Shown here: positions 1 through 50,098 of the stretch, in pieces | Position numbering within the stretch: the stretch's first letter is position 1 | Layout: every line of letters starts with the position of its first letter | Source of the DNA: a virus | Reading direction: 5' to 3' (one strand) | Length of the DNA: 50,098 nucleotides | Virus record (IMG/VR): IMGVR_UViG_3300032088_003613 | Span: 1-50,098 of that record | Notes under the pieces: model-generated | What the model was told of the DNA's origin: nothing | Seen by the model: the letters and a program-made list of their open reading frames with translations, nothing else | Database searches by the model: none | Translations under genes and position numbers: made by a program

Positions 1-44
1 TCTCGAATGTGACCTCGAATTAAAAATGCTACTTTGGGTTTCAT
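1..44 (-). CDS. Partial CDS, N-terminus only, unknown (possible glycosyltransferase)
   Basis: An ATG at 44-42 on the minus strand opens a frame that runs off the left edge and gives MKPKVAFLIRGHIR. It overlaps the stop codon of the UDP-galactopyranose mutase gene as TAATG, so it is the next gene of the same operon. Only 14 residues are visible, too few for a family call. A short hydrophobic strand followed by RGHIR resembles the start of some putative glycosyltransferases, but that is inference from context. Confidence 0.55.
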   Translation of the reverse strand, partial: MKPKVAFLIRGHIR

Positions 45-1039
45 TATTTTAATTTAGTCATTACTTGCTTTATTGCCATCCACATATCTAGATATTTATA
101 TGTTGCAAGCCTACCAAGAAATATCACATTCTTTTCTGCACTTGCGGCTTTTTTGTATTTATCATATATTTCTGTTCCCCCATTAAATGGCTTTGGGTAA
201 ATGGGTTCATTTTTGCCTTTTTCATATTCCTCTGGATAATCTTTGGTTAGTATAGTATATTCTGGTTTTTCATTTAAGTATACAGCACTATCCATAGTTC
301 TATTGAAGGGTTTTTTATTGCACTCATTTATGACCGCGCCTAGTTCGTATGAAAACTTTGTTCCATCTCTTTTGGTTTTTGTATGCTCAAATCTAAGCGA
401 TCTATAGGGCAAGTGGCCAAATGAGTCATTGAAATATTGAGATACCGTTCCTGTCCAAACCATCATATCTCCCTTCAGATTTTTATAGCATTCTTTATCA
501 ACTCCAAGATTAACCTTTATGCCATCAAGCATTGACTTAAACATTTCAGTATACCCATTTTCAGGTATTCCTTGATATTTGTCTGTAAAATAGCGATCAT
601 CATAGTCATCTCTCTTGTTAGGCACCCTACGACTTATGCTTTTAGGCAAATCTGACCAAGGTATTCCCCAGTGCCTTTCTGAATAATCTACAAATAATAA
701 CTCTTTAATTTCTTCTGGAGTCAAGTCCCTACCTAATTGCTTTTCTGTTTTTTTGCTAAAAGGTATTGAGAGCAAACCTTCTTTAGTATTCGCTCTTACC
801 TTATGTTTATAGTCATTGAATTTAGTATACCTATTTAGAAATTCCCAAGCATCTTCATCATTTGTGTGGAATATATGAGATCCATACTTGTGAAGAGTAA
901 CACCATCTTGTTTCTCGTCATAACAATTCCCTGCTATATGATTTCTGGTTTCAAATATTTCTATATCATGACCCTGTTCTTTCAGTAAAATTGCTGCGGT
1001 CACGCCTGAAAGTCCACACCCTATGATATTAATCTTCAT
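44..1039 (-). CDS. glf: UDP-galactopyranose mutase
   Basis: Flavoenzyme that interconverts UDP-galactopyranose and UDP-galactofuranose, the donor for galactofuranose-containing glycans. The N-terminus has the FAD-binding Rossmann motif IGCGLSG (residues 6-12) followed by the acidic end of the second strand. The family blocks YFTDKYQGIPENGYTEMF and GRLATYKYLDMW are intact, as is an Arg-rich active-site stretch (RRVPNKRDDYDDRY). At 331 residues it is somewhat shorter than typical bacterial Glf (about 360-390), but both ends carry family motifs, so it seems complete. The start overlaps the upstream GT90-like gene by 11 bases. Together with the epimerase at 18066-18977 it could form a UDP-Glc to UDP-Gal to UDP-Galf route. 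Confidence 0.93.
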   Translation of the reverse strand: MKINIIGCGLSGVTAAILLKEQGHDIEIFETRNHIAGNCYDEKQDGVTLHKYGSHIFHTNDEDAWEFLNRYTKFNDYKHKVRANTKEGLLSIPFSKKTEKQLGRDLTPEEIKELLFVDYSERHWGIPWSDLPKSISRRVPNKRDDYDDRYFTDKYQGIPENGYTEMFKSMLDGIKVNLGVDKECYKNLKGDMMVWTGTVSQYFNDSFGHLPYRSLRFEHTKTKRDGTKFSYELGAVINECNKKPFNRTMDSAVYLNEKPEYTILTKDYPEEYEKGKNEPIYPKPFNGGTEIYDKYKKAASAEKNVIFLGRLATYKYLDMWMAIKQVMTKLK

Positions 1040-1946
1040 TATTTAATAAATTTTTCCAGATTTGATTAATGTTTGATATCGAGAAAGTTGAGCGAGCAAA
1101 AGATAATGCGTTTGATATGATCTTTTTACACTCTTCTTCGTTAGATTTAGCCCATTTAATTTTTTCAATAATGTCAGAAAAGTCATATGCTACTGGAATA
1201 TAATGAACCCATGGTTCAAGGCTTTTTTCAAAAAAGCATTTATGATAATGACATTGTAAGAATAGCAATCTGCCACTTAATAACAAATACTTTAATCTAC
1301 CACTAAAACCAAACGCTTGGGTGTCTATTACGTACTTATAGTTTTCAAAGGTATCAACAAGACTCATTCTGTGTTGTTGATTTTGACCTCCAACATGATG
1401 CGCATCAATATAAAATGGATATTTTTTAGTTAATTCACAAAGATTTTTCCTGCTTTCTATCCTTGCTGCACCTCTCCAGCAAATTTTAGCCATTGCATCG
1501 TCTCGAAGTTTTAAATTCAAAAGATCATCATACATTTTAGCGTGATTAAAATTTAACCAATTAGAAAAATTAAAGTCGGGGCAGCAAACTAAATCTTTAT
1601 GATACTGCTCCATTTTAAAAGTATTCGGATAACATTCAGCCTCTTTATCAATATAACATTGCGATAGAACGCGCTCTGGACTGCATTCAACCATGTCGTG
1701 TCCGGGGTTATTATCCGTTGTATATAATCTTACATAATCAAAATCATCAAAAACAACATCTTTATCCGCCCGTTTGATTTGAGAAATAAAGATCAGTGGT
1801 CTATAATCTGCGCCATATGTATGGAATTCTAATTTACCATTTTGTTTTCTGAAAACCAATCTAGTATTTCTAAACTTCTGTCCCCAAGGAGTGTCGGGGC
1901 ATTCTGATTTGTTGTCAAAACGTTCTGGATTACCTATTATTTTCAT
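1029..1946 (-). CDS. GT90 / CAP10-like glycosyltransferase
   Basis: 305 residues. The C-terminal half carries the pattern of the CAP10/lipopolysaccharide-modifying (GT90) family: CWRGAARIESRKNL, then YKYVIDTQAFGFSGRLKYLL, then FFEKSLEPWVHYIPVAYDFSDI. Known members transfer glucose or xylose to proteins or capsule, and the donor cannot be read from sequence. The N-terminal 120 residues are less typical and Cys-rich. There is no signal peptide or membrane segment, so it should act in the cytoplasm. It overlaps the next upstream gene by 4 bases, inside the minus-strand glycan operon. Confidence 0.82.
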   Translation of the reverse strand: MKIIGNPERFDNKSECPDTPWGQKFRNTRLVFRKQNGKLEFHTYGADYRPLIFISQIKRADKDVVFDDFDYVRLYTTDNNPGHDMVECSPERVLSQCYIDKEAECYPNTFKMEQYHKDLVCCPDFNFSNWLNFNHAKMYDDLLNLKLRDDAMAKICWRGAARIESRKNLCELTKKYPFYIDAHHVGGQNQQHRMSLVDTFENYKYVIDTQAFGFSGRLKYLLLSGRLLFLQCHYHKCFFEKSLEPWVHYIPVAYDFSDIIEKIKWAKSNEEECKKIISNALSFARSTFSISNINQIWKNLLNNED

Positions 1947-2629
1947 TTTATAGACAAGAACCTATTTAGAGATTTTTTCATAGCTTTTATTTTATAAGAA
2001 TTATCTTTATCTACCCTGAATCCACTTTTATCTTTTACACCTACATTAATTGCATGATAGGCAACGGATTCAGCGTAAATTAAATCAGGCCTTCTGCTTA
2101 CAACAGAATGGGGAAAAGTCATGTAGCTGCAAAAAGCAGAATCTAAAATATCTTGCATGACAGATTGGTCAAATAAATAATTTTCTTTTAAGAAAATCCT
2201 TTCGCATTTCTCTTTCCATAGCTCGAAAAGGCTAATTGATTCAACAGATTTCCTAACCAAAATAAAACCGCAATTAACTGTTAAATTATTTCCGGGATCT
2301 TCTTGCATAAAACAAATATTTGCATTATCAAGATACTTTAATAAACAGTCGTAGTTCTGCAAAGGCATGACATCTAAATCACTGAATAGAACAACCTCTC
2401 CTTCTTTTAGTGATTGTAAAAATTTTAAATACCGAAGACATCGCATATATAGACATAGACCATATTTATATGTATTGAAATAACTTGGCCCATCATCGCT
2501 TAAATCAATATGCTCAAAATAATACGAAATATTATGAGCGTCTAAGTGAGGAGTAACAAAATCATAAAGATTAGAAACTTCATCTGTTTTCACCCCGAAA
2601 ATTTTAACTTCACAATTTTTGATTTTCAT
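1943..2629 (-). CDS. GT-A type glycosyltransferase with DLDVM motif
   Basis: 228 residues. A predicted strand ending in VVLFSDLDVMPL supplies the Asp-x-Asp metal and nucleotide-sugar site of GT-A enzymes. After it come a CGFILVRKS strand, as in enzymes that read nucleotide-diphospho-sugars, and a conserved-looking FDQSVMQDIL segment. The order resembles GT77/GT8-like families but I cannot assign one. Linkage and donor are unknown. It overlaps both neighbours by 4 bases, which suggests translational coupling within the glycan operon. Confidence 0.75.
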   Translation of the reverse strand: MKIKNCEVKIFGVKTDEVSNLYDFVTPHLDAHNISYYFEHIDLSDDGPSYFNTYKYGLCLYMRCLRYLKFLQSLKEGEVVLFSDLDVMPLQNYDCLLKYLDNANICFMQEDPGNNLTVNCGFILVRKSVESISLFELWKEKCERIFLKENYLFDQSVMQDILDSAFCSYMTFPHSVVSRRPDLIYAESVAYHAINVGVKDKSGFRVDKDNSYKIKAMKKSLNRFLSIK

Positions 2630-3276
2630 AAAGCAGGACGTTTATAAAGATATGATGGAAGCCTATTGCTCCAAGATTTCAAAGCCGAATGTGGGATTTT
2701 TTCGCTAATTTGCGTCATGTTATCAATAGTATGTTTGACTTGTTCTTCTTCGTCATATAAATCTGCTAATACTTGGTGTATTGTAAAGTATTTCCAGTGT
2801 TTACTATTTTTGAATTTACTAATAAACTTAGTTTTCCATTTTTCTATAATATAATGATTAGATTTGTCCGAGCACAAAAACCAACTAACAATTTCACGAT
2901 CTCCCTTGTCTGATATCGATCTTGGCATAAATCTATATGAGAAGAATCCGGTTCTATTTACAATTTTGTCGTAAAACTCAGATAGTGGTTGAGTTGGATA
3001 TACAGTTGCATCGACCCATGTACCTCCGTATTTTGATAAAAGCAATAATCTTAATAAATCAGATCTTGCCTGATGTGTTCTTTCAGGAGAATTTTTAACT
3101 ATATTAAAAAATTCAGGAATATATTCTGAGATCGTTTCATCTGATAAAATATTTACGGTACAGTCAGAATTAAGTTCCTTCCACCTTTTAATACACTCAC
3201 GGTTTAACTTTGGCATTTTTTTATCACCTTCACCTTGAAACCAACACATCCATATATTTTTGTTTTTAAAAGTCAT
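2626..3276 (-). CDS. GT32-like / capsular polysaccharide synthesis glycosyltransferase
   Basis: 216 residues from the ATG at 3276. The open frame extends to a TTG at 3324, but the extension lies inside the upstream sulfotransferase gene and the family pattern starts right after the ATG (KNIWMCWFQGEGDKKMP). The core ARSDLLRLLLLSKYGGTWVDATVYPTQ matches the GT32/capsular-synthesis pattern R-x-D-x-x-R followed by GG-x-W-x-D, where the D-x-T variant replaces the usual D-x-D. This enzyme probably adds a hexose to a growing glycan in the cytoplasm. It overlaps the upstream sulfotransferase by 11 bases and the next gene by 4. Confidence 0.82.
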   Translation of the reverse strand: MTFKNKNIWMCWFQGEGDKKMPKLNRECIKRWKELNSDCTVNILSDETISEYIPEFFNIVKNSPERTHQARSDLLRLLLLSKYGGTWVDATVYPTQPLSEFYDKIVNRTGFFSYRFMPRSISDKGDREIVSWFLCSDKSNHYIIEKWKTKFISKFKNSKHWKYFTIHQVLADLYDEEEQVKHTIDNMTQISEKIPHSALKSWSNRLPSYLYKRPAL

Positions 3277-3874
3277 ATCCAAAATACTCAATATCTTTAG
3301 AGTAAAAATCAGAAACGAAGTCAATCATTTCTTGGTTGTAGTATTCTTGATAAGGCTTATGGTCAACCTTCATGCGGTATTCAAGTTTAAAATTCACATT
3401 CAAACTATCGCAAACTTTTTGAAAATCTTCTTCGAGATTCTCAAATTTACCAACAAAATCGACCAAGAGAGATCCAGAATGGAAAATATAATCAACCTGA
3501 GGCATGTAGTGAAGCTTCGCGAATTTCATTTTGTTTAAAGCTTTTTTCTTAAATTGATCCTTGGACATGTTTTTGTTGACTTTAGTTTTTGGACCCTCCC
3601 ATAAGGTTACAGAAACAAATTTATCCCAAGGATTCCTCACGAAAGAAAATTTATAAAAATCAGAGTAGTTTTGAATTTTAGATTTGATTTCAAAAGCAGT
3701 TAAGTGTTGAAGGTTATTCCCAAAAAGATTATCATAATCGCTTTTTTGATTTAAGTACGGCTTAATTCCAACATTAAGCCTGTCTCCATGCATGCCAAAA
3801 ACAGACTCAATAGATGTTCCTGCGGTCTTTGGGATATGCACAAAAATGCAATTGTATTTATTCGATATTGGCAT
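3266..3874 (-). CDS. Sulfotransferase family 2-like protein
   Basis: 202 residues. It is predicted to move sulfate from PAPS to a glycan hydroxyl. The 5'-phosphosulfate loop is FVHIPKTAGTSIE (residues 11-23) and the 3'-phosphate site is FVRNPWDKFVS (78-88), as in carbohydrate sulfotransferases of the Sulfotransfer_2 type. The C-terminus ends in DIEYFGYDF, a tail shared with three neighbouring paralogues. It is compact compared with eukaryotic members (about 300), with no signal anchor, so it would be soluble and cytoplasmic. It lies directly upstream of a GT32-like gene and overlaps its start. Confidence 0.87.
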   Translation of the reverse strand: MPISNKYNCIFVHIPKTAGTSIESVFGMHGDRLNVGIKPYLNQKSDYDNLFGNNLQHLTAFEIKSKIQNYSDFYKFSFVRNPWDKFVSVTLWEGPKTKVNKNMSKDQFKKKALNKMKFAKLHYMPQVDYIFHSGSLLVDFVGKFENLEEDFQKVCDSLNVNFKLEYRMKVDHKPYQEYYNQEMIDFVSDFYSKDIEYFGYDF

Positions 3875-3889
3875 GATATTTATTATGTT

Positions 3890-4396
3890 TCACGCAAATA
3901 TTATAAACTGTAGTTCATCAACTTCGAGTTTAAGATTATGACTTTTTACAAATTCATCTACAGCAGGCTTAGGACCAGCGGTTAATTTATGTGACCACCC
4001 GTAATCATCTCCACATAAAAAACCCCCTTTCTTAACCTGAGGGTACCAGTGTTTCAGATCCTCTACAACAGAATCATAGCTATGATCCGCATCAATATAT
4101 ACCCAATCAAAATATCCTTTTTCAAAAAACATATCCGTGGAATTTTTTTTATGAATAAATACGTTTTTATGAGTTTTAAATTTTGATTGAACCGTTTCGT
4201 AGGCGTTAATGACTTTTTGACCTTTAGCCCACTTAACCCATCCATGCTCCTGATGAACCCAAGGGTCAATAAGGTGCAACTCTGAAGGGTTCTGCTCTAG
4301 TATCTCTAGAGAAAAGTCTCCTTTCCAGACCCCTACTTCAGCGCATACTGCGTTTTTCTTTATTTTTTTTAATGGAAATCTTTTTGTTGTTTTCAT
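3890..4396 (-). CDS. Class I SAM-dependent methyltransferase
   Basis: 168 residues. The N-terminal VCAEVGVWKGDFS is motif I (SAM-binding, E-x-G-x-x-x-G). ELHLIDPW gives the acidic residue after strand 2, and FDWVYIDADHSYDSVVEDL with GGFLCGDDYGW forms the later core motifs of the Methyltransf_24 type found in glycan and macrolide clusters. The substrate is probably a sugar or glycan in this context. Two sulfotransferase genes flank it, with 15 bases and 3 bases between genes. Confidence 0.83.
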   Translation of the reverse strand: MKTTKRFPLKKIKKNAVCAEVGVWKGDFSLEILEQNPSELHLIDPWVHQEHGWVKWAKGQKVINAYETVQSKFKTHKNVFIHKKNSTDMFFEKGYFDWVYIDADHSYDSVVEDLKHWYPQVKKGGFLCGDDYGWSHKLTAGPKPAVDEFVKSHNLKLEVDELQFIIFA

Positions 4397-4399
4397 GTA

Positions 4400-5032
4400 T
4401 TATAGTTCAAATTTATAACCGAAAAACTCGATGTCTTTTGCGTATTTTTCCGCAACGATTTGCCTAGTTTCGTCATCATAGTATTCGGTGTAATGTTTAT
4501 GATTAGTTTCGTTTTTGTGTGGAAGTTGTTGTTGCGGAATTCCAATTTTTTCACATGCGATATTAAAATCTTCTTGAAGGTTTTCGAATTTTCCGATGAA
4601 ATTTATATCTCTCACATAGTTATGCATGGAGAAATCAGAATCTGGGCCACCTCCATTATTTCGATTTCTATTCCATAGCTTAGATTGATATCTATGGCAA
4701 GAAAAAGAAAGATCATTAGCTACTATATGGCGAACAAAATTTGCAAAAGTACAATCAAAATCCGAAAAATGCGGAAACTGTTTAGCCCAAAATTTAAACC
4801 AACCGCATCCGGTAAAATGAAATTGAGAAACTAACCTGTCAAAAGGATTTCGTACAAAAGCAAAAGAGAAATAATCTTTTGTGTTTTTGTATTTTTTTTG
4901 ATATTCAAGAAATGTAAAATGTTTCTCTGTAGCTGGATGGCGCAAAGAATATTTTTGAAGCGAGCGCTCTATGGAAGAAGTTCCTGTTTTCGGAACCGCA
5001 GTAAAAATAAATTTTTTTTTATGGCTTATCAT
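4400..5032 (-). CDS. Sulfotransferase family 2-like protein (duplicate pair member A)
   Basis: 210 residues. The PAPS loop is TAVPKTGTSSIE (residues 11-22), a variant with Gly where the paralogues have Ala, and the 3'-phosphate site is FVRNPFDRLVS (59-69). The C-terminal segment HKHYTEYYDDET plus EKYAKDIEFFGY is nearly identical to the gene immediately upstream (5036-5635), in protein and largely in DNA, so the two look like tandem duplicates. The middle regions differ strongly, which suggests different acceptor specificity. It is separated by 3 bases from each neighbour. Confidence 0.86.
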   Translation of the reverse strand: MISHKKKFIFTAVPKTGTSSIERSLQKYSLRHPATEKHFTFLEYQKKYKNTKDYFSFAFVRNPFDRLVSQFHFTGCGWFKFWAKQFPHFSDFDCTFANFVRHIVANDLSFSCHRYQSKLWNRNRNNGGGPDSDFSMHNYVRDINFIGKFENLQEDFNIACEKIGIPQQQLPHKNETNHKHYTEYYDDETRQIVAEKYAKDIEFFGYKFEL

Positions 5033-5035
5033 TTG

Positions 5036-5635
5036 TTACCTTCCAAATTCATACCCAAAATACTCAATATCCTTCGCGTATTTTTCCGAAACAATTTCAC
5101 GGGTTTCGTCATCATAATATTCAGTATAGTGTTTATGATCGGTTTTATTATTACAAGGAAGCTTTTCATAAGGGATGCCAATTTTTTTACAAACAAGTTC
5201 AAAATCACTATCTAGATTCTCGAACCTGCCAATAAAGTCAACTAACTGTTGACCTCCGTCAAATAAAAAATCATATTGAGGAATCAAATGGCTTTGATCT
5301 GGAATTTTTGAAGATAATAAAAAATCTTTAAAACAATCAAACCCACGATCTTTATAAAAAGAATAGGAAGATACTATCTTTGACCAAGGATTCCTAACGA
5401 ACCCGAAAGAGAAATAAGAAGCAGTATTATCCCCTAATAAATTACGAATTTCAGAAAGAGTTAAATGTTGAAAATATTTACCAGATTCGGAATCAAGACC
5501 GATCATGATTTCTTTATTGGGAATGCCAGTTCTGAATTTTTTATGAAAAGCATTATGCCCAAAAAATCGCTCTATAGATGTGCCTGCGGTTTTAGGTATA
5601 TGAACAAAAATAAACTTATGCTTATGACTAACCAT
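5036..5635 (-). CDS. Sulfotransferase family 2-like protein (duplicate pair member B)
   Basis: 199 residues from the ATG at 5635. An in-frame ATG at 5647 would add four residues and overlap the upstream gene by 10 bases. I prefer 5635 because the result, MVSHKHKFIF, aligns with the start of its paralogue (MISHKKKFIF). The PAPS loop is FVHIPKTAGTSIE and the 3'-phosphate motif is FVRNPWSKIVSSYS. The C-terminus (HKHYTEYYDDET, EKYAKDIEYFGYEF) is shared with the gene at 4400-5032. Predicted role: glycan O-sulfation in the cytoplasm. Confidence 0.86.
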   Translation of the reverse strand: MVSHKHKFIFVHIPKTAGTSIERFFGHNAFHKKFRTGIPNKEIMIGLDSESGKYFQHLTLSEIRNLLGDNTASYFSFGFVRNPWSKIVSSYSFYKDRGFDCFKDFLLSSKIPDQSHLIPQYDFLFDGGQQLVDFIGRFENLDSDFELVCKKIGIPYEKLPCNNKTDHKHYTEYYDDETREIVSEKYAKDIEYFGYEFGR

Positions 5636-5637
5636 CT

Positions 5638-6525
5638 TTAATAGCATTTCTCTTGGAAATTAATATGAAAATTTGGTATACCCTTGTATAAGCAAAATTC
5701 ATTAAACCTGCTAAAGTTTTTGAATAGAAAGTTGGTCTCCTGTAAGAGATAGAAGTCAATTAAGGCTTCTTTGGCGATCTTAGTCCTACCATAACCCTCT
5801 TCTTTTTTAATAATATCTGGGGTGGACTTTTCGCCTTTTTCGTGACCAGTACCACAACCCGGTGGAGCAAAATACCTGTCGGCAACTATAGACTGAGGAT
5901 ACGTGTTTTGAAATAACTCCACAAATTGGAGAGAGTCAGAAGCAATAAAAAACTTATAGTCGTCACAAGCTTTGAGAAAAGCGCGTGGAGAATCAAAAAG
6001 AATATTATCAACTCGCTCTTTAAAAATATCAAAGATAGTTTCAATTGGACTCCTCTCTCCGTGGAATCTATTTGAGTTGCCCTTTTTTGGGGGGAGCACT
6101 TCTCCGTTTGAGCATCGAGCATGAATGCCTACGATATAATTTCCGGAAAAATGAGAATAAGCAAAAGCCTCCATAGGTACAGAGATAGATTCACTGGGGG
6201 TAATCCTCTTGAAGTTTCTGTAAAACTCTTTCAAGTCTTCGTTAGATTTTGAGGCATCTCTAATCTTAAGTGCTTTAGCGGTATGTTTTTCTGCTGTTTT
6301 TATGTTAGCATCAATTTCTGTTTCGTCGGTAATGATATTTATATCAGTATCGATACTTGAGAAATATTCATTAAATAAGTTTTTATCTCCCTTGCTCATC
6401 CATGCTCCACGAAAATCAATAAGCATATCTTTTTTATTTTCTTCGCAATACAAAAGAGCGTGAGTCAAGTGCCAGAGAGTATCACCCCATCCAGTATCAC
6501 GAGTAAAGTAATAATAGTTATTCAC
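5638..6525 (-). CDS. NodZ / FUT8-like alpha-1,6-fucosyltransferase
   Basis: 295 residues. GT-B type enzyme that probably uses GDP-L-fucose. The N-terminus has FTRDTGWGDTLWHL, a Gly-rich loop typical of the fold. The key motif is IVGIHARCSNGE (residues 131-142), matching the H-x-R donor-binding motif and the trailing NGE of NodZ-type enzymes (usual form H-x-R-x-G-N-G-E). FFIASDSLQFVELF and SIVADRYF follow as in GT23/GT65/GT68 families. GDP-fucose synthesis genes (gmd, fcl) sit in the other sugar operon at 18995-20979, which supports fucose as donor. It overlaps the upstream gene by 4 bases. Confidence 0.75.
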   Translation of the reverse strand: MNNYYYFTRDTGWGDTLWHLTHALLYCEENKKDMLIDFRGAWMSKGDKNLFNEYFSSIDTDINIITDETEIDANIKTAEKHTAKALKIRDASKSNEDLKEFYRNFKRITPSESISVPMEAFAYSHFSGNYIVGIHARCSNGEVLPPKKGNSNRFHGERSPIETIFDIFKERVDNILFDSPRAFLKACDDYKFFIASDSLQFVELFQNTYPQSIVADRYFAPPGCGTGHEKGEKSTPDIIKKEEGYGRTKIAKEALIDFYLLQETNFLFKNFSRFNEFCLYKGIPNFHINFQEKCY

Positions 6526-7322
6526 AGGTCAACCTTCTCTTCTCCGTACTTACTGAACATCTCTTCGTAATTTGATATCTTGTCGTAAGCTTTATTGCCA
6601 AAAACCCTTCTGTCCGTACCTAAAAAATTAGACACATTATTAGGGTCAACCTCAATTCCTAGGTAATCCACGATCTTATTGAATTGAGTAAGCCTCTCTT
6701 CGTGGGTTTCCGGCCCGTAAAGATCTTCATATTTAGAAACGAAGCTATCTTTGGGTAGAAGGTTGTGGTAATAAGGTAGGTATTTTTTATACCATCTCAC
6801 CCGGCGTTGAATCGGGGGCTCTTCAAGGTCTTGATATTCAAAAGAGTCAACTTTTGATTTATGCTCCTTGTTCTCTCCTAGCTGCCAAACTTGAACTTGG
6901 TTGGCGAGCTGCCAAGAGATAGCGGGGTAAAAAGCGCTTTCTCTATACTGATATATAATTTTTATACCATGTGTTCCGCAGTAGTATAAAAAATTTTCAT
7001 TACCTAGCTCCGAGACGGTACACCATACATGCTTAACCCCGTTGAATGTTTCAAAAAGAGAATCCAAAAAAGAAAAAAGCTTATCTTTATCCTCAGATAT
7101 ATTGTTAAATCTATTAAAATAAGGAATGTTTTTTGATTTTGGAAGAAGAGCTGGATCCATATTATGCTTTGCGATTATATCTGCATAACGAGGGTTGTGG
7201 TCTAAGTCACCTGTAAGGCTCGACAGAGGCTCGTGAACGATCCTGTCGTTTTTATTAAGGGCAGATATAAGACTAGTCGTGCCCGCCCTTTCTTGACCAA
7301 ATATAACAAATTTAGAATCCAT
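6522..7322 (-). CDS. Sulfotransferase-like protein (divergent)
   Basis: 266 residues from the ATG at 7322; a TTG six bases earlier is in frame but less likely. FVIFGQERAGTTSLISAL is a phosphate-binding loop of the PAPS-dependent sulfotransferase superfamily, nearer to Sulfotransfer_3/Stf0 enzymes than to the four neighbours. IYQYRESAFYPAISW could serve as the 3'-phosphate motif (R-x-S). The acceptor is unknown. It overlaps the gene upstream by 11 bases and the NodZ-like gene by 4, so sulfation and fucosylation are coupled in expression. Confidence 0.75.
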   Translation of the reverse strand: MDSKFVIFGQERAGTTSLISALNKNDRIVHEPLSSLTGDLDHNPRYADIIAKHNMDPALLPKSKNIPYFNRFNNISEDKDKLFSFLDSLFETFNGVKHVWCTVSELGNENFLYYCGTHGIKIIYQYRESAFYPAISWQLANQVQVWQLGENKEHKSKVDSFEYQDLEEPPIQRRVRWYKKYLPYYHNLLPKDSFVSKYEDLYGPETHEERLTQFNKIVDYLGIEVDPNNVSNFLGTDRRVFGNKAYDKISNYEEMFSKYGEEKVDL

Positions 7323-7998
7323 AACCAAAATAATTAAGATCAGCAGAAAAATGATTCTCTATAAAATCTTTAGAGTATTCTGAATAATAATCTTTATAAC
7401 TTTTTTTCTTCTTATATTCGGAGCTGCTATTTTGTCGCCAATCATTGAATCCTGATTTGTTTCTAAAGCTAAATTTTTCAGAAAGATCTGACGTGCAAGA
7501 TTTGACATCTTCCATTTTATAGAACTTATCTATCGCTACTTTTCCATAAAGCGATACTCGGTCAAGGTTGTTTTCATAATAGCCTGCATGAAACTTTTTA
7601 ATATTACCTTCTTTATAGGCATAATCGATAAAGCCGTCAAAATCATTTGCGAGATAATATTTCCTGAACTCTTTAATGTATGGCATCATTGGGGAATCAA
7701 TATTATTCTCAATAAAATAATCAAACTTCCAGCCACCCAAATAAGAAAACATAGAGACAACCCTATCAAAAGGATTGCGAACTATCGTAAACTTAAAATA
7801 ATCTTTATAATCAGGAACTTCTGGCACGACAGCACTTAAAGCCCGTTCGCAAGTAGTCCTATATTTATCATCGTAATCTTGTTGGTTTTGGTTTTCTTCA
7901 TAACTTTCTTCTATATTTGACAATAAAAAATGCTTTATGAATGTTCCTGCGGATTTAGGGATGTGAACATATATAAACTTATGGTCGCGACTATACAT
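7312..7998 (-). CDS. Sulfotransferase family 2-like protein
   Basis: 228 residues from the ATG at 7998. The frame is open further upstream, to 8130, but that part lies inside the neighbouring gene and the start MYSRDHKFIYVHIPKSAGT aligns with the other sulfotransferases. The PAPS loop is YVHIPKSAGTFIKH (residues 10-23) and the 3'-phosphate site is FTIVRNPFDRVVSMFSY. The C-terminus ends in ADLNYFGYGF, the same tail type as the paralogues. This copy is the most diverged of the four related sulfotransferases. It overlaps the upstream glycosyltransferase gene by 8 bases. Confidence 0.85.
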   Translation of the reverse strand: MYSRDHKFIYVHIPKSAGTFIKHFLLSNIEESYEENQNQQDYDDKYRTTCERALSAVVPEVPDYKDYFKFTIVRNPFDRVVSMFSYLGGWKFDYFIENNIDSPMMPYIKEFRKYYLANDFDGFIDYAYKEGNIKKFHAGYYENNLDRVSLYGKVAIDKFYKMEDVKSCTSDLSEKFSFRNKSGFNDWRQNSSSEYKKKKSYKDYYSEYSKDFIENHFSADLNYFGYGF

Positions 7999-8842
7999 AT
8001 ATTTTATCCATAACTTCAGGATTATCAAGATTGTCCAAGAGGAACTGCTTTCCATCTTCTCCGCATAAATGGCACAAATAAAACTCTTTATTCTGATCCC
8101 CCTTTTGAAAGCAACCTTGATAATTTGCATTCCATATCCACTGAAGGGGTTTGTGATAATCAGTTACATTGGTTTTTGCATAAGCGTATCCATACATGTC
8201 TTGATCTATAAAATCTTTGCGCTCTCCAAGAATTTCTAGTACTGGATTGTCAATTAGCTCATGCTCTTTTAAAAAATCTACTATCGTATGTTGATCTGGT
8301 AAAACTTTCACCATATCAGAAACAACTTTCCTGCTCATGATATAGCAACCTAAATTAAGATTATATTTAGGGATGTTTCGCTGAGTCTTTTCGTTAAACC
8401 AGTACACATCTTCATCTTTAGGTATAGCTTTTAAGTAATCCTTTAGGAAAATTTCGTTTTTCTTTACAACAGCTTCGTTAAAGCCATACTGCATCATGAA
8501 GTCCTCATCCTCGTGAGCTTCAAAAATATTAGGAGCAGTTTTGCTTACAACCATATCAAGATCGAGTAGCGCAAACTTATCGTAATCAGACTTCATGAAT
8601 TCATGAAGAAACAAGATTTTTACAAACGTGCTCTTTTGATAGTGGGAAAAGTTATACTCATGTATTTCCTGATAAGCAGGAAAGTCGTTCATTGATATAA
8701 TTTTTAAATCAACCCCAATTTTGTCAGCATACTTTTCTAGCGATCCTAGGCAATGTGGAACCCAAGCTAAATCTTTGTAGCCCGGATTTGCGAAGTTGGT
8801 GTCCTTGGGCAAATCATTAATAACATATATAACATTACTCAT
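7991..8842 (-). CDS. GT-A type glycosyltransferase with DLDMVV motif
   Basis: 283 residues. KFALLDLDMVVSK (around residues 88-100) is a strand ending in the D-x-D metal site of GT-A enzymes. NLGCYIMSRKVV and FIDQDMYGYAYAK are arranged as in GT8-like enzymes, and a CHLCGEDGKQFLL segment lies near the C-terminus. No membrane segments are visible, so it is probably a soluble sugar transferase of unknown donor. It overlaps its upstream neighbour by 4 bases in the glycan operon. Confidence 0.72.
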   Translation of the reverse strand: MSNVIYVINDLPKDTNFANPGYKDLAWVPHCLGSLEKYADKIGVDLKIISMNDFPAYQEIHEYNFSHYQKSTFVKILFLHEFMKSDYDKFALLDLDMVVSKTAPNIFEAHEDEDFMMQYGFNEAVVKKNEIFLKDYLKAIPKDEDVYWFNEKTQRNIPKYNLNLGCYIMSRKVVSDMVKVLPDQHTIVDFLKEHELIDNPVLEILGERKDFIDQDMYGYAYAKTNVTDYHKPLQWIWNANYQGCFQKGDQNKEFYLCHLCGEDGKQFLLDNLDNPEVMDKIYV

Positions 8843-9768
8843 AATTCGGTTATTTCTAGATCTTCATCAAGTAAGCCCCAATTATCTGGGTTTGGATTAT
8901 CTAAGAGTTTGTTCCTTACGTCAAGAGAATTAGTTTTTCTTTCTCCCTCTTCTTGGGCGTGTGGCTGAGTAGTATCGTTAGAGGCTCCATCATCTCTTCC
9001 GTGAAACTGATGATAAAAATCAGCGTCTACGGCTAAGCATAAATTGTAGATCTCTTCTTTTGCTGCAATGCGATTAAGAAACTCGGTGTCCATGCTATTC
9101 ATGTAAACGAGTTGCTCGTTAAATCCGTTATGCTCAAGATAGCATTCTCTCTCTACCATCATTACTCCAACAGCCCCGCCATAAAAAGGAAAAATCTTTT
9201 TGTTTGGCATTAACCTGCTATAATGATTGTGTTCATGGCATATCTCGACTTTTTTAGAAAGCTCTTGGTCGTAAACATGGTCTCTGAAGACAGAATGGTG
9301 TGATTGGGATTCATTTAAATTTCTTCTACTACAAAAAGATGCCCTAGGCCAAGGCCAACCATAATCCTTAACCTCAAACTCATGGTAAAACCAATCCATA
9401 AATCTTTGTCCGACCAAAGTGTCTTGATCGATTCTGGCAAAATGTTTTCCGCTCATCTTCCTAAAGCCAACGTTCATCGCATGAACTTCAGAAAAAGGAG
9501 AATCTCCTTGATGCTTATTGGCTATCTCAGGAGGCACGGTGACAATCTTTAATACTCCTTTTGTTTGGGGAGCAAGCCTGTTCTTGATAGCGTCTTTTAG
9601 GAGCTCTTTTTTGGAGCACCAATCAACTAAAATAACTTCAGATTGATCTTCAACATTATTCTTTGCAATAATTTCGCAAGCATGATTAACGGTATTGACA
9701 CAACGACCAACAGAATCTCCGTTATAATTATCGTTGCGAGAAACGCATATATAAGATATTCTCTTCAT
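8839..9768 (-). CDS. Family 2-like glycosyltransferase
   Basis: 309 residues. It starts like a GT2 domain (ISYICVSRNDNY) and carries GKHFARIDQDTLVGQRFMDW, where DQD is the D-x-D equivalent. FYGGAVGVMMVEREC and YMNSMDTEFLNRIAAKE then match the acceptor-side E-D/T-x-x-x-x-R region of GT2-like enzymes. There is no transmembrane helix. It overlaps both neighbours by 4 bases and is the second gene of the operon as far as visible. Confidence 0.78.
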   Translation of the reverse strand: MKRISYICVSRNDNYNGDSVGRCVNTVNHACEIIAKNNVEDQSEVILVDWCSKKELLKDAIKNRLAPQTKGVLKIVTVPPEIANKHQGDSPFSEVHAMNVGFRKMSGKHFARIDQDTLVGQRFMDWFYHEFEVKDYGWPWPRASFCSRRNLNESQSHHSVFRDHVYDQELSKKVEICHEHNHYSRLMPNKKIFPFYGGAVGVMMVERECYLEHNGFNEQLVYMNSMDTEFLNRIAAKEEIYNLCLAVDADFYHQFHGRDDGASNDTTQPHAQEEGERKTNSLDVRNKLLDNPNPDNWGLLDEDLEITEL

Positions 9769-10382
9769 GATTCAGGAACTAATCTTTTAGCGTTAAAACA
9801 AAAAACTCTATTTGGATTAGGGACGGTAACTTGTTTGCCCCCTATAGCTTTTAACATATTCATATATGTAGATCCCGGAGTTGATATATGCTTGTCTAAA
9901 TGTTTTAAGCAATGAAAATTAATACTAGGTCTATATTTTTCATCTATATTTCCATTATATGTATTGGGGCAAATATAAAATACCTTATTCATCCAGTTAA
10001 AAGTATTGTGCAATTTTAATAATATATCTTCAGAATCAGTAACAACTAAAAAGTTAGCCTGTCTGGCATTTAATTGTACCTTATTCATTTGGGCAATATA
10101 GACGTTAATATTTTGTACTTTTTCTGACTCAAGTATTACGCCCCAAGTATGATCTGTTATTTTTTTACTTATTCTTATAATCTCTTCTAACGCTTGCTCG
10201 GGCATAGAACTTAAGCTCATAATTTCACTATCGAATTTATATGCAGAGTATTCCATGTTTAAATTTGTGATTTTTTTTTGTTCAGTGTAATATAATTGAG
10301 AGTCTAAATAGTTTAATTCTCTATCTAGGTAACCATGAAGATTGTCTAATTTCGACTTGAACCAATGTACAGGACTCTTCAT
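9765..10382 (-). CDS. Hypothetical protein, first gene of glycan operon
   Basis: 205 residues; I do not recognise the family. The first 60 residues are predicted helical with a coiled-coil-like pattern (LDNLHGYLDRELNYLDSQLY). The middle (NFLVVTDSEDILLKLHNTF) looks like an alternating alpha/beta fold and could be a degenerate glycosyltransferase or sugar-binding domain. Residues near the C-terminus (TVPNPNRVFCFNAKRL) carry no known motif. It overlaps the GT2-like gene by 4 bases, so it belongs to the glycan operon. The ATG at 10382 has a TGTAAT box five bases before it but no matching -35. Confidence 0.6.
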   Translation of the reverse strand: MKSPVHWFKSKLDNLHGYLDRELNYLDSQLYYTEQKKITNLNMEYSAYKFDSEIMSLSSMPEQALEEIIRISKKITDHTWGVILESEKVQNINVYIAQMNKVQLNARQANFLVVTDSEDILLKLHNTFNWMNKVFYICPNTYNGNIDEKYRPSINFHCLKHLDKHISTPGSTYMNMLKAIGGKQVTVPNPNRVFCFNAKRLVPES

Positions 10383-10451
10383 TATAGATTACACGAAAAT
10401 AAAGTTAATGTATACTAACTTAAATAAGCCGCTTTTTAAAGATGTAATACT

Positions 10452-10533
10452 ATGAAGTCAAGTCGGAGGTGCAGGTGCCCTTCTGTGAATGAGCAAAGCT
10501 AGTTTTTTAACTAATAGCTTTGCGCTTTTTTTT
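10452..10533 (+). ncRNA. Candidate small plus-strand transcript ending at the terminator
   Basis: The 213-base gap between two minus-strand operons contains a possible short RNA upstream of the terminator. GGAGG (10465-10469) can pair with CCTTC (10479-10483). The segment also has a textbook ribosome site, GGAGGT at 10465-10470, four bases before a GTG that opens a five-codon frame (10475-10492), and an overlapping 16-codon ATG frame (10452-10502). A TAATAC box precedes it (10445-10450) without a clear -35. This may be a small RNA or leader-peptide type element; no known RNA family is recognised. Confidence 0.3.
10493..10533 (+). terminator. Intrinsic terminator on the plus strand
   Basis: A perfect 9-bp inverted repeat, GCAAAGCTA (10493-10501) and TAGCTTTGC (10515-10523), is followed by GC and eight consecutive T residues (10526-10533). 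An inner TAGTT/AACTA pairing can lengthen the hairpin. It works only in the plus direction, because there is no T-run on the other side, yet all genes within 10 kb either side are on the minus strand. It therefore implies a short plus-strand transcript from this intergenic region, or protection of the glycan operon from antisense readthrough. Confidence 0.8.
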
Positions 10534-10547
10534 ATTAGAAGAGACAT

Positions 10548-10596
10548 GGCTTACGGTCATCATGGTATAGGACGCACATTAAAAGAAGCGTAAGCC
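10548..10596 (-). repeat. 8-bp inverted repeat at the 3' end of the tail-fibre operon
   Basis: GGCTTACG (10548-10555) and CGTAAGCC (10589-10596) are perfectly complementary with a 33-base loop. The right arm touches the stop codon of the fibre gene (10596-10598). No T-run follows on the minus strand, so it is more likely a 3'-end stem that stabilises the mRNA than an intrinsic terminator. A 15-codon plus-strand frame (10546-10593) also spans it, but its spacing to a ribosome site is poor. Confidence 0.35.
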
Positions 10597-11087
10597 TATC
10601 CTGAGCTAATCATTAGTGCGCCATTATTGATCCAAACGCGACCCTTTGAGTTAGGGTTTGATTTGGGTAGGCTATCATAATTAAGTACTACATGCGCTCC
10701 ACTAAGACAAGAAGAGCCATTAACATGAAAAGTATACAACGGTTCAGCGATGTTAACGCCTACTTTCCCGCTATCAGTTACAATAAAAGTCGTTAAATCA
10801 CCAGTTCCAATAGTAGCTTCGTTTTCAAGAAAGCCGCTATGACCAGTCATCGTTAGGTAGATACCACTTTCTCCGCTAAATCTTGAGTGACCTAACTCTC
10901 CGATGGGTAGCCAATCGGTGGAGTTTTCTTCTCCAGTTTTTTCATACAATTGATTATCAAGAGAATCTCTATAAGTTGACCCGATAATACCAGCAGCTTT
11001 AGAGCTTCCACTTGGATGGCCAACGTCTGTAATCATTGGGCGCCTAATGCCCAAATTAGCGTTTACATAATCTTCAAAAGCTCCCAT
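10596..11087 (-). CDS. Tail-fibre-like protein
   Basis: 163 residues, rich in Gly, Ser and Asn. GIIGSTYRDSLDNQLYEKTG plus STDWLPIGE resembles the short label modules of phage fibres (G-S-x-Y-x-D followed by D-x-L-Y-x-K-T and a Trp). The C-terminal half, VTDSGKVGVNIAEPLYTFHV, followed by NGSSCLSG, matches the common fibre repeat G-x-V-G-I-x-x-x-x-P-x-x-x-x-H-V-x-G. It is probably a distal or linking fibre component. It lies 1 base downstream of the large Ig-like virion gene and ends the operon. Confidence 0.68.
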   Translation of the reverse strand: MGAFEDYVNANLGIRRPMITDVGHPSGSSKAAGIIGSTYRDSLDNQLYEKTGEENSTDWLPIGELGHSRFSGESGIYLTMTGHSGFLENEATIGTGDLTTFIVTDSGKVGVNIAEPLYTFHVNGSSCLSGAHVVLNYDSLPKSNPNSKGRVWINNGALMISSG

Positions 11088-11088
11088 T

Positions 11089-13734
11089 TTAATCTTCCTT
11101 TATATTTGCTGTAGCTGGAACAGCAGTTGATGTATTAGCGTCTCGTATTGTTTTGTCTAAATTGTAACAATAATCTCCAGTAGTAGAGACAGCCCCAACA
11201 GAATCGCAGACTGCAAATTCATTATCAAAATCCATAGTGTCTACTAATTGAGTGCCACCAGCAAAAGATTTATAATTATAAATAGTTCCACCATTTGGCC
11301 CAGAACCTCCTTCTGCAATATTTTCAAAAGTAACATCGTTAGGATCTGATATAGTAGTACCTACGGGAAAAAGGCCTCTCCCTAATGCTGTAGATGGATT
11401 AGAAGCCACAGTCCTCGAGGAAAAACCTGCTAAAACATAATTAGGATTAGAAGAAACAGTATTGGTTTCTGTGCCCGCTAAATTTTGACCACTAACAACC
11501 CAAGCGAAGGTTCCTTTTGTATCCACATCATTAACTGTGATTCTATAATTATTGGAACTAGTATTAGTGCCTGATGCCGTAGTAGCTAAATCAGAAGGAA
11601 CTGTTTGGGATGGATTAGTTTCTAAGGATGGAATTTCTAGCATCTGTTGGGAAGAAACTAAATTAAAATTATCACTAACTCCAGCAGGAGAACTAGAAAG
11701 TACGGATACTAGATTGTTAACAGAAAAAGTTAATGGGTCATGAGCGATTTTTACTACTATGCTTGCAGATCTAACCATGCCATTTGAGTTTTTTGTCGCT
11801 GTAACAGTGAAGTTATTCGTGTTAATATTATAAGAACCAGCCAACCTATCACAATTTTTCGAAGCTTCAAAAGTAGATGAATTTGCTATAGTGAGCTGAC
11901 TATTTGGGCTGCTGTACTCTATCGAATCATAGTTTGACGCAGAATTTAAAACAGTTGCAGTTTCAGTATTTTTTAAAGCTCCTTGACTGCCGGGATAAGA
12001 AACAGAAGAGGCGTTAAGTACTGGAAAGACGCTATTATTAACTGGTTTACTCGTCGTAGATACAACAGGATCGCTTTCAGTAAGAAAGTTATTTCTAGCA
12101 GTGACCGTGATAGTATTTTCCCCATCTCTAGAGGTTGAATTAGTAACGCTAACGGCAACTTCATATTCATATTTTCCAATATACGGACCAGAACTCATCA
12201 ATTGATTGAGGCTATAATATGAAAAAGCAGTTTGACTTCCATCTGAAATGCCATTATTACTAATAGATAATTCTATTTGATTTAAATTAACGCCGTTTCC
12301 ATCAATATATACATAGCACTTAATTGTGTCGCCTCCTTTTATTTCTGACAATCCGAGAATATTTGGAGATACTGTTGAGGTTGCAGTGCTATTTATTAAA
12401 GCTGCTTCGATAATTGGCCCATTTGCAATTTTGATAGAAACATCCCTTTCGTCGGTAGCTCCGTTGCTAAATCGAGAAGCGGAGATAGTCAAATTGTCTG
12501 AATCGTTAAATATTCCATCGTTATAGCTAACGGACTTAGGATCTTCAAGAACTCCACTATTAGAAATCACTATATCATTACTTAAGGATTCATATAATAC
12601 TGTATCTCCATTACCGGATGACCAATTCGAGATATTATTAATAAAGGTAGTGGACTCTCCTTCCCTTAGTCCATCTGACCTTCCGTTATAAGAAGTCGGA
12701 GAAGAAGCAGAAATAGATGGATATGTTTGGTCTAGAGTTATAGTATTTAGAGAAACTGAATTTTCACCAGCAGTGCCAAAATTATTATTTGCAACGATAG
12801 CAACTCCATGCGGTCCAGTTCCGTTGCTTTCGATTTCAACAGGTATGGTTGCAGTATGATTGCCGTCTCCGGTATCACTCAAGGAGTAAAAAGAGTAATC
12901 TATTCCATCAGATATCCCAGAATTGTAAACTTTAATACCTGTTACGTCAGGCGTATCAAACGTAGCAAAAACATTGATAGTATCACCACCTTTTAGAGAG
13001 CTATCTCCTAAATTTTCAAGAGGCTTAGGAGTCGCGTTTGAAATATTATCAATTAAAATGTGAAGAGGGGTTGGTCCAGCGCCAGCTTCAGATAAAGATA
13101 TTACCCCAGTAAAACCATTAGCCGACCCAGTGATTTCTGTTTTTCCGGCTAAATCAAGACCAGAAATATACCCTTCGAACCTTCTGGTGTAACTGCCTAG
13201 CTCTATGATATTACCTGTATCGATTTGTTGGCCATCTATGAATCCTGATCCCATGTACGAATCATTAGGGCCATCCCACCTTAAATACAAAGTCATATCA
13301 GAAGCAGAATCGACATCTATTCCAGAAAGATAAGTTTCTGGAGGGGTAGTCTGGTAATAAGTTTTTTCAATAACTCCAATATTATTTAAAGCATTCGAGA
13401 AAAAAGAAAAAGGAGAAGTGGGAACTGAAATTCCGCCTCCCCCAGAAGCGCTGATAGTAATGCTTTCATCTCCAGAAATTATAGTGACATTCTCTCCAGC
13501 GTTTATGCTTTTTATTTTGATGTCATTATCTTCTATACCGCTAACTAGATCTACTCCTTCTCCTATATTTGATGCAATTGTAGCAGCAGTCGGAGTTACT
13601 CCTGAAAGCAAATCACTACTAGTAATTTTTACTACTTTTCTTTCGGGATCATTAGGGTTTATTTCCGCGATAATAATATCATCACTTGATAAAGAAGAAA
13701 CTCCTGATAATTGATCTGGTCTTAAGTTAGACAT
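11089..13734 (-). CDS. Large virion protein with tandem Ig-like modules
   Basis: 881 residues, rich in Ser, Asn, Thr and Gly, with very few Lys or Arg in the middle. The N-terminus (LRPDQLSGVSSLSSDDIII) looks like a virion attachment region. Two long modules follow, starting with LKGGDTINVFATF (around residue 248) and IKGGDTIKCYVYI (around 466). Each continues with GISDG, YSL and GEN blocks, so the period is about 218 residues, compatible with repeated beta-sandwich (Ig-like) domains. The C-terminus has four Cys-containing segments. I read it as a fibre, whisker or decoration protein. Function and receptor are unknown. Confidence 0.65.
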   Translation of the reverse strand: MSNLRPDQLSGVSSLSSDDIIIAEINPNDPERKVVKITSSDLLSGVTPTAATIASNIGEGVDLVSGIEDNDIKIKSINAGENVTIISGDESITISASGGGGISVPTSPFSFFSNALNNIGVIEKTYYQTTPPETYLSGIDVDSASDMTLYLRWDGPNDSYMGSGFIDGQQIDTGNIIELGSYTRRFEGYISGLDLAGKTEITGSANGFTGVISLSEAGAGPTPLHILIDNISNATPKPLENLGDSSLKGGDTINVFATFDTPDVTGIKVYNSGISDGIDYSFYSLSDTGDGNHTATIPVEIESNGTGPHGVAIVANNNFGTAGENSVSLNTITLDQTYPSISASSPTSYNGRSDGLREGESTTFINNISNWSSGNGDTVLYESLSNDIVISNSGVLEDPKSVSYNDGIFNDSDNLTISASRFSNGATDERDVSIKIANGPIIEAALINSTATSTVSPNILGLSEIKGGDTIKCYVYIDGNGVNLNQIELSISNNGISDGSQTAFSYYSLNQLMSSGPYIGKYEYEVAVSVTNSTSRDGENTITVTARNNFLTESDPVVSTTSKPVNNSVFPVLNASSVSYPGSQGALKNTETATVLNSASNYDSIEYSSPNSQLTIANSSTFEASKNCDRLAGSYNINTNNFTVTATKNSNGMVRSASIVVKIAHDPLTFSVNNLVSVLSSSPAGVSDNFNLVSSQQMLEIPSLETNPSQTVPSDLATTASGTNTSSNNYRITVNDVDTKGTFAWVVSGQNLAGTETNTVSSNPNYVLAGFSSRTVASNPSTALGRGLFPVGTTISDPNDVTFENIAEGGSGPNGGTIYNYKSFAGGTQLVDTMDFDNEFAVCDSVGAVSTTGDYCYNLDKTIRDANTSTAVPATANIKED

Positions 13735-13735
13735 T

Positions 13736-13993
13736 TTATCTTATATTTTCTTTATCTGTTATTTCAGATTCTCCATCTATAGTTCTTCTACCATCAAAAT
13801 CAAGTATAAATTTTTGAGAGGCTTCTGTAACTATAAACGAAAGGTTTTCTTCTATTAAGAAACTACTATCTCTGTAATAAAAACCTTTTTTAATAAATTC
13901 TGCACTTCCATCACCTAAAACATCATTTGGTATAGAGGGAATGCTAGATGATGATGATGATATTGAGCTTGTACTTGTGCTTAAATTTGGCAT
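13736..13993 (-). CDS. Small Ser-rich putative virion protein
   Basis: 85 residues; not recognised. The first 20 residues are almost all Ser, Thr, Ile and Pro (STSTSSISSSSSSIPSIP), which suggests a flexible linker. The rest (YYRDSSFLIEENLSFIVTEA) looks like a small beta domain. Its ATG overlaps the stop of the upstream baseplate-like gene as TAATG, and it is followed after 1 base by the 881-residue virion gene, so it is probably a small tail or baseplate component. Confidence 0.55.
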   Translation of the reverse strand: MPNLSTSTSSISSSSSSIPSIPNDVLGDGSAEFIKKGFYYRDSSFLIEENLSFIVTEASQKFILDFDGRRTIDGESEITDKENIR

Positions 13994-14385
13994 TATGTAG
14001 GATCCCCTGAAATTCTAATTCCTATGTCTAGCTGAACGATAAACCTTCCTTCTAATAATGTGTAAACCAAGGAATCGTCCGACCTGTTTACGCAATTAAT
14101 GCCATAATAGTGACTTCCTTCTAGAAGATCTTTCGTATCTTCGTGCAAAAGAGCCACTCTTACTTTCCCTAGGCTTGAGTCGATTGTGGTTATACCTCCT
14201 GAGTTTGCGCTTGGGGGCGTATCGCTGTTTTTTCTAGCTACAGCTTTTTCATCAGAGTCGGTCTTTCTTTTTTTAATAGTAAAGAAAACTAAATAGTCAT
14301 CTACTTCTATAGGAGCATTTTCTAGTTCTAGTTTTACGTCAAAAGAAACAGAGTCTCCTCGATATATAGTGAGGTCATTCGCCAT
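13993..14385 (-). CDS. Baseplate-like protein (BppU N-terminal domain-like)
   Basis: 130 residues. The order IYRGDSVSFDVKL, DYLVFFTIKKR, GKVRVALLHEDT, HYYGINCVN and LLEGRFIVQLDI matches the small beta-sandwich found at the N-terminus of baseplate upper proteins (BppU/DUF2479-like), which anchors receptor-binding proteins in tail baseplates. This is a pattern-level match only. It sits between a ribbon-helix-helix regulator (11-base overlap) and small or large fibre genes, consistent with a baseplate-to-fibre operon. Confidence 0.6.
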   Translation of the reverse strand: MANDLTIYRGDSVSFDVKLELENAPIEVDDYLVFFTIKKRKTDSDEKAVARKNSDTPPSANSGGITTIDSSLGKVRVALLHEDTKDLLEGSHYYGINCVNRSDDSLVYTLLEGRFIVQLDIGIRISGDPT

Positions 14386-14584
14386 TTTTTGGTCTTTCTT
14401 TTTTAAAAGGGACTTGTCCCTGATGGTTTGGTAAAAAATCTGGCATCAAGTCTTTTATTATGTACTCAACACCTCTTCGCATCAATTCGGATACGGTATA
14501 ACCAGTTTCGTCAGAAATAACCTTTAAGGCTTTCTTTTGATTTGCGTGAAGCCAAAACTCTATTTTCTCTTTATTGTCTTTCAT
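14375..14584 (-). CDS. Ribbon-helix-helix transcriptional regulator
   Basis: 69 residues. KIEFWLHANQKKALKVISDE followed by TGYTVSELMRRGVEYII has the beta-strand, helix, turn, helix pattern of CopG/Arc/MetJ-type repressors (x-x-S-E-L-x-R-x-G-V). The C-terminal 20 residues are basic and Pro-rich. It heads the operon that encodes baseplate and fibre proteins. Directly upstream lie two tandem 11-bp repeats (14600-14621), which is the spacing expected for adjacent RHH dimers, so autoregulation is likely by inference. Confidence 0.75.
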   Translation of the reverse strand: MKDNKEKIEFWLHANQKKALKVISDETGYTVSELMRRGVEYIIKDLMPDFLPNHQGQVPFKKERPKNGE

Positions 14585-14599
14585 GAAAAAAACTTGATC

Positions 14600-14621
14600 A
14601 TATACATGTTATATACATGTA
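14600..14621. promoter_or_regulatory. Tandem 11-bp operator-like repeat upstream of the RHH gene
   Basis: Two adjacent direct repeats, ATATACATGTT (14600-14610) and ATATACATGTA (14611-14621), each hold the palindrome ACATGT (14604-14609 and 14615-14620). Their centres are 11 bp apart, about one helical turn. RHH repressors such as MetJ, Arc and CopG bind this type of layout as side-by-side dimers. On the minus strand a TATGAT -10-like box (14602-14597) ends 13 bases before the RHH ATG and overlaps the repeat, so binding would block RNA polymerase. No good -35 is visible. Confidence 0.6.
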
Positions 14622-14663
14622 TAATGTAGATAAAGAGAACTATTTTTTAACTTTAAAGTATAA

Positions 14664-17120
14664 TTACTGGCAGCTTTCGCATGTATCGCCGTTTTTCATG
14701 GCTTCTATACTACATGCAGATGGTTCTTCTGAAGTATTTAGTGTGGTAGATTTTTCTACTTTTGTGGCAGCTCTATTTCTTAGATAGTAGGTTGTTTTTA
14801 AACCAGCTTCCCAGCAAGCCATATAAACGTCATTAAGATATTTCAAGGATGTAGATTTGTTATATAAGTTAAAACTTATTGCTTGGTCGATCCATTTTTG
14901 CCTGACAGAATTACATTCTATTAACTTAAACATATCTCTATCAAAAGCTGTTTTATATTTATCTTTAATTTTTTCTGGTATATCTCCATTAAGTAAGGAT
15001 AAGTCTCCATCTACGCTCTTTACTAGCTCAGCTACATCATAGCTCCATAATCCTAGCTTTTTCATATCATTAACAAAGTGTTCGTTAGTTATATAAGAGT
15101 TTCCGGATTTATTTTCGTAAACAAATAAAACAGAAAAATTAGGCTCGATGCTTTGCTCGACTCCGTTTATGTAGCCAATAGTAGCGGTTGGCGCAATAGC
15201 CATAACATTAGAGTTTCTCATTCCAAACTCATTAACATGCATTCTAACTTTAGCCCAGTCTTCAAGAGTTTGGCCTTTTCCTGCCAAAGGCTTTCCTGTC
15301 ACGGAAGATTTTGGAGCTTTTTGCTTACCTTTATATACCATTAAGTTATTGTACGAATCAATTGGAAAAACTCCGCTACTCCAAAGAGATCCTTTATAGC
15401 TTTCGTATGATCCGCGCTCTTGAGCGAGGATAGAGCTTGCGTATATAGCGTGCATAGAGTAGAACTCAAAAAGATTATCGTTAAATTTAACAGCTTCATC
15501 GCTATCTATATTAATATTTAAACTATGCAAGACATCATGAAGGGCCATCATTCCTAAGCCAACTGGCCTGTGTCGTAAGTTTGATTTACTAGCCTCAAGA
15601 GTGGGATAAAAATTTAAATCAATGACATTGTCGAGTATTCTTACTGCTGTGTGAATAGTAGACTCAAGCTTTTTATAATCTATACCCTGTCTGTCTTCAT
15701 TTAAATGGTTATAAAGATTGACTGAACCAAGATTACAAACCGCAGTTTCTCCTATTTCTGTTTTTGCACCATCTTTGTAGGAGGAAGCTTTTGTATGAAG
15801 AGTTATTTCTGTACATAAATTGCTGCTATGAACAGTGCCTTCATGTTGATTTGTATATCTAATATTACAAGGATCTTTGAATGTATTCCAAGGATGAGAA
15901 GTCTCAAAAAGCACCTTTAGCATTTTTTTCCAAAGATCTTTTGCTGGAATTTTCCTCCAGTTATCTATATGCCCATTTTCTGCAAGATCAATAAGCGCAT
16001 TATACCTTTGGTCAAATTCTGCACCAAAGCAATCGTGGAGGTCAGCATCTCTTGGATCGAAAAAATACCAGTCATCTTCAGACTGAACCCTTCTCATGAA
16101 CTCATCGCAAACCCAAGAAGCAGTGTTCATATCATGACAACGAAGTCTGTCATCACCAGTGTTCCTCCTTAAATTAAGGAAGTCTTCAAAGTCAAGATGC
16201 CAAGTTTCTAAGTATGCGCATCCCGCACCGGGCCTTTTACCTCCTTGGTTTACAGCGATCAAAAGGTCATTATATATCTTTAGCCAAGGTACTAGCCCAC
16301 TTGAAGTTCCATTGGTGCCCTTAATGTGAGAACCTGTAGACCTAAAAGGAGTGACATCAAGACCTAAACCACCAGCAAACTTTGATTTTCTAGCCTCTTG
16401 CCAAGCACCATCAAAAATACCATCTATCGAGTCATCAAAAGTGTTTAAATAGCAAGAGCTTAACTGGGAGTGAGTAGTTCCGCTGTTGAATAAAGTTGGG
16501 GTAGATGGAGTATAAAGTAACTGGCTAAATAAATTATAAAATTCTATAGCTTTACCATTCATATCTTCCTCATTTAAGGATAGACCCATAGCTACTCTCA
16601 TCCAGAAAGCTTGAGGTGACTCCATTATCTTACCGTCTTGCCTTATAAAGTATCTGTCATATAGAGTTTGTATTCCTAAGTATTTAAATTTAGAATCTCT
16701 TTCTATAGATATAGCTTCAGATAATCTACCAAGATCAAATTCTGCCAGTTTTGAATTTAGAATATCTGACTTGCAAAGTTTTTTAATGTTCTGGATAAAT
16801 GATTTCCTATATTGGAGATCAAAAGTATCTGAGTCAACACCTTCTTTAAAAACTTCTTTATAGAGACAGTTAAGTAAGAGTTTCGCAGCTGCGTAAGAGT
16901 AGTTAGGTTCTTTCTCTATTTTCTCTCTAGCTGACATGACTAAAGCGGTGTCAATTTCTGAGGTTGTAATTTTATCAAAAAGCTGAAGTTGGGCGTCTAG
17001 AACTATTTCACTAGCTGATACGTCTTTAATTTCTTCACACGCTCTTTGTGCGCTAGCATTTATTTTATCTACTTGGAAGTCTTCTAGGCGACCATTTCTT
17101 TTTTTGACCTTGATGTTCAT
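14664..17120 (-). CDS. nrdA: Ribonucleoside-diphosphate reductase, class I large subunit
   Basis: 818 residues. Reduces NDPs to dNDPs for phage DNA synthesis. An ATP-cone lies at residues 1-90 (VKKRNGRLEDFQVDKI), so allosteric activity control by ATP/dATP is plausible. Catalytic features are in place: C223 and C462 as the redox pair, N434-C436-E438 (NLCTE) for radical transfer and acid/base work, and MAIAPTATIGYINGV in the phosphate-binding loop. The C-terminal tail DTCESCQ holds the shuttle cysteines. No small subunit (nrdB) is in this window, so it must be elsewhere in the genome or come from the host. A terminator on the upstream side separates it from the sugar operon. A TAAAAT box (17132-17127) ends seven bases before its ATG. 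Confidence 0.96.
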   Translation of the reverse strand: MNIKVKKRNGRLEDFQVDKINASAQRACEEIKDVSASEIVLDAQLQLFDKITTSEIDTALVMSAREKIEKEPNYSYAAAKLLLNCLYKEVFKEGVDSDTFDLQYRKSFIQNIKKLCKSDILNSKLAEFDLGRLSEAISIERDSKFKYLGIQTLYDRYFIRQDGKIMESPQAFWMRVAMGLSLNEEDMNGKAIEFYNLFSQLLYTPSTPTLFNSGTTHSQLSSCYLNTFDDSIDGIFDGAWQEARKSKFAGGLGLDVTPFRSTGSHIKGTNGTSSGLVPWLKIYNDLLIAVNQGGKRPGAGCAYLETWHLDFEDFLNLRRNTGDDRLRCHDMNTASWVCDEFMRRVQSEDDWYFFDPRDADLHDCFGAEFDQRYNALIDLAENGHIDNWRKIPAKDLWKKMLKVLFETSHPWNTFKDPCNIRYTNQHEGTVHSSNLCTEITLHTKASSYKDGAKTEIGETAVCNLGSVNLYNHLNEDRQGIDYKKLESTIHTAVRILDNVIDLNFYPTLEASKSNLRHRPVGLGMMALHDVLHSLNINIDSDEAVKFNDNLFEFYSMHAIYASSILAQERGSYESYKGSLWSSGVFPIDSYNNLMVYKGKQKAPKSSVTGKPLAGKGQTLEDWAKVRMHVNEFGMRNSNVMAIAPTATIGYINGVEQSIEPNFSVLFVYENKSGNSYITNEHFVNDMKKLGLWSYDVAELVKSVDGDLSLLNGDIPEKIKDKYKTAFDRDMFKLIECNSVRQKWIDQAISFNLYNKSTSLKYLNDVYMACWEAGLKTTYYLRNRAATKVEKSTTLNTSEEPSACSIEAMKNGDTCESCQ

Positions 17121-17190
17121 GAATATATTTTACACAATTGGGATATAATTTTATTAAATTTTATTTTTTACCTGAGCTTTTAAAATAACA

Positions 17191-17226
17191 TAAAAAAGCC
17201 TGCAAAGCAAGAATAATCTTACTTTG
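17191..17226 (-). terminator. Intrinsic terminator after the sugar operon
   Basis: On the minus strand a 10-bp stem (17226-17217 with 17212-17203, one G-U pair) closes a 4-base loop and is followed after four bases by a run of six T residues (17197-17192). It starts four bases after the stop codon of the nucleotide-sugar dehydrogenase gene. It should end the 17230-25948 transcript and insulate nrdA. The reverse direction lacks a T-run. Confidence 0.82.
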
Positions 17227-17229
17227 TTA

Positions 17230-18069
17230 TTAACAATTATCTTTTTTAACAGCAGACTCGGATCGACCCCAGTCAAAATCTTTTCTTACGTCAAGGTTGA
17301 CTGACCATGCAGATTTTAACATTTTTGGATCAATATTGTTTTTTTCAAATGTCTTGATAAGTGCATTAATGTCTTTAGGGAAACAAGTGCCGCCGAACCC
17401 TTTGTCTCCATCATGACCGGGAACTTGAAAATGAGAATCACCAATTCTTCTATCTCCCATAACGCCATTAATGATAGAGTTCCAGTCTAGCCCAAGCTTT
17501 TCAATTAATAAAAATATCTCGTTGAAAAAACTAACTTTTGTGGCGAAGAAGCAATTCGCAATATATTTAACAGATTCAGACTCATCGCTTTTCATCATTA
17601 AACACGGGATATTGGGAAAGGCCGACTTGAATAATTTTGCAGCTTTTTCCCCAGTGCTTTTCTTTTTTGCATATCCAACAATATGCCTATCCGCATTCAA
17701 GAAGTCCTCTTTAGCAAATTTAGCAGTGAGAAATTCTGGGGAATGAACTATGTTTATAGGTGGGTGGGATTTTTGAAGTCTAGAAGTTGTTCCTACGGGA
17801 ACGGTAGATTTTATTATAAAAATAGCATTTGATCCAATTTGTTCGATTTCTTTAAAGCAAGATTCAATAATTGAAAGGTTGCAATCATCTCCCATGATGT
17901 CTTTCATGGGAGTGGGGACACAAACAAAAACGAAATCTTGTTCTAATACATCTTCCAAAGAGTTTTTTGAAGCCTCTGGGTTTTTGTCAAAAATCTTAAC
18001 ATCATATTTTGAAAACCCGTTAGCTACAGCAGAGCCAACGAATCCGTTCCCAATTACTCCAATTTTCAT
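17230..18069 (-). CDS. Short UDP-glucose/GDP-mannose dehydrogenase family protein
   Basis: 279 residues. The NAD-binding motif is IGNGFVGSAVA (residues 6-16). VCVPTP, STVPVGTT and SPEFL follow as in UDP-glucose 6-dehydrogenases, with the conserved Lys in FFATKVSFFNE (K178) and the catalytic Cys in GFGGTCFPKD (C229). Typical enzymes are 390-450 residues with a third domain that binds the nucleotide. Here the protein stops soon after the central helix, so the UDP-binding domain is missing or supplied otherwise. Likely product: a uronic acid donor such as UDP-glucuronate; exact substrate uncertain. It is the last gene before a strong terminator and overlaps the upstream epimerase by 4 bases. Confidence 0.85.
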   Translation of the reverse strand: MKIGVIGNGFVGSAVANGFSKYDVKIFDKNPEASKNSLEDVLEQDFVFVCVPTPMKDIMGDDCNLSIIESCFKEIEQIGSNAIFIIKSTVPVGTTSRLQKSHPPINIVHSPEFLTAKFAKEDFLNADRHIVGYAKKKSTGEKAAKLFKSAFPNIPCLMMKSDESESVKYIANCFFATKVSFFNEIFLLIEKLGLDWNSIINGVMGDRRIGDSHFQVPGHDGDKGFGGTCFPKDINALIKTFEKNNIDPKMLKSAWSVNLDVRKDFDWGRSESAVKKDNC

Positions 18070-18977
18070 TGAGGCCTATTAGCTTCGATCCAGTCTTCGA
18101 ATTTTACCTTGGGGTGCCATTTAAGTAGAGACTTTGCCTTAGTATTGTCAGCAAGAGTTTCCCTAGATTCGCCCGGACGTTCTGAAATATGAACATAACC
18201 ACCTTTAGTCATTTTGACAATGTCCATGACCGAATGATTAGTTCCCGTACCAAGATTAAAGAGTTCTCCAGCGATCTCTTTGTTTTCAGATTCTCCAGCC
18301 AAAAACATAGCTTCTACGATATCAGTAACATGGGTGTAATCACGAGTTTGAAGACCATCTCCAACAACAGTCATGTCTTCACCACTTTCTTTTTGTCTAA
18401 AAAACAATCCAACTACTGGTGCGTAATCTCCAGCAATAGGCTGACGCTCTCCATAGACGTTAAAAAATCTAAACAACACGGTTTCGAGACCAAAAAGCTT
18501 GGTGTACATCTTGCAGAGCTCTTCACAATTAGATTTACTAACTGAATAGGGATTAAGGCAATCGTTTGGCATATCTTCCCTTAAGGGGATTGGATTTTTT
18601 AATCCATAGCAAGAAGAAGTCCCTGCAAACATAAAACGCTTGCAATTATTAAGTCGAGCAGCTTGAAGAACATTACACGTGCCAAGAGAGTTATTTTTAA
18701 CTGCATCAGCAGGGTCTTGTACGCAAATTTGAATTCTTGACCTAGCGGCTAAATGAAAAACCAAATCAACACCTTTAAATAAGGGTTCTAGTTCGTCGAA
18801 ATTACAAATATCAACTTTATGATTTTCGCAATCGCTTCTCCATGTGAAGTTCTTATTGGCTGTTGATGATTCGTCATCAACAACTACGACATCATGGCCG
18901 GCTTTAATTAATCTTTCGACAAGATGGGCGCCGATAAATCCAGCCCCACCCGTAACTAAACATTTTTTTTTAGGCAT
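18066..18977 (-). CDS. NAD-dependent nucleotide-sugar epimerase (GalE-like)
   Basis: 303 residues. Extended short-chain dehydrogenase: the NAD motif is TGGAGFIGAHL (9-19), LAARS follows, the catalytic S121/S122 lie in GTSSCYG, and the catalytic Tyr-Lys pair is Y144-K148 in NPYSVSK. FFNVYGERQ and GDGLQTRDYTHVTDIV are typical of UDP-glucose or UDP-N-acetylglucosamine 4-epimerases. C4 epimerisation is the likely reaction; the choice between Glc/Gal and GlcNAc/GalNAc cannot be made here. It could feed the UDP-galactopyranose mutase at 44-1039. It overlaps the dehydrogenase gene by 4 bases. Confidence 0.85.
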   Translation of the reverse strand: MPKKKCLVTGGAGFIGAHLVERLIKAGHDVVVVDDESSTANKNFTWRSDCENHKVDICNFDELEPLFKGVDLVFHLAARSRIQICVQDPADAVKNNSLGTCNVLQAARLNNCKRFMFAGTSSCYGLKNPIPLREDMPNDCLNPYSVSKSNCEELCKMYTKLFGLETVLFRFFNVYGERQPIAGDYAPVVGLFFRQKESGEDMTVVGDGLQTRDYTHVTDIVEAMFLAGESENKEIAGELFNLGTGTNHSVMDIVKMTKGGYVHISERPGESRETLADNTKAKSLLKWHPKVKFEDWIEANRPQ

Positions 18978-18994
18978 ATATTAAGATACACTAG

Positions 18995-19951
18995 TTAACA
19001 CTGGTCTTTTTGATTTTTTATAAACCAATCATAAGTTTTTTGAATTCCAAGTTTTAATGAAGCCTTTGGGTCAAATCCAATATTGGACATTCTAGAGTTG
19101 TCCATTTTTTTTCTAAAAGTTCCGTCCGGTTTGGATGTATCAAAAGAAAGGTCTCCGCTGTATTCAATAACAGATTTTATAATATAGGCAAGTTCTCGAA
19201 TGGAAACTTCATCATTTGAGCCACAGTTAAGATGAGATATGTTTAAGTTATATATATCTTTAGCATCAATATTTTCAAGACAGTGAATAATTGCATCAGC
19301 AAGATCTTCAACAAAAAGAAATTCTCTAAGAGGTCTTCCGCTTCCCCAAACTTCAACTTTTGAGGCTCCTTTTTCTTTAGCGCAATAAATTTTATTAATT
19401 AATGCAGGGAGAACATGGGAAGTTTGTAGATCAAAATTATCTCTCGGCCCATAAAGATTGCAGGGCATAATTGAATAAAAGTTATCTTCATATTGTTTGT
19501 AAAAACTTTCACACATTTTAAGCGCTGCAATCTTTGCAATAGCATAAGGTTCGTTAGTATACTCAAGCTCGCCGGTTAAAAGATATTCTTCTTTAATTGG
19601 TATCTTAGAATCTTTAGGGTAAATACATGAGGAGCCTAAATTTATTAACTTTTTGACACTTGATTCGTGAGAAGCTTTAATGATATTAGAGCATATCATT
19701 AAGTTTTCATATATAAAGTCTGCACGATAAGTGTTATTAGCTAAAATTCCACCTACTTTAGCAGCGCAGAGAACTACTATATCTGGAGAGTTATTTTTAA
19801 AAAATTTAGAAACTCTTGAGCTGTCAGTTAAATCTAGCTGTGATCTAGTTCTCGTTATGATATTGTCATAACCTAAACCCTTTAGTTTTTTACATATAGC
19901 GGATCCTACCATCCCTCGATGGCCCGCAATAAAAACTTTCTGATCAGTCAT
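18995..19951 (-). CDS. fcl: GDP-L-fucose synthase
   Basis: 318 residues. Converts GDP-4-keto-6-deoxy-D-mannose to GDP-L-fucose with NADPH (3,5-epimerisation then reduction). The NADP motif is IAGHRGMVGSAI. The catalytic residues sit at the same positions as I recall for the E. coli enzyme: S107 and C109 in GSSCIYP, Y136 and K140 in YAIAK, and H179 in TSHVLP. CNLYGPRDNFD and REFLFVEDLADAI are also conserved. It directly follows gmd with a 4-base overlap, so the two-step pathway is co-expressed. Confidence 0.95.
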   Translation of the reverse strand: MTDQKVFIAGHRGMVGSAICKKLKGLGYDNIITRTRSQLDLTDSSRVSKFFKNNSPDIVVLCAAKVGGILANNTYRADFIYENLMICSNIIKASHESSVKKLINLGSSCIYPKDSKIPIKEEYLLTGELEYTNEPYAIAKIAALKMCESFYKQYEDNFYSIMPCNLYGPRDNFDLQTSHVLPALINKIYCAKEKGASKVEVWGSGRPLREFLFVEDLADAIIHCLENIDAKDIYNLNISHLNCGSNDEVSIRELAYIIKSVIEYSGDLSFDTSKPDGTFRKKMDNSRMSNIGFDPKASLKLGIQKTYDWFIKNQKDQC

Positions 19952-20979
19952 TTAGAAAGAAGGTCATAATCATTTTCATACATTTTTTTAACAAGACCCT
20001 CGAATCCAGTTTTTCGAACCCATCCCATTTCCTTTTCGGCCAAAGAGCAATCTCCACAAAGTTTGTGAACTTCTGCTGGGCGATAAAACTTAGGGTTAAC
20101 TTCAAAAATTAACCTTCCATCTTTTGTGAAATACTTCTCTTCGCTTTCGGATCCTTTAGATATAAAATCTATACCAGCGAACTCAAGAGATTTATCAAGG
20201 AACTCCCTTACGCTATGCATTTCTCCACTAGCAAGAACATAAGATTTTGGGTGGTCTTGGTTTAACATCATCCATACGCCTTCCATAAAGTCTTCAGCGT
20301 CAGTCCAATCTCTCTTTGCGTCTATATTCCCAAGTTGAAGAGCCGGAATATCTTCACCTTTTTCTATTGCATGTTTTATTTTAGCAACCGCATTGGTAAT
20401 CTTTCTGGTTACAAAATCTAAACCCCTTCTTGTGCCTTCGTGGTTAAACAGCCATCCTTGAACAGCGTATAGCTTGTATGACTCTCTATAGACTCTAACA
20501 ATATGGCGAGCTGCGCATTTTGCTGCTCCGTAAGGAGATTGAGGCCTAAGGGGATGGTTTTCATCTTGGGGCGTTTTAATTACATCCCCAAACTCTTCTG
20601 AAGATCCAGCATTATAAAATCTGCAATGAGGAGAAAAGCGACGAATAGATTCTAGGATATGAAGGATTGCATCTGCATCCGTATCCCAAGTTTGAATTGG
20701 GTAATCCCAACTGCCAGCTACAAAAGATTGAGCTGCAAAATTAATAAAATAGTCAGGCTGGATATCTAAGATTACATCGCGCATACTATGGGCGTCATTA
20801 AGATCCATGTTGATCAACTCAAATCTGGGATCGTCTTCTAGGTGTAAAATATTTTCATGGTTCTTTACGCTTAACCTTCTTACGGCACCATAAATTTTGT
20901 GATTAGTATTAGCTAAAAGATAATCAGCCATGAGGCTTCCATCTTGACCAGTAACTCCGGTGATAATGATTTTTTTCAT
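19948..20979 (-). CDS. gmd: GDP-mannose 4,6-dehydratase
   Basis: 343 residues. Converts GDP-D-mannose to GDP-4-keto-6-deoxy-D-mannose, the first step to GDP-L-fucose or GDP-rhamnose. The NADP motif is TGVTGQDGSLMADYLL (residues 7-22). GSSEEFG holds the catalytic Ser and Glu, and Y150-K154 (YGAAK) complete the site. LGNIDAKRDWTDAEDFMEG and YVLASGE are classical. FNHEGTRRGLDFVTRKIT replaces the common FNHES-P-RRG-E-TF form. The next gene, fcl, completes GDP-fucose synthesis. It overlaps both neighbours by 4 bases. Confidence 0.95.
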   Translation of the reverse strand: MKKIIITGVTGQDGSLMADYLLANTNHKIYGAVRRLSVKNHENILHLEDDPRFELINMDLNDAHSMRDVILDIQPDYFINFAAQSFVAGSWDYPIQTWDTDADAILHILESIRRFSPHCRFYNAGSSEEFGDVIKTPQDENHPLRPQSPYGAAKCAARHIVRVYRESYKLYAVQGWLFNHEGTRRGLDFVTRKITNAVAKIKHAIEKGEDIPALQLGNIDAKRDWTDAEDFMEGVWMMLNQDHPKSYVLASGEMHSVREFLDKSLEFAGIDFISKGSESEEKYFTKDGRLIFEVNPKFYRPAEVHKLCGDCSLAEKEMGWVRKTGFEGLVKKMYENDYDLLSK

Positions 20980-21779
20980 AATTTAGACTTATAAGATATT
21001 ATTAAATCGCTCCAGTATTTAAAGTTTAATTTTTCAATATTATTGTTTTTAGCTAGTTCGTACTTCTTTTTTATTAGATCAAGATCTTTAATTTCGCTCC
21101 ATTTATCCACAAAGAGAATCGGTAAATCTGAGAAATGATTCATAGCTTTAGATTTTTTAACTATAGGAACCCTACCGAGGAGCAAGGTTTCCCATACTCT
21201 ATGACAATCAATACCATTGCCTTCTGGGCAAACAATCATTTTGTGATCTAGTATACCATCAATATAGTCAGAATATTTTTTATGATTGATTTGATTGTGA
21301 TCTTGACATATATCAATAGTTGTAGAGTTATTGAGACTACAGTAATGGAGGGCTTCTCTTCTCGCTTGAGGGTTTGTGCTTAAGGAAAAATTGCAATAAA
21401 TATCCTTAGAGGTATTTTTGCCCTTGGCATGAAATATAGCGTCATGCTTGGGTAGGGCATGTGACCAGACATTGCCGTGTCCTTTGATCTTACAAGTAGA
21501 AGAGTTTTCTAAACCCATTGGTATTCCGAATATATTATCAGAATTAGCGTTTTGAGCAAACCAATATTTTATGTTTTTTGGCGCTTGCCTTATCGTGTTA
21601 TCATTAATTTCATAATCACTATTACCAGTAATTAATATGATATTGTTTTTGATTTTTTCAATTTGAGAGAGGACAGAACTTAAAAAATCAGTTTTACAAA
21701 AAAAAATATTATAACCATTATGAAGATGGGAAAATAAATTTAAATGAAGAAGATTATGTTTTGTGTTCTGAGATTTCAT
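20976..21779 (-). CDS. Exostosin-like glycosyltransferase
   Basis: 267 residues. The C-terminal part has the exostosin/GT47-like pattern: CNFSLSTNPQARREAL, then CPEGNGIDCHRVWETLLLGR, then VPIVKKS and LPILFVDKW. PEGNG-x-D-x-x-R-x-WE is the donor-binding signature of this group. The N-terminal domain (YNIFFCKTDFL, IILITGNSDYE) is a Rossmann-like half. Probably cytoplasmic; donor unknown. It overlaps the upstream unknown gene by 26 bases, more than usual for this operon. Confidence 0.76.
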   Translation of the reverse strand: MKSQNTKHNLLHLNLFSHLHNGYNIFFCKTDFLSSVLSQIEKIKNNIILITGNSDYEINDNTIRQAPKNIKYWFAQNANSDNIFGIPMGLENSSTCKIKGHGNVWSHALPKHDAIFHAKGKNTSKDIYCNFSLSTNPQARREALHYCSLNNSTTIDICQDHNQINHKKYSDYIDGILDHKMIVCPEGNGIDCHRVWETLLLGRVPIVKKSKAMNHFSDLPILFVDKWSEIKDLDLIKKKYELAKNNNIEKLNFKYWSDLIISYKSKL

Positions 21780-22098
21780 TTTTGAAAAATTTCTTTTGAA
21801 GATTTATTTTTGCGTTATACCTTTTCATATTACAATCGTCAACTTCTTTTGCGGGAATATTACCATACCTAGCCTTCTCAACGGCATCAAACGTTAATTG
21901 ATTAGCCGCCTTACATTTATGATACTCTTTTGATTCATAAATTAAATCAAAGAGATCTGAGCTTATTTGCGATTTCAAGAAGCTTTTGCAAGACTCAAAA
22001 GACTTAGAAGTTTCGGGGCTGTTTGTGTTTTTAAATTTGACTTCTAATATGGATAAATAATCAAACGCATAACCTTCATCAACATTCAAATTAATCAT
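21754..22098 (-). CDS. Conserved-looking unknown protein in the sugar operon
   Basis: 114 residues; family not recognised. It is mostly helical with no catalytic motif I can name. NVDEGYAFDYLSILEVK starts it. The core SKEYHKCKAANQLTFDAVEK with VDDCNMKRYNAKINLQ has regularly placed Cys, Lys and Asp, suggesting a small helical partner protein. It overlaps the methyltransferase upstream by 4 bases and the exostosin-like gene downstream by 26 bases, so expression is coupled to both. It may be an accessory subunit of a glycosyltransferase; this is inference from position only. Confidence 0.6.
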   Translation of the reverse strand: MINLNVDEGYAFDYLSILEVKFKNTNSPETSKSFESCKSFLKSQISSDLFDLIYESKEYHKCKAANQLTFDAVEKARYGNIPAKEVDDCNMKRYNAKINLQKKFFKNEISEHKT

Positions 22099-22592
22099 GA
22101 TTTCGATAATAACATCTTTAAGTTTAAATTCCCACCATCAGTTACCTCATCTTCTTTTAAACTGACCATTTCATAACCAATTTTAGAAGTAAATTCTTTT
22201 AGGAAGGTAGCAGAATAAATGCTTTTATGCCAATCGCAATCGTTGGATTCTTGATTTATCCAGCTGGGCCCAGCAAAAAGCATGTAGTTTAAGGTCTTTA
22301 AATCCCAGCCGCCGTTAGGGCAAGAGTCTTTAAATTTATCCCAGTTTGTCGTCTGAAGAAAAAGCTTTCCTTTAGGTTTTAGCCATTGATACCAAATCTC
22401 CAAACATTCTAAACCTTTGGAGAATGGAAGGTGTTCTAAAATGTCTTTTGCTATAATCTCGTCTACAGAATTTTTAGAAACAAAAGACAAAGAAGCTATG
22501 TCTTCATTAATTACATCTGGATGTTTATAATGTAAATCTACATTAATCCATCCTTTTTGTATGTCTTTGGCGCAACCAAGGTTTAGTTTCAT
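22095..22592 (-). CDS. SAM-dependent methyltransferase (type 11-like)
   Basis: 165 residues. LNLGCAKDIQKGWINVDLHY is motif I in the short form found in LPS-associated methyltransferases (L-N-L-G-C-x followed by GW-x-N-V-D). DEIIAKDILEHLPF gives the post-motif II and the usual H/D-x-LEH, and WYQWLKPKGKLFLQTTN is motif III with the PG/PK turn. Substrate: probably a sugar on the glycan, by context. It overlaps its neighbours by 4 bases on each side. Confidence 0.83.
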   Translation of the reverse strand: MKLNLGCAKDIQKGWINVDLHYKHPDVINEDIASLSFVSKNSVDEIIAKDILEHLPFSKGLECLEIWYQWLKPKGKLFLQTTNWDKFKDSCPNGGWDLKTLNYMLFAGPSWINQESNDCDWHKSIYSATFLKEFTSKIGYEMVSLKEDEVTDGGNLNLKMLLSKS

Positions 22593-23152
22593 AGATTTTT
22601 ATAAACCCATATAATCGCATTTCCAGCATGAAAAGGAGTTCCGTACTCAGTGTCAAAAACGGATTGACTGGTTGACAATACCCATTCATTCTGTTTTGTG
22701 CGCTTGTGGAATACGTATTTAAACAGGCTATTTTTTTTGACGTAAGAATCTAAATCTCTGTTGTATCCAACCGGCCAAGATATTAGGCATTTACTCGATT
22801 GTTTGTATATTTTTAACAATACTTCTTGAGCTTGGTTCTCTTTTTTTGGAAGCCCATAATCTCCGTGGCCGATGTGCTCAATAGTGGATATAGATAGGAC
22901 AGACGAATCTGTATAATTTATATTTTCAGCATATTCTTTTTTAGATGCGATAGGGTCAACTGGATCTATACAGTCATGATTAGATTTAACATAATGGGGT
23001 AATACCGCCCCAACCTCTATTAAGTTATCTTCCCGGAATAGATTAAGGAACCTTATTCCTATTGGAACTTCAATACATCTTTCATTTGTTGAAGTAGAAT
23101 TGTAAGGGTGGTCAAAATAATCATCAGGTTTAATTGAGAAATCCATTTTCAT
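22589..23152 (-). CDS. Methyltransferase-like protein, degenerate SAM motif
   Basis: 187 residues. NERCIEVPIGIRFLNLFR then NLIEVGAVLPHY lies where a SAM motif I would be (E-V-G-A). HDCIDPVDP supplies a possible acidic strand-2 end and SSVLSISTIEHIG gives an x-x-x-IEH block like that of methyltransferases. The glycine pattern is weak, so activity is uncertain. An alternative start two codons in (23146) exists. It follows the GT9-like gene by 2 bases. It may methylate a sugar or act as a scaffold. Confidence 0.58.
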   Translation of the reverse strand: MKMDFSIKPDDYFDHPYNSTSTNERCIEVPIGIRFLNLFREDNLIEVGAVLPHYVKSNHDCIDPVDPIASKKEYAENINYTDSSVLSISTIEHIGHGDYGLPKKENQAQEVLLKIYKQSSKCLISWPVGYNRDLDSYVKKNSLFKYVFHKRTKQNEWVLSTSQSVFDTEYGTPFHAGNAIIWVYKNL

Positions 23153-23154
23153 TA

Positions 23155-23811
23155 TTAGAATTTTTTGTAGATTATAGATGGGTGGTTATATTTCCATTTT
23201 TCGCTTTCAAACTGAGGGCAAGAATTGGGTTCATATATTTCGCAAACGCAACCAACAGAGATAGCCAAATGCATGTCTCCAGTATTACAACCAATATACC
23301 TGCCGCAATGCCTAAGTAGGGAAATGTATTTACTTAGGTCTAGCCCTGAAAACTCTTCAGAGCTCATATCGATCAAATTAAAATCTTTCTTTATGGAATC
23401 TTTTAAAAAATTATTAAGACTACTAGGTACGCCTCTCAAGTATTGAAAATGAGAAGAGCAATTTGGTTGATATATTATAGAAGGTTTTGAATATTGGGAT
23501 AACACAGATTTAGCCCAATTTTCTGAATCAAGATCAATGTGCAAGACGGCAGGTCTTAAATCTAAAACCTCAGGGTTTTTAAAAAAATTTCTTAATTTAG
23601 TTATTGTATAATGTCCGTACCCAATGTCAGGTAATGCATTTACATTTTCGGTTATTTCTATATCGGCAATCTTATCAAAAAGAATAGCGAAGCGTTTTTG
23701 AGCAGGCCTTAATTGCATTGTGGCTTTGTAATCAAGGTTTTTACATACTACATTCAATAATAGAGTATCACCTAAGCCGCAAGATAAATTAGTGCCAAAT
23801 CTCTGTATCAT
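23155..23811 (-). CDS. GT9-like (heptosyltransferase-type) glycosyltransferase
   Basis: 218 residues. The C-terminal RYIGCNTGDMHLAISVGC matches the GT9 donor-site signature (x-x-I-G-x-x-T-G-x-x-H-x-A-x-x-x-G). The N-terminus NLSCGLGDTLLLNVVCKNL is the matching Gly-rich loop (G-L-G-D) of heptosyltransferase-like GT-B enzymes. It is short against the usual 320-350 residues, with a compressed N-terminal domain. The donor need not be heptose. It lies between two other sugar genes, with gaps of 2 and 6 bases. Confidence 0.75.
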   Translation of the reverse strand: MIQRFGTNLSCGLGDTLLLNVVCKNLDYKATMQLRPAQKRFAILFDKIADIEITENVNALPDIGYGHYTITKLRNFFKNPEVLDLRPAVLHIDLDSENWAKSVLSQYSKPSIIYQPNCSSHFQYLRGVPSSLNNFLKDSIKKDFNLIDMSSEEFSGLDLSKYISLLRHCGRYIGCNTGDMHLAISVGCVCEIYEPNSCPQFESEKWKYNHPSIIYKKF

Positions 23812-23817
23812 TTTAAG

Positions 23818-24504
23818 TTAAGAAAAGTATTTATTGAATAAAAATTCAACCTCTGATTTATTAAATGGCCGAGGTAGATGGGCATCTATCTTTTGATGTT
23901 CTTGAAGTTTTGTAGTTTCCCAAGAGGCCCGATCTATCCTACCTTTAGCCAGACCCAAATTTGTGCCACGATCAATAATCTTGACATTTTGACTGACTAA
24001 TCTTTTTGTTATGATTTCTTGATCAGTATACCACCATTCGTTAAAGTCATTTGATTTACTGTTTTTTTCTTTCAATAAAATTTCTTCAATTGAATTTTCG
24101 GTGATTACTTCATTCCATAGTTTTTTATTTGCGCAAATGTAGCAAATGGGGAAATGTCTATAACCAGTCAAGTCTGCTCCATAAGCAGTCCATCGGTCTT
24201 GTTCTGGATGCCAATAATCAGATAATGGCATCATATCAACATCGGAAGTCATAATCATCCCATCTAGATATTTTGCACCAAATAATCTAGAAACCTGAAC
24301 TACAGTTTCGTCCCTGTAGCCTTCTATGCTATTTATTTTAATAATTCTATTTTTATCAGAACTTTCTATCTCCATGTCGCCAAGGTAGAAGGTAAGGGTA
24401 TTCCATCCAATAAGGTTCCAAGCTTTTTGAACAAAAGGTAAATATGAAATATAGTCTTTATGACTATTACTAGATAGTATAACAGTCTTATTGTTTGAGT
24501 TCAT
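23818..24504 (-). CDS. GT-A type glycosyltransferase with SDVDMMP motif
   Basis: 228 residues from the ATG at 24504; an in-frame TTG two codons earlier (24510) is less likely. The strand DGMIMTSDVDMMPLSDYW holds the D-x-D metal site (DVD). WWYTDQEIITKRL and ICYICANKKLW resemble nucleotide-sugar transferases of the viral and bacterial GT-A type. There is no membrane segment. It is followed by the GT9-like gene after 6 bases, and 41 bases separate it from the next gene upstream. Confidence 0.72.
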   Translation of the reverse strand: MNSNNKTVILSSNSHKDYISYLPFVQKAWNLIGWNTLTFYLGDMEIESSDKNRIIKINSIEGYRDETVVQVSRLFGAKYLDGMIMTSDVDMMPLSDYWHPEQDRWTAYGADLTGYRHFPICYICANKKLWNEVITENSIEEILLKEKNSKSNDFNEWWYTDQEIITKRLVSQNVKIIDRGTNLGLAKGRIDRASWETTKLQEHQKIDAHLPRPFNKSEVEFLFNKYFS

Positions 24505-24545
24505 TTGCAATTAATTTTTTAATCTTAAGTATGCAATAAAGAATA

Positions 24546-25214
24546 TTAATCATTGGAATTTGAGTGGGAGTTTAATGCATCAAGATGAGATTGATCACAG
24601 ACATCATTCTCATCAAAAACTTGACCGACAAATTGATTCTCTTCTCTTGGATTCGGGAATTCGATACCAGTAAAAAATGGATCGTGAACCATTATATGTT
24701 CAAGAGGAACTTGACCAATTATAGCGTCAAAAAATTTATAGTCAGTACCATAGTTATCGGTTTGAGAAAATCGAGAGCATAAATCTTTCATATTATCTAG
24801 TATACCTTTCTTTACGCCAAACATCCCGCCAAGAACGTTAAATCCATGATGTGGGTGATCACGCATAATATGAAAAAGTTTTTCACTATTCATGAATTCA
24901 GAAACAGCGTCAGATTCTCTTTGGTTTAAGCGACTATCGCAGTCTCTAGAAATCATTACAGAGACATCCTCTTCCGAAATAGACTCAAATCTCCAAAACA
25001 TTCCAGTCCAGTTAGGCGCACGTTCTTCAATAATTACTTCAGTACTATCGGCGGACTGAAGAGATTCAATGTATTTACTTGGAACATCTTTATGGACATA
25101 AAACCTGCAGGTCCAATCGGGGTAATACTTTTCTCTTAGCTCTGAGTTCTTGACTGCTCCAACACAGTATTTTGGATTACTACCCCATAGGGAGAATGAA
25201 ATTATTTTTTTCAT
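24546..25214 (-). CDS. Putative glycosyltransferase with RDCDSR motif
   Basis: 222 residues. IISFSLWGSNPKYCVGAVKN opens a pattern I associate with small putative glycosyltransferases of viruses and bacteria. YYPDWTCRFYVH, FWRFESIS and VMISRDCDSRLN (a D-x-D with flanking Arg) come next, then MRDHPHHGFNVLGGMFGVKK. The donor is unknown. The C-terminus is acidic and Asn/Ser-rich. It overlaps the GT2 gene upstream by 4 bases and is the second gene of the operon. Confidence 0.66.
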   Translation of the reverse strand: MKKIISFSLWGSNPKYCVGAVKNSELREKYYPDWTCRFYVHKDVPSKYIESLQSADSTEVIIEERAPNWTGMFWRFESISEEDVSVMISRDCDSRLNQRESDAVSEFMNSEKLFHIMRDHPHHGFNVLGGMFGVKKGILDNMKDLCSRFSQTDNYGTDYKFFDAIIGQVPLEHIMVHDPFFTGIEFPNPREENQFVGQVFDENDVCDQSHLDALNSHSNSND

Positions 25215-25948
25215 ATATAAGATCTGCTATATTGATTCTTTACTTGGTTGACCTCGAATAGGGCTTTCTGTAGGGTTTTTGAGCTTGTCGATACCCCGTC
25301 AGGGTTTCTGAAATACAAACCTAAAACTTTGTCAATTTTTTTCATTTTAGCACCTCCATCTACAGAGCGAAGCCACATTTCGTAATCACCTGCAGACATT
25401 AATGAATCATTAAACATTCCAAACCTGTCATGTATTGATCTTCTCCACATTGGCTGACAATGAGGTGAGTTTATAATCCTTAATGAATTTAAACAATGGT
25501 CTAAGCATGGAAACTCTTTATCCGTAGTGTTATTTTTAAAGGTCTCTCCTTTTATTTTTGTCTCTAAAGTCCTGTAATAAACCAGATCTATCTCCGGGGA
25601 TGACATGAGTGAGGATCTCTGCTCTGATATAGCTGTTTCGCATCTACTATCATCTAAATTCATGTTTGTTATAAACTCTCCGCTAGAGTTTTTTATGGCT
25701 AAGTTCCAACATCCATAAACTCCCGGATCTTCATGTAAGCCGAAGTCTTCGATGTGAAAATATTTAATATTACTATGATTTGAGAGCTCCTTATCGATAA
25801 ACCTATCTTCTCTAGTTTTATTGGCGTCTACTAGTATCAGCTCGCAATCCTTGAAGGCAGTTTGATGGATGACGTTGTCCATAAACTCCTTTATGTAATC
25901 CTCGCTATTAAACATTGAGGTTATAATCGAGACTTTTCCTTTATCCAT
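25211..25948 (-). CDS. Family 2 glycosyltransferase, first gene of the sugar operon
   Basis: 245 residues. VSIITSMFNSEDYIKEFMDN is the standard GT2 N-terminus and ELILVDANK the next strand. GEFITNMNLDDSRCET contains the D-D-x-x metal site, and SAGDYEMWLRSVDGG is the acceptor-side E/D-x-x-W-L-R motif. It lacks membrane helices, so it is a soluble transferase. The ATG at 25948 is only six bases past the -10 box of a strong promoter, so its mRNA is predicted to be leaderless. It leads a 13-gene operon. Confidence 0.85.
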   Translation of the reverse strand: MDKGKVSIITSMFNSEDYIKEFMDNVIHQTAFKDCELILVDANKTREDRFIDKELSNHSNIKYFHIEDFGLHEDPGVYGCWNLAIKNSSGEFITNMNLDDSRCETAISEQRSSLMSSPEIDLVYYRTLETKIKGETFKNNTTDKEFPCLDHCLNSLRIINSPHCQPMWRRSIHDRFGMFNDSLMSAGDYEMWLRSVDGGAKMKKIDKVLGLYFRNPDGVSTSSKTLQKALFEVNQVKNQYSRSYI

Positions 25949-25953
25949 GATGA

Positions 25954-25982
25954 ATCATATCACAAAAAACCAGATATGTCAA
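25954..25982 (-). promoter_or_regulatory. Sigma-70-like promoter of the sugar operon
   Basis: On the minus strand TTGACA (25982-25977), a 17-bp spacer, and TATGAT (25959-25954). The -35 is a perfect consensus and the -10 matches 5 of 6. The initiating ATG begins at 25948, six bases after the -10, where transcription itself should start, so the mRNA should have no leader. It drives the minus-strand operon down to the terminator at 17191-17226. Confidence 0.82.
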
Positions 25983-26018
25983 AATTTTTTTTCGGGTTTC
26001 CTTATTTTATGCTTGCTT

Positions 26019-26030
26019 TATGTTAACATA
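26019..26030. repeat. 12-bp perfect palindrome in the divergent control region
   Basis: TATGTTAACATA reads identically on both strands. It lies between the two divergent promoters (25954-25982 and 26132-26160) and 5 bases from a second, longer palindrome at 26036-26053. It is a candidate protein-binding site. Confidence 0.5.
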
Positions 26031-26035
26031 TAGTT

Positions 26036-26053
26036 ATAATATGATCATATTAT
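26036..26053. repeat. 18-bp perfect palindrome in the divergent control region
   Basis: ATAATATGATCATATTAT is self-complementary over all 18 bases, centred between 26044 and 26045. The following 50 bases (26047-26095) are almost entirely A and T. The element lies between the divergent sugar and early operons. It is a candidate operator or a replication-initiation element; the sequence does not discriminate. Confidence 0.55.
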
Positions 26054-26131
26054 TATATATATATGAAATAGTATATATTAATATTATTATTACGTTAGTA
26101 ATAGCAAACCTTTTTTTATTAAAAATTTTAG

Positions 26132-26160
26132 TTGACTTTTCGATTGGTAGGTGATATGAT
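26132..26160 (+). promoter_or_regulatory. Sigma-70-like promoter of the early/replication operon
   Basis: TTGACT (26132-26137), 17-bp spacer, TATGAT (26155-26160). The first codon of the gene at 26168 is eight bases past the -10, so transcription should start at or next to the ATG. It diverges from the sugar-operon promoter 150 bases away, and two palindromes lie between them. Confidence 0.8.
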
Positions 26161-26167
26161 CTTAGTC

Positions 26168-26422
26168 ATGGTTAAAAAAGCTAATAAAGGTAATAGGTTC
26201 TATTTTGTTCAATGCGGAGACTGGGAAGGGGTAACGGTGGCGTCATCACCTAAGGAAGCTTGTCGGGCGGTTACTTCGCAAGCAGTCGAGTTATTTAAGG
26301 AAGATTTAAAATTCACAAAAGTTATAGTATGTGTTGACTGTAAAAAGTCAATAGATGGAAAAGATGACGAAGCGTCGGCTTTCCTTACTGAAAAAATAAT
26401 GGGGGAAATACATGAAAACTAA
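26168..26422 (+). CDS. Small unknown early protein
   Basis: 84 residues from the ATG at 26168; not recognised. Two upstream in-frame starts exist (TTG 26132, ATG 26156), but both lie within the promoter boxes, so they would not be on the mRNA if that promoter is used. GNRFYFVQCGDWEGVTVASS followed by PKEACRAVTSQAV suggests a small alpha/beta domain, and KVIVCVDCKKSIDG has a C-x-x-C pair. It is the first gene of an operon with dNMP kinase, a sigma-like factor and SSB. It overlaps the kinase gene by 11 bases. Confidence 0.62.
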   Translation: MVKKANKGNRFYFVQCGDWEGVTVASSPKEACRAVTSQAVELFKEDLKFTKVIVCVDCKKSIDGKDDEASAFLTEKIMGEIHEN

Positions 26423-26987
26423 TTTTATAATAGGGATTTGTGGTAACGCTAGAAGCGGTAAAGATACTTTTTGTGATTTTGCTAAAAAGTTTTTATCTAA
26501 AAAAAAGGTAGGCGCCGCTAGAGCTGCGTTTGCGGATGAACTAAAGAAAGACTTGGACGATTTATGTAGAAATAAAATAGGTATAAGCGCTTTCACAAAA
26601 GACTCCAAAGAAAAAGAGGTAATTAGACCACTTCTTGTAACTTACGGTACCGATGTAATCAGAAAGATGGATAAAACTTGGTGGATCAATAGACTAGAGA
26701 AAACGCTAGGAGTACATCAACACATGGGATTAATACCTATTGTTACCGACGTAAGGTATCCAAACGAGATGGAATGGATACAAGACAATCACAACGGAGT
26801 GTTAGTCCACATTACGAGAAAGGGTATTGGCCCGGCAAATCAAGAAGAGAAAGAAAATAATCCTATTCTTAAAAAAGGCGCCGACTATAGAATAATGTGG
26901 CCTACTTTCGGAGACAATGACATTGAGCAAGCTAATAGATTTGTTACTAAGACTATGAATAAAATATATAAAAGCAAGATTAAATGA
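26412..26987 (+). CDS. Deoxynucleoside monophosphate kinase (T4 gp1-like)
   Basis: 191 residues. Phosphorylates dNMPs to dNDPs for phage DNA synthesis. The P-loop is IGICGNARSGKDTFCDFA (residues 7-24). LVTYGTDVIRKMDKTWW is a conserved helix of the family, and IVTDVRYPNEMEWI holds the D-x-R-x-x-N-E motif that contacts the phosphate donor or acceptor. T4 gp1 is about 240 residues; this one is a compact form. In T4-like phages the enzyme also handles modified dCMP, which bears on the DNA-modification idea raised for the nearby glycosyltransferase. It has a good ribosome site (GGGGGAAA) nine bases ahead. Confidence 0.85.
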   Translation: MKTNFIIGICGNARSGKDTFCDFAKKFLSKKKVGAARAAFADELKKDLDDLCRNKIGISAFTKDSKEKEVIRPLLVTYGTDVIRKMDKTWWINRLEKTLGVHQHMGLIPIVTDVRYPNEMEWIQDNHNGVLVHITRKGIGPANQEEKENNPILKKGADYRIMWPTFGDNDIEQANRFVTKTMNKIYKSKIK

Positions 26988-27568
26988 ACTTAAGAGATGA
27001 TCAGTTAGTTTTCAATATTCAGCGCGAGTTTGAGGCTGAAAAATGCTTGCTTGAATTAGTTAACAGGCATAGTGGTATATTTTATGATATAGTAAATAGA
27101 TACGTTCCTGTTGATTCTGATATATGCTCGAGGGACGATCTTTTTGATGATAGAAATTTTTATATATACTCTGCTGCTCTTAAATACAAGTCTGACAAAG
27201 GCACTAAATTTTCAACCTTCCTTGGAAATGAGACCAAATGGTTATGTTTGAACTCATACAATAAAGCGAAAAGAAAAAACTGTGTTAACAAAACCCCGGA
27301 AGAGATAGACTTTTTAGATAAACAGGATTCCATAGAGGGTATAGACCTAAATCTCCTTAATGAGATTTATTTCATAATAGATAAGCATCCTGATAGTAGA
27401 GTATCAAGAATATTTAAAATGAGATATAAAGACGGAGAGAAATTAAAACTTTTACCATGGAGGCTCATTGGGCCGAAAGTAAAACTAAGCATCCAAGGGT
27501 GCATAAATATCCACGACACAGTTGTCGAGGACTTAAAGAATAAATTGTTAAAGAAAGAATTATCATGA
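26984..27568 (+). CDS. Phage-encoded sigma-70-like factor
   Basis: 194 residues. AALKYKSDKGTKFSTFLGNE, then TKWLCLNSYNKAKRK, resembles sigma region 2.1-2.3 (helix, G-x-x-F-S-T-F/Y-L, then aromatic and basic residues). The C-terminal part (IFKMRYKDGEKLKLLPW through GPKVKLSIQGCINIH) looks like the helix-turn-helix of region 4. The layout fits a small phage sigma such as the T4 gp55 type, used for late promoters, but it may belong to another group. The gene overlaps the kinase by 4 bases and SSB by 4. Confidence 0.68.
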   Translation: MNLRDDQLVFNIQREFEAEKCLLELVNRHSGIFYDIVNRYVPVDSDICSRDDLFDDRNFYIYSAALKYKSDKGTKFSTFLGNETKWLCLNSYNKAKRKNCVNKTPEEIDFLDKQDSIEGIDLNLLNEIYFIIDKHPDSRVSRIFKMRYKDGEKLKLLPWRLIGPKVKLSIQGCINIHDTVVEDLKNKLLKKELS

Positions 27569-27975
27569 ATAATGTTGTTTTGTCGGGAAGACTAGTAAAA
27601 GATCCAGAATGTAAAGAGTTTGATGGGGGAAAAACCGTTTGCGATTTTACGATTGCTGTAAACGGATATAAGAAAGAAGATACTATTTTTATAAAAGCAA
27701 AAGCTTGGGACGCAAGAGCTAAGAGTTGTTCTAAATTTTGCAGTAAGGGGTCTCTAGTTAATGTATCAGGATCTCTTAGAGAGAATTCTTGGAAAGCTAA
27801 AGATGGATCCAACAGGAAAGAAATTTACATTCTTGCATCTGATATAGAATTTGTACAAAGGCCCCAAGAAGAAGGACAGCCAAAAAATAAAGAAACCAAA
27901 CCTTCAAATCAAGAACCCGCTCCAGTAGAAGTTGATGAAGTTTCTGATGAGCAACTCGAAGAAGTTCCATTTTAA
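27565..27975 (+). CDS. ssb: Single-stranded DNA-binding protein (bacterial type)
   Basis: 136 residues. N-terminal OB fold: VVLSGRLVKDPECKEFDGGK, then FTIAVNG and FIKAKAWDARAKSC, with GSLVNVSGSLRENSW as strand-turn-strand. The C-terminal tail is acidic and ends LEEVPF, the partner-binding tip of bacterial SSB. A Pro/Glu/Gln-rich linker joins both parts. It is expressed with the dNMP kinase and sigma-like gene. The stop overlaps the start of the glycosyltransferase at 27975 by one base. Confidence 0.9.
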   Translation: MNNVVLSGRLVKDPECKEFDGGKTVCDFTIAVNGYKKEDTIFIKAKAWDARAKSCSKFCSKGSLVNVSGSLRENSWKAKDGSNRKEIYILASDIEFVQRPQEEGQPKNKETKPSNQEPAPVEVDEVSDEQLEEVPF

Positions 27976-29060
27976 TGAATTCTTTAATTTTTAAATGTCC
28001 TATAAATAACGTTTCTTTTGGTAACGTATCAGTAAACCTATTAAGGGAGATGCATAAACGCGATATGAATATCGCTCATTTCCCTATAGGTAAACCTGAT
28101 ATTAGCGTATTCGATAAGCTAGGAAAAGATTTCAAGGAATGGCTGCAAACATCAATCGATAATAGATTTAAATTATTAAATAAAGATCTACCGACACTTC
28201 AATTGTGGCACATTAATGGAAGCGAAAATAGGATTACAAGAAAACATCATTTAATAACATTTCATGAATTAGATAGTGTCACGGAATCAGAAAAAAATAT
28301 ATCAAGCATCCACGATAGTATAATGTTCAGTAGTTCTTACTCCTCGAAACTTTTCAAATCAGTTGGATGTGAAAATATATCTCACATAGGAGTAGGATTT
28401 GACCAAGACTTAAACCAGACTGGAAAAGATTACCTAAAAGACAAGGTTCACTTTGGTCTCATGGGTAAATGGGAAAAAAGAAAACACACCGCCCAAATTA
28501 TTAGAATCTGGGCTGATAAATACGGCAACAACTACAATTACCAATTGTCTTGTTGTATCAATAATCCCTTTCTTAAGCCAGAACAGCTTAACAGCTTTAT
28601 AGGTAAAGCCCTAGAAGGAAAGAAATACGGAAACATAAACTTCCTTCCTTTTTTAAAAACTAATTCTGAAGTTAATGAATTACTTAATGCTATAGATATA
28701 GACTTAACTGGATTAAGCGGGGCAGAAGGATGGAACCTGCCGTCCTTTAACGCAACAGCCTTAGGAAAGTGGAGCATCGTACTGAATGCTACTTCACATA
28801 AAGACTGGGCTAATGACAAAAACTGTATACTCGTTGAACCGTCTGGCAAAACCCCAGCTTATGACGGACATTTCTTCCAAGAAGGCGCGATGTTTAATCA
28901 AGGAAATATATATACTTTTGACAGGAGTGATGTAGAATCAAAAATGGAATATGCAGAGACATTGTGTAAACAAGAAAATACAGAAGGTTTAAAATTACAA
29001 AAAGATTTCTCCTACTCTAGTGTACTAGATAAGATAATCAAAAATATTGAAAACAACTAA
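27975..29060 (+). CDS. GT-B (GT4-like) glycosyltransferase in the replication operon
   Basis: 361 residues. The N-terminal Rossmann domain has NVSVNLLREMHKRDMNIAHF and HLITFHELD. The C-terminal domain (VHFGLMGKWEKRKHTAQIIR) has the sugar-nucleotide site region DIDLTGLSGAEGWNLPSFNA, a GT4-like E-x-x-x-x-P-x-x-x-A variant. Its start touches the SSB stop codon, so it is translated with replication proteins. A soluble GT here may modify DNA or nucleotides, or it may simply be part of the wide glycan repertoire. It was not matched to known T4 alpha/beta DNA glucosyltransferases. Confidence 0.78.
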   Translation: MNSLIFKCPINNVSFGNVSVNLLREMHKRDMNIAHFPIGKPDISVFDKLGKDFKEWLQTSIDNRFKLLNKDLPTLQLWHINGSENRITRKHHLITFHELDSVTESEKNISSIHDSIMFSSSYSSKLFKSVGCENISHIGVGFDQDLNQTGKDYLKDKVHFGLMGKWEKRKHTAQIIRIWADKYGNNYNYQLSCCINNPFLKPEQLNSFIGKALEGKKYGNINFLPFLKTNSEVNELLNAIDIDLTGLSGAEGWNLPSFNATALGKWSIVLNATSHKDWANDKNCILVEPSGKTPAYDGHFFQEGAMFNQGNIYTFDRSDVESKMEYAETLCKQENTEGLKLQKDFSYSSVLDKIIKNIENN

Positions 29061-29080
29061 TTAATATATAATATAAAAAT

Positions 29081-29272
29081 ATGAAAGACGAAATTAAATT
29101 CGAAAACGGCAAAGCTATTCTTTGCTGCGGTAGTAAAAAATGCCCCATGCTTCGTAAAAATAAAGAAGGCATGATCGAAATTGAAGATGACTTTGGTGGC
29201 AAAATAACCATTAGAGAAGACCAAGCTAAGTTAATTAATAAAGCTATAGATCAAATCGAAGAAGAAAAGTGA
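29081..29272 (+). CDS. Small Cys-containing unknown protein
   Basis: 63 residues, not assigned to a family. ILCCGSKKCPMLRKN puts three Cys close together, which could bind a metal. The rest, IEIEDDFGGKITIREDQAKL, looks like a short beta strand pair followed by a helix. It is expressed within the plus-strand operon; its stop overlaps the GTG start of the next gene as GTGA. Confidence 0.58.
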   Translation: MKDEIKFENGKAILCCGSKKCPMLRKNKEGMIEIEDDFGGKITIREDQAKLINKAIDQIEEEK

Positions 29273-29577
29273 CAGCAGTTTTAGTACTGCTTTCCTGCGT
29301 TGGCTTGACTTTTATACTAAAGTATGGTTCGATCTTAAATTTAATTCGTTCTTTTTTAATAAAAGCCTCTTTATTTAAAGGTTTGTTTTCTTGCTCTCTT
29401 TGCTTAGGTTTTTGGTCTGGAGTTTTACATTCAGTTTTTTTATATTACTTTGAGTGGAACAATATTTATATACTACTACCGTTCGTATCTTCTTCTGTCT
29501 GTTGGTTTGCCGACTGCTTAATGACTAATATGCAAACTATAGAAATATTAATGGATAAAAAAATAGAAAAAAAGTAA
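29269..29577 (+). CDS. Small membrane protein with CSLCLGFW motif (DUF1360-like)
   Basis: 102 residues starting at GTG (29269) with 4-base overlap. At least three hydrophobic segments are visible: residues 2-17, 36-60 and 66-84. LFSCSLCLGFWSGVLHS is a C-x-x-C motif with GFW, typical of small phage or Bacillus membrane proteins of the DUF1360 type. Predicted inner-membrane location; role unknown. It overlaps the next gene start by one base. Confidence 0.68.
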   Translation: MTAVLVLLSCVGLTFILKYGSILNLIRSFLIKASLFKGLFSCSLCLGFWSGVLHSVFLYYFEWNNIYILLPFVSSSVCWFADCLMTNMQTIEILMDKKIEKK

Positions 29578-29918
29578 TGCCAATTTATTTATATCAAAAC
29601 CCAAAAACCGAAGAATATATAGAAGTATTCCAAGGCATGAATGATAAACATCAATATTTTGATGATGCCGGGCTAGAATGGAAGAGAGTATTTACTTCTC
29701 CCAATGCAGCTATCGATCTTGACGCCAACCCTTACGATCACCAAGGCTTTGTTGATAGAACTAAGGGTAATGGAACGGTTGGAGATTTATGGGACAGGGG
29801 TAAAGAAATGAGCGAAAAAAGAGCCTCTCAAAACGGGGGAGTAGATCCTTATAAAAAAGATTATTTTAAAGACTACTCGAAGAAAAGAAAAGGCGCTAAA
29901 CACCATTCAGATAACTAG
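29577..29918 (+). CDS. FmdB-like small protein without zinc cysteines
   Basis: 113 residues. MPIYLYQNPKTEEYIEVFQG resembles FmdB-type zinc-ribbon starts, but the usual Cys pairs are absent. The second part, GFVDRTKGNGTVGDLWDRGK, then EKRASQNGGVDPYKKDYFKD plus YSKKRKGAKHH, is a basic tail that I recall from small phage proteins of this type. Function unknown. Its stop overlaps the convergent fibre-like gene by 4 bases. Confidence 0.68.
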   Translation: MPIYLYQNPKTEEYIEVFQGMNDKHQYFDDAGLEWKRVFTSPNAAIDLDANPYDHQGFVDRTKGNGTVGDLWDRGKEMSEKRASQNGGVDPYKKDYFKDYSKKRKGAKHHSDN

Positions 29919-31594
29919 GAATTTATTCCTGATACATAAGAGACGTCGTAAATCGTTTCATAGGTCACCCCTCCATCTCCCGGGCAAGCATCGCTATAGA
30001 TATCAATAGTACAAATTCCGCCCCCATCATTACTATAGCTCCCTACGTAAACGTTCCCTGCCGATAAGGTTCCATAATTAGAGCCGTCGTAGTAAACTTG
30101 ATAACCGTCGTACGAGCCCCCATCACCGCATACATAGTCAGCCAGATCGTCGCAGGCAAGAGCAAAGTAACTGCCACCGCCGCCTCCACCGCCTCCAGCG
30201 GAGTCTCCAGTCGCAAAAATAATCCATTGCCCCCCGCAGTATCCGAAAAATCCTCCTGATGTGCTATTGTAAACAATCATGCCATTAACAGGTCCAGAAA
30301 TTGCATTCATTTGAGAATCTGTCATTCGGGGCATGATTGGAGCACTTGATGTAGTTGATATATCTAATATGCCTTGTGGACTTGAGGTCCCTATACCTAA
30401 TCTTTTATCTCCGCTATTATACACAAAATCATTAGATGATCCTAGTATACCTGCGTCATCGGCAGATTCTGAATAAAAAGTTACTCCACTTACGCTTACA
30501 GCACCTATGTTCTTGACATCGCCTCCGCCCAATTTTGAGTTTCCGGGCTCAACCAAAACAATTCCCTGTGATCCATGGCTTCTTATCACATGACCAATAG
30601 GCATTTGATAGTTTGGAGATACAGGTTTAACCCCAGTTAACGCTCCAGATTCTATCGCGAGAAAAACTTCATCTCCGGCAGAAAAATTCAATGTATTCAA
30701 ATCTCCAACAGACCCATGAGTCGTGACGTAACCAAAAGAATTATTACTTATATTATGAGTCGCAAGACCTATAGATTGTGAATTTTCTTCAGAATCAGCG
30801 GAAGCAAGAACAACTGTTGGCGCTTGATCTCCATGGGAACCATTAATCCTAACGGTTTGGCCGTTATTTATAGTTGATCCTATATTATTTCTTACCCTTA
30901 TATATTGCTCTTGGCCTATTTGTAGAGTTATACCAACCTCGTCGTTGTATACGGCTAATGCTTTATTGATTGAATCATAAAACAACCTTCCTTCTTGATG
31001 AGCTGGGGTTGAAATAGTTGAGTCAAAATCTATAGAATCAAAATTTCCAGTGCCACTAGTGATTAGTGTATTTCCAATATTTGCAACGCCGCTAGTTGCA
31101 TTAATAGATCCAGCAGATCCTCCAGTTGAAACTGGAACTCCAGAAATAGTTAGAGATGTAGAAAAGCTTCCTATACTCCCGGTAACTACATTAAAATCTC
31201 CAGTCCCCCCAGAAATCGTTCCATTTTCTACAATTAAATTGCTATTATTTTTTACATTAACTTGGTCTTCTAGATTAATTTGACCTCCGCTAACTTGTAA
31301 TGCGCCATTAGGCCCTTGAGTGGAGTTCCTTGGCGTTGATATAGGGTATCCTATTTTTATTGAATCAGCAAATACAGTATTAGGAGTATATATATTACTT
31401 GGGTCTACCAATATGCCTTGAGCCCCAGAGAAATCAACATTTCCATTAAAGTATTTCCATCCGCTAAAATTAAAATTACCGCTAGATAGTCCAGTTACGT
31501 CATTATTTAAATTCGTTACTTGGCCCTGCAGATCTCCAGACAGTTGATCGAAAGTCGGTTGCAGATTATCTATTTGTTTAAACTTTATTCCCAT
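29915..31594 (-). CDS. Tail-fibre-like virion protein
   Basis: 559 residues. The N-terminus FKQIDNLQPTFDQLSGDLQG gives way to long runs of SG, TG and NN residues (beta-helix-like repeats). A fibre-type segment VYNSGDKRLGIGTSSPQGIL appears at about residue 390 (the G-x-G-T-x-x-P motif). MPRMTDSQMNAISGPVNGMI with VYNSTSGGFFGYCGG is a common pre-C-terminal fibre module. A run of nine Gly (codons near 30174-30200) links it to a Cys-rich last domain of about 85 residues (seven Cys), which may be the receptor-binding tip. Expressed alone, convergent with the early operon. Confidence 0.72.
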   Translation of the reverse strand: MGIKFKQIDNLQPTFDQLSGDLQGQVTNLNNDVTGLSSGNFNFSGWKYFNGNVDFSGAQGILVDPSNIYTPNTVFADSIKIGYPISTPRNSTQGPNGALQVSGGQINLEDQVNVKNNSNLIVENGTISGGTGDFNVVTGSIGSFSTSLTISGVPVSTGGSAGSINATSGVANIGNTLITSGTGNFDSIDFDSTISTPAHQEGRLFYDSINKALAVYNDEVGITLQIGQEQYIRVRNNIGSTINNGQTVRINGSHGDQAPTVVLASADSEENSQSIGLATHNISNNSFGYVTTHGSVGDLNTLNFSAGDEVFLAIESGALTGVKPVSPNYQMPIGHVIRSHGSQGIVLVEPGNSKLGGGDVKNIGAVSVSGVTFYSESADDAGILGSSNDFVYNSGDKRLGIGTSSPQGILDISTTSSAPIMPRMTDSQMNAISGPVNGMIVYNSTSGGFFGYCGGQWIIFATGDSAGGGGGGGGSYFALACDDLADYVCGDGGSYDGYQVYYDGSNYGTLSAGNVYVGSYSNDGGGICTIDIYSDACPGDGGVTYETIYDVSYVSGINS

Positions 31595-31629
31595 ATTCCG
31601 TTTCCTTGTTATAATATATACACTTTACA

Positions 31630-31658
31630 TTGAAAAAGTCCTATAAATATATTATAAT
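31630..31658 (+). promoter_or_regulatory. Sigma-70-like promoter of the 31665 operon
   Basis: TTGAAA (31630-31635), 17-bp spacer, TATAAT (31653-31658), a perfect -10. The ATG at 31665 is seven bases past the -10, predicting a leaderless message. The spacer also contains TATAAATA (31642-31649), which matches the T4 late promoter box, so two promoter classes may overlap here. Confidence 0.82.
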
Positions 31659-31664
31659 CCGACA

Positions 31665-32210
31665 ATGAGTATTTCAATCTATAAACCTAACGCTAAAAAT
31701 TCAGGATCTGGATTTTCTTTTCAAGTAGGAATGTCGTCTAAAAAATACGAGCCTACTCTTTTTATTAAGTCTATATTGCAATCAAATTGGGATTCCAATA
31801 AGAAACAGGGTTCCTTTAAGGGTAATATTGATAACCCAGATAAAAATATTACAGTCAAATTCTCTGAATATGAAGCTGGCCATATCATACATGCAATGAG
31901 AAATAGATGCACTTACACCACGTATCATTCATACGAAAGCGATAGGACAAATATCAAATTCATGCCTTGGGATAAAAAAGCTAAAAAATCCATGAAAAAT
32001 AAAGACGGAGAATGGGAGGATCAATGGGTGGAAGTTCCAGCTTTTAGTATTTCTTTTGTCAGGAACGGTAACCAAAATTTCGTCATCGGCCTAGAACCCG
32101 GTGAAACAGAAACCGTCATAGAATTTTTAAGATTTTATCTTAAAACTTTATTTTCTCATAGATTTGATAAACAAATACTAGACTTCAAAAAGTCTCAAGA
32201 AGAAAAGTAA
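31665..32210 (+). CDS. Putative ssDNA-binding protein (PC4/Whirly-like), tentative
   Basis: 181 residues. Several beta-strand-like stretches (FSFQVGM, FKGNIDNPDKNITVKFSEYE, VPAFSISFVRNG, NFVIGLEPGE) alternate with a helix (EYEAGHIIHAMRNRC) and a C-terminal helix (TVIEFLRFYLKTLFSHRF). That order recalls phage PC4/Whirly-type single-strand DNA-binding proteins, but no signature motif proves it. It is the first gene of an operon with glycosyltransferases and a putative annealing protein. Confidence 0.45.
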   Translation: MSISIYKPNAKNSGSGFSFQVGMSSKKYEPTLFIKSILQSNWDSNKKQGSFKGNIDNPDKNITVKFSEYEAGHIIHAMRNRCTYTTYHSYESDRTNIKFMPWDKKAKKSMKNKDGEWEDQWVEVPAFSISFVRNGNQNFVIGLEPGETETVIEFLRFYLKTLFSHRFDKQILDFKKSQEEK

Positions 32211-32211
32211 A

Positions 32212-34092
32212 ATGCCCCGAAAAAAAATACTTTTTCATAGTAATCATTCTAGAGCGTTTACTGGGTTCGGAAAAAATGCTAAAAATATATTAATACATCT
32301 CTTTAAAACAGGAAAGTATGATATAGTAGAGTTTGCAAATGGGTTTCAGTGGAGTAATCCAGAACTTAAAAAGATGCCATGGAAAACTATTGGTTCTTTA
32401 CCAGATGATCAAGCTCTTCTTCAGGAATTAAATAATGACCCAAAATTAGGCAGGGCGGCTGGATATGGCTCAAGCATGATAGATAAAGTCATAGAGGAAG
32501 AAAAACCCGATATATACATAGGCTGCGAAGATTTTTGGGCTTTTAATGAATACATGAAAAAAAGTTGGTGGAATAAGATAAATTGTATGATCTGGTCAAC
32601 CCTAGATAGTTTACCCATTATACCTGATGCAGTCTCTCAAGCGCCAAAAATTAAAAATTATTATGTCTGGTCTTCTTTTGCAGAAAAAGCCCTAAAAGAA
32701 ATGGGGCATGATCATGTAAAAACTCTACACGGATCGGTAGAAACCTCTTCTTTTTATAGAATGTCAAATGAAGAAAGGTTAAATTTAAGAATATCAAATC
32801 AAATTCATCCCGATGATTATATCATTGGCTTTGTATTCAGAAATCAACTTAGGAAAAGCGTCCCAAACATACTAGAAGGGTTTAAAATGTTCTTAAAGCA
32901 AGAACCAAACTCTAAAGCTAAACTTCTTTTGCACACTAGCTGGGCAGAGGGATGGGACATACCAAGACTTCTTAAGGAAAAAAATATTGACAGAAGCTTA
33001 GTTCTCACAACTTACTTCTGCCAGTCATGCGGATCATATGAAATAAGACCTTTTACAGGCCAAGAACAAGAATGTAGAGCTTGCGGTTCAAAAAAACTAA
33101 ATACGACAAATACATCTCACGGAGTTAACGAAGCTCAGCTTAATGAAGTTTACAACTTAATGGATGTTTATTGCCACCCCTTCACTTCAGGAGGGCAAGA
33201 AATACCGATACAAGAAGCTAAGTTAACTGAGTTGATAACTCTTGTCACTGAATACAGTTGCGGCTTAGACAGTTGCAGCCCAGAGAGCGGCGGTATACCA
33301 TTAGAGTGGTCCGAGTACAGGGAGCCCGGAACTCAATTTATTAAAGCTAGTACTTACGCCTCTAGCATATCTAAAAATATCAAGAAGGTGTACAAAATGA
33401 GCCCTGAAAAAAGAAAAGTAAAAGGACAAAAATCAAGGCAGTATGTTATAGATAATTACAGCTCGAATGCTATTGGAAAAAAACTCGAGAACATACTGGA
33501 TGGGATGCCTGAAGTTTCTTGGGATTTTGATTTCTCTTTCGAAAAAAGAGACCCTAATTACAAGCCCCCTGAAATAAAAGATAACGGCTTATGGATAATA
33601 GATCTTTATAAAAACATACTTAAAACAGATATTAACCAAAACGATGAAGGATTCAAGCATTGGATCAATAGACTAAGTAAAGATATGGACAGGAAGTCGG
33701 TCTTGGAATATTTCCATTCAGTAGCCGAAAAAGAAAATAACGAAAACGTAAAAATAAAGTTTGAAAACCTTTTCGAAGATAATGAAAATAAAAAAGCATT
33801 GATGGTTTGCGCAGGTGATTCCAATTTAGTATTCTCTTCAACTTGCTTGTTAAAATCGTTTAAAGACAATTACCCAAATACAGATTTGTATTTTGCATGC
33901 CACTCTCAATTTCAACATATTCTAAATGGCAATCCGTACATTAAAAAAACTTTACCTTATCATAAGAACATGGAGAATGAATTTAATATGATAGGCAGAG
34001 GAGATTCTAATGGCTACGTGGACTACTATATTAACCTAAACAATTCAACACTTAAAAATATTAGCTCCAAAAATTGCTATGAACTTCATTGA
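32212..34092 (+). CDS. Multidomain glycosyltransferase: GT4-like with zinc ribbon, DUF4214-like, partial GT9
   Basis: 626 residues. Domains in order: GT-B enzyme at 1-430 (ILFHSNHSRAFTGFGKN, GFVFRNQLRKSVPNILEGF, TSGGQEIPIQEAK at 326-337 holding the E-x(n)-E donor site); a four-Cys zinc-ribbon-like loop inside it (C270, C273, C288, C291); a DUF4214-like segment at about 459-508 (LYKNILKTDINQNDEGFKHW); and a GT9-like N-terminal half at about 526-626 (NLVFSSTCLLKSFKDNYP). That half breaks off at the stop codon, and the next gene continues it. It overlaps that gene by 14 bases in the +1 frame. Cytoplasmic; donor and acceptor unknown. Confidence 0.76.
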   Translation: MPRKKILFHSNHSRAFTGFGKNAKNILIHLFKTGKYDIVEFANGFQWSNPELKKMPWKTIGSLPDDQALLQELNNDPKLGRAAGYGSSMIDKVIEEEKPDIYIGCEDFWAFNEYMKKSWWNKINCMIWSTLDSLPIIPDAVSQAPKIKNYYVWSSFAEKALKEMGHDHVKTLHGSVETSSFYRMSNEERLNLRISNQIHPDDYIIGFVFRNQLRKSVPNILEGFKMFLKQEPNSKAKLLLHTSWAEGWDIPRLLKEKNIDRSLVLTTYFCQSCGSYEIRPFTGQEQECRACGSKKLNTTNTSHGVNEAQLNEVYNLMDVYCHPFTSGGQEIPIQEAKLTELITLVTEYSCGLDSCSPESGGIPLEWSEYREPGTQFIKASTYASSISKNIKKVYKMSPEKRKVKGQKSRQYVIDNYSSNAIGKKLENILDGMPEVSWDFDFSFEKRDPNYKPPEIKDNGLWIIDLYKNILKTDINQNDEGFKHWINRLSKDMDRKSVLEYFHSVAEKENNENVKIKFENLFEDNENKKALMVCAGDSNLVFSSTCLLKSFKDNYPNTDLYFACHSQFQHILNGNPYIKKTLPYHKNMENEFNMIGRGDSNGYVDYYINLNNSTLKNISSKNCYELH

Positions 34093-35236
34093 GTCTCTAT
34101 CTTTATCTACTGGTCTTAAAATCGACAAACCTTTTATCGATGATTCTTTTTTTCCTATAGTTGCTGAAAAGTACATCACCTTCTGCACGGAAGGCCACAG
34201 CAGTAAGCAATGGGATCACTTCCAAGAATATATTGACTTAATTTTTCCCATCATTGAAAAAAACAATATAAAAATAGTCGAGATAGGAAGTAATAAAAAA
34301 GTTTTTTCTAAGGTTACAAACCTTAAAGGAGCAACCAATGAAAATCATTGGTCTTATATTATTAAAAAATCAATGCTTCATATTGGGCCAGAAAATTTAA
34401 TTTCACAATTATGCTCTTTGTATAACATCCCTTTTATTGCTTTTTTCTCTAATACCAGCCCTGAATACGCTAGCCCTTCTTGGTCTAAGCCGTCTCCCGA
34501 CCAAATTTTCATTAAAGGATATAAAGATGGAGAATCACCATCCTTTGCTGGAGAAGAGAGCCCTAAAACAATAAATAATATTAGCGCAGAAGAAGTAGCT
34601 AATAAAACATTAAGCATTCTTGGGCTAGATAATGATTTAGGAAAATTTGATATAATTAATATCGGGCAGTCTTACCATCAAAAATTAGTAGAAGTGGTTC
34701 CAGATTTTATTCCAGATGAAAGTTTTTTCCCAAGATCCTTGATTAATATAAGAATGGATTTTGAATTCAACGAGTCCGTGCTTCCTAGTTTTGCAAGTAA
34801 AAGGAAAATATCTATCATTTCGGATAAAGAAGTTAAGACTGATATTATCATGCATTTAAAACCCTCTATTCAAATGTTTTATTTTAAAGTTGATGAGTTG
34901 AGCGACTTTAATTATATAAAAAACCTAAAAGACAACGGTATTGCAATGACTCTTATAGCAAAAGACACAGCTGATATCTCTTTAACTAGACTTCGCTTTT
35001 TTGATTATAAAGTAGAAGAGGATTTTAAAACTACAAAAAAAGATCTTGACAATATAGAAAAAATATGCGATACTACTAGGTATAAAAGCTCAAAAACCAT
35101 CTTTAGTAAAGATGGAGAATTTTCATCAAAATCATCTTATGATAAAAAAATTAACAAGCACAGCAATCAGCTCATCATTGATAACAAAGATTTTTGGGAA
35201 GACCTTCACCACTTTAAACTTTATAACTTAGTATAA
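34079..35236 (+). CDS. GT9-like C-terminal half plus unknown domain (continuation of 32212 product)
   Basis: 385 residues. The first 180 residues look like the second half of a GT9 heptosyltransferase-type fold: KYITFCTEGHSSKQWDHFQE, then MLHIGPENLISQLCSLYNIP, then FIAFFSNTSPEYASPSW (the I-G-x-x-x-x-x-x-x-x-x-x-x-x-P-x-x-x-x-F signature). It lacks the N-terminal half, which is encoded at the end of the preceding gene. Residues 190-385 are unrecognised (SYHQKLVEVVPDFIPDESFF). The ATG lies 14 bases before the previous stop, so it could be translated by coupling, by a +1 frameshift, or the gene may be broken. Confidence 0.66.
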   Translation: MNFIESLSLSTGLKIDKPFIDDSFFPIVAEKYITFCTEGHSSKQWDHFQEYIDLIFPIIEKNNIKIVEIGSNKKVFSKVTNLKGATNENHWSYIIKKSMLHIGPENLISQLCSLYNIPFIAFFSNTSPEYASPSWSKPSPDQIFIKGYKDGESPSFAGEESPKTINNISAEEVANKTLSILGLDNDLGKFDIINIGQSYHQKLVEVVPDFIPDESFFPRSLINIRMDFEFNESVLPSFASKRKISIISDKEVKTDIIMHLKPSIQMFYFKVDELSDFNYIKNLKDNGIAMTLIAKDTADISLTRLRFFDYKVEEDFKTTKKDLDNIEKICDTTRYKSSKTIFSKDGEFSSKSSYDKKINKHSNQLIIDNKDFWEDLHHFKLYNLV

Positions 35237-35238
35237 TT

Positions 35239-35991
35239 ATGTCCCCAAAGAAAAGCGAAACAAAAATAGACAATAGTTTTGGTCCAGAATCTTTTAAAAG
35301 AGACGATCAGGGTCTTTTAGAAAATATCCAATACATATTTAATGAAGATGGCTCTATCAATTGGAGAAAAATGGTTAATGACGAACACCTTTTCCCTAAT
35401 TCTCAAGCTTTTAACGGGAGCCCTCCTTCTTCTATAGAGGGCATTCCTGACAATAAACTTTTAATAAAGCTTGCTGGCATTAAAGAGCTAGCTAGATTAA
35501 GAGGGTTTTCTGATATTTCTTACGAAGTAGTAAAGTGCGAGTTAGATCACGTAGCTGTTATTTGTACAATATCTTTCATAGGGAACTATGAGACAGGATG
35601 TGAGTCAGTCTCGTTTCAAGATATGGCAAACGCAACATTAGACAATACCCATGATTTTGGTCAAAACTTTCTTGAAACCATGGCTTGCAACAGATCTTTT
35701 GTTAGGGCTGTCAGGAACTTTCTTAATATTCATATTGTTGGAGCAGACGAAATTGGAAAATCAAACAACAAAAAACAAGCAAACAAAACTTCTAGCCCAA
35801 AACCCAATTTATCCCCACAGTCAATGCTTGACACTTCATTTGACGGAAATTTTGATGATTTAATTTCAGAGCTTAGAAAATTCTGGGCCAAAGATATATA
35901 TAAAAACAAAGACATTTCAAGCTGGAAAACATTTGATGACATCCCAATCAAGGAAGCTAGGATTCTCATAAAGTTAATTAAGCAGAATTAA
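35239..35991 (+). CDS. Putative ssDNA-annealing/recombination protein (Rad52-like), tentative
   Basis: 250 residues. LLIKLAGIKELARLRGFSDI, then YEVVKCELDHVAVICTISFI, looks like the alpha-beta core of annealing proteins. The helix FLETMACNRSFVRAVRNFLN resembles the A-x-x-R-A-x-x-R-A-x-R-x segment of Rad52/Erf-like single-strand annealing proteins. The C-terminal 70 residues are Lys, Ser and Asn rich then helical (DDLISELRKFWAKDI). Function is inferred from pattern; alternatives include another DNA-repair accessory protein. It follows the split GT9-like gene by 2 bases. Confidence 0.48.
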   Translation: MSPKKSETKIDNSFGPESFKRDDQGLLENIQYIFNEDGSINWRKMVNDEHLFPNSQAFNGSPPSSIEGIPDNKLLIKLAGIKELARLRGFSDISYEVVKCELDHVAVICTISFIGNYETGCESVSFQDMANATLDNTHDFGQNFLETMACNRSFVRAVRNFLNIHIVGADEIGKSNNKKQANKTSSPKPNLSPQSMLDTSFDGNFDDLISELRKFWAKDIYKNKDISSWKTFDDIPIKEARILIKLIKQN

Positions 35992-36020
35992 TTGACAAAT
36001 TCAGTGTATCTTATTATTAT
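35992..36020 (+). promoter_or_regulatory. Sigma-70-like promoter of the 36035 gene
   Basis: TTGACA (35992-35997) is a perfect -35 right after the previous stop codon, followed by a 17-bp spacer and TATTAT (36015-36020). The start codon at 36035 is 15 bases past the -10, so the leader is only about eight bases. A short AAGG ribosome site (36028-36031) lies inside it. It probably drives the two large virion genes. Confidence 0.75.
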
Positions 36021-36034
36021 AAGGTACAAGGTTT

Positions 36035-37156
36035 ATGGCAATTTATGGAATAGATTATTCAAATTTTCCTTCTCCGTTTTATCAAGAGGGGAGTAACTAT
36101 AGGGAAAAAGGCGAGTGCAATCTTTTTCCCTATCTAGCCATACGGGGATCTCCTTTATTTAAAGGAGATAACTCTCTATCAAAAACAGATAACGGTCGAG
36201 ATGCGGTTTACGACGGATGTAATAGATTTCTAATAAATATTTCTCCTCTAGATGAACCAAGTTACCCGAATTCAGGATCCCTCAGGTCGTTATGTAATTT
36301 AGATACATCTCAAATTTATGCTCCAAATCCCAAAACGGATACGAAAAATTATAATTATGGAGCCCCATATTCTTCCCCAAGCCCAAATACTTGCTCACCT
36401 TTTTATTTTGAAAAATATGGCGGAGTCTATGATAACCCCGTTCCTATTCGTGGAGCCCCTGTAGAGTTTAAAAAGGTCTATTTTAGAGGTAAGCTTGTTG
36501 ATCGAGAAAAAGGTTACGATTTAGATTCTGAATCTGAGACTGGATGTCGAACATTTCACGCGGTGTTTGCCTGCTCAAATCCTATAGAACAAACCCTTCG
36601 TCAAGATAAGAGTGACTGCGACGAGCCAGAAGGAACGCTTTATAATTCAAGAGATGAAAACTTCGCCCATTCTGATTATGCGACTGAAAGATCGTGGGAT
36701 GAAATTGATATATTTTGTGGAGAAGGGGGGGGAGAGTCATCCTCTCATTGCAGTTTTCAATTTAATTCTTATATTACTGGAACGAACTACCAAATAGCAT
36801 GCTCTCCGGGAACAGTTAACGGATTATTACCTTCTAATTTTGATTCTGTAGCCCAAATTCCAACAGGTAGTAATGAAAATAAATATATATATCTTGATAT
36901 AGATACCGATGGTAAAAACATAACTTCTGTAAGTTTTGAGGTTTCTAGCTCAGCTTCTTCAACATCGATTAGAGCAAACGAAGGAGGGGCTCAAGATAAT
37001 TTAAAAATTCTTGCTGGAGTATGGATAGATAAGTCCCTGACCTCAATCTTATGTAATAATATATCAATATGCCCCGAGCATGTTTTTTCTGAAGATGATC
37101 CGTCTAATCCTTATTTTCCAAAAAGATGGTATCAATGGAGAATTGATAGTTATTAA
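36035..37156 (+). CDS. Putative virion structural protein
   Basis: 373 residues; family not recognised. Rich in Asn, Ser, Pro, Tyr and Asp with many Cys (CNLF, GCNRF, LCNLD, NTCSP, GCRTF, FACSN, FCGEG), unlike cytoplasmic enzymes. The C-terminal half (FQFNSYITGTNYQIACSPG, GAQDNLKILAGVWID) resembles beta-sandwich modules, ending in WYQWRIDSY. Composition and position before another large Ser/Thr-rich gene suggest a tail or capsid-surface protein. It has its own promoter. Confidence 0.52.
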   Translation: MAIYGIDYSNFPSPFYQEGSNYREKGECNLFPYLAIRGSPLFKGDNSLSKTDNGRDAVYDGCNRFLINISPLDEPSYPNSGSLRSLCNLDTSQIYAPNPKTDTKNYNYGAPYSSPSPNTCSPFYFEKYGGVYDNPVPIRGAPVEFKKVYFRGKLVDREKGYDLDSESETGCRTFHAVFACSNPIEQTLRQDKSDCDEPEGTLYNSRDENFAHSDYATERSWDEIDIFCGEGGGESSSHCSFQFNSYITGTNYQIACSPGTVNGLLPSNFDSVAQIPTGSNENKYIYLDIDTDGKNITSVSFEVSSSASSTSIRANEGGAQDNLKILAGVWIDKSLTSILCNNISICPEHVFSEDDPSNPYFPKRWYQWRIDSY

Positions 37157-37168
37157 ATATATTGACCC

Positions 37169-40100
37169 GTGCAGACTTTTAATAATATACAAGATACTGC
37201 ATTTAGTATCAATAACAGTTGGTCTCAGAAAACTAAATACACATCATCACGCTCTAAATATCGCACGTCTGGTTTTTTAATATATTCAGACTCAGATCAG
37301 GAAGTGTTTGGGAGTAGCACTTTTGATAGCCTGATGTCTAGTAGCTACAGTAATGTTTTCTCTTCTTCAGTTAGGGAAAGGGGTAATCATACAAGCTCAA
37401 CAGCCGCTTTTCATTTTTTAGGAAGTTACGAGAGTTCTAGCTCTTCTTCCAAAACCCACCCCGGATATACAAAGACTTTCACCCATAGCACAAGAACTGA
37501 TTACCCTAAATTTGTTGTTGTTTCTGGAACTGGCTGGTCTGGAAGCGGCATGTTAACGTCAGAAACAGATAGTCGTTTAATTACTAACGGAACGACAGAA
37601 AACTTATTCTACACTAACTCCCAGCGTGTCTTTGATGTTGTAGACCCTGATAATAATACTGAGTATGAAAATACTGGAGTTGGTTACTTTGACACAAGAG
37701 GCCCAGTAATAAGTAATGGTTCTGCTTATTCTGGAATTGTTAGCACGAGCGCAGGAGGAACTGCATTCGTTAAAAATACGTTATCGTATACTTATGAAGA
37801 TACATTTTCATCTATAAGCTCAGATTCCCTAGTCTCATCAACATCTGTAGGTACAAACACTACAATGTTTAACACCACATCAACCCTCAATACACAAACA
37901 CTTACTACATCTATTGTAACAGCTCAATCACAAGAAAAAATAGGAACTGAATTTATTGGGGCTCCGGGCGTTTTATTAATGCATTTAGACTTCACGAAGC
38001 CTAATAGCGCGTATTCTTATAATAATATCGCTAGCCATATTAAAGTAGCTAAATCAATAAAAATTGTTGACACGACTCACAGGAATGTTAGTATGGTTAC
38101 AACTCCAGCTAACTCATTATACACATCAACGGGATATAATGGTGACGACTCTTATAGCTATTACTTAGAGAATGACTCTCAATGGGGTAACCTTGGCGGT
38201 GGCCAACAAGAACAAAAAAGTGAGCTTGTGGCTTCTTATGATGATATAATTTATACATCTGGAAAAGTATCATATGTTAAAACAGCCTCTACTGTTAAGA
38301 CAATATTTAATTCAGGCATAAGCGACTCTGAGTCAAGATCTACTACCATTCTTGATTCAACTAGCGCTCATTCGTATACCTTGTTGGGTAGAGATTTTCT
38401 ATCTACAGCCTCAATAGGCTCAGGTGAATATTATTCTGCATCAGAAAACTCAATAACTTTTTTGTCTACTTTTCTAAATAGAGAGAAAATCAATTTAAAA
38501 GTAAACGAAACAAAATCATTAAATAATGTTAATTATCTTAATGCCGTTACAAAAAGCCAAACAAAAAATTCTAATAATATAAGTTCTTTTAGTGCAACAT
38601 CATTTGAGCGTTCATCTTCTCTAGAAAGTTATGATTCTTTTGGATCTATAGAGACGGCTAGCAGCAACAGAAGTTATATTAATGAACGGGCCGCATATCC
38701 ATACAAAACTAGTTATTTTACTAGACCAAGAGATTACTCACCTTATGAATATGGTAATGCTGAAAATGCGGGAAGGTGGATCCCCCCAATTCCTTCACCA
38801 ATTAATTTAGCGTTAGACTTGAATGATTTCGCGTTAACTTCGATCAAGAATGACTATGGTCATGTTAGTTATTTACAAAACCAAAAGATAGGTACTGATG
38901 GATCTTACTATAATAAACTAGAACCAACATCATTTAAAATCTCCTTTGCGGGCGGCAATTATGGAACTGGTGATTGCACTAATCATGGATTTCATGCTGT
39001 AACCCCAGTGCAACAATCAAGTTACTTTATCGCTAGATTTTTAAGTACTAACGACGAAGGAACCCTAATTAGTTATTCTACAGACTTTGATAGGATTACC
39101 TTGAGCTATACAGACTCTGATCTAGAAAGCTCCGCTTTAAGCTCAACGTTGGTCAAAATTTCTCAAGATCAACAAAATTTAAATTGGGGCTCTTCTTTAA
39201 TAGATGGAGCGACTCGATTCACAAAAAATAGAGGTGACATTTATTATTCAGAACAGTCTATACGAACTTCCACCAACAGTAATGCATACGATACATCTGG
39301 CCCAGAAAGTTTTCAAATAACTGCGGGCGGAAACAAAGACGAGCTTATTATAACAAATGACTTTGGAGATATCGTTCCATCGAATAGCAAATCAAATTTT
39401 ATAAAAACAACCTCTAATAACGAGCGTACTGCTTTTTTTAATACTGTTTATAATGTAGATGGTTACAATCGATTCGGAGAAATACAGAACCTTTTTAATT
39501 TGGATTATTTTACCGCAGGAGGTATATTAGATAACGGAGAAAATAAATCTGTTACATTTATTAATAAAGTTAACCCTCAGCTCAGCCAACTTAAATATTC
39601 TTACTATGATAGAAGTAATAGCTCTTTAGTGGCTGGTGTTTCTTCTTTTAATAGGTCTTTTTCAACTCAAGGCAGTAAAGTAACTACATATAAGCCTATT
39701 GGTCCTAGCATCCATAGCTCTACTGAAGATCAAATTACATATTCTACGCCATTCACTTTAGGTGAAAACAATAACAATTCATTCCCAATTTCTATCGCAG
39801 GCGGCTCAGAATTAACAACTGTGATGCGTGCTAATAACAGCTCAAACGTCAATCGAAAAATGAGTCCTTCTTTTGGAGCTTTTAATACGGTTGTTATTGG
39901 GGAAATCAAGCCTAACACTGATATACTTGGTATTGGATGCGCTTCTCACCTTCCATCCTCTTCAGGTCAAGATGTTCTTCCAGTTGGAGCTTTTGCTAGT
40001 TCTGAAAAAGAAGCGGTTTTTAGTACAATCCTTGGTTCAAATCACAAACACGCTCTCGAAGCCGATACAATATATGCAAAAACTGCAGCGGGAGCAGATG

Positions 40101-40177
40101 ATATTACAGGCCCTAACTGGACTACCACCGGAAAGATGTTCGGTTTCGATTCTAAATTTGGAACTAAAATGTATTGA
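37169..40177 (+). CDS. Large Ser/Thr/Asn-rich putative virion protein
   Basis: 1002 residues from a GTG at 37169, 12 bases after the previous stop. Extremely Ser/Thr/Asn/Tyr-rich, with regular patterns such as SSYSNVFSSSVRERGNHTSS and SNNISSFSATSFERSSSLES. There are few Lys and almost no Cys, typical of extended fibre or whisker proteins. The C-terminal part (FGAFNTVVIGEIKPNTDILG, GFDSKFGTKMY) seems a folded end domain. Possible acceptor for the O-linked glycans the phage may make, as inference. Family unknown. Confidence 0.55.
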   Translation: MQTFNNIQDTAFSINNSWSQKTKYTSSRSKYRTSGFLIYSDSDQEVFGSSTFDSLMSSSYSNVFSSSVRERGNHTSSTAAFHFLGSYESSSSSSKTHPGYTKTFTHSTRTDYPKFVVVSGTGWSGSGMLTSETDSRLITNGTTENLFYTNSQRVFDVVDPDNNTEYENTGVGYFDTRGPVISNGSAYSGIVSTSAGGTAFVKNTLSYTYEDTFSSISSDSLVSSTSVGTNTTMFNTTSTLNTQTLTTSIVTAQSQEKIGTEFIGAPGVLLMHLDFTKPNSAYSYNNIASHIKVAKSIKIVDTTHRNVSMVTTPANSLYTSTGYNGDDSYSYYLENDSQWGNLGGGQQEQKSELVASYDDIIYTSGKVSYVKTASTVKTIFNSGISDSESRSTTILDSTSAHSYTLLGRDFLSTASIGSGEYYSASENSITFLSTFLNREKINLKVNETKSLNNVNYLNAVTKSQTKNSNNISSFSATSFERSSSLESYDSFGSIETASSNRSYINERAAYPYKTSYFTRPRDYSPYEYGNAENAGRWIPPIPSPINLALDLNDFALTSIKNDYGHVSYLQNQKIGTDGSYYNKLEPTSFKISFAGGNYGTGDCTNHGFHAVTPVQQSSYFIARFLSTNDEGTLISYSTDFDRITLSYTDSDLESSALSSTLVKISQDQQNLNWGSSLIDGATRFTKNRGDIYYSEQSIRTSTNSNAYDTSGPESFQITAGGNKDELIITNDFGDIVPSNSKSNFIKTTSNNERTAFFNTVYNVDGYNRFGEIQNLFNLDYFTAGGILDNGENKSVTFINKVNPQLSQLKYSYYDRSNSSLVAGVSSFNRSFSTQGSKVTTYKPIGPSIHSSTEDQITYSTPFTLGENNNNSFPISIAGGSELTTVMRANNSSNVNRKMSPSFGAFNTVVIGEIKPNTDILGIGCASHLPSSSGQDVLPVGAFASSEKEAVFSTILGSNHKHALEADTIYAKTAAGADDITGPNWTTTGKMFGFDSKFGTKMY

Positions 40178-40202
40178 AAAAATATATATTTTGATATATT
40201 AT
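40174..40202 (+). promoter_or_regulatory. Sigma-70-like promoter of the 40208 glycosyltransferase
   Basis: TTGAAA (40174-40179), 17-bp spacer, TATTAT (40197-40202). The gene's ATG at 40208 begins six bases past the -10, so the transcript is predicted leaderless. A second ATG at 40204 in another frame precedes it but opens only a 14-codon frame. Confidence 0.75.
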
Positions 40203-40207
40203 CATGC

Positions 40208-41251
40208 ATGTTATTAACGATAAGTACTTACGCCACCAAAAGGTATAAATATGCACTCCCGAACTTTGGAAGAAGAATATCAGCCTCTATAGTACAATCT
40301 AAAATCCCTAATGGGCTATTTATATTTGTAGGAGACGAGTCAGAAGAAATAGAAAAAGGAAGCAAAAAATATGTTCAAGACGTACTGCCCTCTGGCTGGG
40401 ATTTTAAATTAATACAACTACCCATAGAGGATGACAAGCTTGAAAACTACAAAGAGGACGCTCAATTTGTTATCGCTAATTTACAATCAACCGCATTTAC
40501 TGAAGCGAGAAAGTTGAGGGCGACTCATTTTTGGAGTGTCGAATCCGACGTCTTGGTTGCGCCAAACGCACTTTCTGTTTCTATGGATTGCTTGAAATTC
40601 GATAATGGATATTATGACGTAGCAATGTGCACTTACCCTTCCCAAGGAGGAGGTCCGTTCTTAGGGGGAAGAGGAACCCTGCAACATCAAATAGCAGAAG
40701 ACTTTACTCAAGAAGAAAAAGAAATTCCTAAAAAACTTCTTTCTGAAATGAGTAAAAGAGAAAAACAAGCTAAAAAAGAAGATTTTGAGCCTAGCGAAGA
40801 ATGGCTTAAAAGAGGCTCAGAAATACATGAAGAAATCAAAAGCTCACCCCCAAAAGGAAATGTTTTTGATGCTAACGCAAAAAAATGGAGAAAAAGAGGA
40901 TGGATGGAATATGCATATCCAGCAATTGGAAAAGGAGCGGTAGTTCCTACTGACTGGGTCGGACTTGGATGCACAATGCTAAGCGAAAGAGCATTAAGCC
41001 TTGCCCACTTTGACGGGTATGAAGGGAAAGGAACTCAGGATCTTTATATAGGATGGAGAAGGTGGAAGCAAGCTAATTTAAATATGTGCGTAACAACTCA
41101 TGCTATATGTGATCATGTAGTAAGAAAAAGAGATGGCGAGAATCAACTCTGGGAAGATTTCACTCTTGTTCATGCTTATCATGAAACTGAAGGCGAATGC
41201 GAAGGGCATTTAAGACAACACCATATTCCTTTTCATACTATTTCTGATTAA
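40208..41251 (+). CDS. GT-A type glycosyltransferase with VESDVLVAP motif
   Basis: 347 residues. An alpha/beta N-terminus (GLFIFVGDESEEIEKG) leads to ARKLRATHFWSVESDVLVAP, where E-S-D replaces the canonical D-x-D. GLGCTMLSERALSLAHF and GKGTQDLYIGWRRWKQAN form the acceptor-side region, with VTTHAICDHVVRK near the C-terminus. Residues 160-240 form an acidic/basic charged insertion (EEKEIPKKLLSEMSKREKQA). It is a monocistronic gene with its own promoter, convergent with the virion operon (12 bases between the stops). Confidence 0.72.
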   Translation: MLLTISTYATKRYKYALPNFGRRISASIVQSKIPNGLFIFVGDESEEIEKGSKKYVQDVLPSGWDFKLIQLPIEDDKLENYKEDAQFVIANLQSTAFTEARKLRATHFWSVESDVLVAPNALSVSMDCLKFDNGYYDVAMCTYPSQGGGPFLGGRGTLQHQIAEDFTQEEKEIPKKLLSEMSKREKQAKKEDFEPSEEWLKRGSEIHEEIKSSPPKGNVFDANAKKWRKRGWMEYAYPAIGKGAVVPTDWVGLGCTMLSERALSLAHFDGYEGKGTQDLYIGWRRWKQANLNMCVTTHAICDHVVRKRDGENQLWEDFTLVHAYHETEGECEGHLRQHHIPFHTISD

Positions 41252-41263
41252 TATCTAATTTCT

Positions 41264-42781
41264 TTATTCTATCGTAGTATAGATAGAAGCGTCATAGTAA
41301 AATAGGTTTCCAGTTTCATCAAAGTTTAGCCAATTAAAAACCATATTTGGTTTTTGGATATATGCATTATATAAATGGTCTCCTATGTATATATTATAAT
41401 CTCCTGACTGCACGGTTCCTTTTACTTCAAATTGTTTTTGAGATTTATATCCATAAATAAAATGTCCATCAGAATCATATAATCTTCCTTTATGACCACT
41501 AAAAGACATGCCTGTAATTAATTCCTCAATTAAATCTCCAGTTGAAAAATAGTATGTCGAGCTCTCAGAACTAGAACCAACCACGGCTACATCTCCTAAT
41601 AAGGATGTAGCGAATGAACCAGATATGCTACCTCCAAATGAACCGCTTATAGTATTATTTCCGCCAGTAACTTCAGAAACTCCATTCCAATTTCCGTTGT
41701 CATTATAGTACAAATATCCCTGCCCTGAGTTTTTATCAGAAGTTATAATTGCGTCAACGTTATCGAAAGATACATTTTTACCAAAATTGTCTCCATAGGC
41801 AAGGCCACTTGGCGTTATCTTTTGCCTTAAAAGAAAGTCTCCTTGATCATTGTCAAAAGAATAATAATAAGCCGCTCCTGACTGGTTATCTTTTGGGGCG
41901 GCCACTAGAAATGCATCTTCTGCACTATCAATGAAATAACCAAACATATCTCCATAATGAGAATTGCTAGATTCTAGACCGCTAAAAAATTCAAAATCTT
42001 TTTTTCTTGGGTTGGACTCTTTATATGTATTAACTTTACCCGTTCCTCCTTGGTCGTATCCTATAGCCAAGTATCTTATCTCTTCAACTTCGCAGAAACT
42101 TAATGATTTGCCAAACCCACTTACATTATGTCCAGTATGTTCAAGTTTTTTTAAAAATCTTCTTCCGTCTTGATCGTACAAGTAAACGCATCCACTTCCG
42201 CTACCTTCACCAGTTGCGGAAACAGATACTAAATATTCAGAACTATCTGGAATAATATCTATACATGAACCAAAGTAACCACTTTGCCCAGTCGTACCCG
42301 AAATAACATGTCTTTGATTCCAAGAATAAAGTCCGGTTGCCCCTCCTTGACCAGTTAAATTAACGTTAAATGAAAAAATTGCTCCTTCGCTATCACTACT
42401 ATAAGGAGCGCTTACAAAAAGAACTTTTTCGGTTCCCTTTGTGAAAGCGCCGAAACCGCTGATATCTTCATGGTCAGCTCCTATTAATCTATTTTGTTTT
42501 GTAAAAACATTATTTCCATCGTTTACAAAAAAATTATTTTTAAATACGTCTACAATACCAGACTCAGGATTTCCTATATACAAATAATCATTGGACTGAT
42601 CAATCGAATAACTCGATCCTATTTCGTTATTTATGTTTTGTAATAAACTTGGGTTTGAGTATTCGGATTCCTGACTTCCCGAATAACCCAAGTGAAGCTG
42701 CCAAGAAACATTGTTCCCTGTTTGCGTACTTACATTAAAGCTATAATTAAAGCTTCCGGTCTGTTCTTCAAATAAACTCAC
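41264..42781 (-). CDS. Beta-propeller-like virion protein (FG-GAP-type repeats)
   Basis: 505 residues. Repeated blocks read F-G x-S/A, D, then L-x-V-S/A-A/S-P and G-x-x-Y-x-Y: GFGAFTKG then VLFVSAPYSSDSEGAIFSF, YFGSCIDI then GSGSGCVYLYDQ, GFGKSLSFC, MFGYFIDS then FLVAAPKDNQSGAAYYYS, and NFGKNVSF. About seven blocks fit a seven-bladed FG-GAP propeller. The C-terminus (DLIEELITGMSFSGHKGRLY) is a separate domain. It is probably a tail-tip or receptor-binding protein, located at the end of the structural operon and overlapping the upstream gene by 4 bases. Confidence 0.66.
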   Translation of the reverse strand: MSLFEEQTGSFNYSFNVSTQTGNNVSWQLHLGYSGSQESEYSNPSLLQNINNEIGSSYSIDQSNDYLYIGNPESGIVDVFKNNFFVNDGNNVFTKQNRLIGADHEDISGFGAFTKGTEKVLFVSAPYSSDSEGAIFSFNVNLTGQGGATGLYSWNQRHVISGTTGQSGYFGSCIDIIPDSSEYLVSVSATGEGSGSGCVYLYDQDGRRFLKKLEHTGHNVSGFGKSLSFCEVEEIRYLAIGYDQGGTGKVNTYKESNPRKKDFEFFSGLESSNSHYGDMFGYFIDSAEDAFLVAAPKDNQSGAAYYYSFDNDQGDFLLRQKITPSGLAYGDNFGKNVSFDNVDAIITSDKNSGQGYLYYNDNGNWNGVSEVTGGNNTISGSFGGSISGSFATSLLGDVAVVGSSSESSTYYFSTGDLIEELITGMSFSGHKGRLYDSDGHFIYGYKSQKQFEVKGTVQSGDYNIYIGDHLYNAYIQKPNMVFNWLNFDETGNLFYYDASIYTTIE

Positions 42782-45624
42782 TCTAAGATATTTTTCATTT
42801 TGACATTTTTCACAAAGGAGCTTGAAGTGGGCAAAGCAGTTCTCATGGCATGTCCTCGCCCTACTCCCATTGCTATTGACTCTCTTAAGGCCCTCTGAGC
42901 CTCTCTTACCGCCGAATTCCCAACATCTATAGTAATAGTAGACTCGCCTTTTGCTGTCGATGAGATACTAATACCTTCAAGCCCTTGTTCAAAAGAAGGT
43001 ATTGTAACATTTTCTTTCTCTGTCAGTAAAGCTGTTAATGAACTTGATTCTCCTAATGTAGAATCAACATATGTAGCTGAGTCTACTTTTACCCTTAGTT
43101 CTCCATACATTATACTCCTATTCCTAGAAGAGTAAGCGTCAAATCTATTTGCAGCAGTAGCTTTAGCTTCATTAAACTGTTCGTTTTTCATTCCTACATC
43201 TGCTGCCGTTATACTTAAACCAGTATTTAAACTTCTTTTCCATTGGCTAGGCCCATCACTAGGAAAATTACCATAAGACATGTCAAATTGACCTGTAGCT
43301 TCTGTACTAAACCATATTTTTATTTCTTTCTGGGTGTTAGTTGAACTAATATCTACGCCTTTTATATGGGGTGAAATTAAATTGTCAGTAATTAACATTA
43401 AATTTAAAATCTTATCAGTGTTTTGCACATTATTTCCCGTAACGAGATTTTTTGTTAGATCTTTTGCTACCCCACCGAACATAATACCAAATGGATCATC
43501 AGCATCAGCACTGATGGTTATTTTTCCATAAAGATTAGTTAGTACTACAGCAGGGCCTGATACAGAGTAACTATTGATTTCTCCGCCAGCCGCGCAATTA
43601 ACATCGGTAGTAGCAAATGGATTACCTTCGTCCATTCCGGTCCTTACTCCAAGATGAATATTAAGATCATCGGAAGCTTTAGCAGGTTTTTCATACGCTC
43701 CGGGACCATAACCTTCAAAAAATTCTTTTAATGTATTATTGTATAAAGCTTCTATTAGAAACACAACAGGAACTTCTAAAAATGTTTCTTTACACGTTCC
43801 TTTCTTATACATGAATAAAAGAGTAGAAGCTAAATCCACCAAACTGCTTAGTCCACATTCTTTTAATGGAGCCCATGGATTTATTGATTTAATTTCGTAC
43901 CCGTCTCCATCCTTTAGATTTTCTGCCCCGGCAGAAGCTTTTGCTGTAGTTAAAAACCCTTTAACGCTAGGTACTTTTTTTCTTTTACTTTTTCCTGTGA
44001 CTGGGTCTGTTTCATAATAGTATTTTATCCCTTTGCATTTTCCCTGACCGTTTCCGAAGCAACTTGTCACTACATAAAAATTATTTTTAAATTTAGTTAG
44101 TTGCTGCAGATAGTTTCTCATTACATCTCCTTGAGCATCTATTTCTCCACTAGTATTAAGTATACTAGCCGTAGAACCGGGTTGGTGGATAAACATTGTT
44201 CCAAAATCCCAAACCGTTCGGTCAGCACCATCAAATTTCTCTGTCCATTGTCCCCCGACAAGATTAGGAAATTTCCCCGGCCTACTGTCCCATCCTTCTG
44301 CTTTGCTAGCTTCATTGTGAAATATTGTTTTGCAAAGTTCGCCGTCTGAATTAAGCTCTACTGCAGCGACATCACTTTTGCATGGATAACTTGCGTTATC
44401 ATAATAATAATCTTCAAAAAATGTATTTGGATCCCAATTTGGAAAACTTCCTCCACCAAACATTCCCGGGTTTTTAAAATTTTCAAATAAGTTAGTTGTA
44501 AATTCTGCAGCTCCGTCGCCTCGTACTTCACCTATATCAGCTTGAAATTCATCGACCCATGGAACAAAGTCTTGAGATTTGCTTAACAAAGATTGAAGAA
44601 CATAAAATCCATATACTTTATGGTCGTATGACGCGCCTATAGCTTTTTGAACGTTAATATCTTCAAAATCTATAACCGTTAAGGGAGCGTCTTCTTTGCC
44701 GCAGCCTTTATAATGAAAGTCGGGGTCTATCAATTCCGCTACATAATATTTCATAGGTCTTCCGTTTGACCCTTCTTGATTATCTTGAGCCGAATAATTA
44801 CTGCTAAACTTTCCGATAGCACCTCTGGTTTCGGTAGTTGTAAAATCTACACTGTCTGTAGCAGACAAAACGTTGCAATTCCATGTGTTAAGCACGCCCC
44901 TTCCACCTGCTGAATTTAATCCATTAAAAACTTTAACTTTATTTTTTTCAAGGTCCCAGTACATGATATATCCTGTTTCATTTTGTATTTGGGATAGGAC
45001 ATCCCTAAATGAACCAGTAGCATCGTAAGGCCCAGCAGGTAAACCACCCAATAACAGTCCACCCATGGCATTTAGCAAACTATACCTGCCAGAATACCAA
45101 TACAAAGCTTTTCCCGGAGATGAAGCAGCTCTTGCAGCAGCTTGACTTTGACCTTGACTTTGTAAATACGCCTCAATGTCAACCCATTGCGTATCTGGCT
45201 CTGAAACTTTATATCCTAATGTTTTAATTGCAAAATCATTTGGTTTCGTTCCGAATTTAAAACCTAATGCATGAACATGAGGAACGCCTTCGGGAATTTC
45301 TCCTCTCAGCCCTATGAACTCTTTGTCTAAATATCTATGAGAGCGGTCCACTAAATTTAAGGTCAAAGTATTGATTGACGCTGCGTTTTTATTCATGCTA
45401 TAGCTCGCTATGTCCATTAAACAGCTCATTGAAAGAATCGCTAAAGTCATTGAGTCTCCATTTCTTGGATGGGTTAGCTGTTCTCCCTCCAAGGTAACAT
45501 TCGCTGTGCTTCCACCATTTTTTAGGCCACCAATTTTTAAAGAGGCTGATGTTAAACCTCCTCCATAGGCTTTGCTTCCTCCGTTTATAGTTGCATGTGC
45601 CGGGTTTATTATTCTACAGCTCAT
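42778..45624 (-). CDS. Large tail/baseplate-hub-like protein
   Basis: 948 residues. The N-terminus is Gly/Thr-rich beta (TSASLKIGGLKNGGSTANVT). FRDVLSQIQNETGYIMYWDL followed by EKNKVKVFNGLN looks like the hub-type fold used by tail hub and late-control proteins (helix plus Tyr-rich strands). Cys-containing blocks and a helical C-terminus (NSAVREAQRALRESIAMGVG) follow. Both ends are intact and overlap neighbouring genes by 4 bases. The call rests on pattern and position among fibre-like genes; catalytic activity is not evident. Confidence 0.5.
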   Translation of the reverse strand: MSCRIINPAHATINGGSKAYGGGLTSASLKIGGLKNGGSTANVTLEGEQLTHPRNGDSMTLAILSMSCLMDIASYSMNKNAASINTLTLNLVDRSHRYLDKEFIGLRGEIPEGVPHVHALGFKFGTKPNDFAIKTLGYKVSEPDTQWVDIEAYLQSQGQSQAAARAASSPGKALYWYSGRYSLLNAMGGLLLGGLPAGPYDATGSFRDVLSQIQNETGYIMYWDLEKNKVKVFNGLNSAGGRGVLNTWNCNVLSATDSVDFTTTETRGAIGKFSSNYSAQDNQEGSNGRPMKYYVAELIDPDFHYKGCGKEDAPLTVIDFEDINVQKAIGASYDHKVYGFYVLQSLLSKSQDFVPWVDEFQADIGEVRGDGAAEFTTNLFENFKNPGMFGGGSFPNWDPNTFFEDYYYDNASYPCKSDVAAVELNSDGELCKTIFHNEASKAEGWDSRPGKFPNLVGGQWTEKFDGADRTVWDFGTMFIHQPGSTASILNTSGEIDAQGDVMRNYLQQLTKFKNNFYVVTSCFGNGQGKCKGIKYYYETDPVTGKSKRKKVPSVKGFLTTAKASAGAENLKDGDGYEIKSINPWAPLKECGLSSLVDLASTLLFMYKKGTCKETFLEVPVVFLIEALYNNTLKEFFEGYGPGAYEKPAKASDDLNIHLGVRTGMDEGNPFATTDVNCAAGGEINSYSVSGPAVVLTNLYGKITISADADDPFGIMFGGVAKDLTKNLVTGNNVQNTDKILNLMLITDNLISPHIKGVDISSTNTQKEIKIWFSTEATGQFDMSYGNFPSDGPSQWKRSLNTGLSITAADVGMKNEQFNEAKATAANRFDAYSSRNRSIMYGELRVKVDSATYVDSTLGESSSLTALLTEKENVTIPSFEQGLEGISISSTAKGESTITIDVGNSAVREAQRALRESIAMGVGRGHAMRTALPTSSSFVKNVKMKNILE

Positions 45625-47723
45625 GACCTTCTTTCTTCTCCGTTTTGCATGAAATATATTTTTTCATAATTCTTTTTTATGTATGTACCTGTAATTAAAT
45701 CGCTATACCTTGCGTGTCCTATAATATGATCTTCAGGCTCTCTTATTCCATTAATATAAAACAAATATTTTCCGGGAGCTATTCCGTCGTATTCTATACT
45801 TATAGTATTCATTCCTGACCCAGTAGAATAAATCGCCCCTGAGTAAGCTGGTCTTGTGAAGTAAAATCCAGTTGATCCAGTAACATTACCTGAAGGGTAA
45901 AATCCTCCATTATCTATATAATCTATACCCGAGTATATTTTAACGCCGTTAAAGAAAACTGCTGAATCTTGAATATCGAAAGCAAAAGGCGCAGAGTTAT
46001 AATCATTTAAATTGTCTATATTTAGAAATCTTTTTTCACCACTATTTGTTAAATCATATATTATATTATCTAGCTCATCAAGATTATCTTCTGTATATAT
46101 TATCCCGTCCAAAGGGTGAGCTCCACTATATACCTTAAAGTATGGTTTATTAAATTCATCTTTCAGAAAATTCAATGATCCCGTAAATTGCGAAACTCCG
46201 TTCACCGCAACATCTGTTTCGTATATTTCATTAACTTCTTTCATATAAATAGCGAAAGAATAATAATTATCATTATAAAGCGGGCTTGCATCAATGCCTA
46301 TTTCAACATCATCTTCTATATCAAATACAATTTCATAAAAATCTTCTTCATCAAACCTGCCCAATAAACTAATTGAGTTTGGAAAATATTGTGAGTCAGG
46401 ACTGTTTTGATCTCCACTAAAATAAGCTCCAGAAATTAGATAATCTACGTCAGGAGAATACTCTGGAGTATATGAATATTCTTTATAAACTTCCCCGCTA
46501 ACATCAAACCCTGAATATGTTTCTAAATTTGAACCTTTAAGATAACCAGTAACGTTAATAATCTCAAACCCAGTTATTCCGAATATTGTATTAGCTGGGC
46601 CTATCGAACTACTACCTTTGTAGGTTCCGCTATTTCCGCTAAAGTGCCAATTGTGACCAGAAGATTCGTAATTCAATAAAATTCCCGGCTCTGGCTCTCC
46701 ACTTATTCCAAACGAATAAGACAGGTTCGTTACTCTTCTATATAATTCTTGTCCTATCTGGTCTGTTCCAGTAATCTTGCTTACTCCAGAATAAGGTATA
46801 TAAACCTCTCCTGATATTCCTACTGATCCAGTCTGGGCCACGCCAGAATCATAAACATAAAAACCGCTTTGTACTAAACTTCCATCTCCCGATACTGATT
46901 GTCCTATTTTTCCGCTTACTCCTGAAGATTGTTTTGTGTATCCAGTTATTTCTCCTGATATTATACCGCTTAAATCTGGCACCATTTCTCCATCAGAGTA
47001 AACCGCATTACATATTTTTTCTATTGCATCATTAACTAGGTTAGTTGAAAAATACATAAAATAATCAATATATCCTTCGTGGAGGAAATCGCCACTCCCT
47101 AATTTCCAGCTTGATCCATTGGAAATAGAATAATCTACTAAGTTCCAAGAGTCAGAGTCAAGACCGTAATAAGATATTTTATTTTTAGCGAATTCTTCGC
47201 TTTCAAAATTATCAGAGAAAAAACTTTCTTGTTTGTTTGCAAAGTTTAATCTATACATTGACAAAGATCCAAATTGATCAATTGTTAATGCGCACATATT
47301 TTGGTCAGAAAGGTAACTCTCTAAGCTATAGTACTCTGGCGTGCCATTAACAAAATTTTTAAAATAATATTTATTAGCTTCGTTAATTCCAATTTCCCAG
47401 CCAGAAGGCCCATTTTCATCAATATGACTAAATATAGTACTATTACTTATTCCTGTTTTTTTTGCAGAAAATATTATTGTTGCGTTTTCGCTTTGTATGT
47501 CTTGAGAATTTTCTATCTCTATATACTGACCATTAAAAAAACCAGACCCGCTAGATTCGCCCGTGAACTGAGGTGAGTAATTTTGCACTCTTCCGGAATA
47601 TTCTGGACCTGATTGTGAGGAAGAGTTTATGAAATTTCCAGAAAAAGATTCGAAATCATATAATATTTCTAGCCCAGATAGCCCAAGGTCTTCAATCGTT
47701 TTATTTATTAAACTAGTAGACAT
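45621..47723 (-). CDS. Virion adhesin-like protein with N-terminal lectin-like domain
   Basis: 700 residues. Residues 15-190 (LEILYDFESFSGNFINSSS, FFNGQYIEIENSQDIQ, ATIIFSAKKTG, WEIGINEANKYYF) follow the strand order of LamG/concanavalin A-type lectin folds, often used in phage adhesins. The remainder is made of Ser-Gly, Thr-Gly and Tyr-rich strands (SGVSGKIGQSVSGDGSLVQS and similar), with dozens of S/T-G dipeptides, perhaps glycan acceptor sites. It overlaps the next gene downstream by 4 bases. Confidence 0.58.
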   Translation of the reverse strand: MSTSLINKTIEDLGLSGLEILYDFESFSGNFINSSSQSGPEYSGRVQNYSPQFTGESSGSGFFNGQYIEIENSQDIQSENATIIFSAKKTGISNSTIFSHIDENGPSGWEIGINEANKYYFKNFVNGTPEYYSLESYLSDQNMCALTIDQFGSLSMYRLNFANKQESFFSDNFESEEFAKNKISYYGLDSDSWNLVDYSISNGSSWKLGSGDFLHEGYIDYFMYFSTNLVNDAIEKICNAVYSDGEMVPDLSGIISGEITGYTKQSSGVSGKIGQSVSGDGSLVQSGFYVYDSGVAQTGSVGISGEVYIPYSGVSKITGTDQIGQELYRRVTNLSYSFGISGEPEPGILLNYESSGHNWHFSGNSGTYKGSSSIGPANTIFGITGFEIINVTGYLKGSNLETYSGFDVSGEVYKEYSYTPEYSPDVDYLISGAYFSGDQNSPDSQYFPNSISLLGRFDEEDFYEIVFDIEDDVEIGIDASPLYNDNYYSFAIYMKEVNEIYETDVAVNGVSQFTGSLNFLKDEFNKPYFKVYSGAHPLDGIIYTEDNLDELDNIIYDLTNSGEKRFLNIDNLNDYNSAPFAFDIQDSAVFFNGVKIYSGIDYIDNGGFYPSGNVTGSTGFYFTRPAYSGAIYSTGSGMNTISIEYDGIAPGKYLFYINGIREPEDHIIGHARYSDLITGTYIKKNYEKIYFMQNGEERRS

Positions 47724-47724
47724 T

Positions 47725-49251
47725 TTAATTTACTGCATTCCCTTTATAGCTATAAGTCTTTGAAACAGTTACTGAAGATTTGTCATCTGCATAATTAACA
47801 TCGTTATCTTCTTCTGTCTGCCCCCCAAATGCTCTAATTAATCTAAGCGCTTCGCCATCAGCTACGCTGAAATAATTGTAACCAGAGCCTGATGGAGAAG
47901 TTACGGACGCTGAAACCGAACCTCTACTCGGGCATAAGCTTTTACTTATTGCATAATCACACATTGTATATTTTACAGAATAATTATAAAGAGGTGGGTT
48001 CACGGACACGTTGGAGCTTGATACCCTCTGAACTTCTTTATCATCATTGCCATCCCCGTCTCCAAATCTAGCACTATAACTAATTGTCCCTTCTTGATCT
48101 TGCCTGTTAATTGACAAACTGATTAAGGAACCTTCTCCGTCTATATTTGTTTTGGCTCTTGATAAAATCTCTTGATTACTCATTGAAAGTATAGTATTAT
48201 TGTGATCGTTAGTTTTGTTCAAAATAAATATGTTTCCATTTACCGAATAACTAGTTGAGTTATCATTATGGTTGATCTCTATCGAGCTAGTATAGTCATC
48301 GACAATAAGATCTCTCGGCTCATAAACCAAACCGCCTGAATTTGACATGGTTTCAAAAGAAAAGGTTATACTATCCTGAGAACTTTGATAGTTTGCGGAA
48401 AATTTATTTTTATTCGGGAACCCCGTTAATAAATTATCATTTAGATATTCTATTAATTGTGTCTCGGAAGCTCCAGATTTATAAACTTCTCCATTGTATT
48501 GGTTTATAATATTTCCGCTAATACAATTATTATCTTTAAGGCTTGATTCAGAACAGTAAGCTAATTTAAATCCAGTATGTGGCGCACCAGCTTCTGTAGT
48601 ATCGCCACAATCCCCTCCATGACTGCTTGTGTATGATATTGAAGAAGTAAGTGGATTTATAGTTAGTGACTCGTTTGTCAATGGAAGGTTTTTGGTCCTT
48701 GTGATTTCTCCAAGTTTAGTTTGCCCTAACTGACCGCTTATCCATTTATTTGCTGCTTCTATAGCTCCACAACCTGTTAAATTTTGATTTGGTTGGCATG
48801 AAATATTTGTAGATATGGAAACACATTCTTTTTCGTCTATATTAGTCGTTTCAGTATGAACTTTTTCTATTAAATTATCTTGCTCGCTATTTATATCTCT
48901 TCCTGTGTAAACATCTAGCGAAAGCGTATAACTGATCGCGCCAATATAATTGCTATTTTCAAAGTTTAAAGAATTTGGTACAATTTGCGATTGAGCAGAA
49001 GCTTCAATCACTCCACTAATTTTTATATTTTGTGGTATTGTAGGATCTCTTTCCCAGTCAAATTTATCAACAATACCGGTCTGTAAATTAATTAAAGTAT
49101 TTTTATCGCATCCAGTAATTACGCCATCTAAAGTATAAGAGTTTAAAACTTCTCCAACCCCTCCCTCATAAGATATTTGAGAGCTTAAGGATAAATAAGG
49201 ATCTGCTTGCCCGTCAAAAGGATTAATTCCATGTATTGTTATTAAACTCAT
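47725..49251 (-). CDS. Putative tail/virion protein with repeated S-Y-S/T modules
   Basis: 508 residues from the ATG at 49251. The frame is open upstream to 49338, but that stretch overlaps the neighbouring gene, while ATGA at 49251-49248 is a normal coupled start (MSLITIHGINPFDGQ). N-terminal SLSSQISYEGGVGEVLNSYT and later SSISYTSSHGGDCGD and TISYSARFGDGDG share a repeated beta motif with the gene upstream. A GCGAIEAANKWISGQLG helix also has a counterpart there. No enzyme motif seen. Probably a tail structural component. Confidence 0.52.
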   Translation of the reverse strand: MSLITIHGINPFDGQADPYLSLSSQISYEGGVGEVLNSYTLDGVITGCDKNTLINLQTGIVDKFDWERDPTIPQNIKISGVIEASAQSQIVPNSLNFENSNYIGAISYTLSLDVYTGRDINSEQDNLIEKVHTETTNIDEKECVSISTNISCQPNQNLTGCGAIEAANKWISGQLGQTKLGEITRTKNLPLTNESLTINPLTSSISYTSSHGGDCGDTTEAGAPHTGFKLAYCSESSLKDNNCISGNIINQYNGEVYKSGASETQLIEYLNDNLLTGFPNKNKFSANYQSSQDSITFSFETMSNSGGLVYEPRDLIVDDYTSSIEINHNDNSTSYSVNGNIFILNKTNDHNNTILSMSNQEILSRAKTNIDGEGSLISLSINRQDQEGTISYSARFGDGDGNDDKEVQRVSSSNVSVNPPLYNYSVKYTMCDYAISKSLCPSRGSVSASVTSPSGSGYNYFSVADGEALRLIRAFGGQTEEDNDVNYADDKSSVTVSKTYSYKGNAVN

Positions 49252-50098
49252 GAGTCTATTCCGTTTATTGATCCATTCCCCTTCATTGATCCGTCTGATG
49301 ATTTGGAAACATTCCAGCTGATCGATTGGATAACGCAAGTTGGTTTGTTACTCAAAAGTTCTGATTTTACTTTGCTTGCAAGGGTCGCCAAGGTTTGAGC
49401 ATCGCATCCAGTATTAGGTATATTTATTGAGGTTGACACTGACCTAGAGGCTGGAATCTTGCCCTTTTCAACTTGAGTGCAGTCAGCATTAGACTCTAAG
49501 TATCTTGGCCGCTCTGCTTTCTGTTTCAATTTTGTATTAAATGAATTACATCCTATTGAATAAGAGCCACAATCACCATCTCCGGGCGCATCACTATACG
49601 ACACAGAATAACTTTTTTCACCCTTATAAGGGCTTTCCGAATTGGTCTCTGATCTGATTTTATATCTATCTGGGAACTCACCTACGTAGGCAGGTAATTT
49701 AGCTTGAATAGATACTTTATTTATTGAATCAGTTATTGAATTGTATTTTACATATTCACCTTGTGAATTAATAGGTGAAAAGCAATCTCCAGCACTAACA
49801 GTTATTTCTGCCGAATTTTCTATCACTTTTATTTCTGAATCGTTGCAATTTGAATAGCTAATGTTTGTATTAGTAGAGCTTTGTACGTTTGACGAATTCG
49901 TTATATCATAGTTTGGGCAATTATTCATTTCGAAAGAAAATTTAATTTCCCCGTTGTTTTTTGTGCCTTCTCTTTCTACAGATGGATTACATTCGTTCTT
50001 TCTTAAGTCGAACATAGTATCATGAATTGCCCCGCTTGGAACATTATCTACGTTTTGTCTAATGTAATTAAAGAAATCGACAACTCTTTGTTTAGCTT
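49248..50098 (-). CDS. Putative tail/virion protein, 5' end outside the window
   Basis: Stop at 49248; the frame stays open to the right edge (upstream residues read AKQRVVDFFNYIRQNVDNVP), so this is the C-terminal part of a longer protein and the ATG at 50015 is probably internal. GEKSYSVSYSDAPGDGDCGS and PNTGCDAQTLATLASKVKSE resemble segments of the gene at 47725-49251, so the two are likely paralogous modules. Cys pairs are numerous. Rich in Ser and Asn. Probably tail structural. Confidence 0.5.
   Translation of the reverse strand, partial: AKQRVVDFFNYIRQNVDNVPSGAIHDTMFDLRKNECNPSVEREGTKNNGEIKFSFEMNNCPNYDITNSSNVQSSTNTNISYSNCNDSEIKVIENSAEITVSAGDCFSPINSQGEYVKYNSITDSINKVSIQAKLPAYVGEFPDRYKIRSETNSESPYKGEKSYSVSYSDAPGDGDCGSYSIGCNSFNTKLKQKAERPRYLESNADCTQVEKGKIPASRSVSTSINIPNTGCDAQTLATLASKVKSELLSNKPTCVIQSISWNVSKSSDGSMKGNGSINGIDS

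Follow-up and report, generated by a model that had tools for sequence, protein, structure and literature searches.

In bacteria, the leaderless genes described as "TA-led" by Zheng et al. (2011) are widespread and account for more than 20% of genes in Actinobacteria and Deinococcus-Thermus (PMC3160421), and the model for leaderless phage messages is lambda cI, whose mRNA begins with a 5'-terminal AUG and is translated without a Shine-Dalgarno (SD) site (PMC9031893). In the giant phage AR9, which possesses two multisubunit RNA polymerases, the 5' UTRs measure 26-491 nt (PMC5312081). Phage leaderless mRNAs are usually seen as exceptions, and a literature search, incomplete in its coverage, returned no report of a phage lineage that is leaderless genome-wide. 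In this article, I will discuss a stretch of viral DNA of 50,098 nt (the window) together with its relatives, in which the fusion of promoter and start codon appears to extend across the genome, and I will argue that these very probably represent a genome-wide leaderless promoter system in an undescribed lineage of large phages, with the predicted RNA start at, or within about 2 bases of, the A of the ATG.

The window, a record of 50 kb, comes from a large uncultured myovirus whose genes include nrdA, many for sugar modification and one for a tail sheath with a distant likeness to the sheaths of phiKZ-type phages. Positions 1-10382 hold a cluster of sulfotransferase-, glycosyltransferase- and UDP-galactopyranose-mutase-like genes, which suggests sulfated sugar decoration or a change of the host surface. 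Also, upstream of an RHH-like gene (14375-14584, minus strand) lies a palindrome, TACATGTATATAACATGTATA (14601-14621), that is kept in three related contigs (G001, G002 and G003) and is likely to be an autoregulatory operator. No match to the genes for proteins of 626 aa and 181 aa turned up among 50,697 phage records; 61 related viral contigs were reached through a conserved glycosyltransferase and more through two further genes, and several of these contigs were fetched nearly whole. Of ten MAG bins containing relatives, at least five are labelled Bacteroidota and others include Woesebacteria, Halobacteriovorax, Lokiarchaeota and Verrucomicrobiales; the 626-aa gene has relatives (L147-L156) in MAGs that bear the labels Flavobacteriaceae, Cytophagaceae, Verrucomicrobiales, Halobacteriovorax, Woesebacteria and Lokiarchaeota, a mixture of labels so broad that the phage contigs were probably mis-binned. 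Complete one-piece tmRNA genes occur in related contigs (L100:6721-7082 and L121:17110-17473), and tRNA genes in some; a relative's tmRNA gave short matches only to 296 Bacteroidota genomes, mostly in the tRNA-like 3' end, and a search for a phage-borne ribosomal protein S21 found none.

The initial annotation had pointed to five sites in the window sharing a 29-bp sigma-70-like pattern (TTGAMW, exactly 17 bp, then TATDAT), and all five are there, with no further match, compared to a shuffled mean of 0.57 and a maximum of 3 (100 shuffles). If d is defined such that the ATG begins d bases past the final base of the -10 hexamer, a fresh reading of the distances returned the same values as before, namely 6, 8, 7, 15 and 6 for sites 1 to 5 (Table 1), and the pattern followed by an ATG at d=6-8 has four matches in the window versus a mean of 0.02 and a maximum of 1 in 200 first-order Markov simulations. 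In sigma-70 promoters the usual +1 is the seventh base after the -10, so at sites with d=6-8 the RNA would begin at the ATG, give or take about 1 base. Leaderless spacing, with a -10 ending some 5-8 bases before the start codon, is found at sites 1, 2, 3 and 5 and is absent from site 4 (d=15).

Table 1. Predicted promoters, associated genes and the candidate sigma-like protein in the window (class A and class B as defined in the text).
Feature	Position	Strand	Associated gene or remark	ATG	d
nrdA class B promoter, GTG-TAAAAT	17127..17135	-	nrdA	17120	7
Epimerase class B promoter, AGTG-TATCTT	18983..18992	-	epimerase gene	18977	6
Gene 1, family 2 glycosyltransferase	25211..25948	-	GT2 Pfam match; predicted leaderless start	25948	
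Site 1, class A promoter, TTGACA-N17-TATGAT	25954..25982	-	glycosyltransferase gene	25948	6
Site 2, class A promoter, TTGACT-N17-TATGAT	26132..26160	+	gene 2	26168	8
Gene 2, small protein	26168..26422	+	first of an operon with dNMP kinase, sigma-like protein and SSB	26168	
Sigma-factor-like protein, 194 aa	26984..27568	+	candidate class B reader		
Class B element, AGTGTAT	31618..31624	-	gene 29915-31594; kept in G001, G002 and G003		
Site 3, promoter TTGAAA-N17-TATAAT-C	31630..31658	+	gene 3	31665	7
Gene 3, MSISxYKPNSKN... family	31665..32210	+	start codon fixed by N-terminus conservation	31665	
Site 4, TTGACA-N17-TATTAT match	35992..36020	+	probably not the functional reading	36035	15
AGTGTATCTT, class B element within site 4	36003..36012	+		36035	23
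Site 5, TTGAAA-N17-TATTAT	40174..40202	+		40208	6

Orthologs support a predicted leaderless start at two of these sites. At site 2 the orthologs in G001, G002 and G003 keep TTGACT, TAT[A/T]AT and d=8 amid divergent flanking bases, and at site 3 a recognisable element is present in 30 of 48 distinct ortholog upstreams, at d=6-9 in 14 of these and mostly at d of about 16-31, without an SD, in the remainder, such that some gene 3 orthologs keep the promoter with a leader of roughly 10-25 nt. The start codon of gene 3 itself is right because the N-terminal conservation of the protein begins at the called ATG. Orthologs of site 1 lie in differing contexts and so provide no conservation test, and here it is the strong consensus, together with position and spacing, that argues for a leaderless reading; the orthologs of site 5 are also located in other contexts and offer no informative comparison, and spacing alone points to such a start. 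The TGA of the site 5 -35 doubles as the stop codon of the gene at 37169-40177, with a gap of 30 bases, and after this site two ATGs overlap in different frames within 40203-40210 (40204 and 40208), the first only 2 bases past the -10. Site 4 is probably a leadered late promoter of the GTGTA class, with a leader of roughly 15 nt, a reading made more likely by d=15 and by the AGTGTAT at 36003, of which AGTGTA(T) is kept upstream of the G001 and G002 orthologs; a pattern search of viral contigs found no relatives of the genes beginning at 36035 and 37169.

The wider group comprises 13 related uncultured phage contigs plus the window, in which a simple coding-score caller, blind to promoters and ribosome sites, called 2,162 genes, 920 of them preceded by a gap, and kinship among contigs was handled by counting gene families. 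The class A element (TTGA-N18-20-TANNNT) stands at d=6-9 before 135 of these 920 genes, in 79 families, versus 3.15 with a maximum of 7 in dinucleotide shuffles; the enrichment over shuffled sequence that the initial annotation had made its test is thus strong in the related genomes, and its proposal that the ATG lies at the transcription start is supported for the set, which peaks sharply at d=7, and probably fails for site 4. The full profile is 4 sites at d=1-5, 137 at d=6-9, 55 at d=10-19, 50 at d=20-40 and 57 at d=41-80, and 50-kb stretches of other phages treated alike hold no class A site at d=6-9 in T4, HTVC008M and pT24 and one in P-SSM2. A model-free count of 6-mers places TTGACA at exactly -35 from the ATG in 44 of its 103 occurrences and CTTGAC at -36 in 42 of 101, and the exact pattern with d=8 was matched 13 times in 26 contigs and its reversed control not once. 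The first class A set (144 matches) has spacers of sigma-70 type, with 17 bases in 99, 16 in 38 and 18 in 7, and a C at position 5 of the -35 in 72%; pyrimidines occupy the position before the ATG in 94% of the matches at d=6, 73% of those at d=7 and 78% of those at d=8, and G in 0-3%. A pyrimidine at -1 is expected if the A of the ATG is +1, and the larger 13-contig set favors one modestly, with 69% in class A against 61% in the remaining genes that have a gap upstream. Furthermore, the lengths of same-strand intergenic gaps have a peak at 31 bases, where 20 of 26 genes carry class A at d=6-9, and in these the TGA stop of the upstream gene sits inside TTGACA.

Only about one quarter of gap-preceded genes carry class A or the second class, B, at d=6-9, as do 49 of 158 divergent leaders, and one related contig (G008, L405-L411) has no class A site and ten class B sites at these distances; leader habits therefore vary within the phage group. 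The design is also not exclusive to it. Scans of the whole collection for the d=7 and d=15 patterns, with ratios taken among the matches listed and not as totals, found an ORF of 60 aa or more beginning at the ATG in 80 of 131 matches listed at d=7 versus 36 of 124 at d=15, and only 1 of 120 loci among those listed has at least three gene families in common with the group, so leaderless-type promoters are not limited to it and putative promoters with exactly d=7 commonly precede ORFs elsewhere among environmental viral contigs.

Class B, [A/T]GTGTA[A/T/G], has no -35 box. AGTGTA peaks at -15/-16 from the ATG in the model-free count, and the class is found at d=6-9 before 75 genes (52 families) of the 13 contigs and the window versus 1.9, with a maximum of 5, in shuffles; it is rare ahead of internal genes and stands before genes for the tail sheath, tail proteins, protease and other large genes. 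The initial annotation had described the nrdA site as a weaker version of the first motif and was correct about the TAAAAT, d=7 and the missing TTGAC box, but nrdA shares GTGTA with the epimerase gene, and this recurs upstream of several orthologs of both, so the site belongs to class B rather than being a weakened class A element. The leader of gene 29915-31594, which has its own class B element, holds AAGGAAA and is an SD-like, leadered exception. Two described motifs were tried and rejected: the Bacteroidota promoter TTTG-N17-21-TANNTTTG, with 0 matches upstream of 519 genes, and the T4 late motif TATAAATA, with scattered matches only, no positional peak and no enrichment.

The candidate reader of class B is the sigma-factor-like protein of Table 1, which has a PHROG sigma match (E 6.7e-5) and a Pfam Sigma70_r2 match that falls below the cut-off in the window (E 0.016) and reaches E 0.0016 in an ortholog. 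Its AlphaFold model (pLDDT 84.7) draws Foldseek matches dominated by sigma factors, with probability 1.0 but TM of 0.3-0.43. A copy was found in all 13 related contigs, and the most divergent belongs to G005, the sole contig without a class B promoter at d=6-9, which suggests that the sigma-like protein reads class B.

The initial annotation had also held that downstream genes of the same operons often have ribosome sites, and this did not survive, since SD 4-mers are near background: 0.10 versus 0.07 in the control over all 2,162 genes of the group and 0.06 versus 0.04 in the window, compared by the same measure to 0.53 versus 0.07 in T4 and 0.41 in HTVC008M. None of the 135 class A genes and none of 73 class B genes has such a 4-mer, an absence that is partly forced because the same bases are taken up by the -10. 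Some genes retain an SD-like sequence: AAGGA precedes 29915-31594, and a few late genes have a conserved GGAGGAT. Among them is the gene at 10596-11087 (minus strand, adjoining the tail sheath), whose orthologs keep the SD-like GGAGGATTAATT (GGAGGAT; 11088-11105) and which would be one of the few SD users of the group.

In the scheme that I favor, the promoter sequences with their spacing, enrichment and conservation are observed, as is the near-background SD frequency, and the exact RNA 5' ends, early and late timing, the class B reader and the mode of translation are inferred. RNA would start at, or no more than about 2 bases from, the A of the start codon and the mRNA would be leaderless; class A (CTTGAC[A/T]-N17-TATAAT-like), resembling a host's primary-sigma promoters, would serve mostly small, replication or unknown genes, and class B, for which the sigma-like protein encoded by the phage is the probable reader, would serve virion genes along with some metabolic ones, nrdA for example. 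Ribosomes, probably 70S, would load directly on the 5'-terminal AUG of first genes, and operon-internal genes, which are also without SD sites, may depend on coupling or on A-rich, SD-independent initiation.

It is possible, although I lean against it, that this layout comes wholly from a host with leaderless genes of its own and reflects that host, not a strategy of the phage; the proposal is about where the layout originated and is compatible with the scheme above. Near-background SD usage would suit a non-SD host, and Bacteroidota, the commonest MAG label (at least 5 of 10), are without SD sites (PMC6847099). Bacteroidota promoters, however, have the form TTTG/TANNTTTG (PMC6847099), which has 0 matches upstream in the phage group; in F. 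johnsoniae, 87% of the mRNAs for which a promoter is probable carry leaders longer than 10 nt (PMC6847099), class A sites at d=7 are few in the ten MAGs, and 50 kb of the Tenacibaculum phage pT24 contain no site at d=6-9.

Considerably less probable is that the promoters are real and that RNA starts a few bases past the ATG or at a nearby purine, with a downstream start codon or a leader of 3-10 nt being used. The distance from -10 to start in sigma-70 promoters does vary by a few bases, d itself spans 6-9, and the 55 class A promoters at d=10-19 would fit such short leaders; the sharp mode at d=7, the nearly empty d=1-5 bins and the pyrimidine at -1 argue for a start at the ATG instead, and the gene 3 protein shows N-terminal conservation starting with the called ATG. 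Chance in AT-rich DNA, by which TTGA...TATAAT-like strings common in intergenic DNA of 35% GC were simply picked near ATGs, has next to nothing left in its favor for the set, which it is refuted for by the excess over dinucleotide shuffles, the position-locked 6-mers and the conservation of sites 2 and 3 in orthologs; it stays for site 5 alone, which, perhaps with site 4, is AT-rich and not conserved and could be such a string. That the TTGA...TATAAT sites are operators or other binding sites, spaced from the ATG by the geometry of repression rather than by leaderless transcription, is just as implausible, for the conserved palindrome near the start of the RHH gene indicates that regulation near an ATG exists, but two unrelated promoter classes have the same -10-to-ATG spacing in more than 100 gene families.

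With the leaderless promoter system as the preferred reading, I would tentatively go further and propose that the whole lineage was converted to leaderless units, with one host-type and one phage-sigma promoter class, and that the loss of leaders and ribosome-binding sites, with the -35 box reused as the stop codon of the preceding gene, could favor translation by undissociated 70S ribosomes during infection. A lineage with promoter and start codon joined throughout the genome makes a clear test case of how phages win ribosomes without SD sites. The promoter spacing would also provide a rule to correct gene starts in such genomes and an in-silico map of 5' ends for a phage group in which no cultured member was found, and the lineage supplies a candidate phage sigma factor with a defined target motif.

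How, then, does this group compare with the systems introduced at the outset? Like bacterial TA-led genes, it combines a -10-like signal about 10 bp before the start codon with the lack of an SD (PMC3160421), but here the carrier is a phage lineage, with a strong TTGACA fixed at -35 from the ATG, a second class without a -35 and stop codons overlapping the -35. Lambda has one leaderless gene, whereas at least 100 gene families are predicted to be leaderless in this group. The pairing of a small phage sigma-like protein with a -10-only class before virion genes resembles T4 late promoters and gp55 by analogy; the motif is GTGTA instead of TATAAATA, the spacing predicts leaderless RNAs, and T4 uses SD sites while this group is near background. 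Finally, AR9, likewise a large phage, has distinct motifs for its early and its late promoters, and its two RNA polymerases and its 5' UTRs set it apart from the group described here with its predicted leaderless starts.
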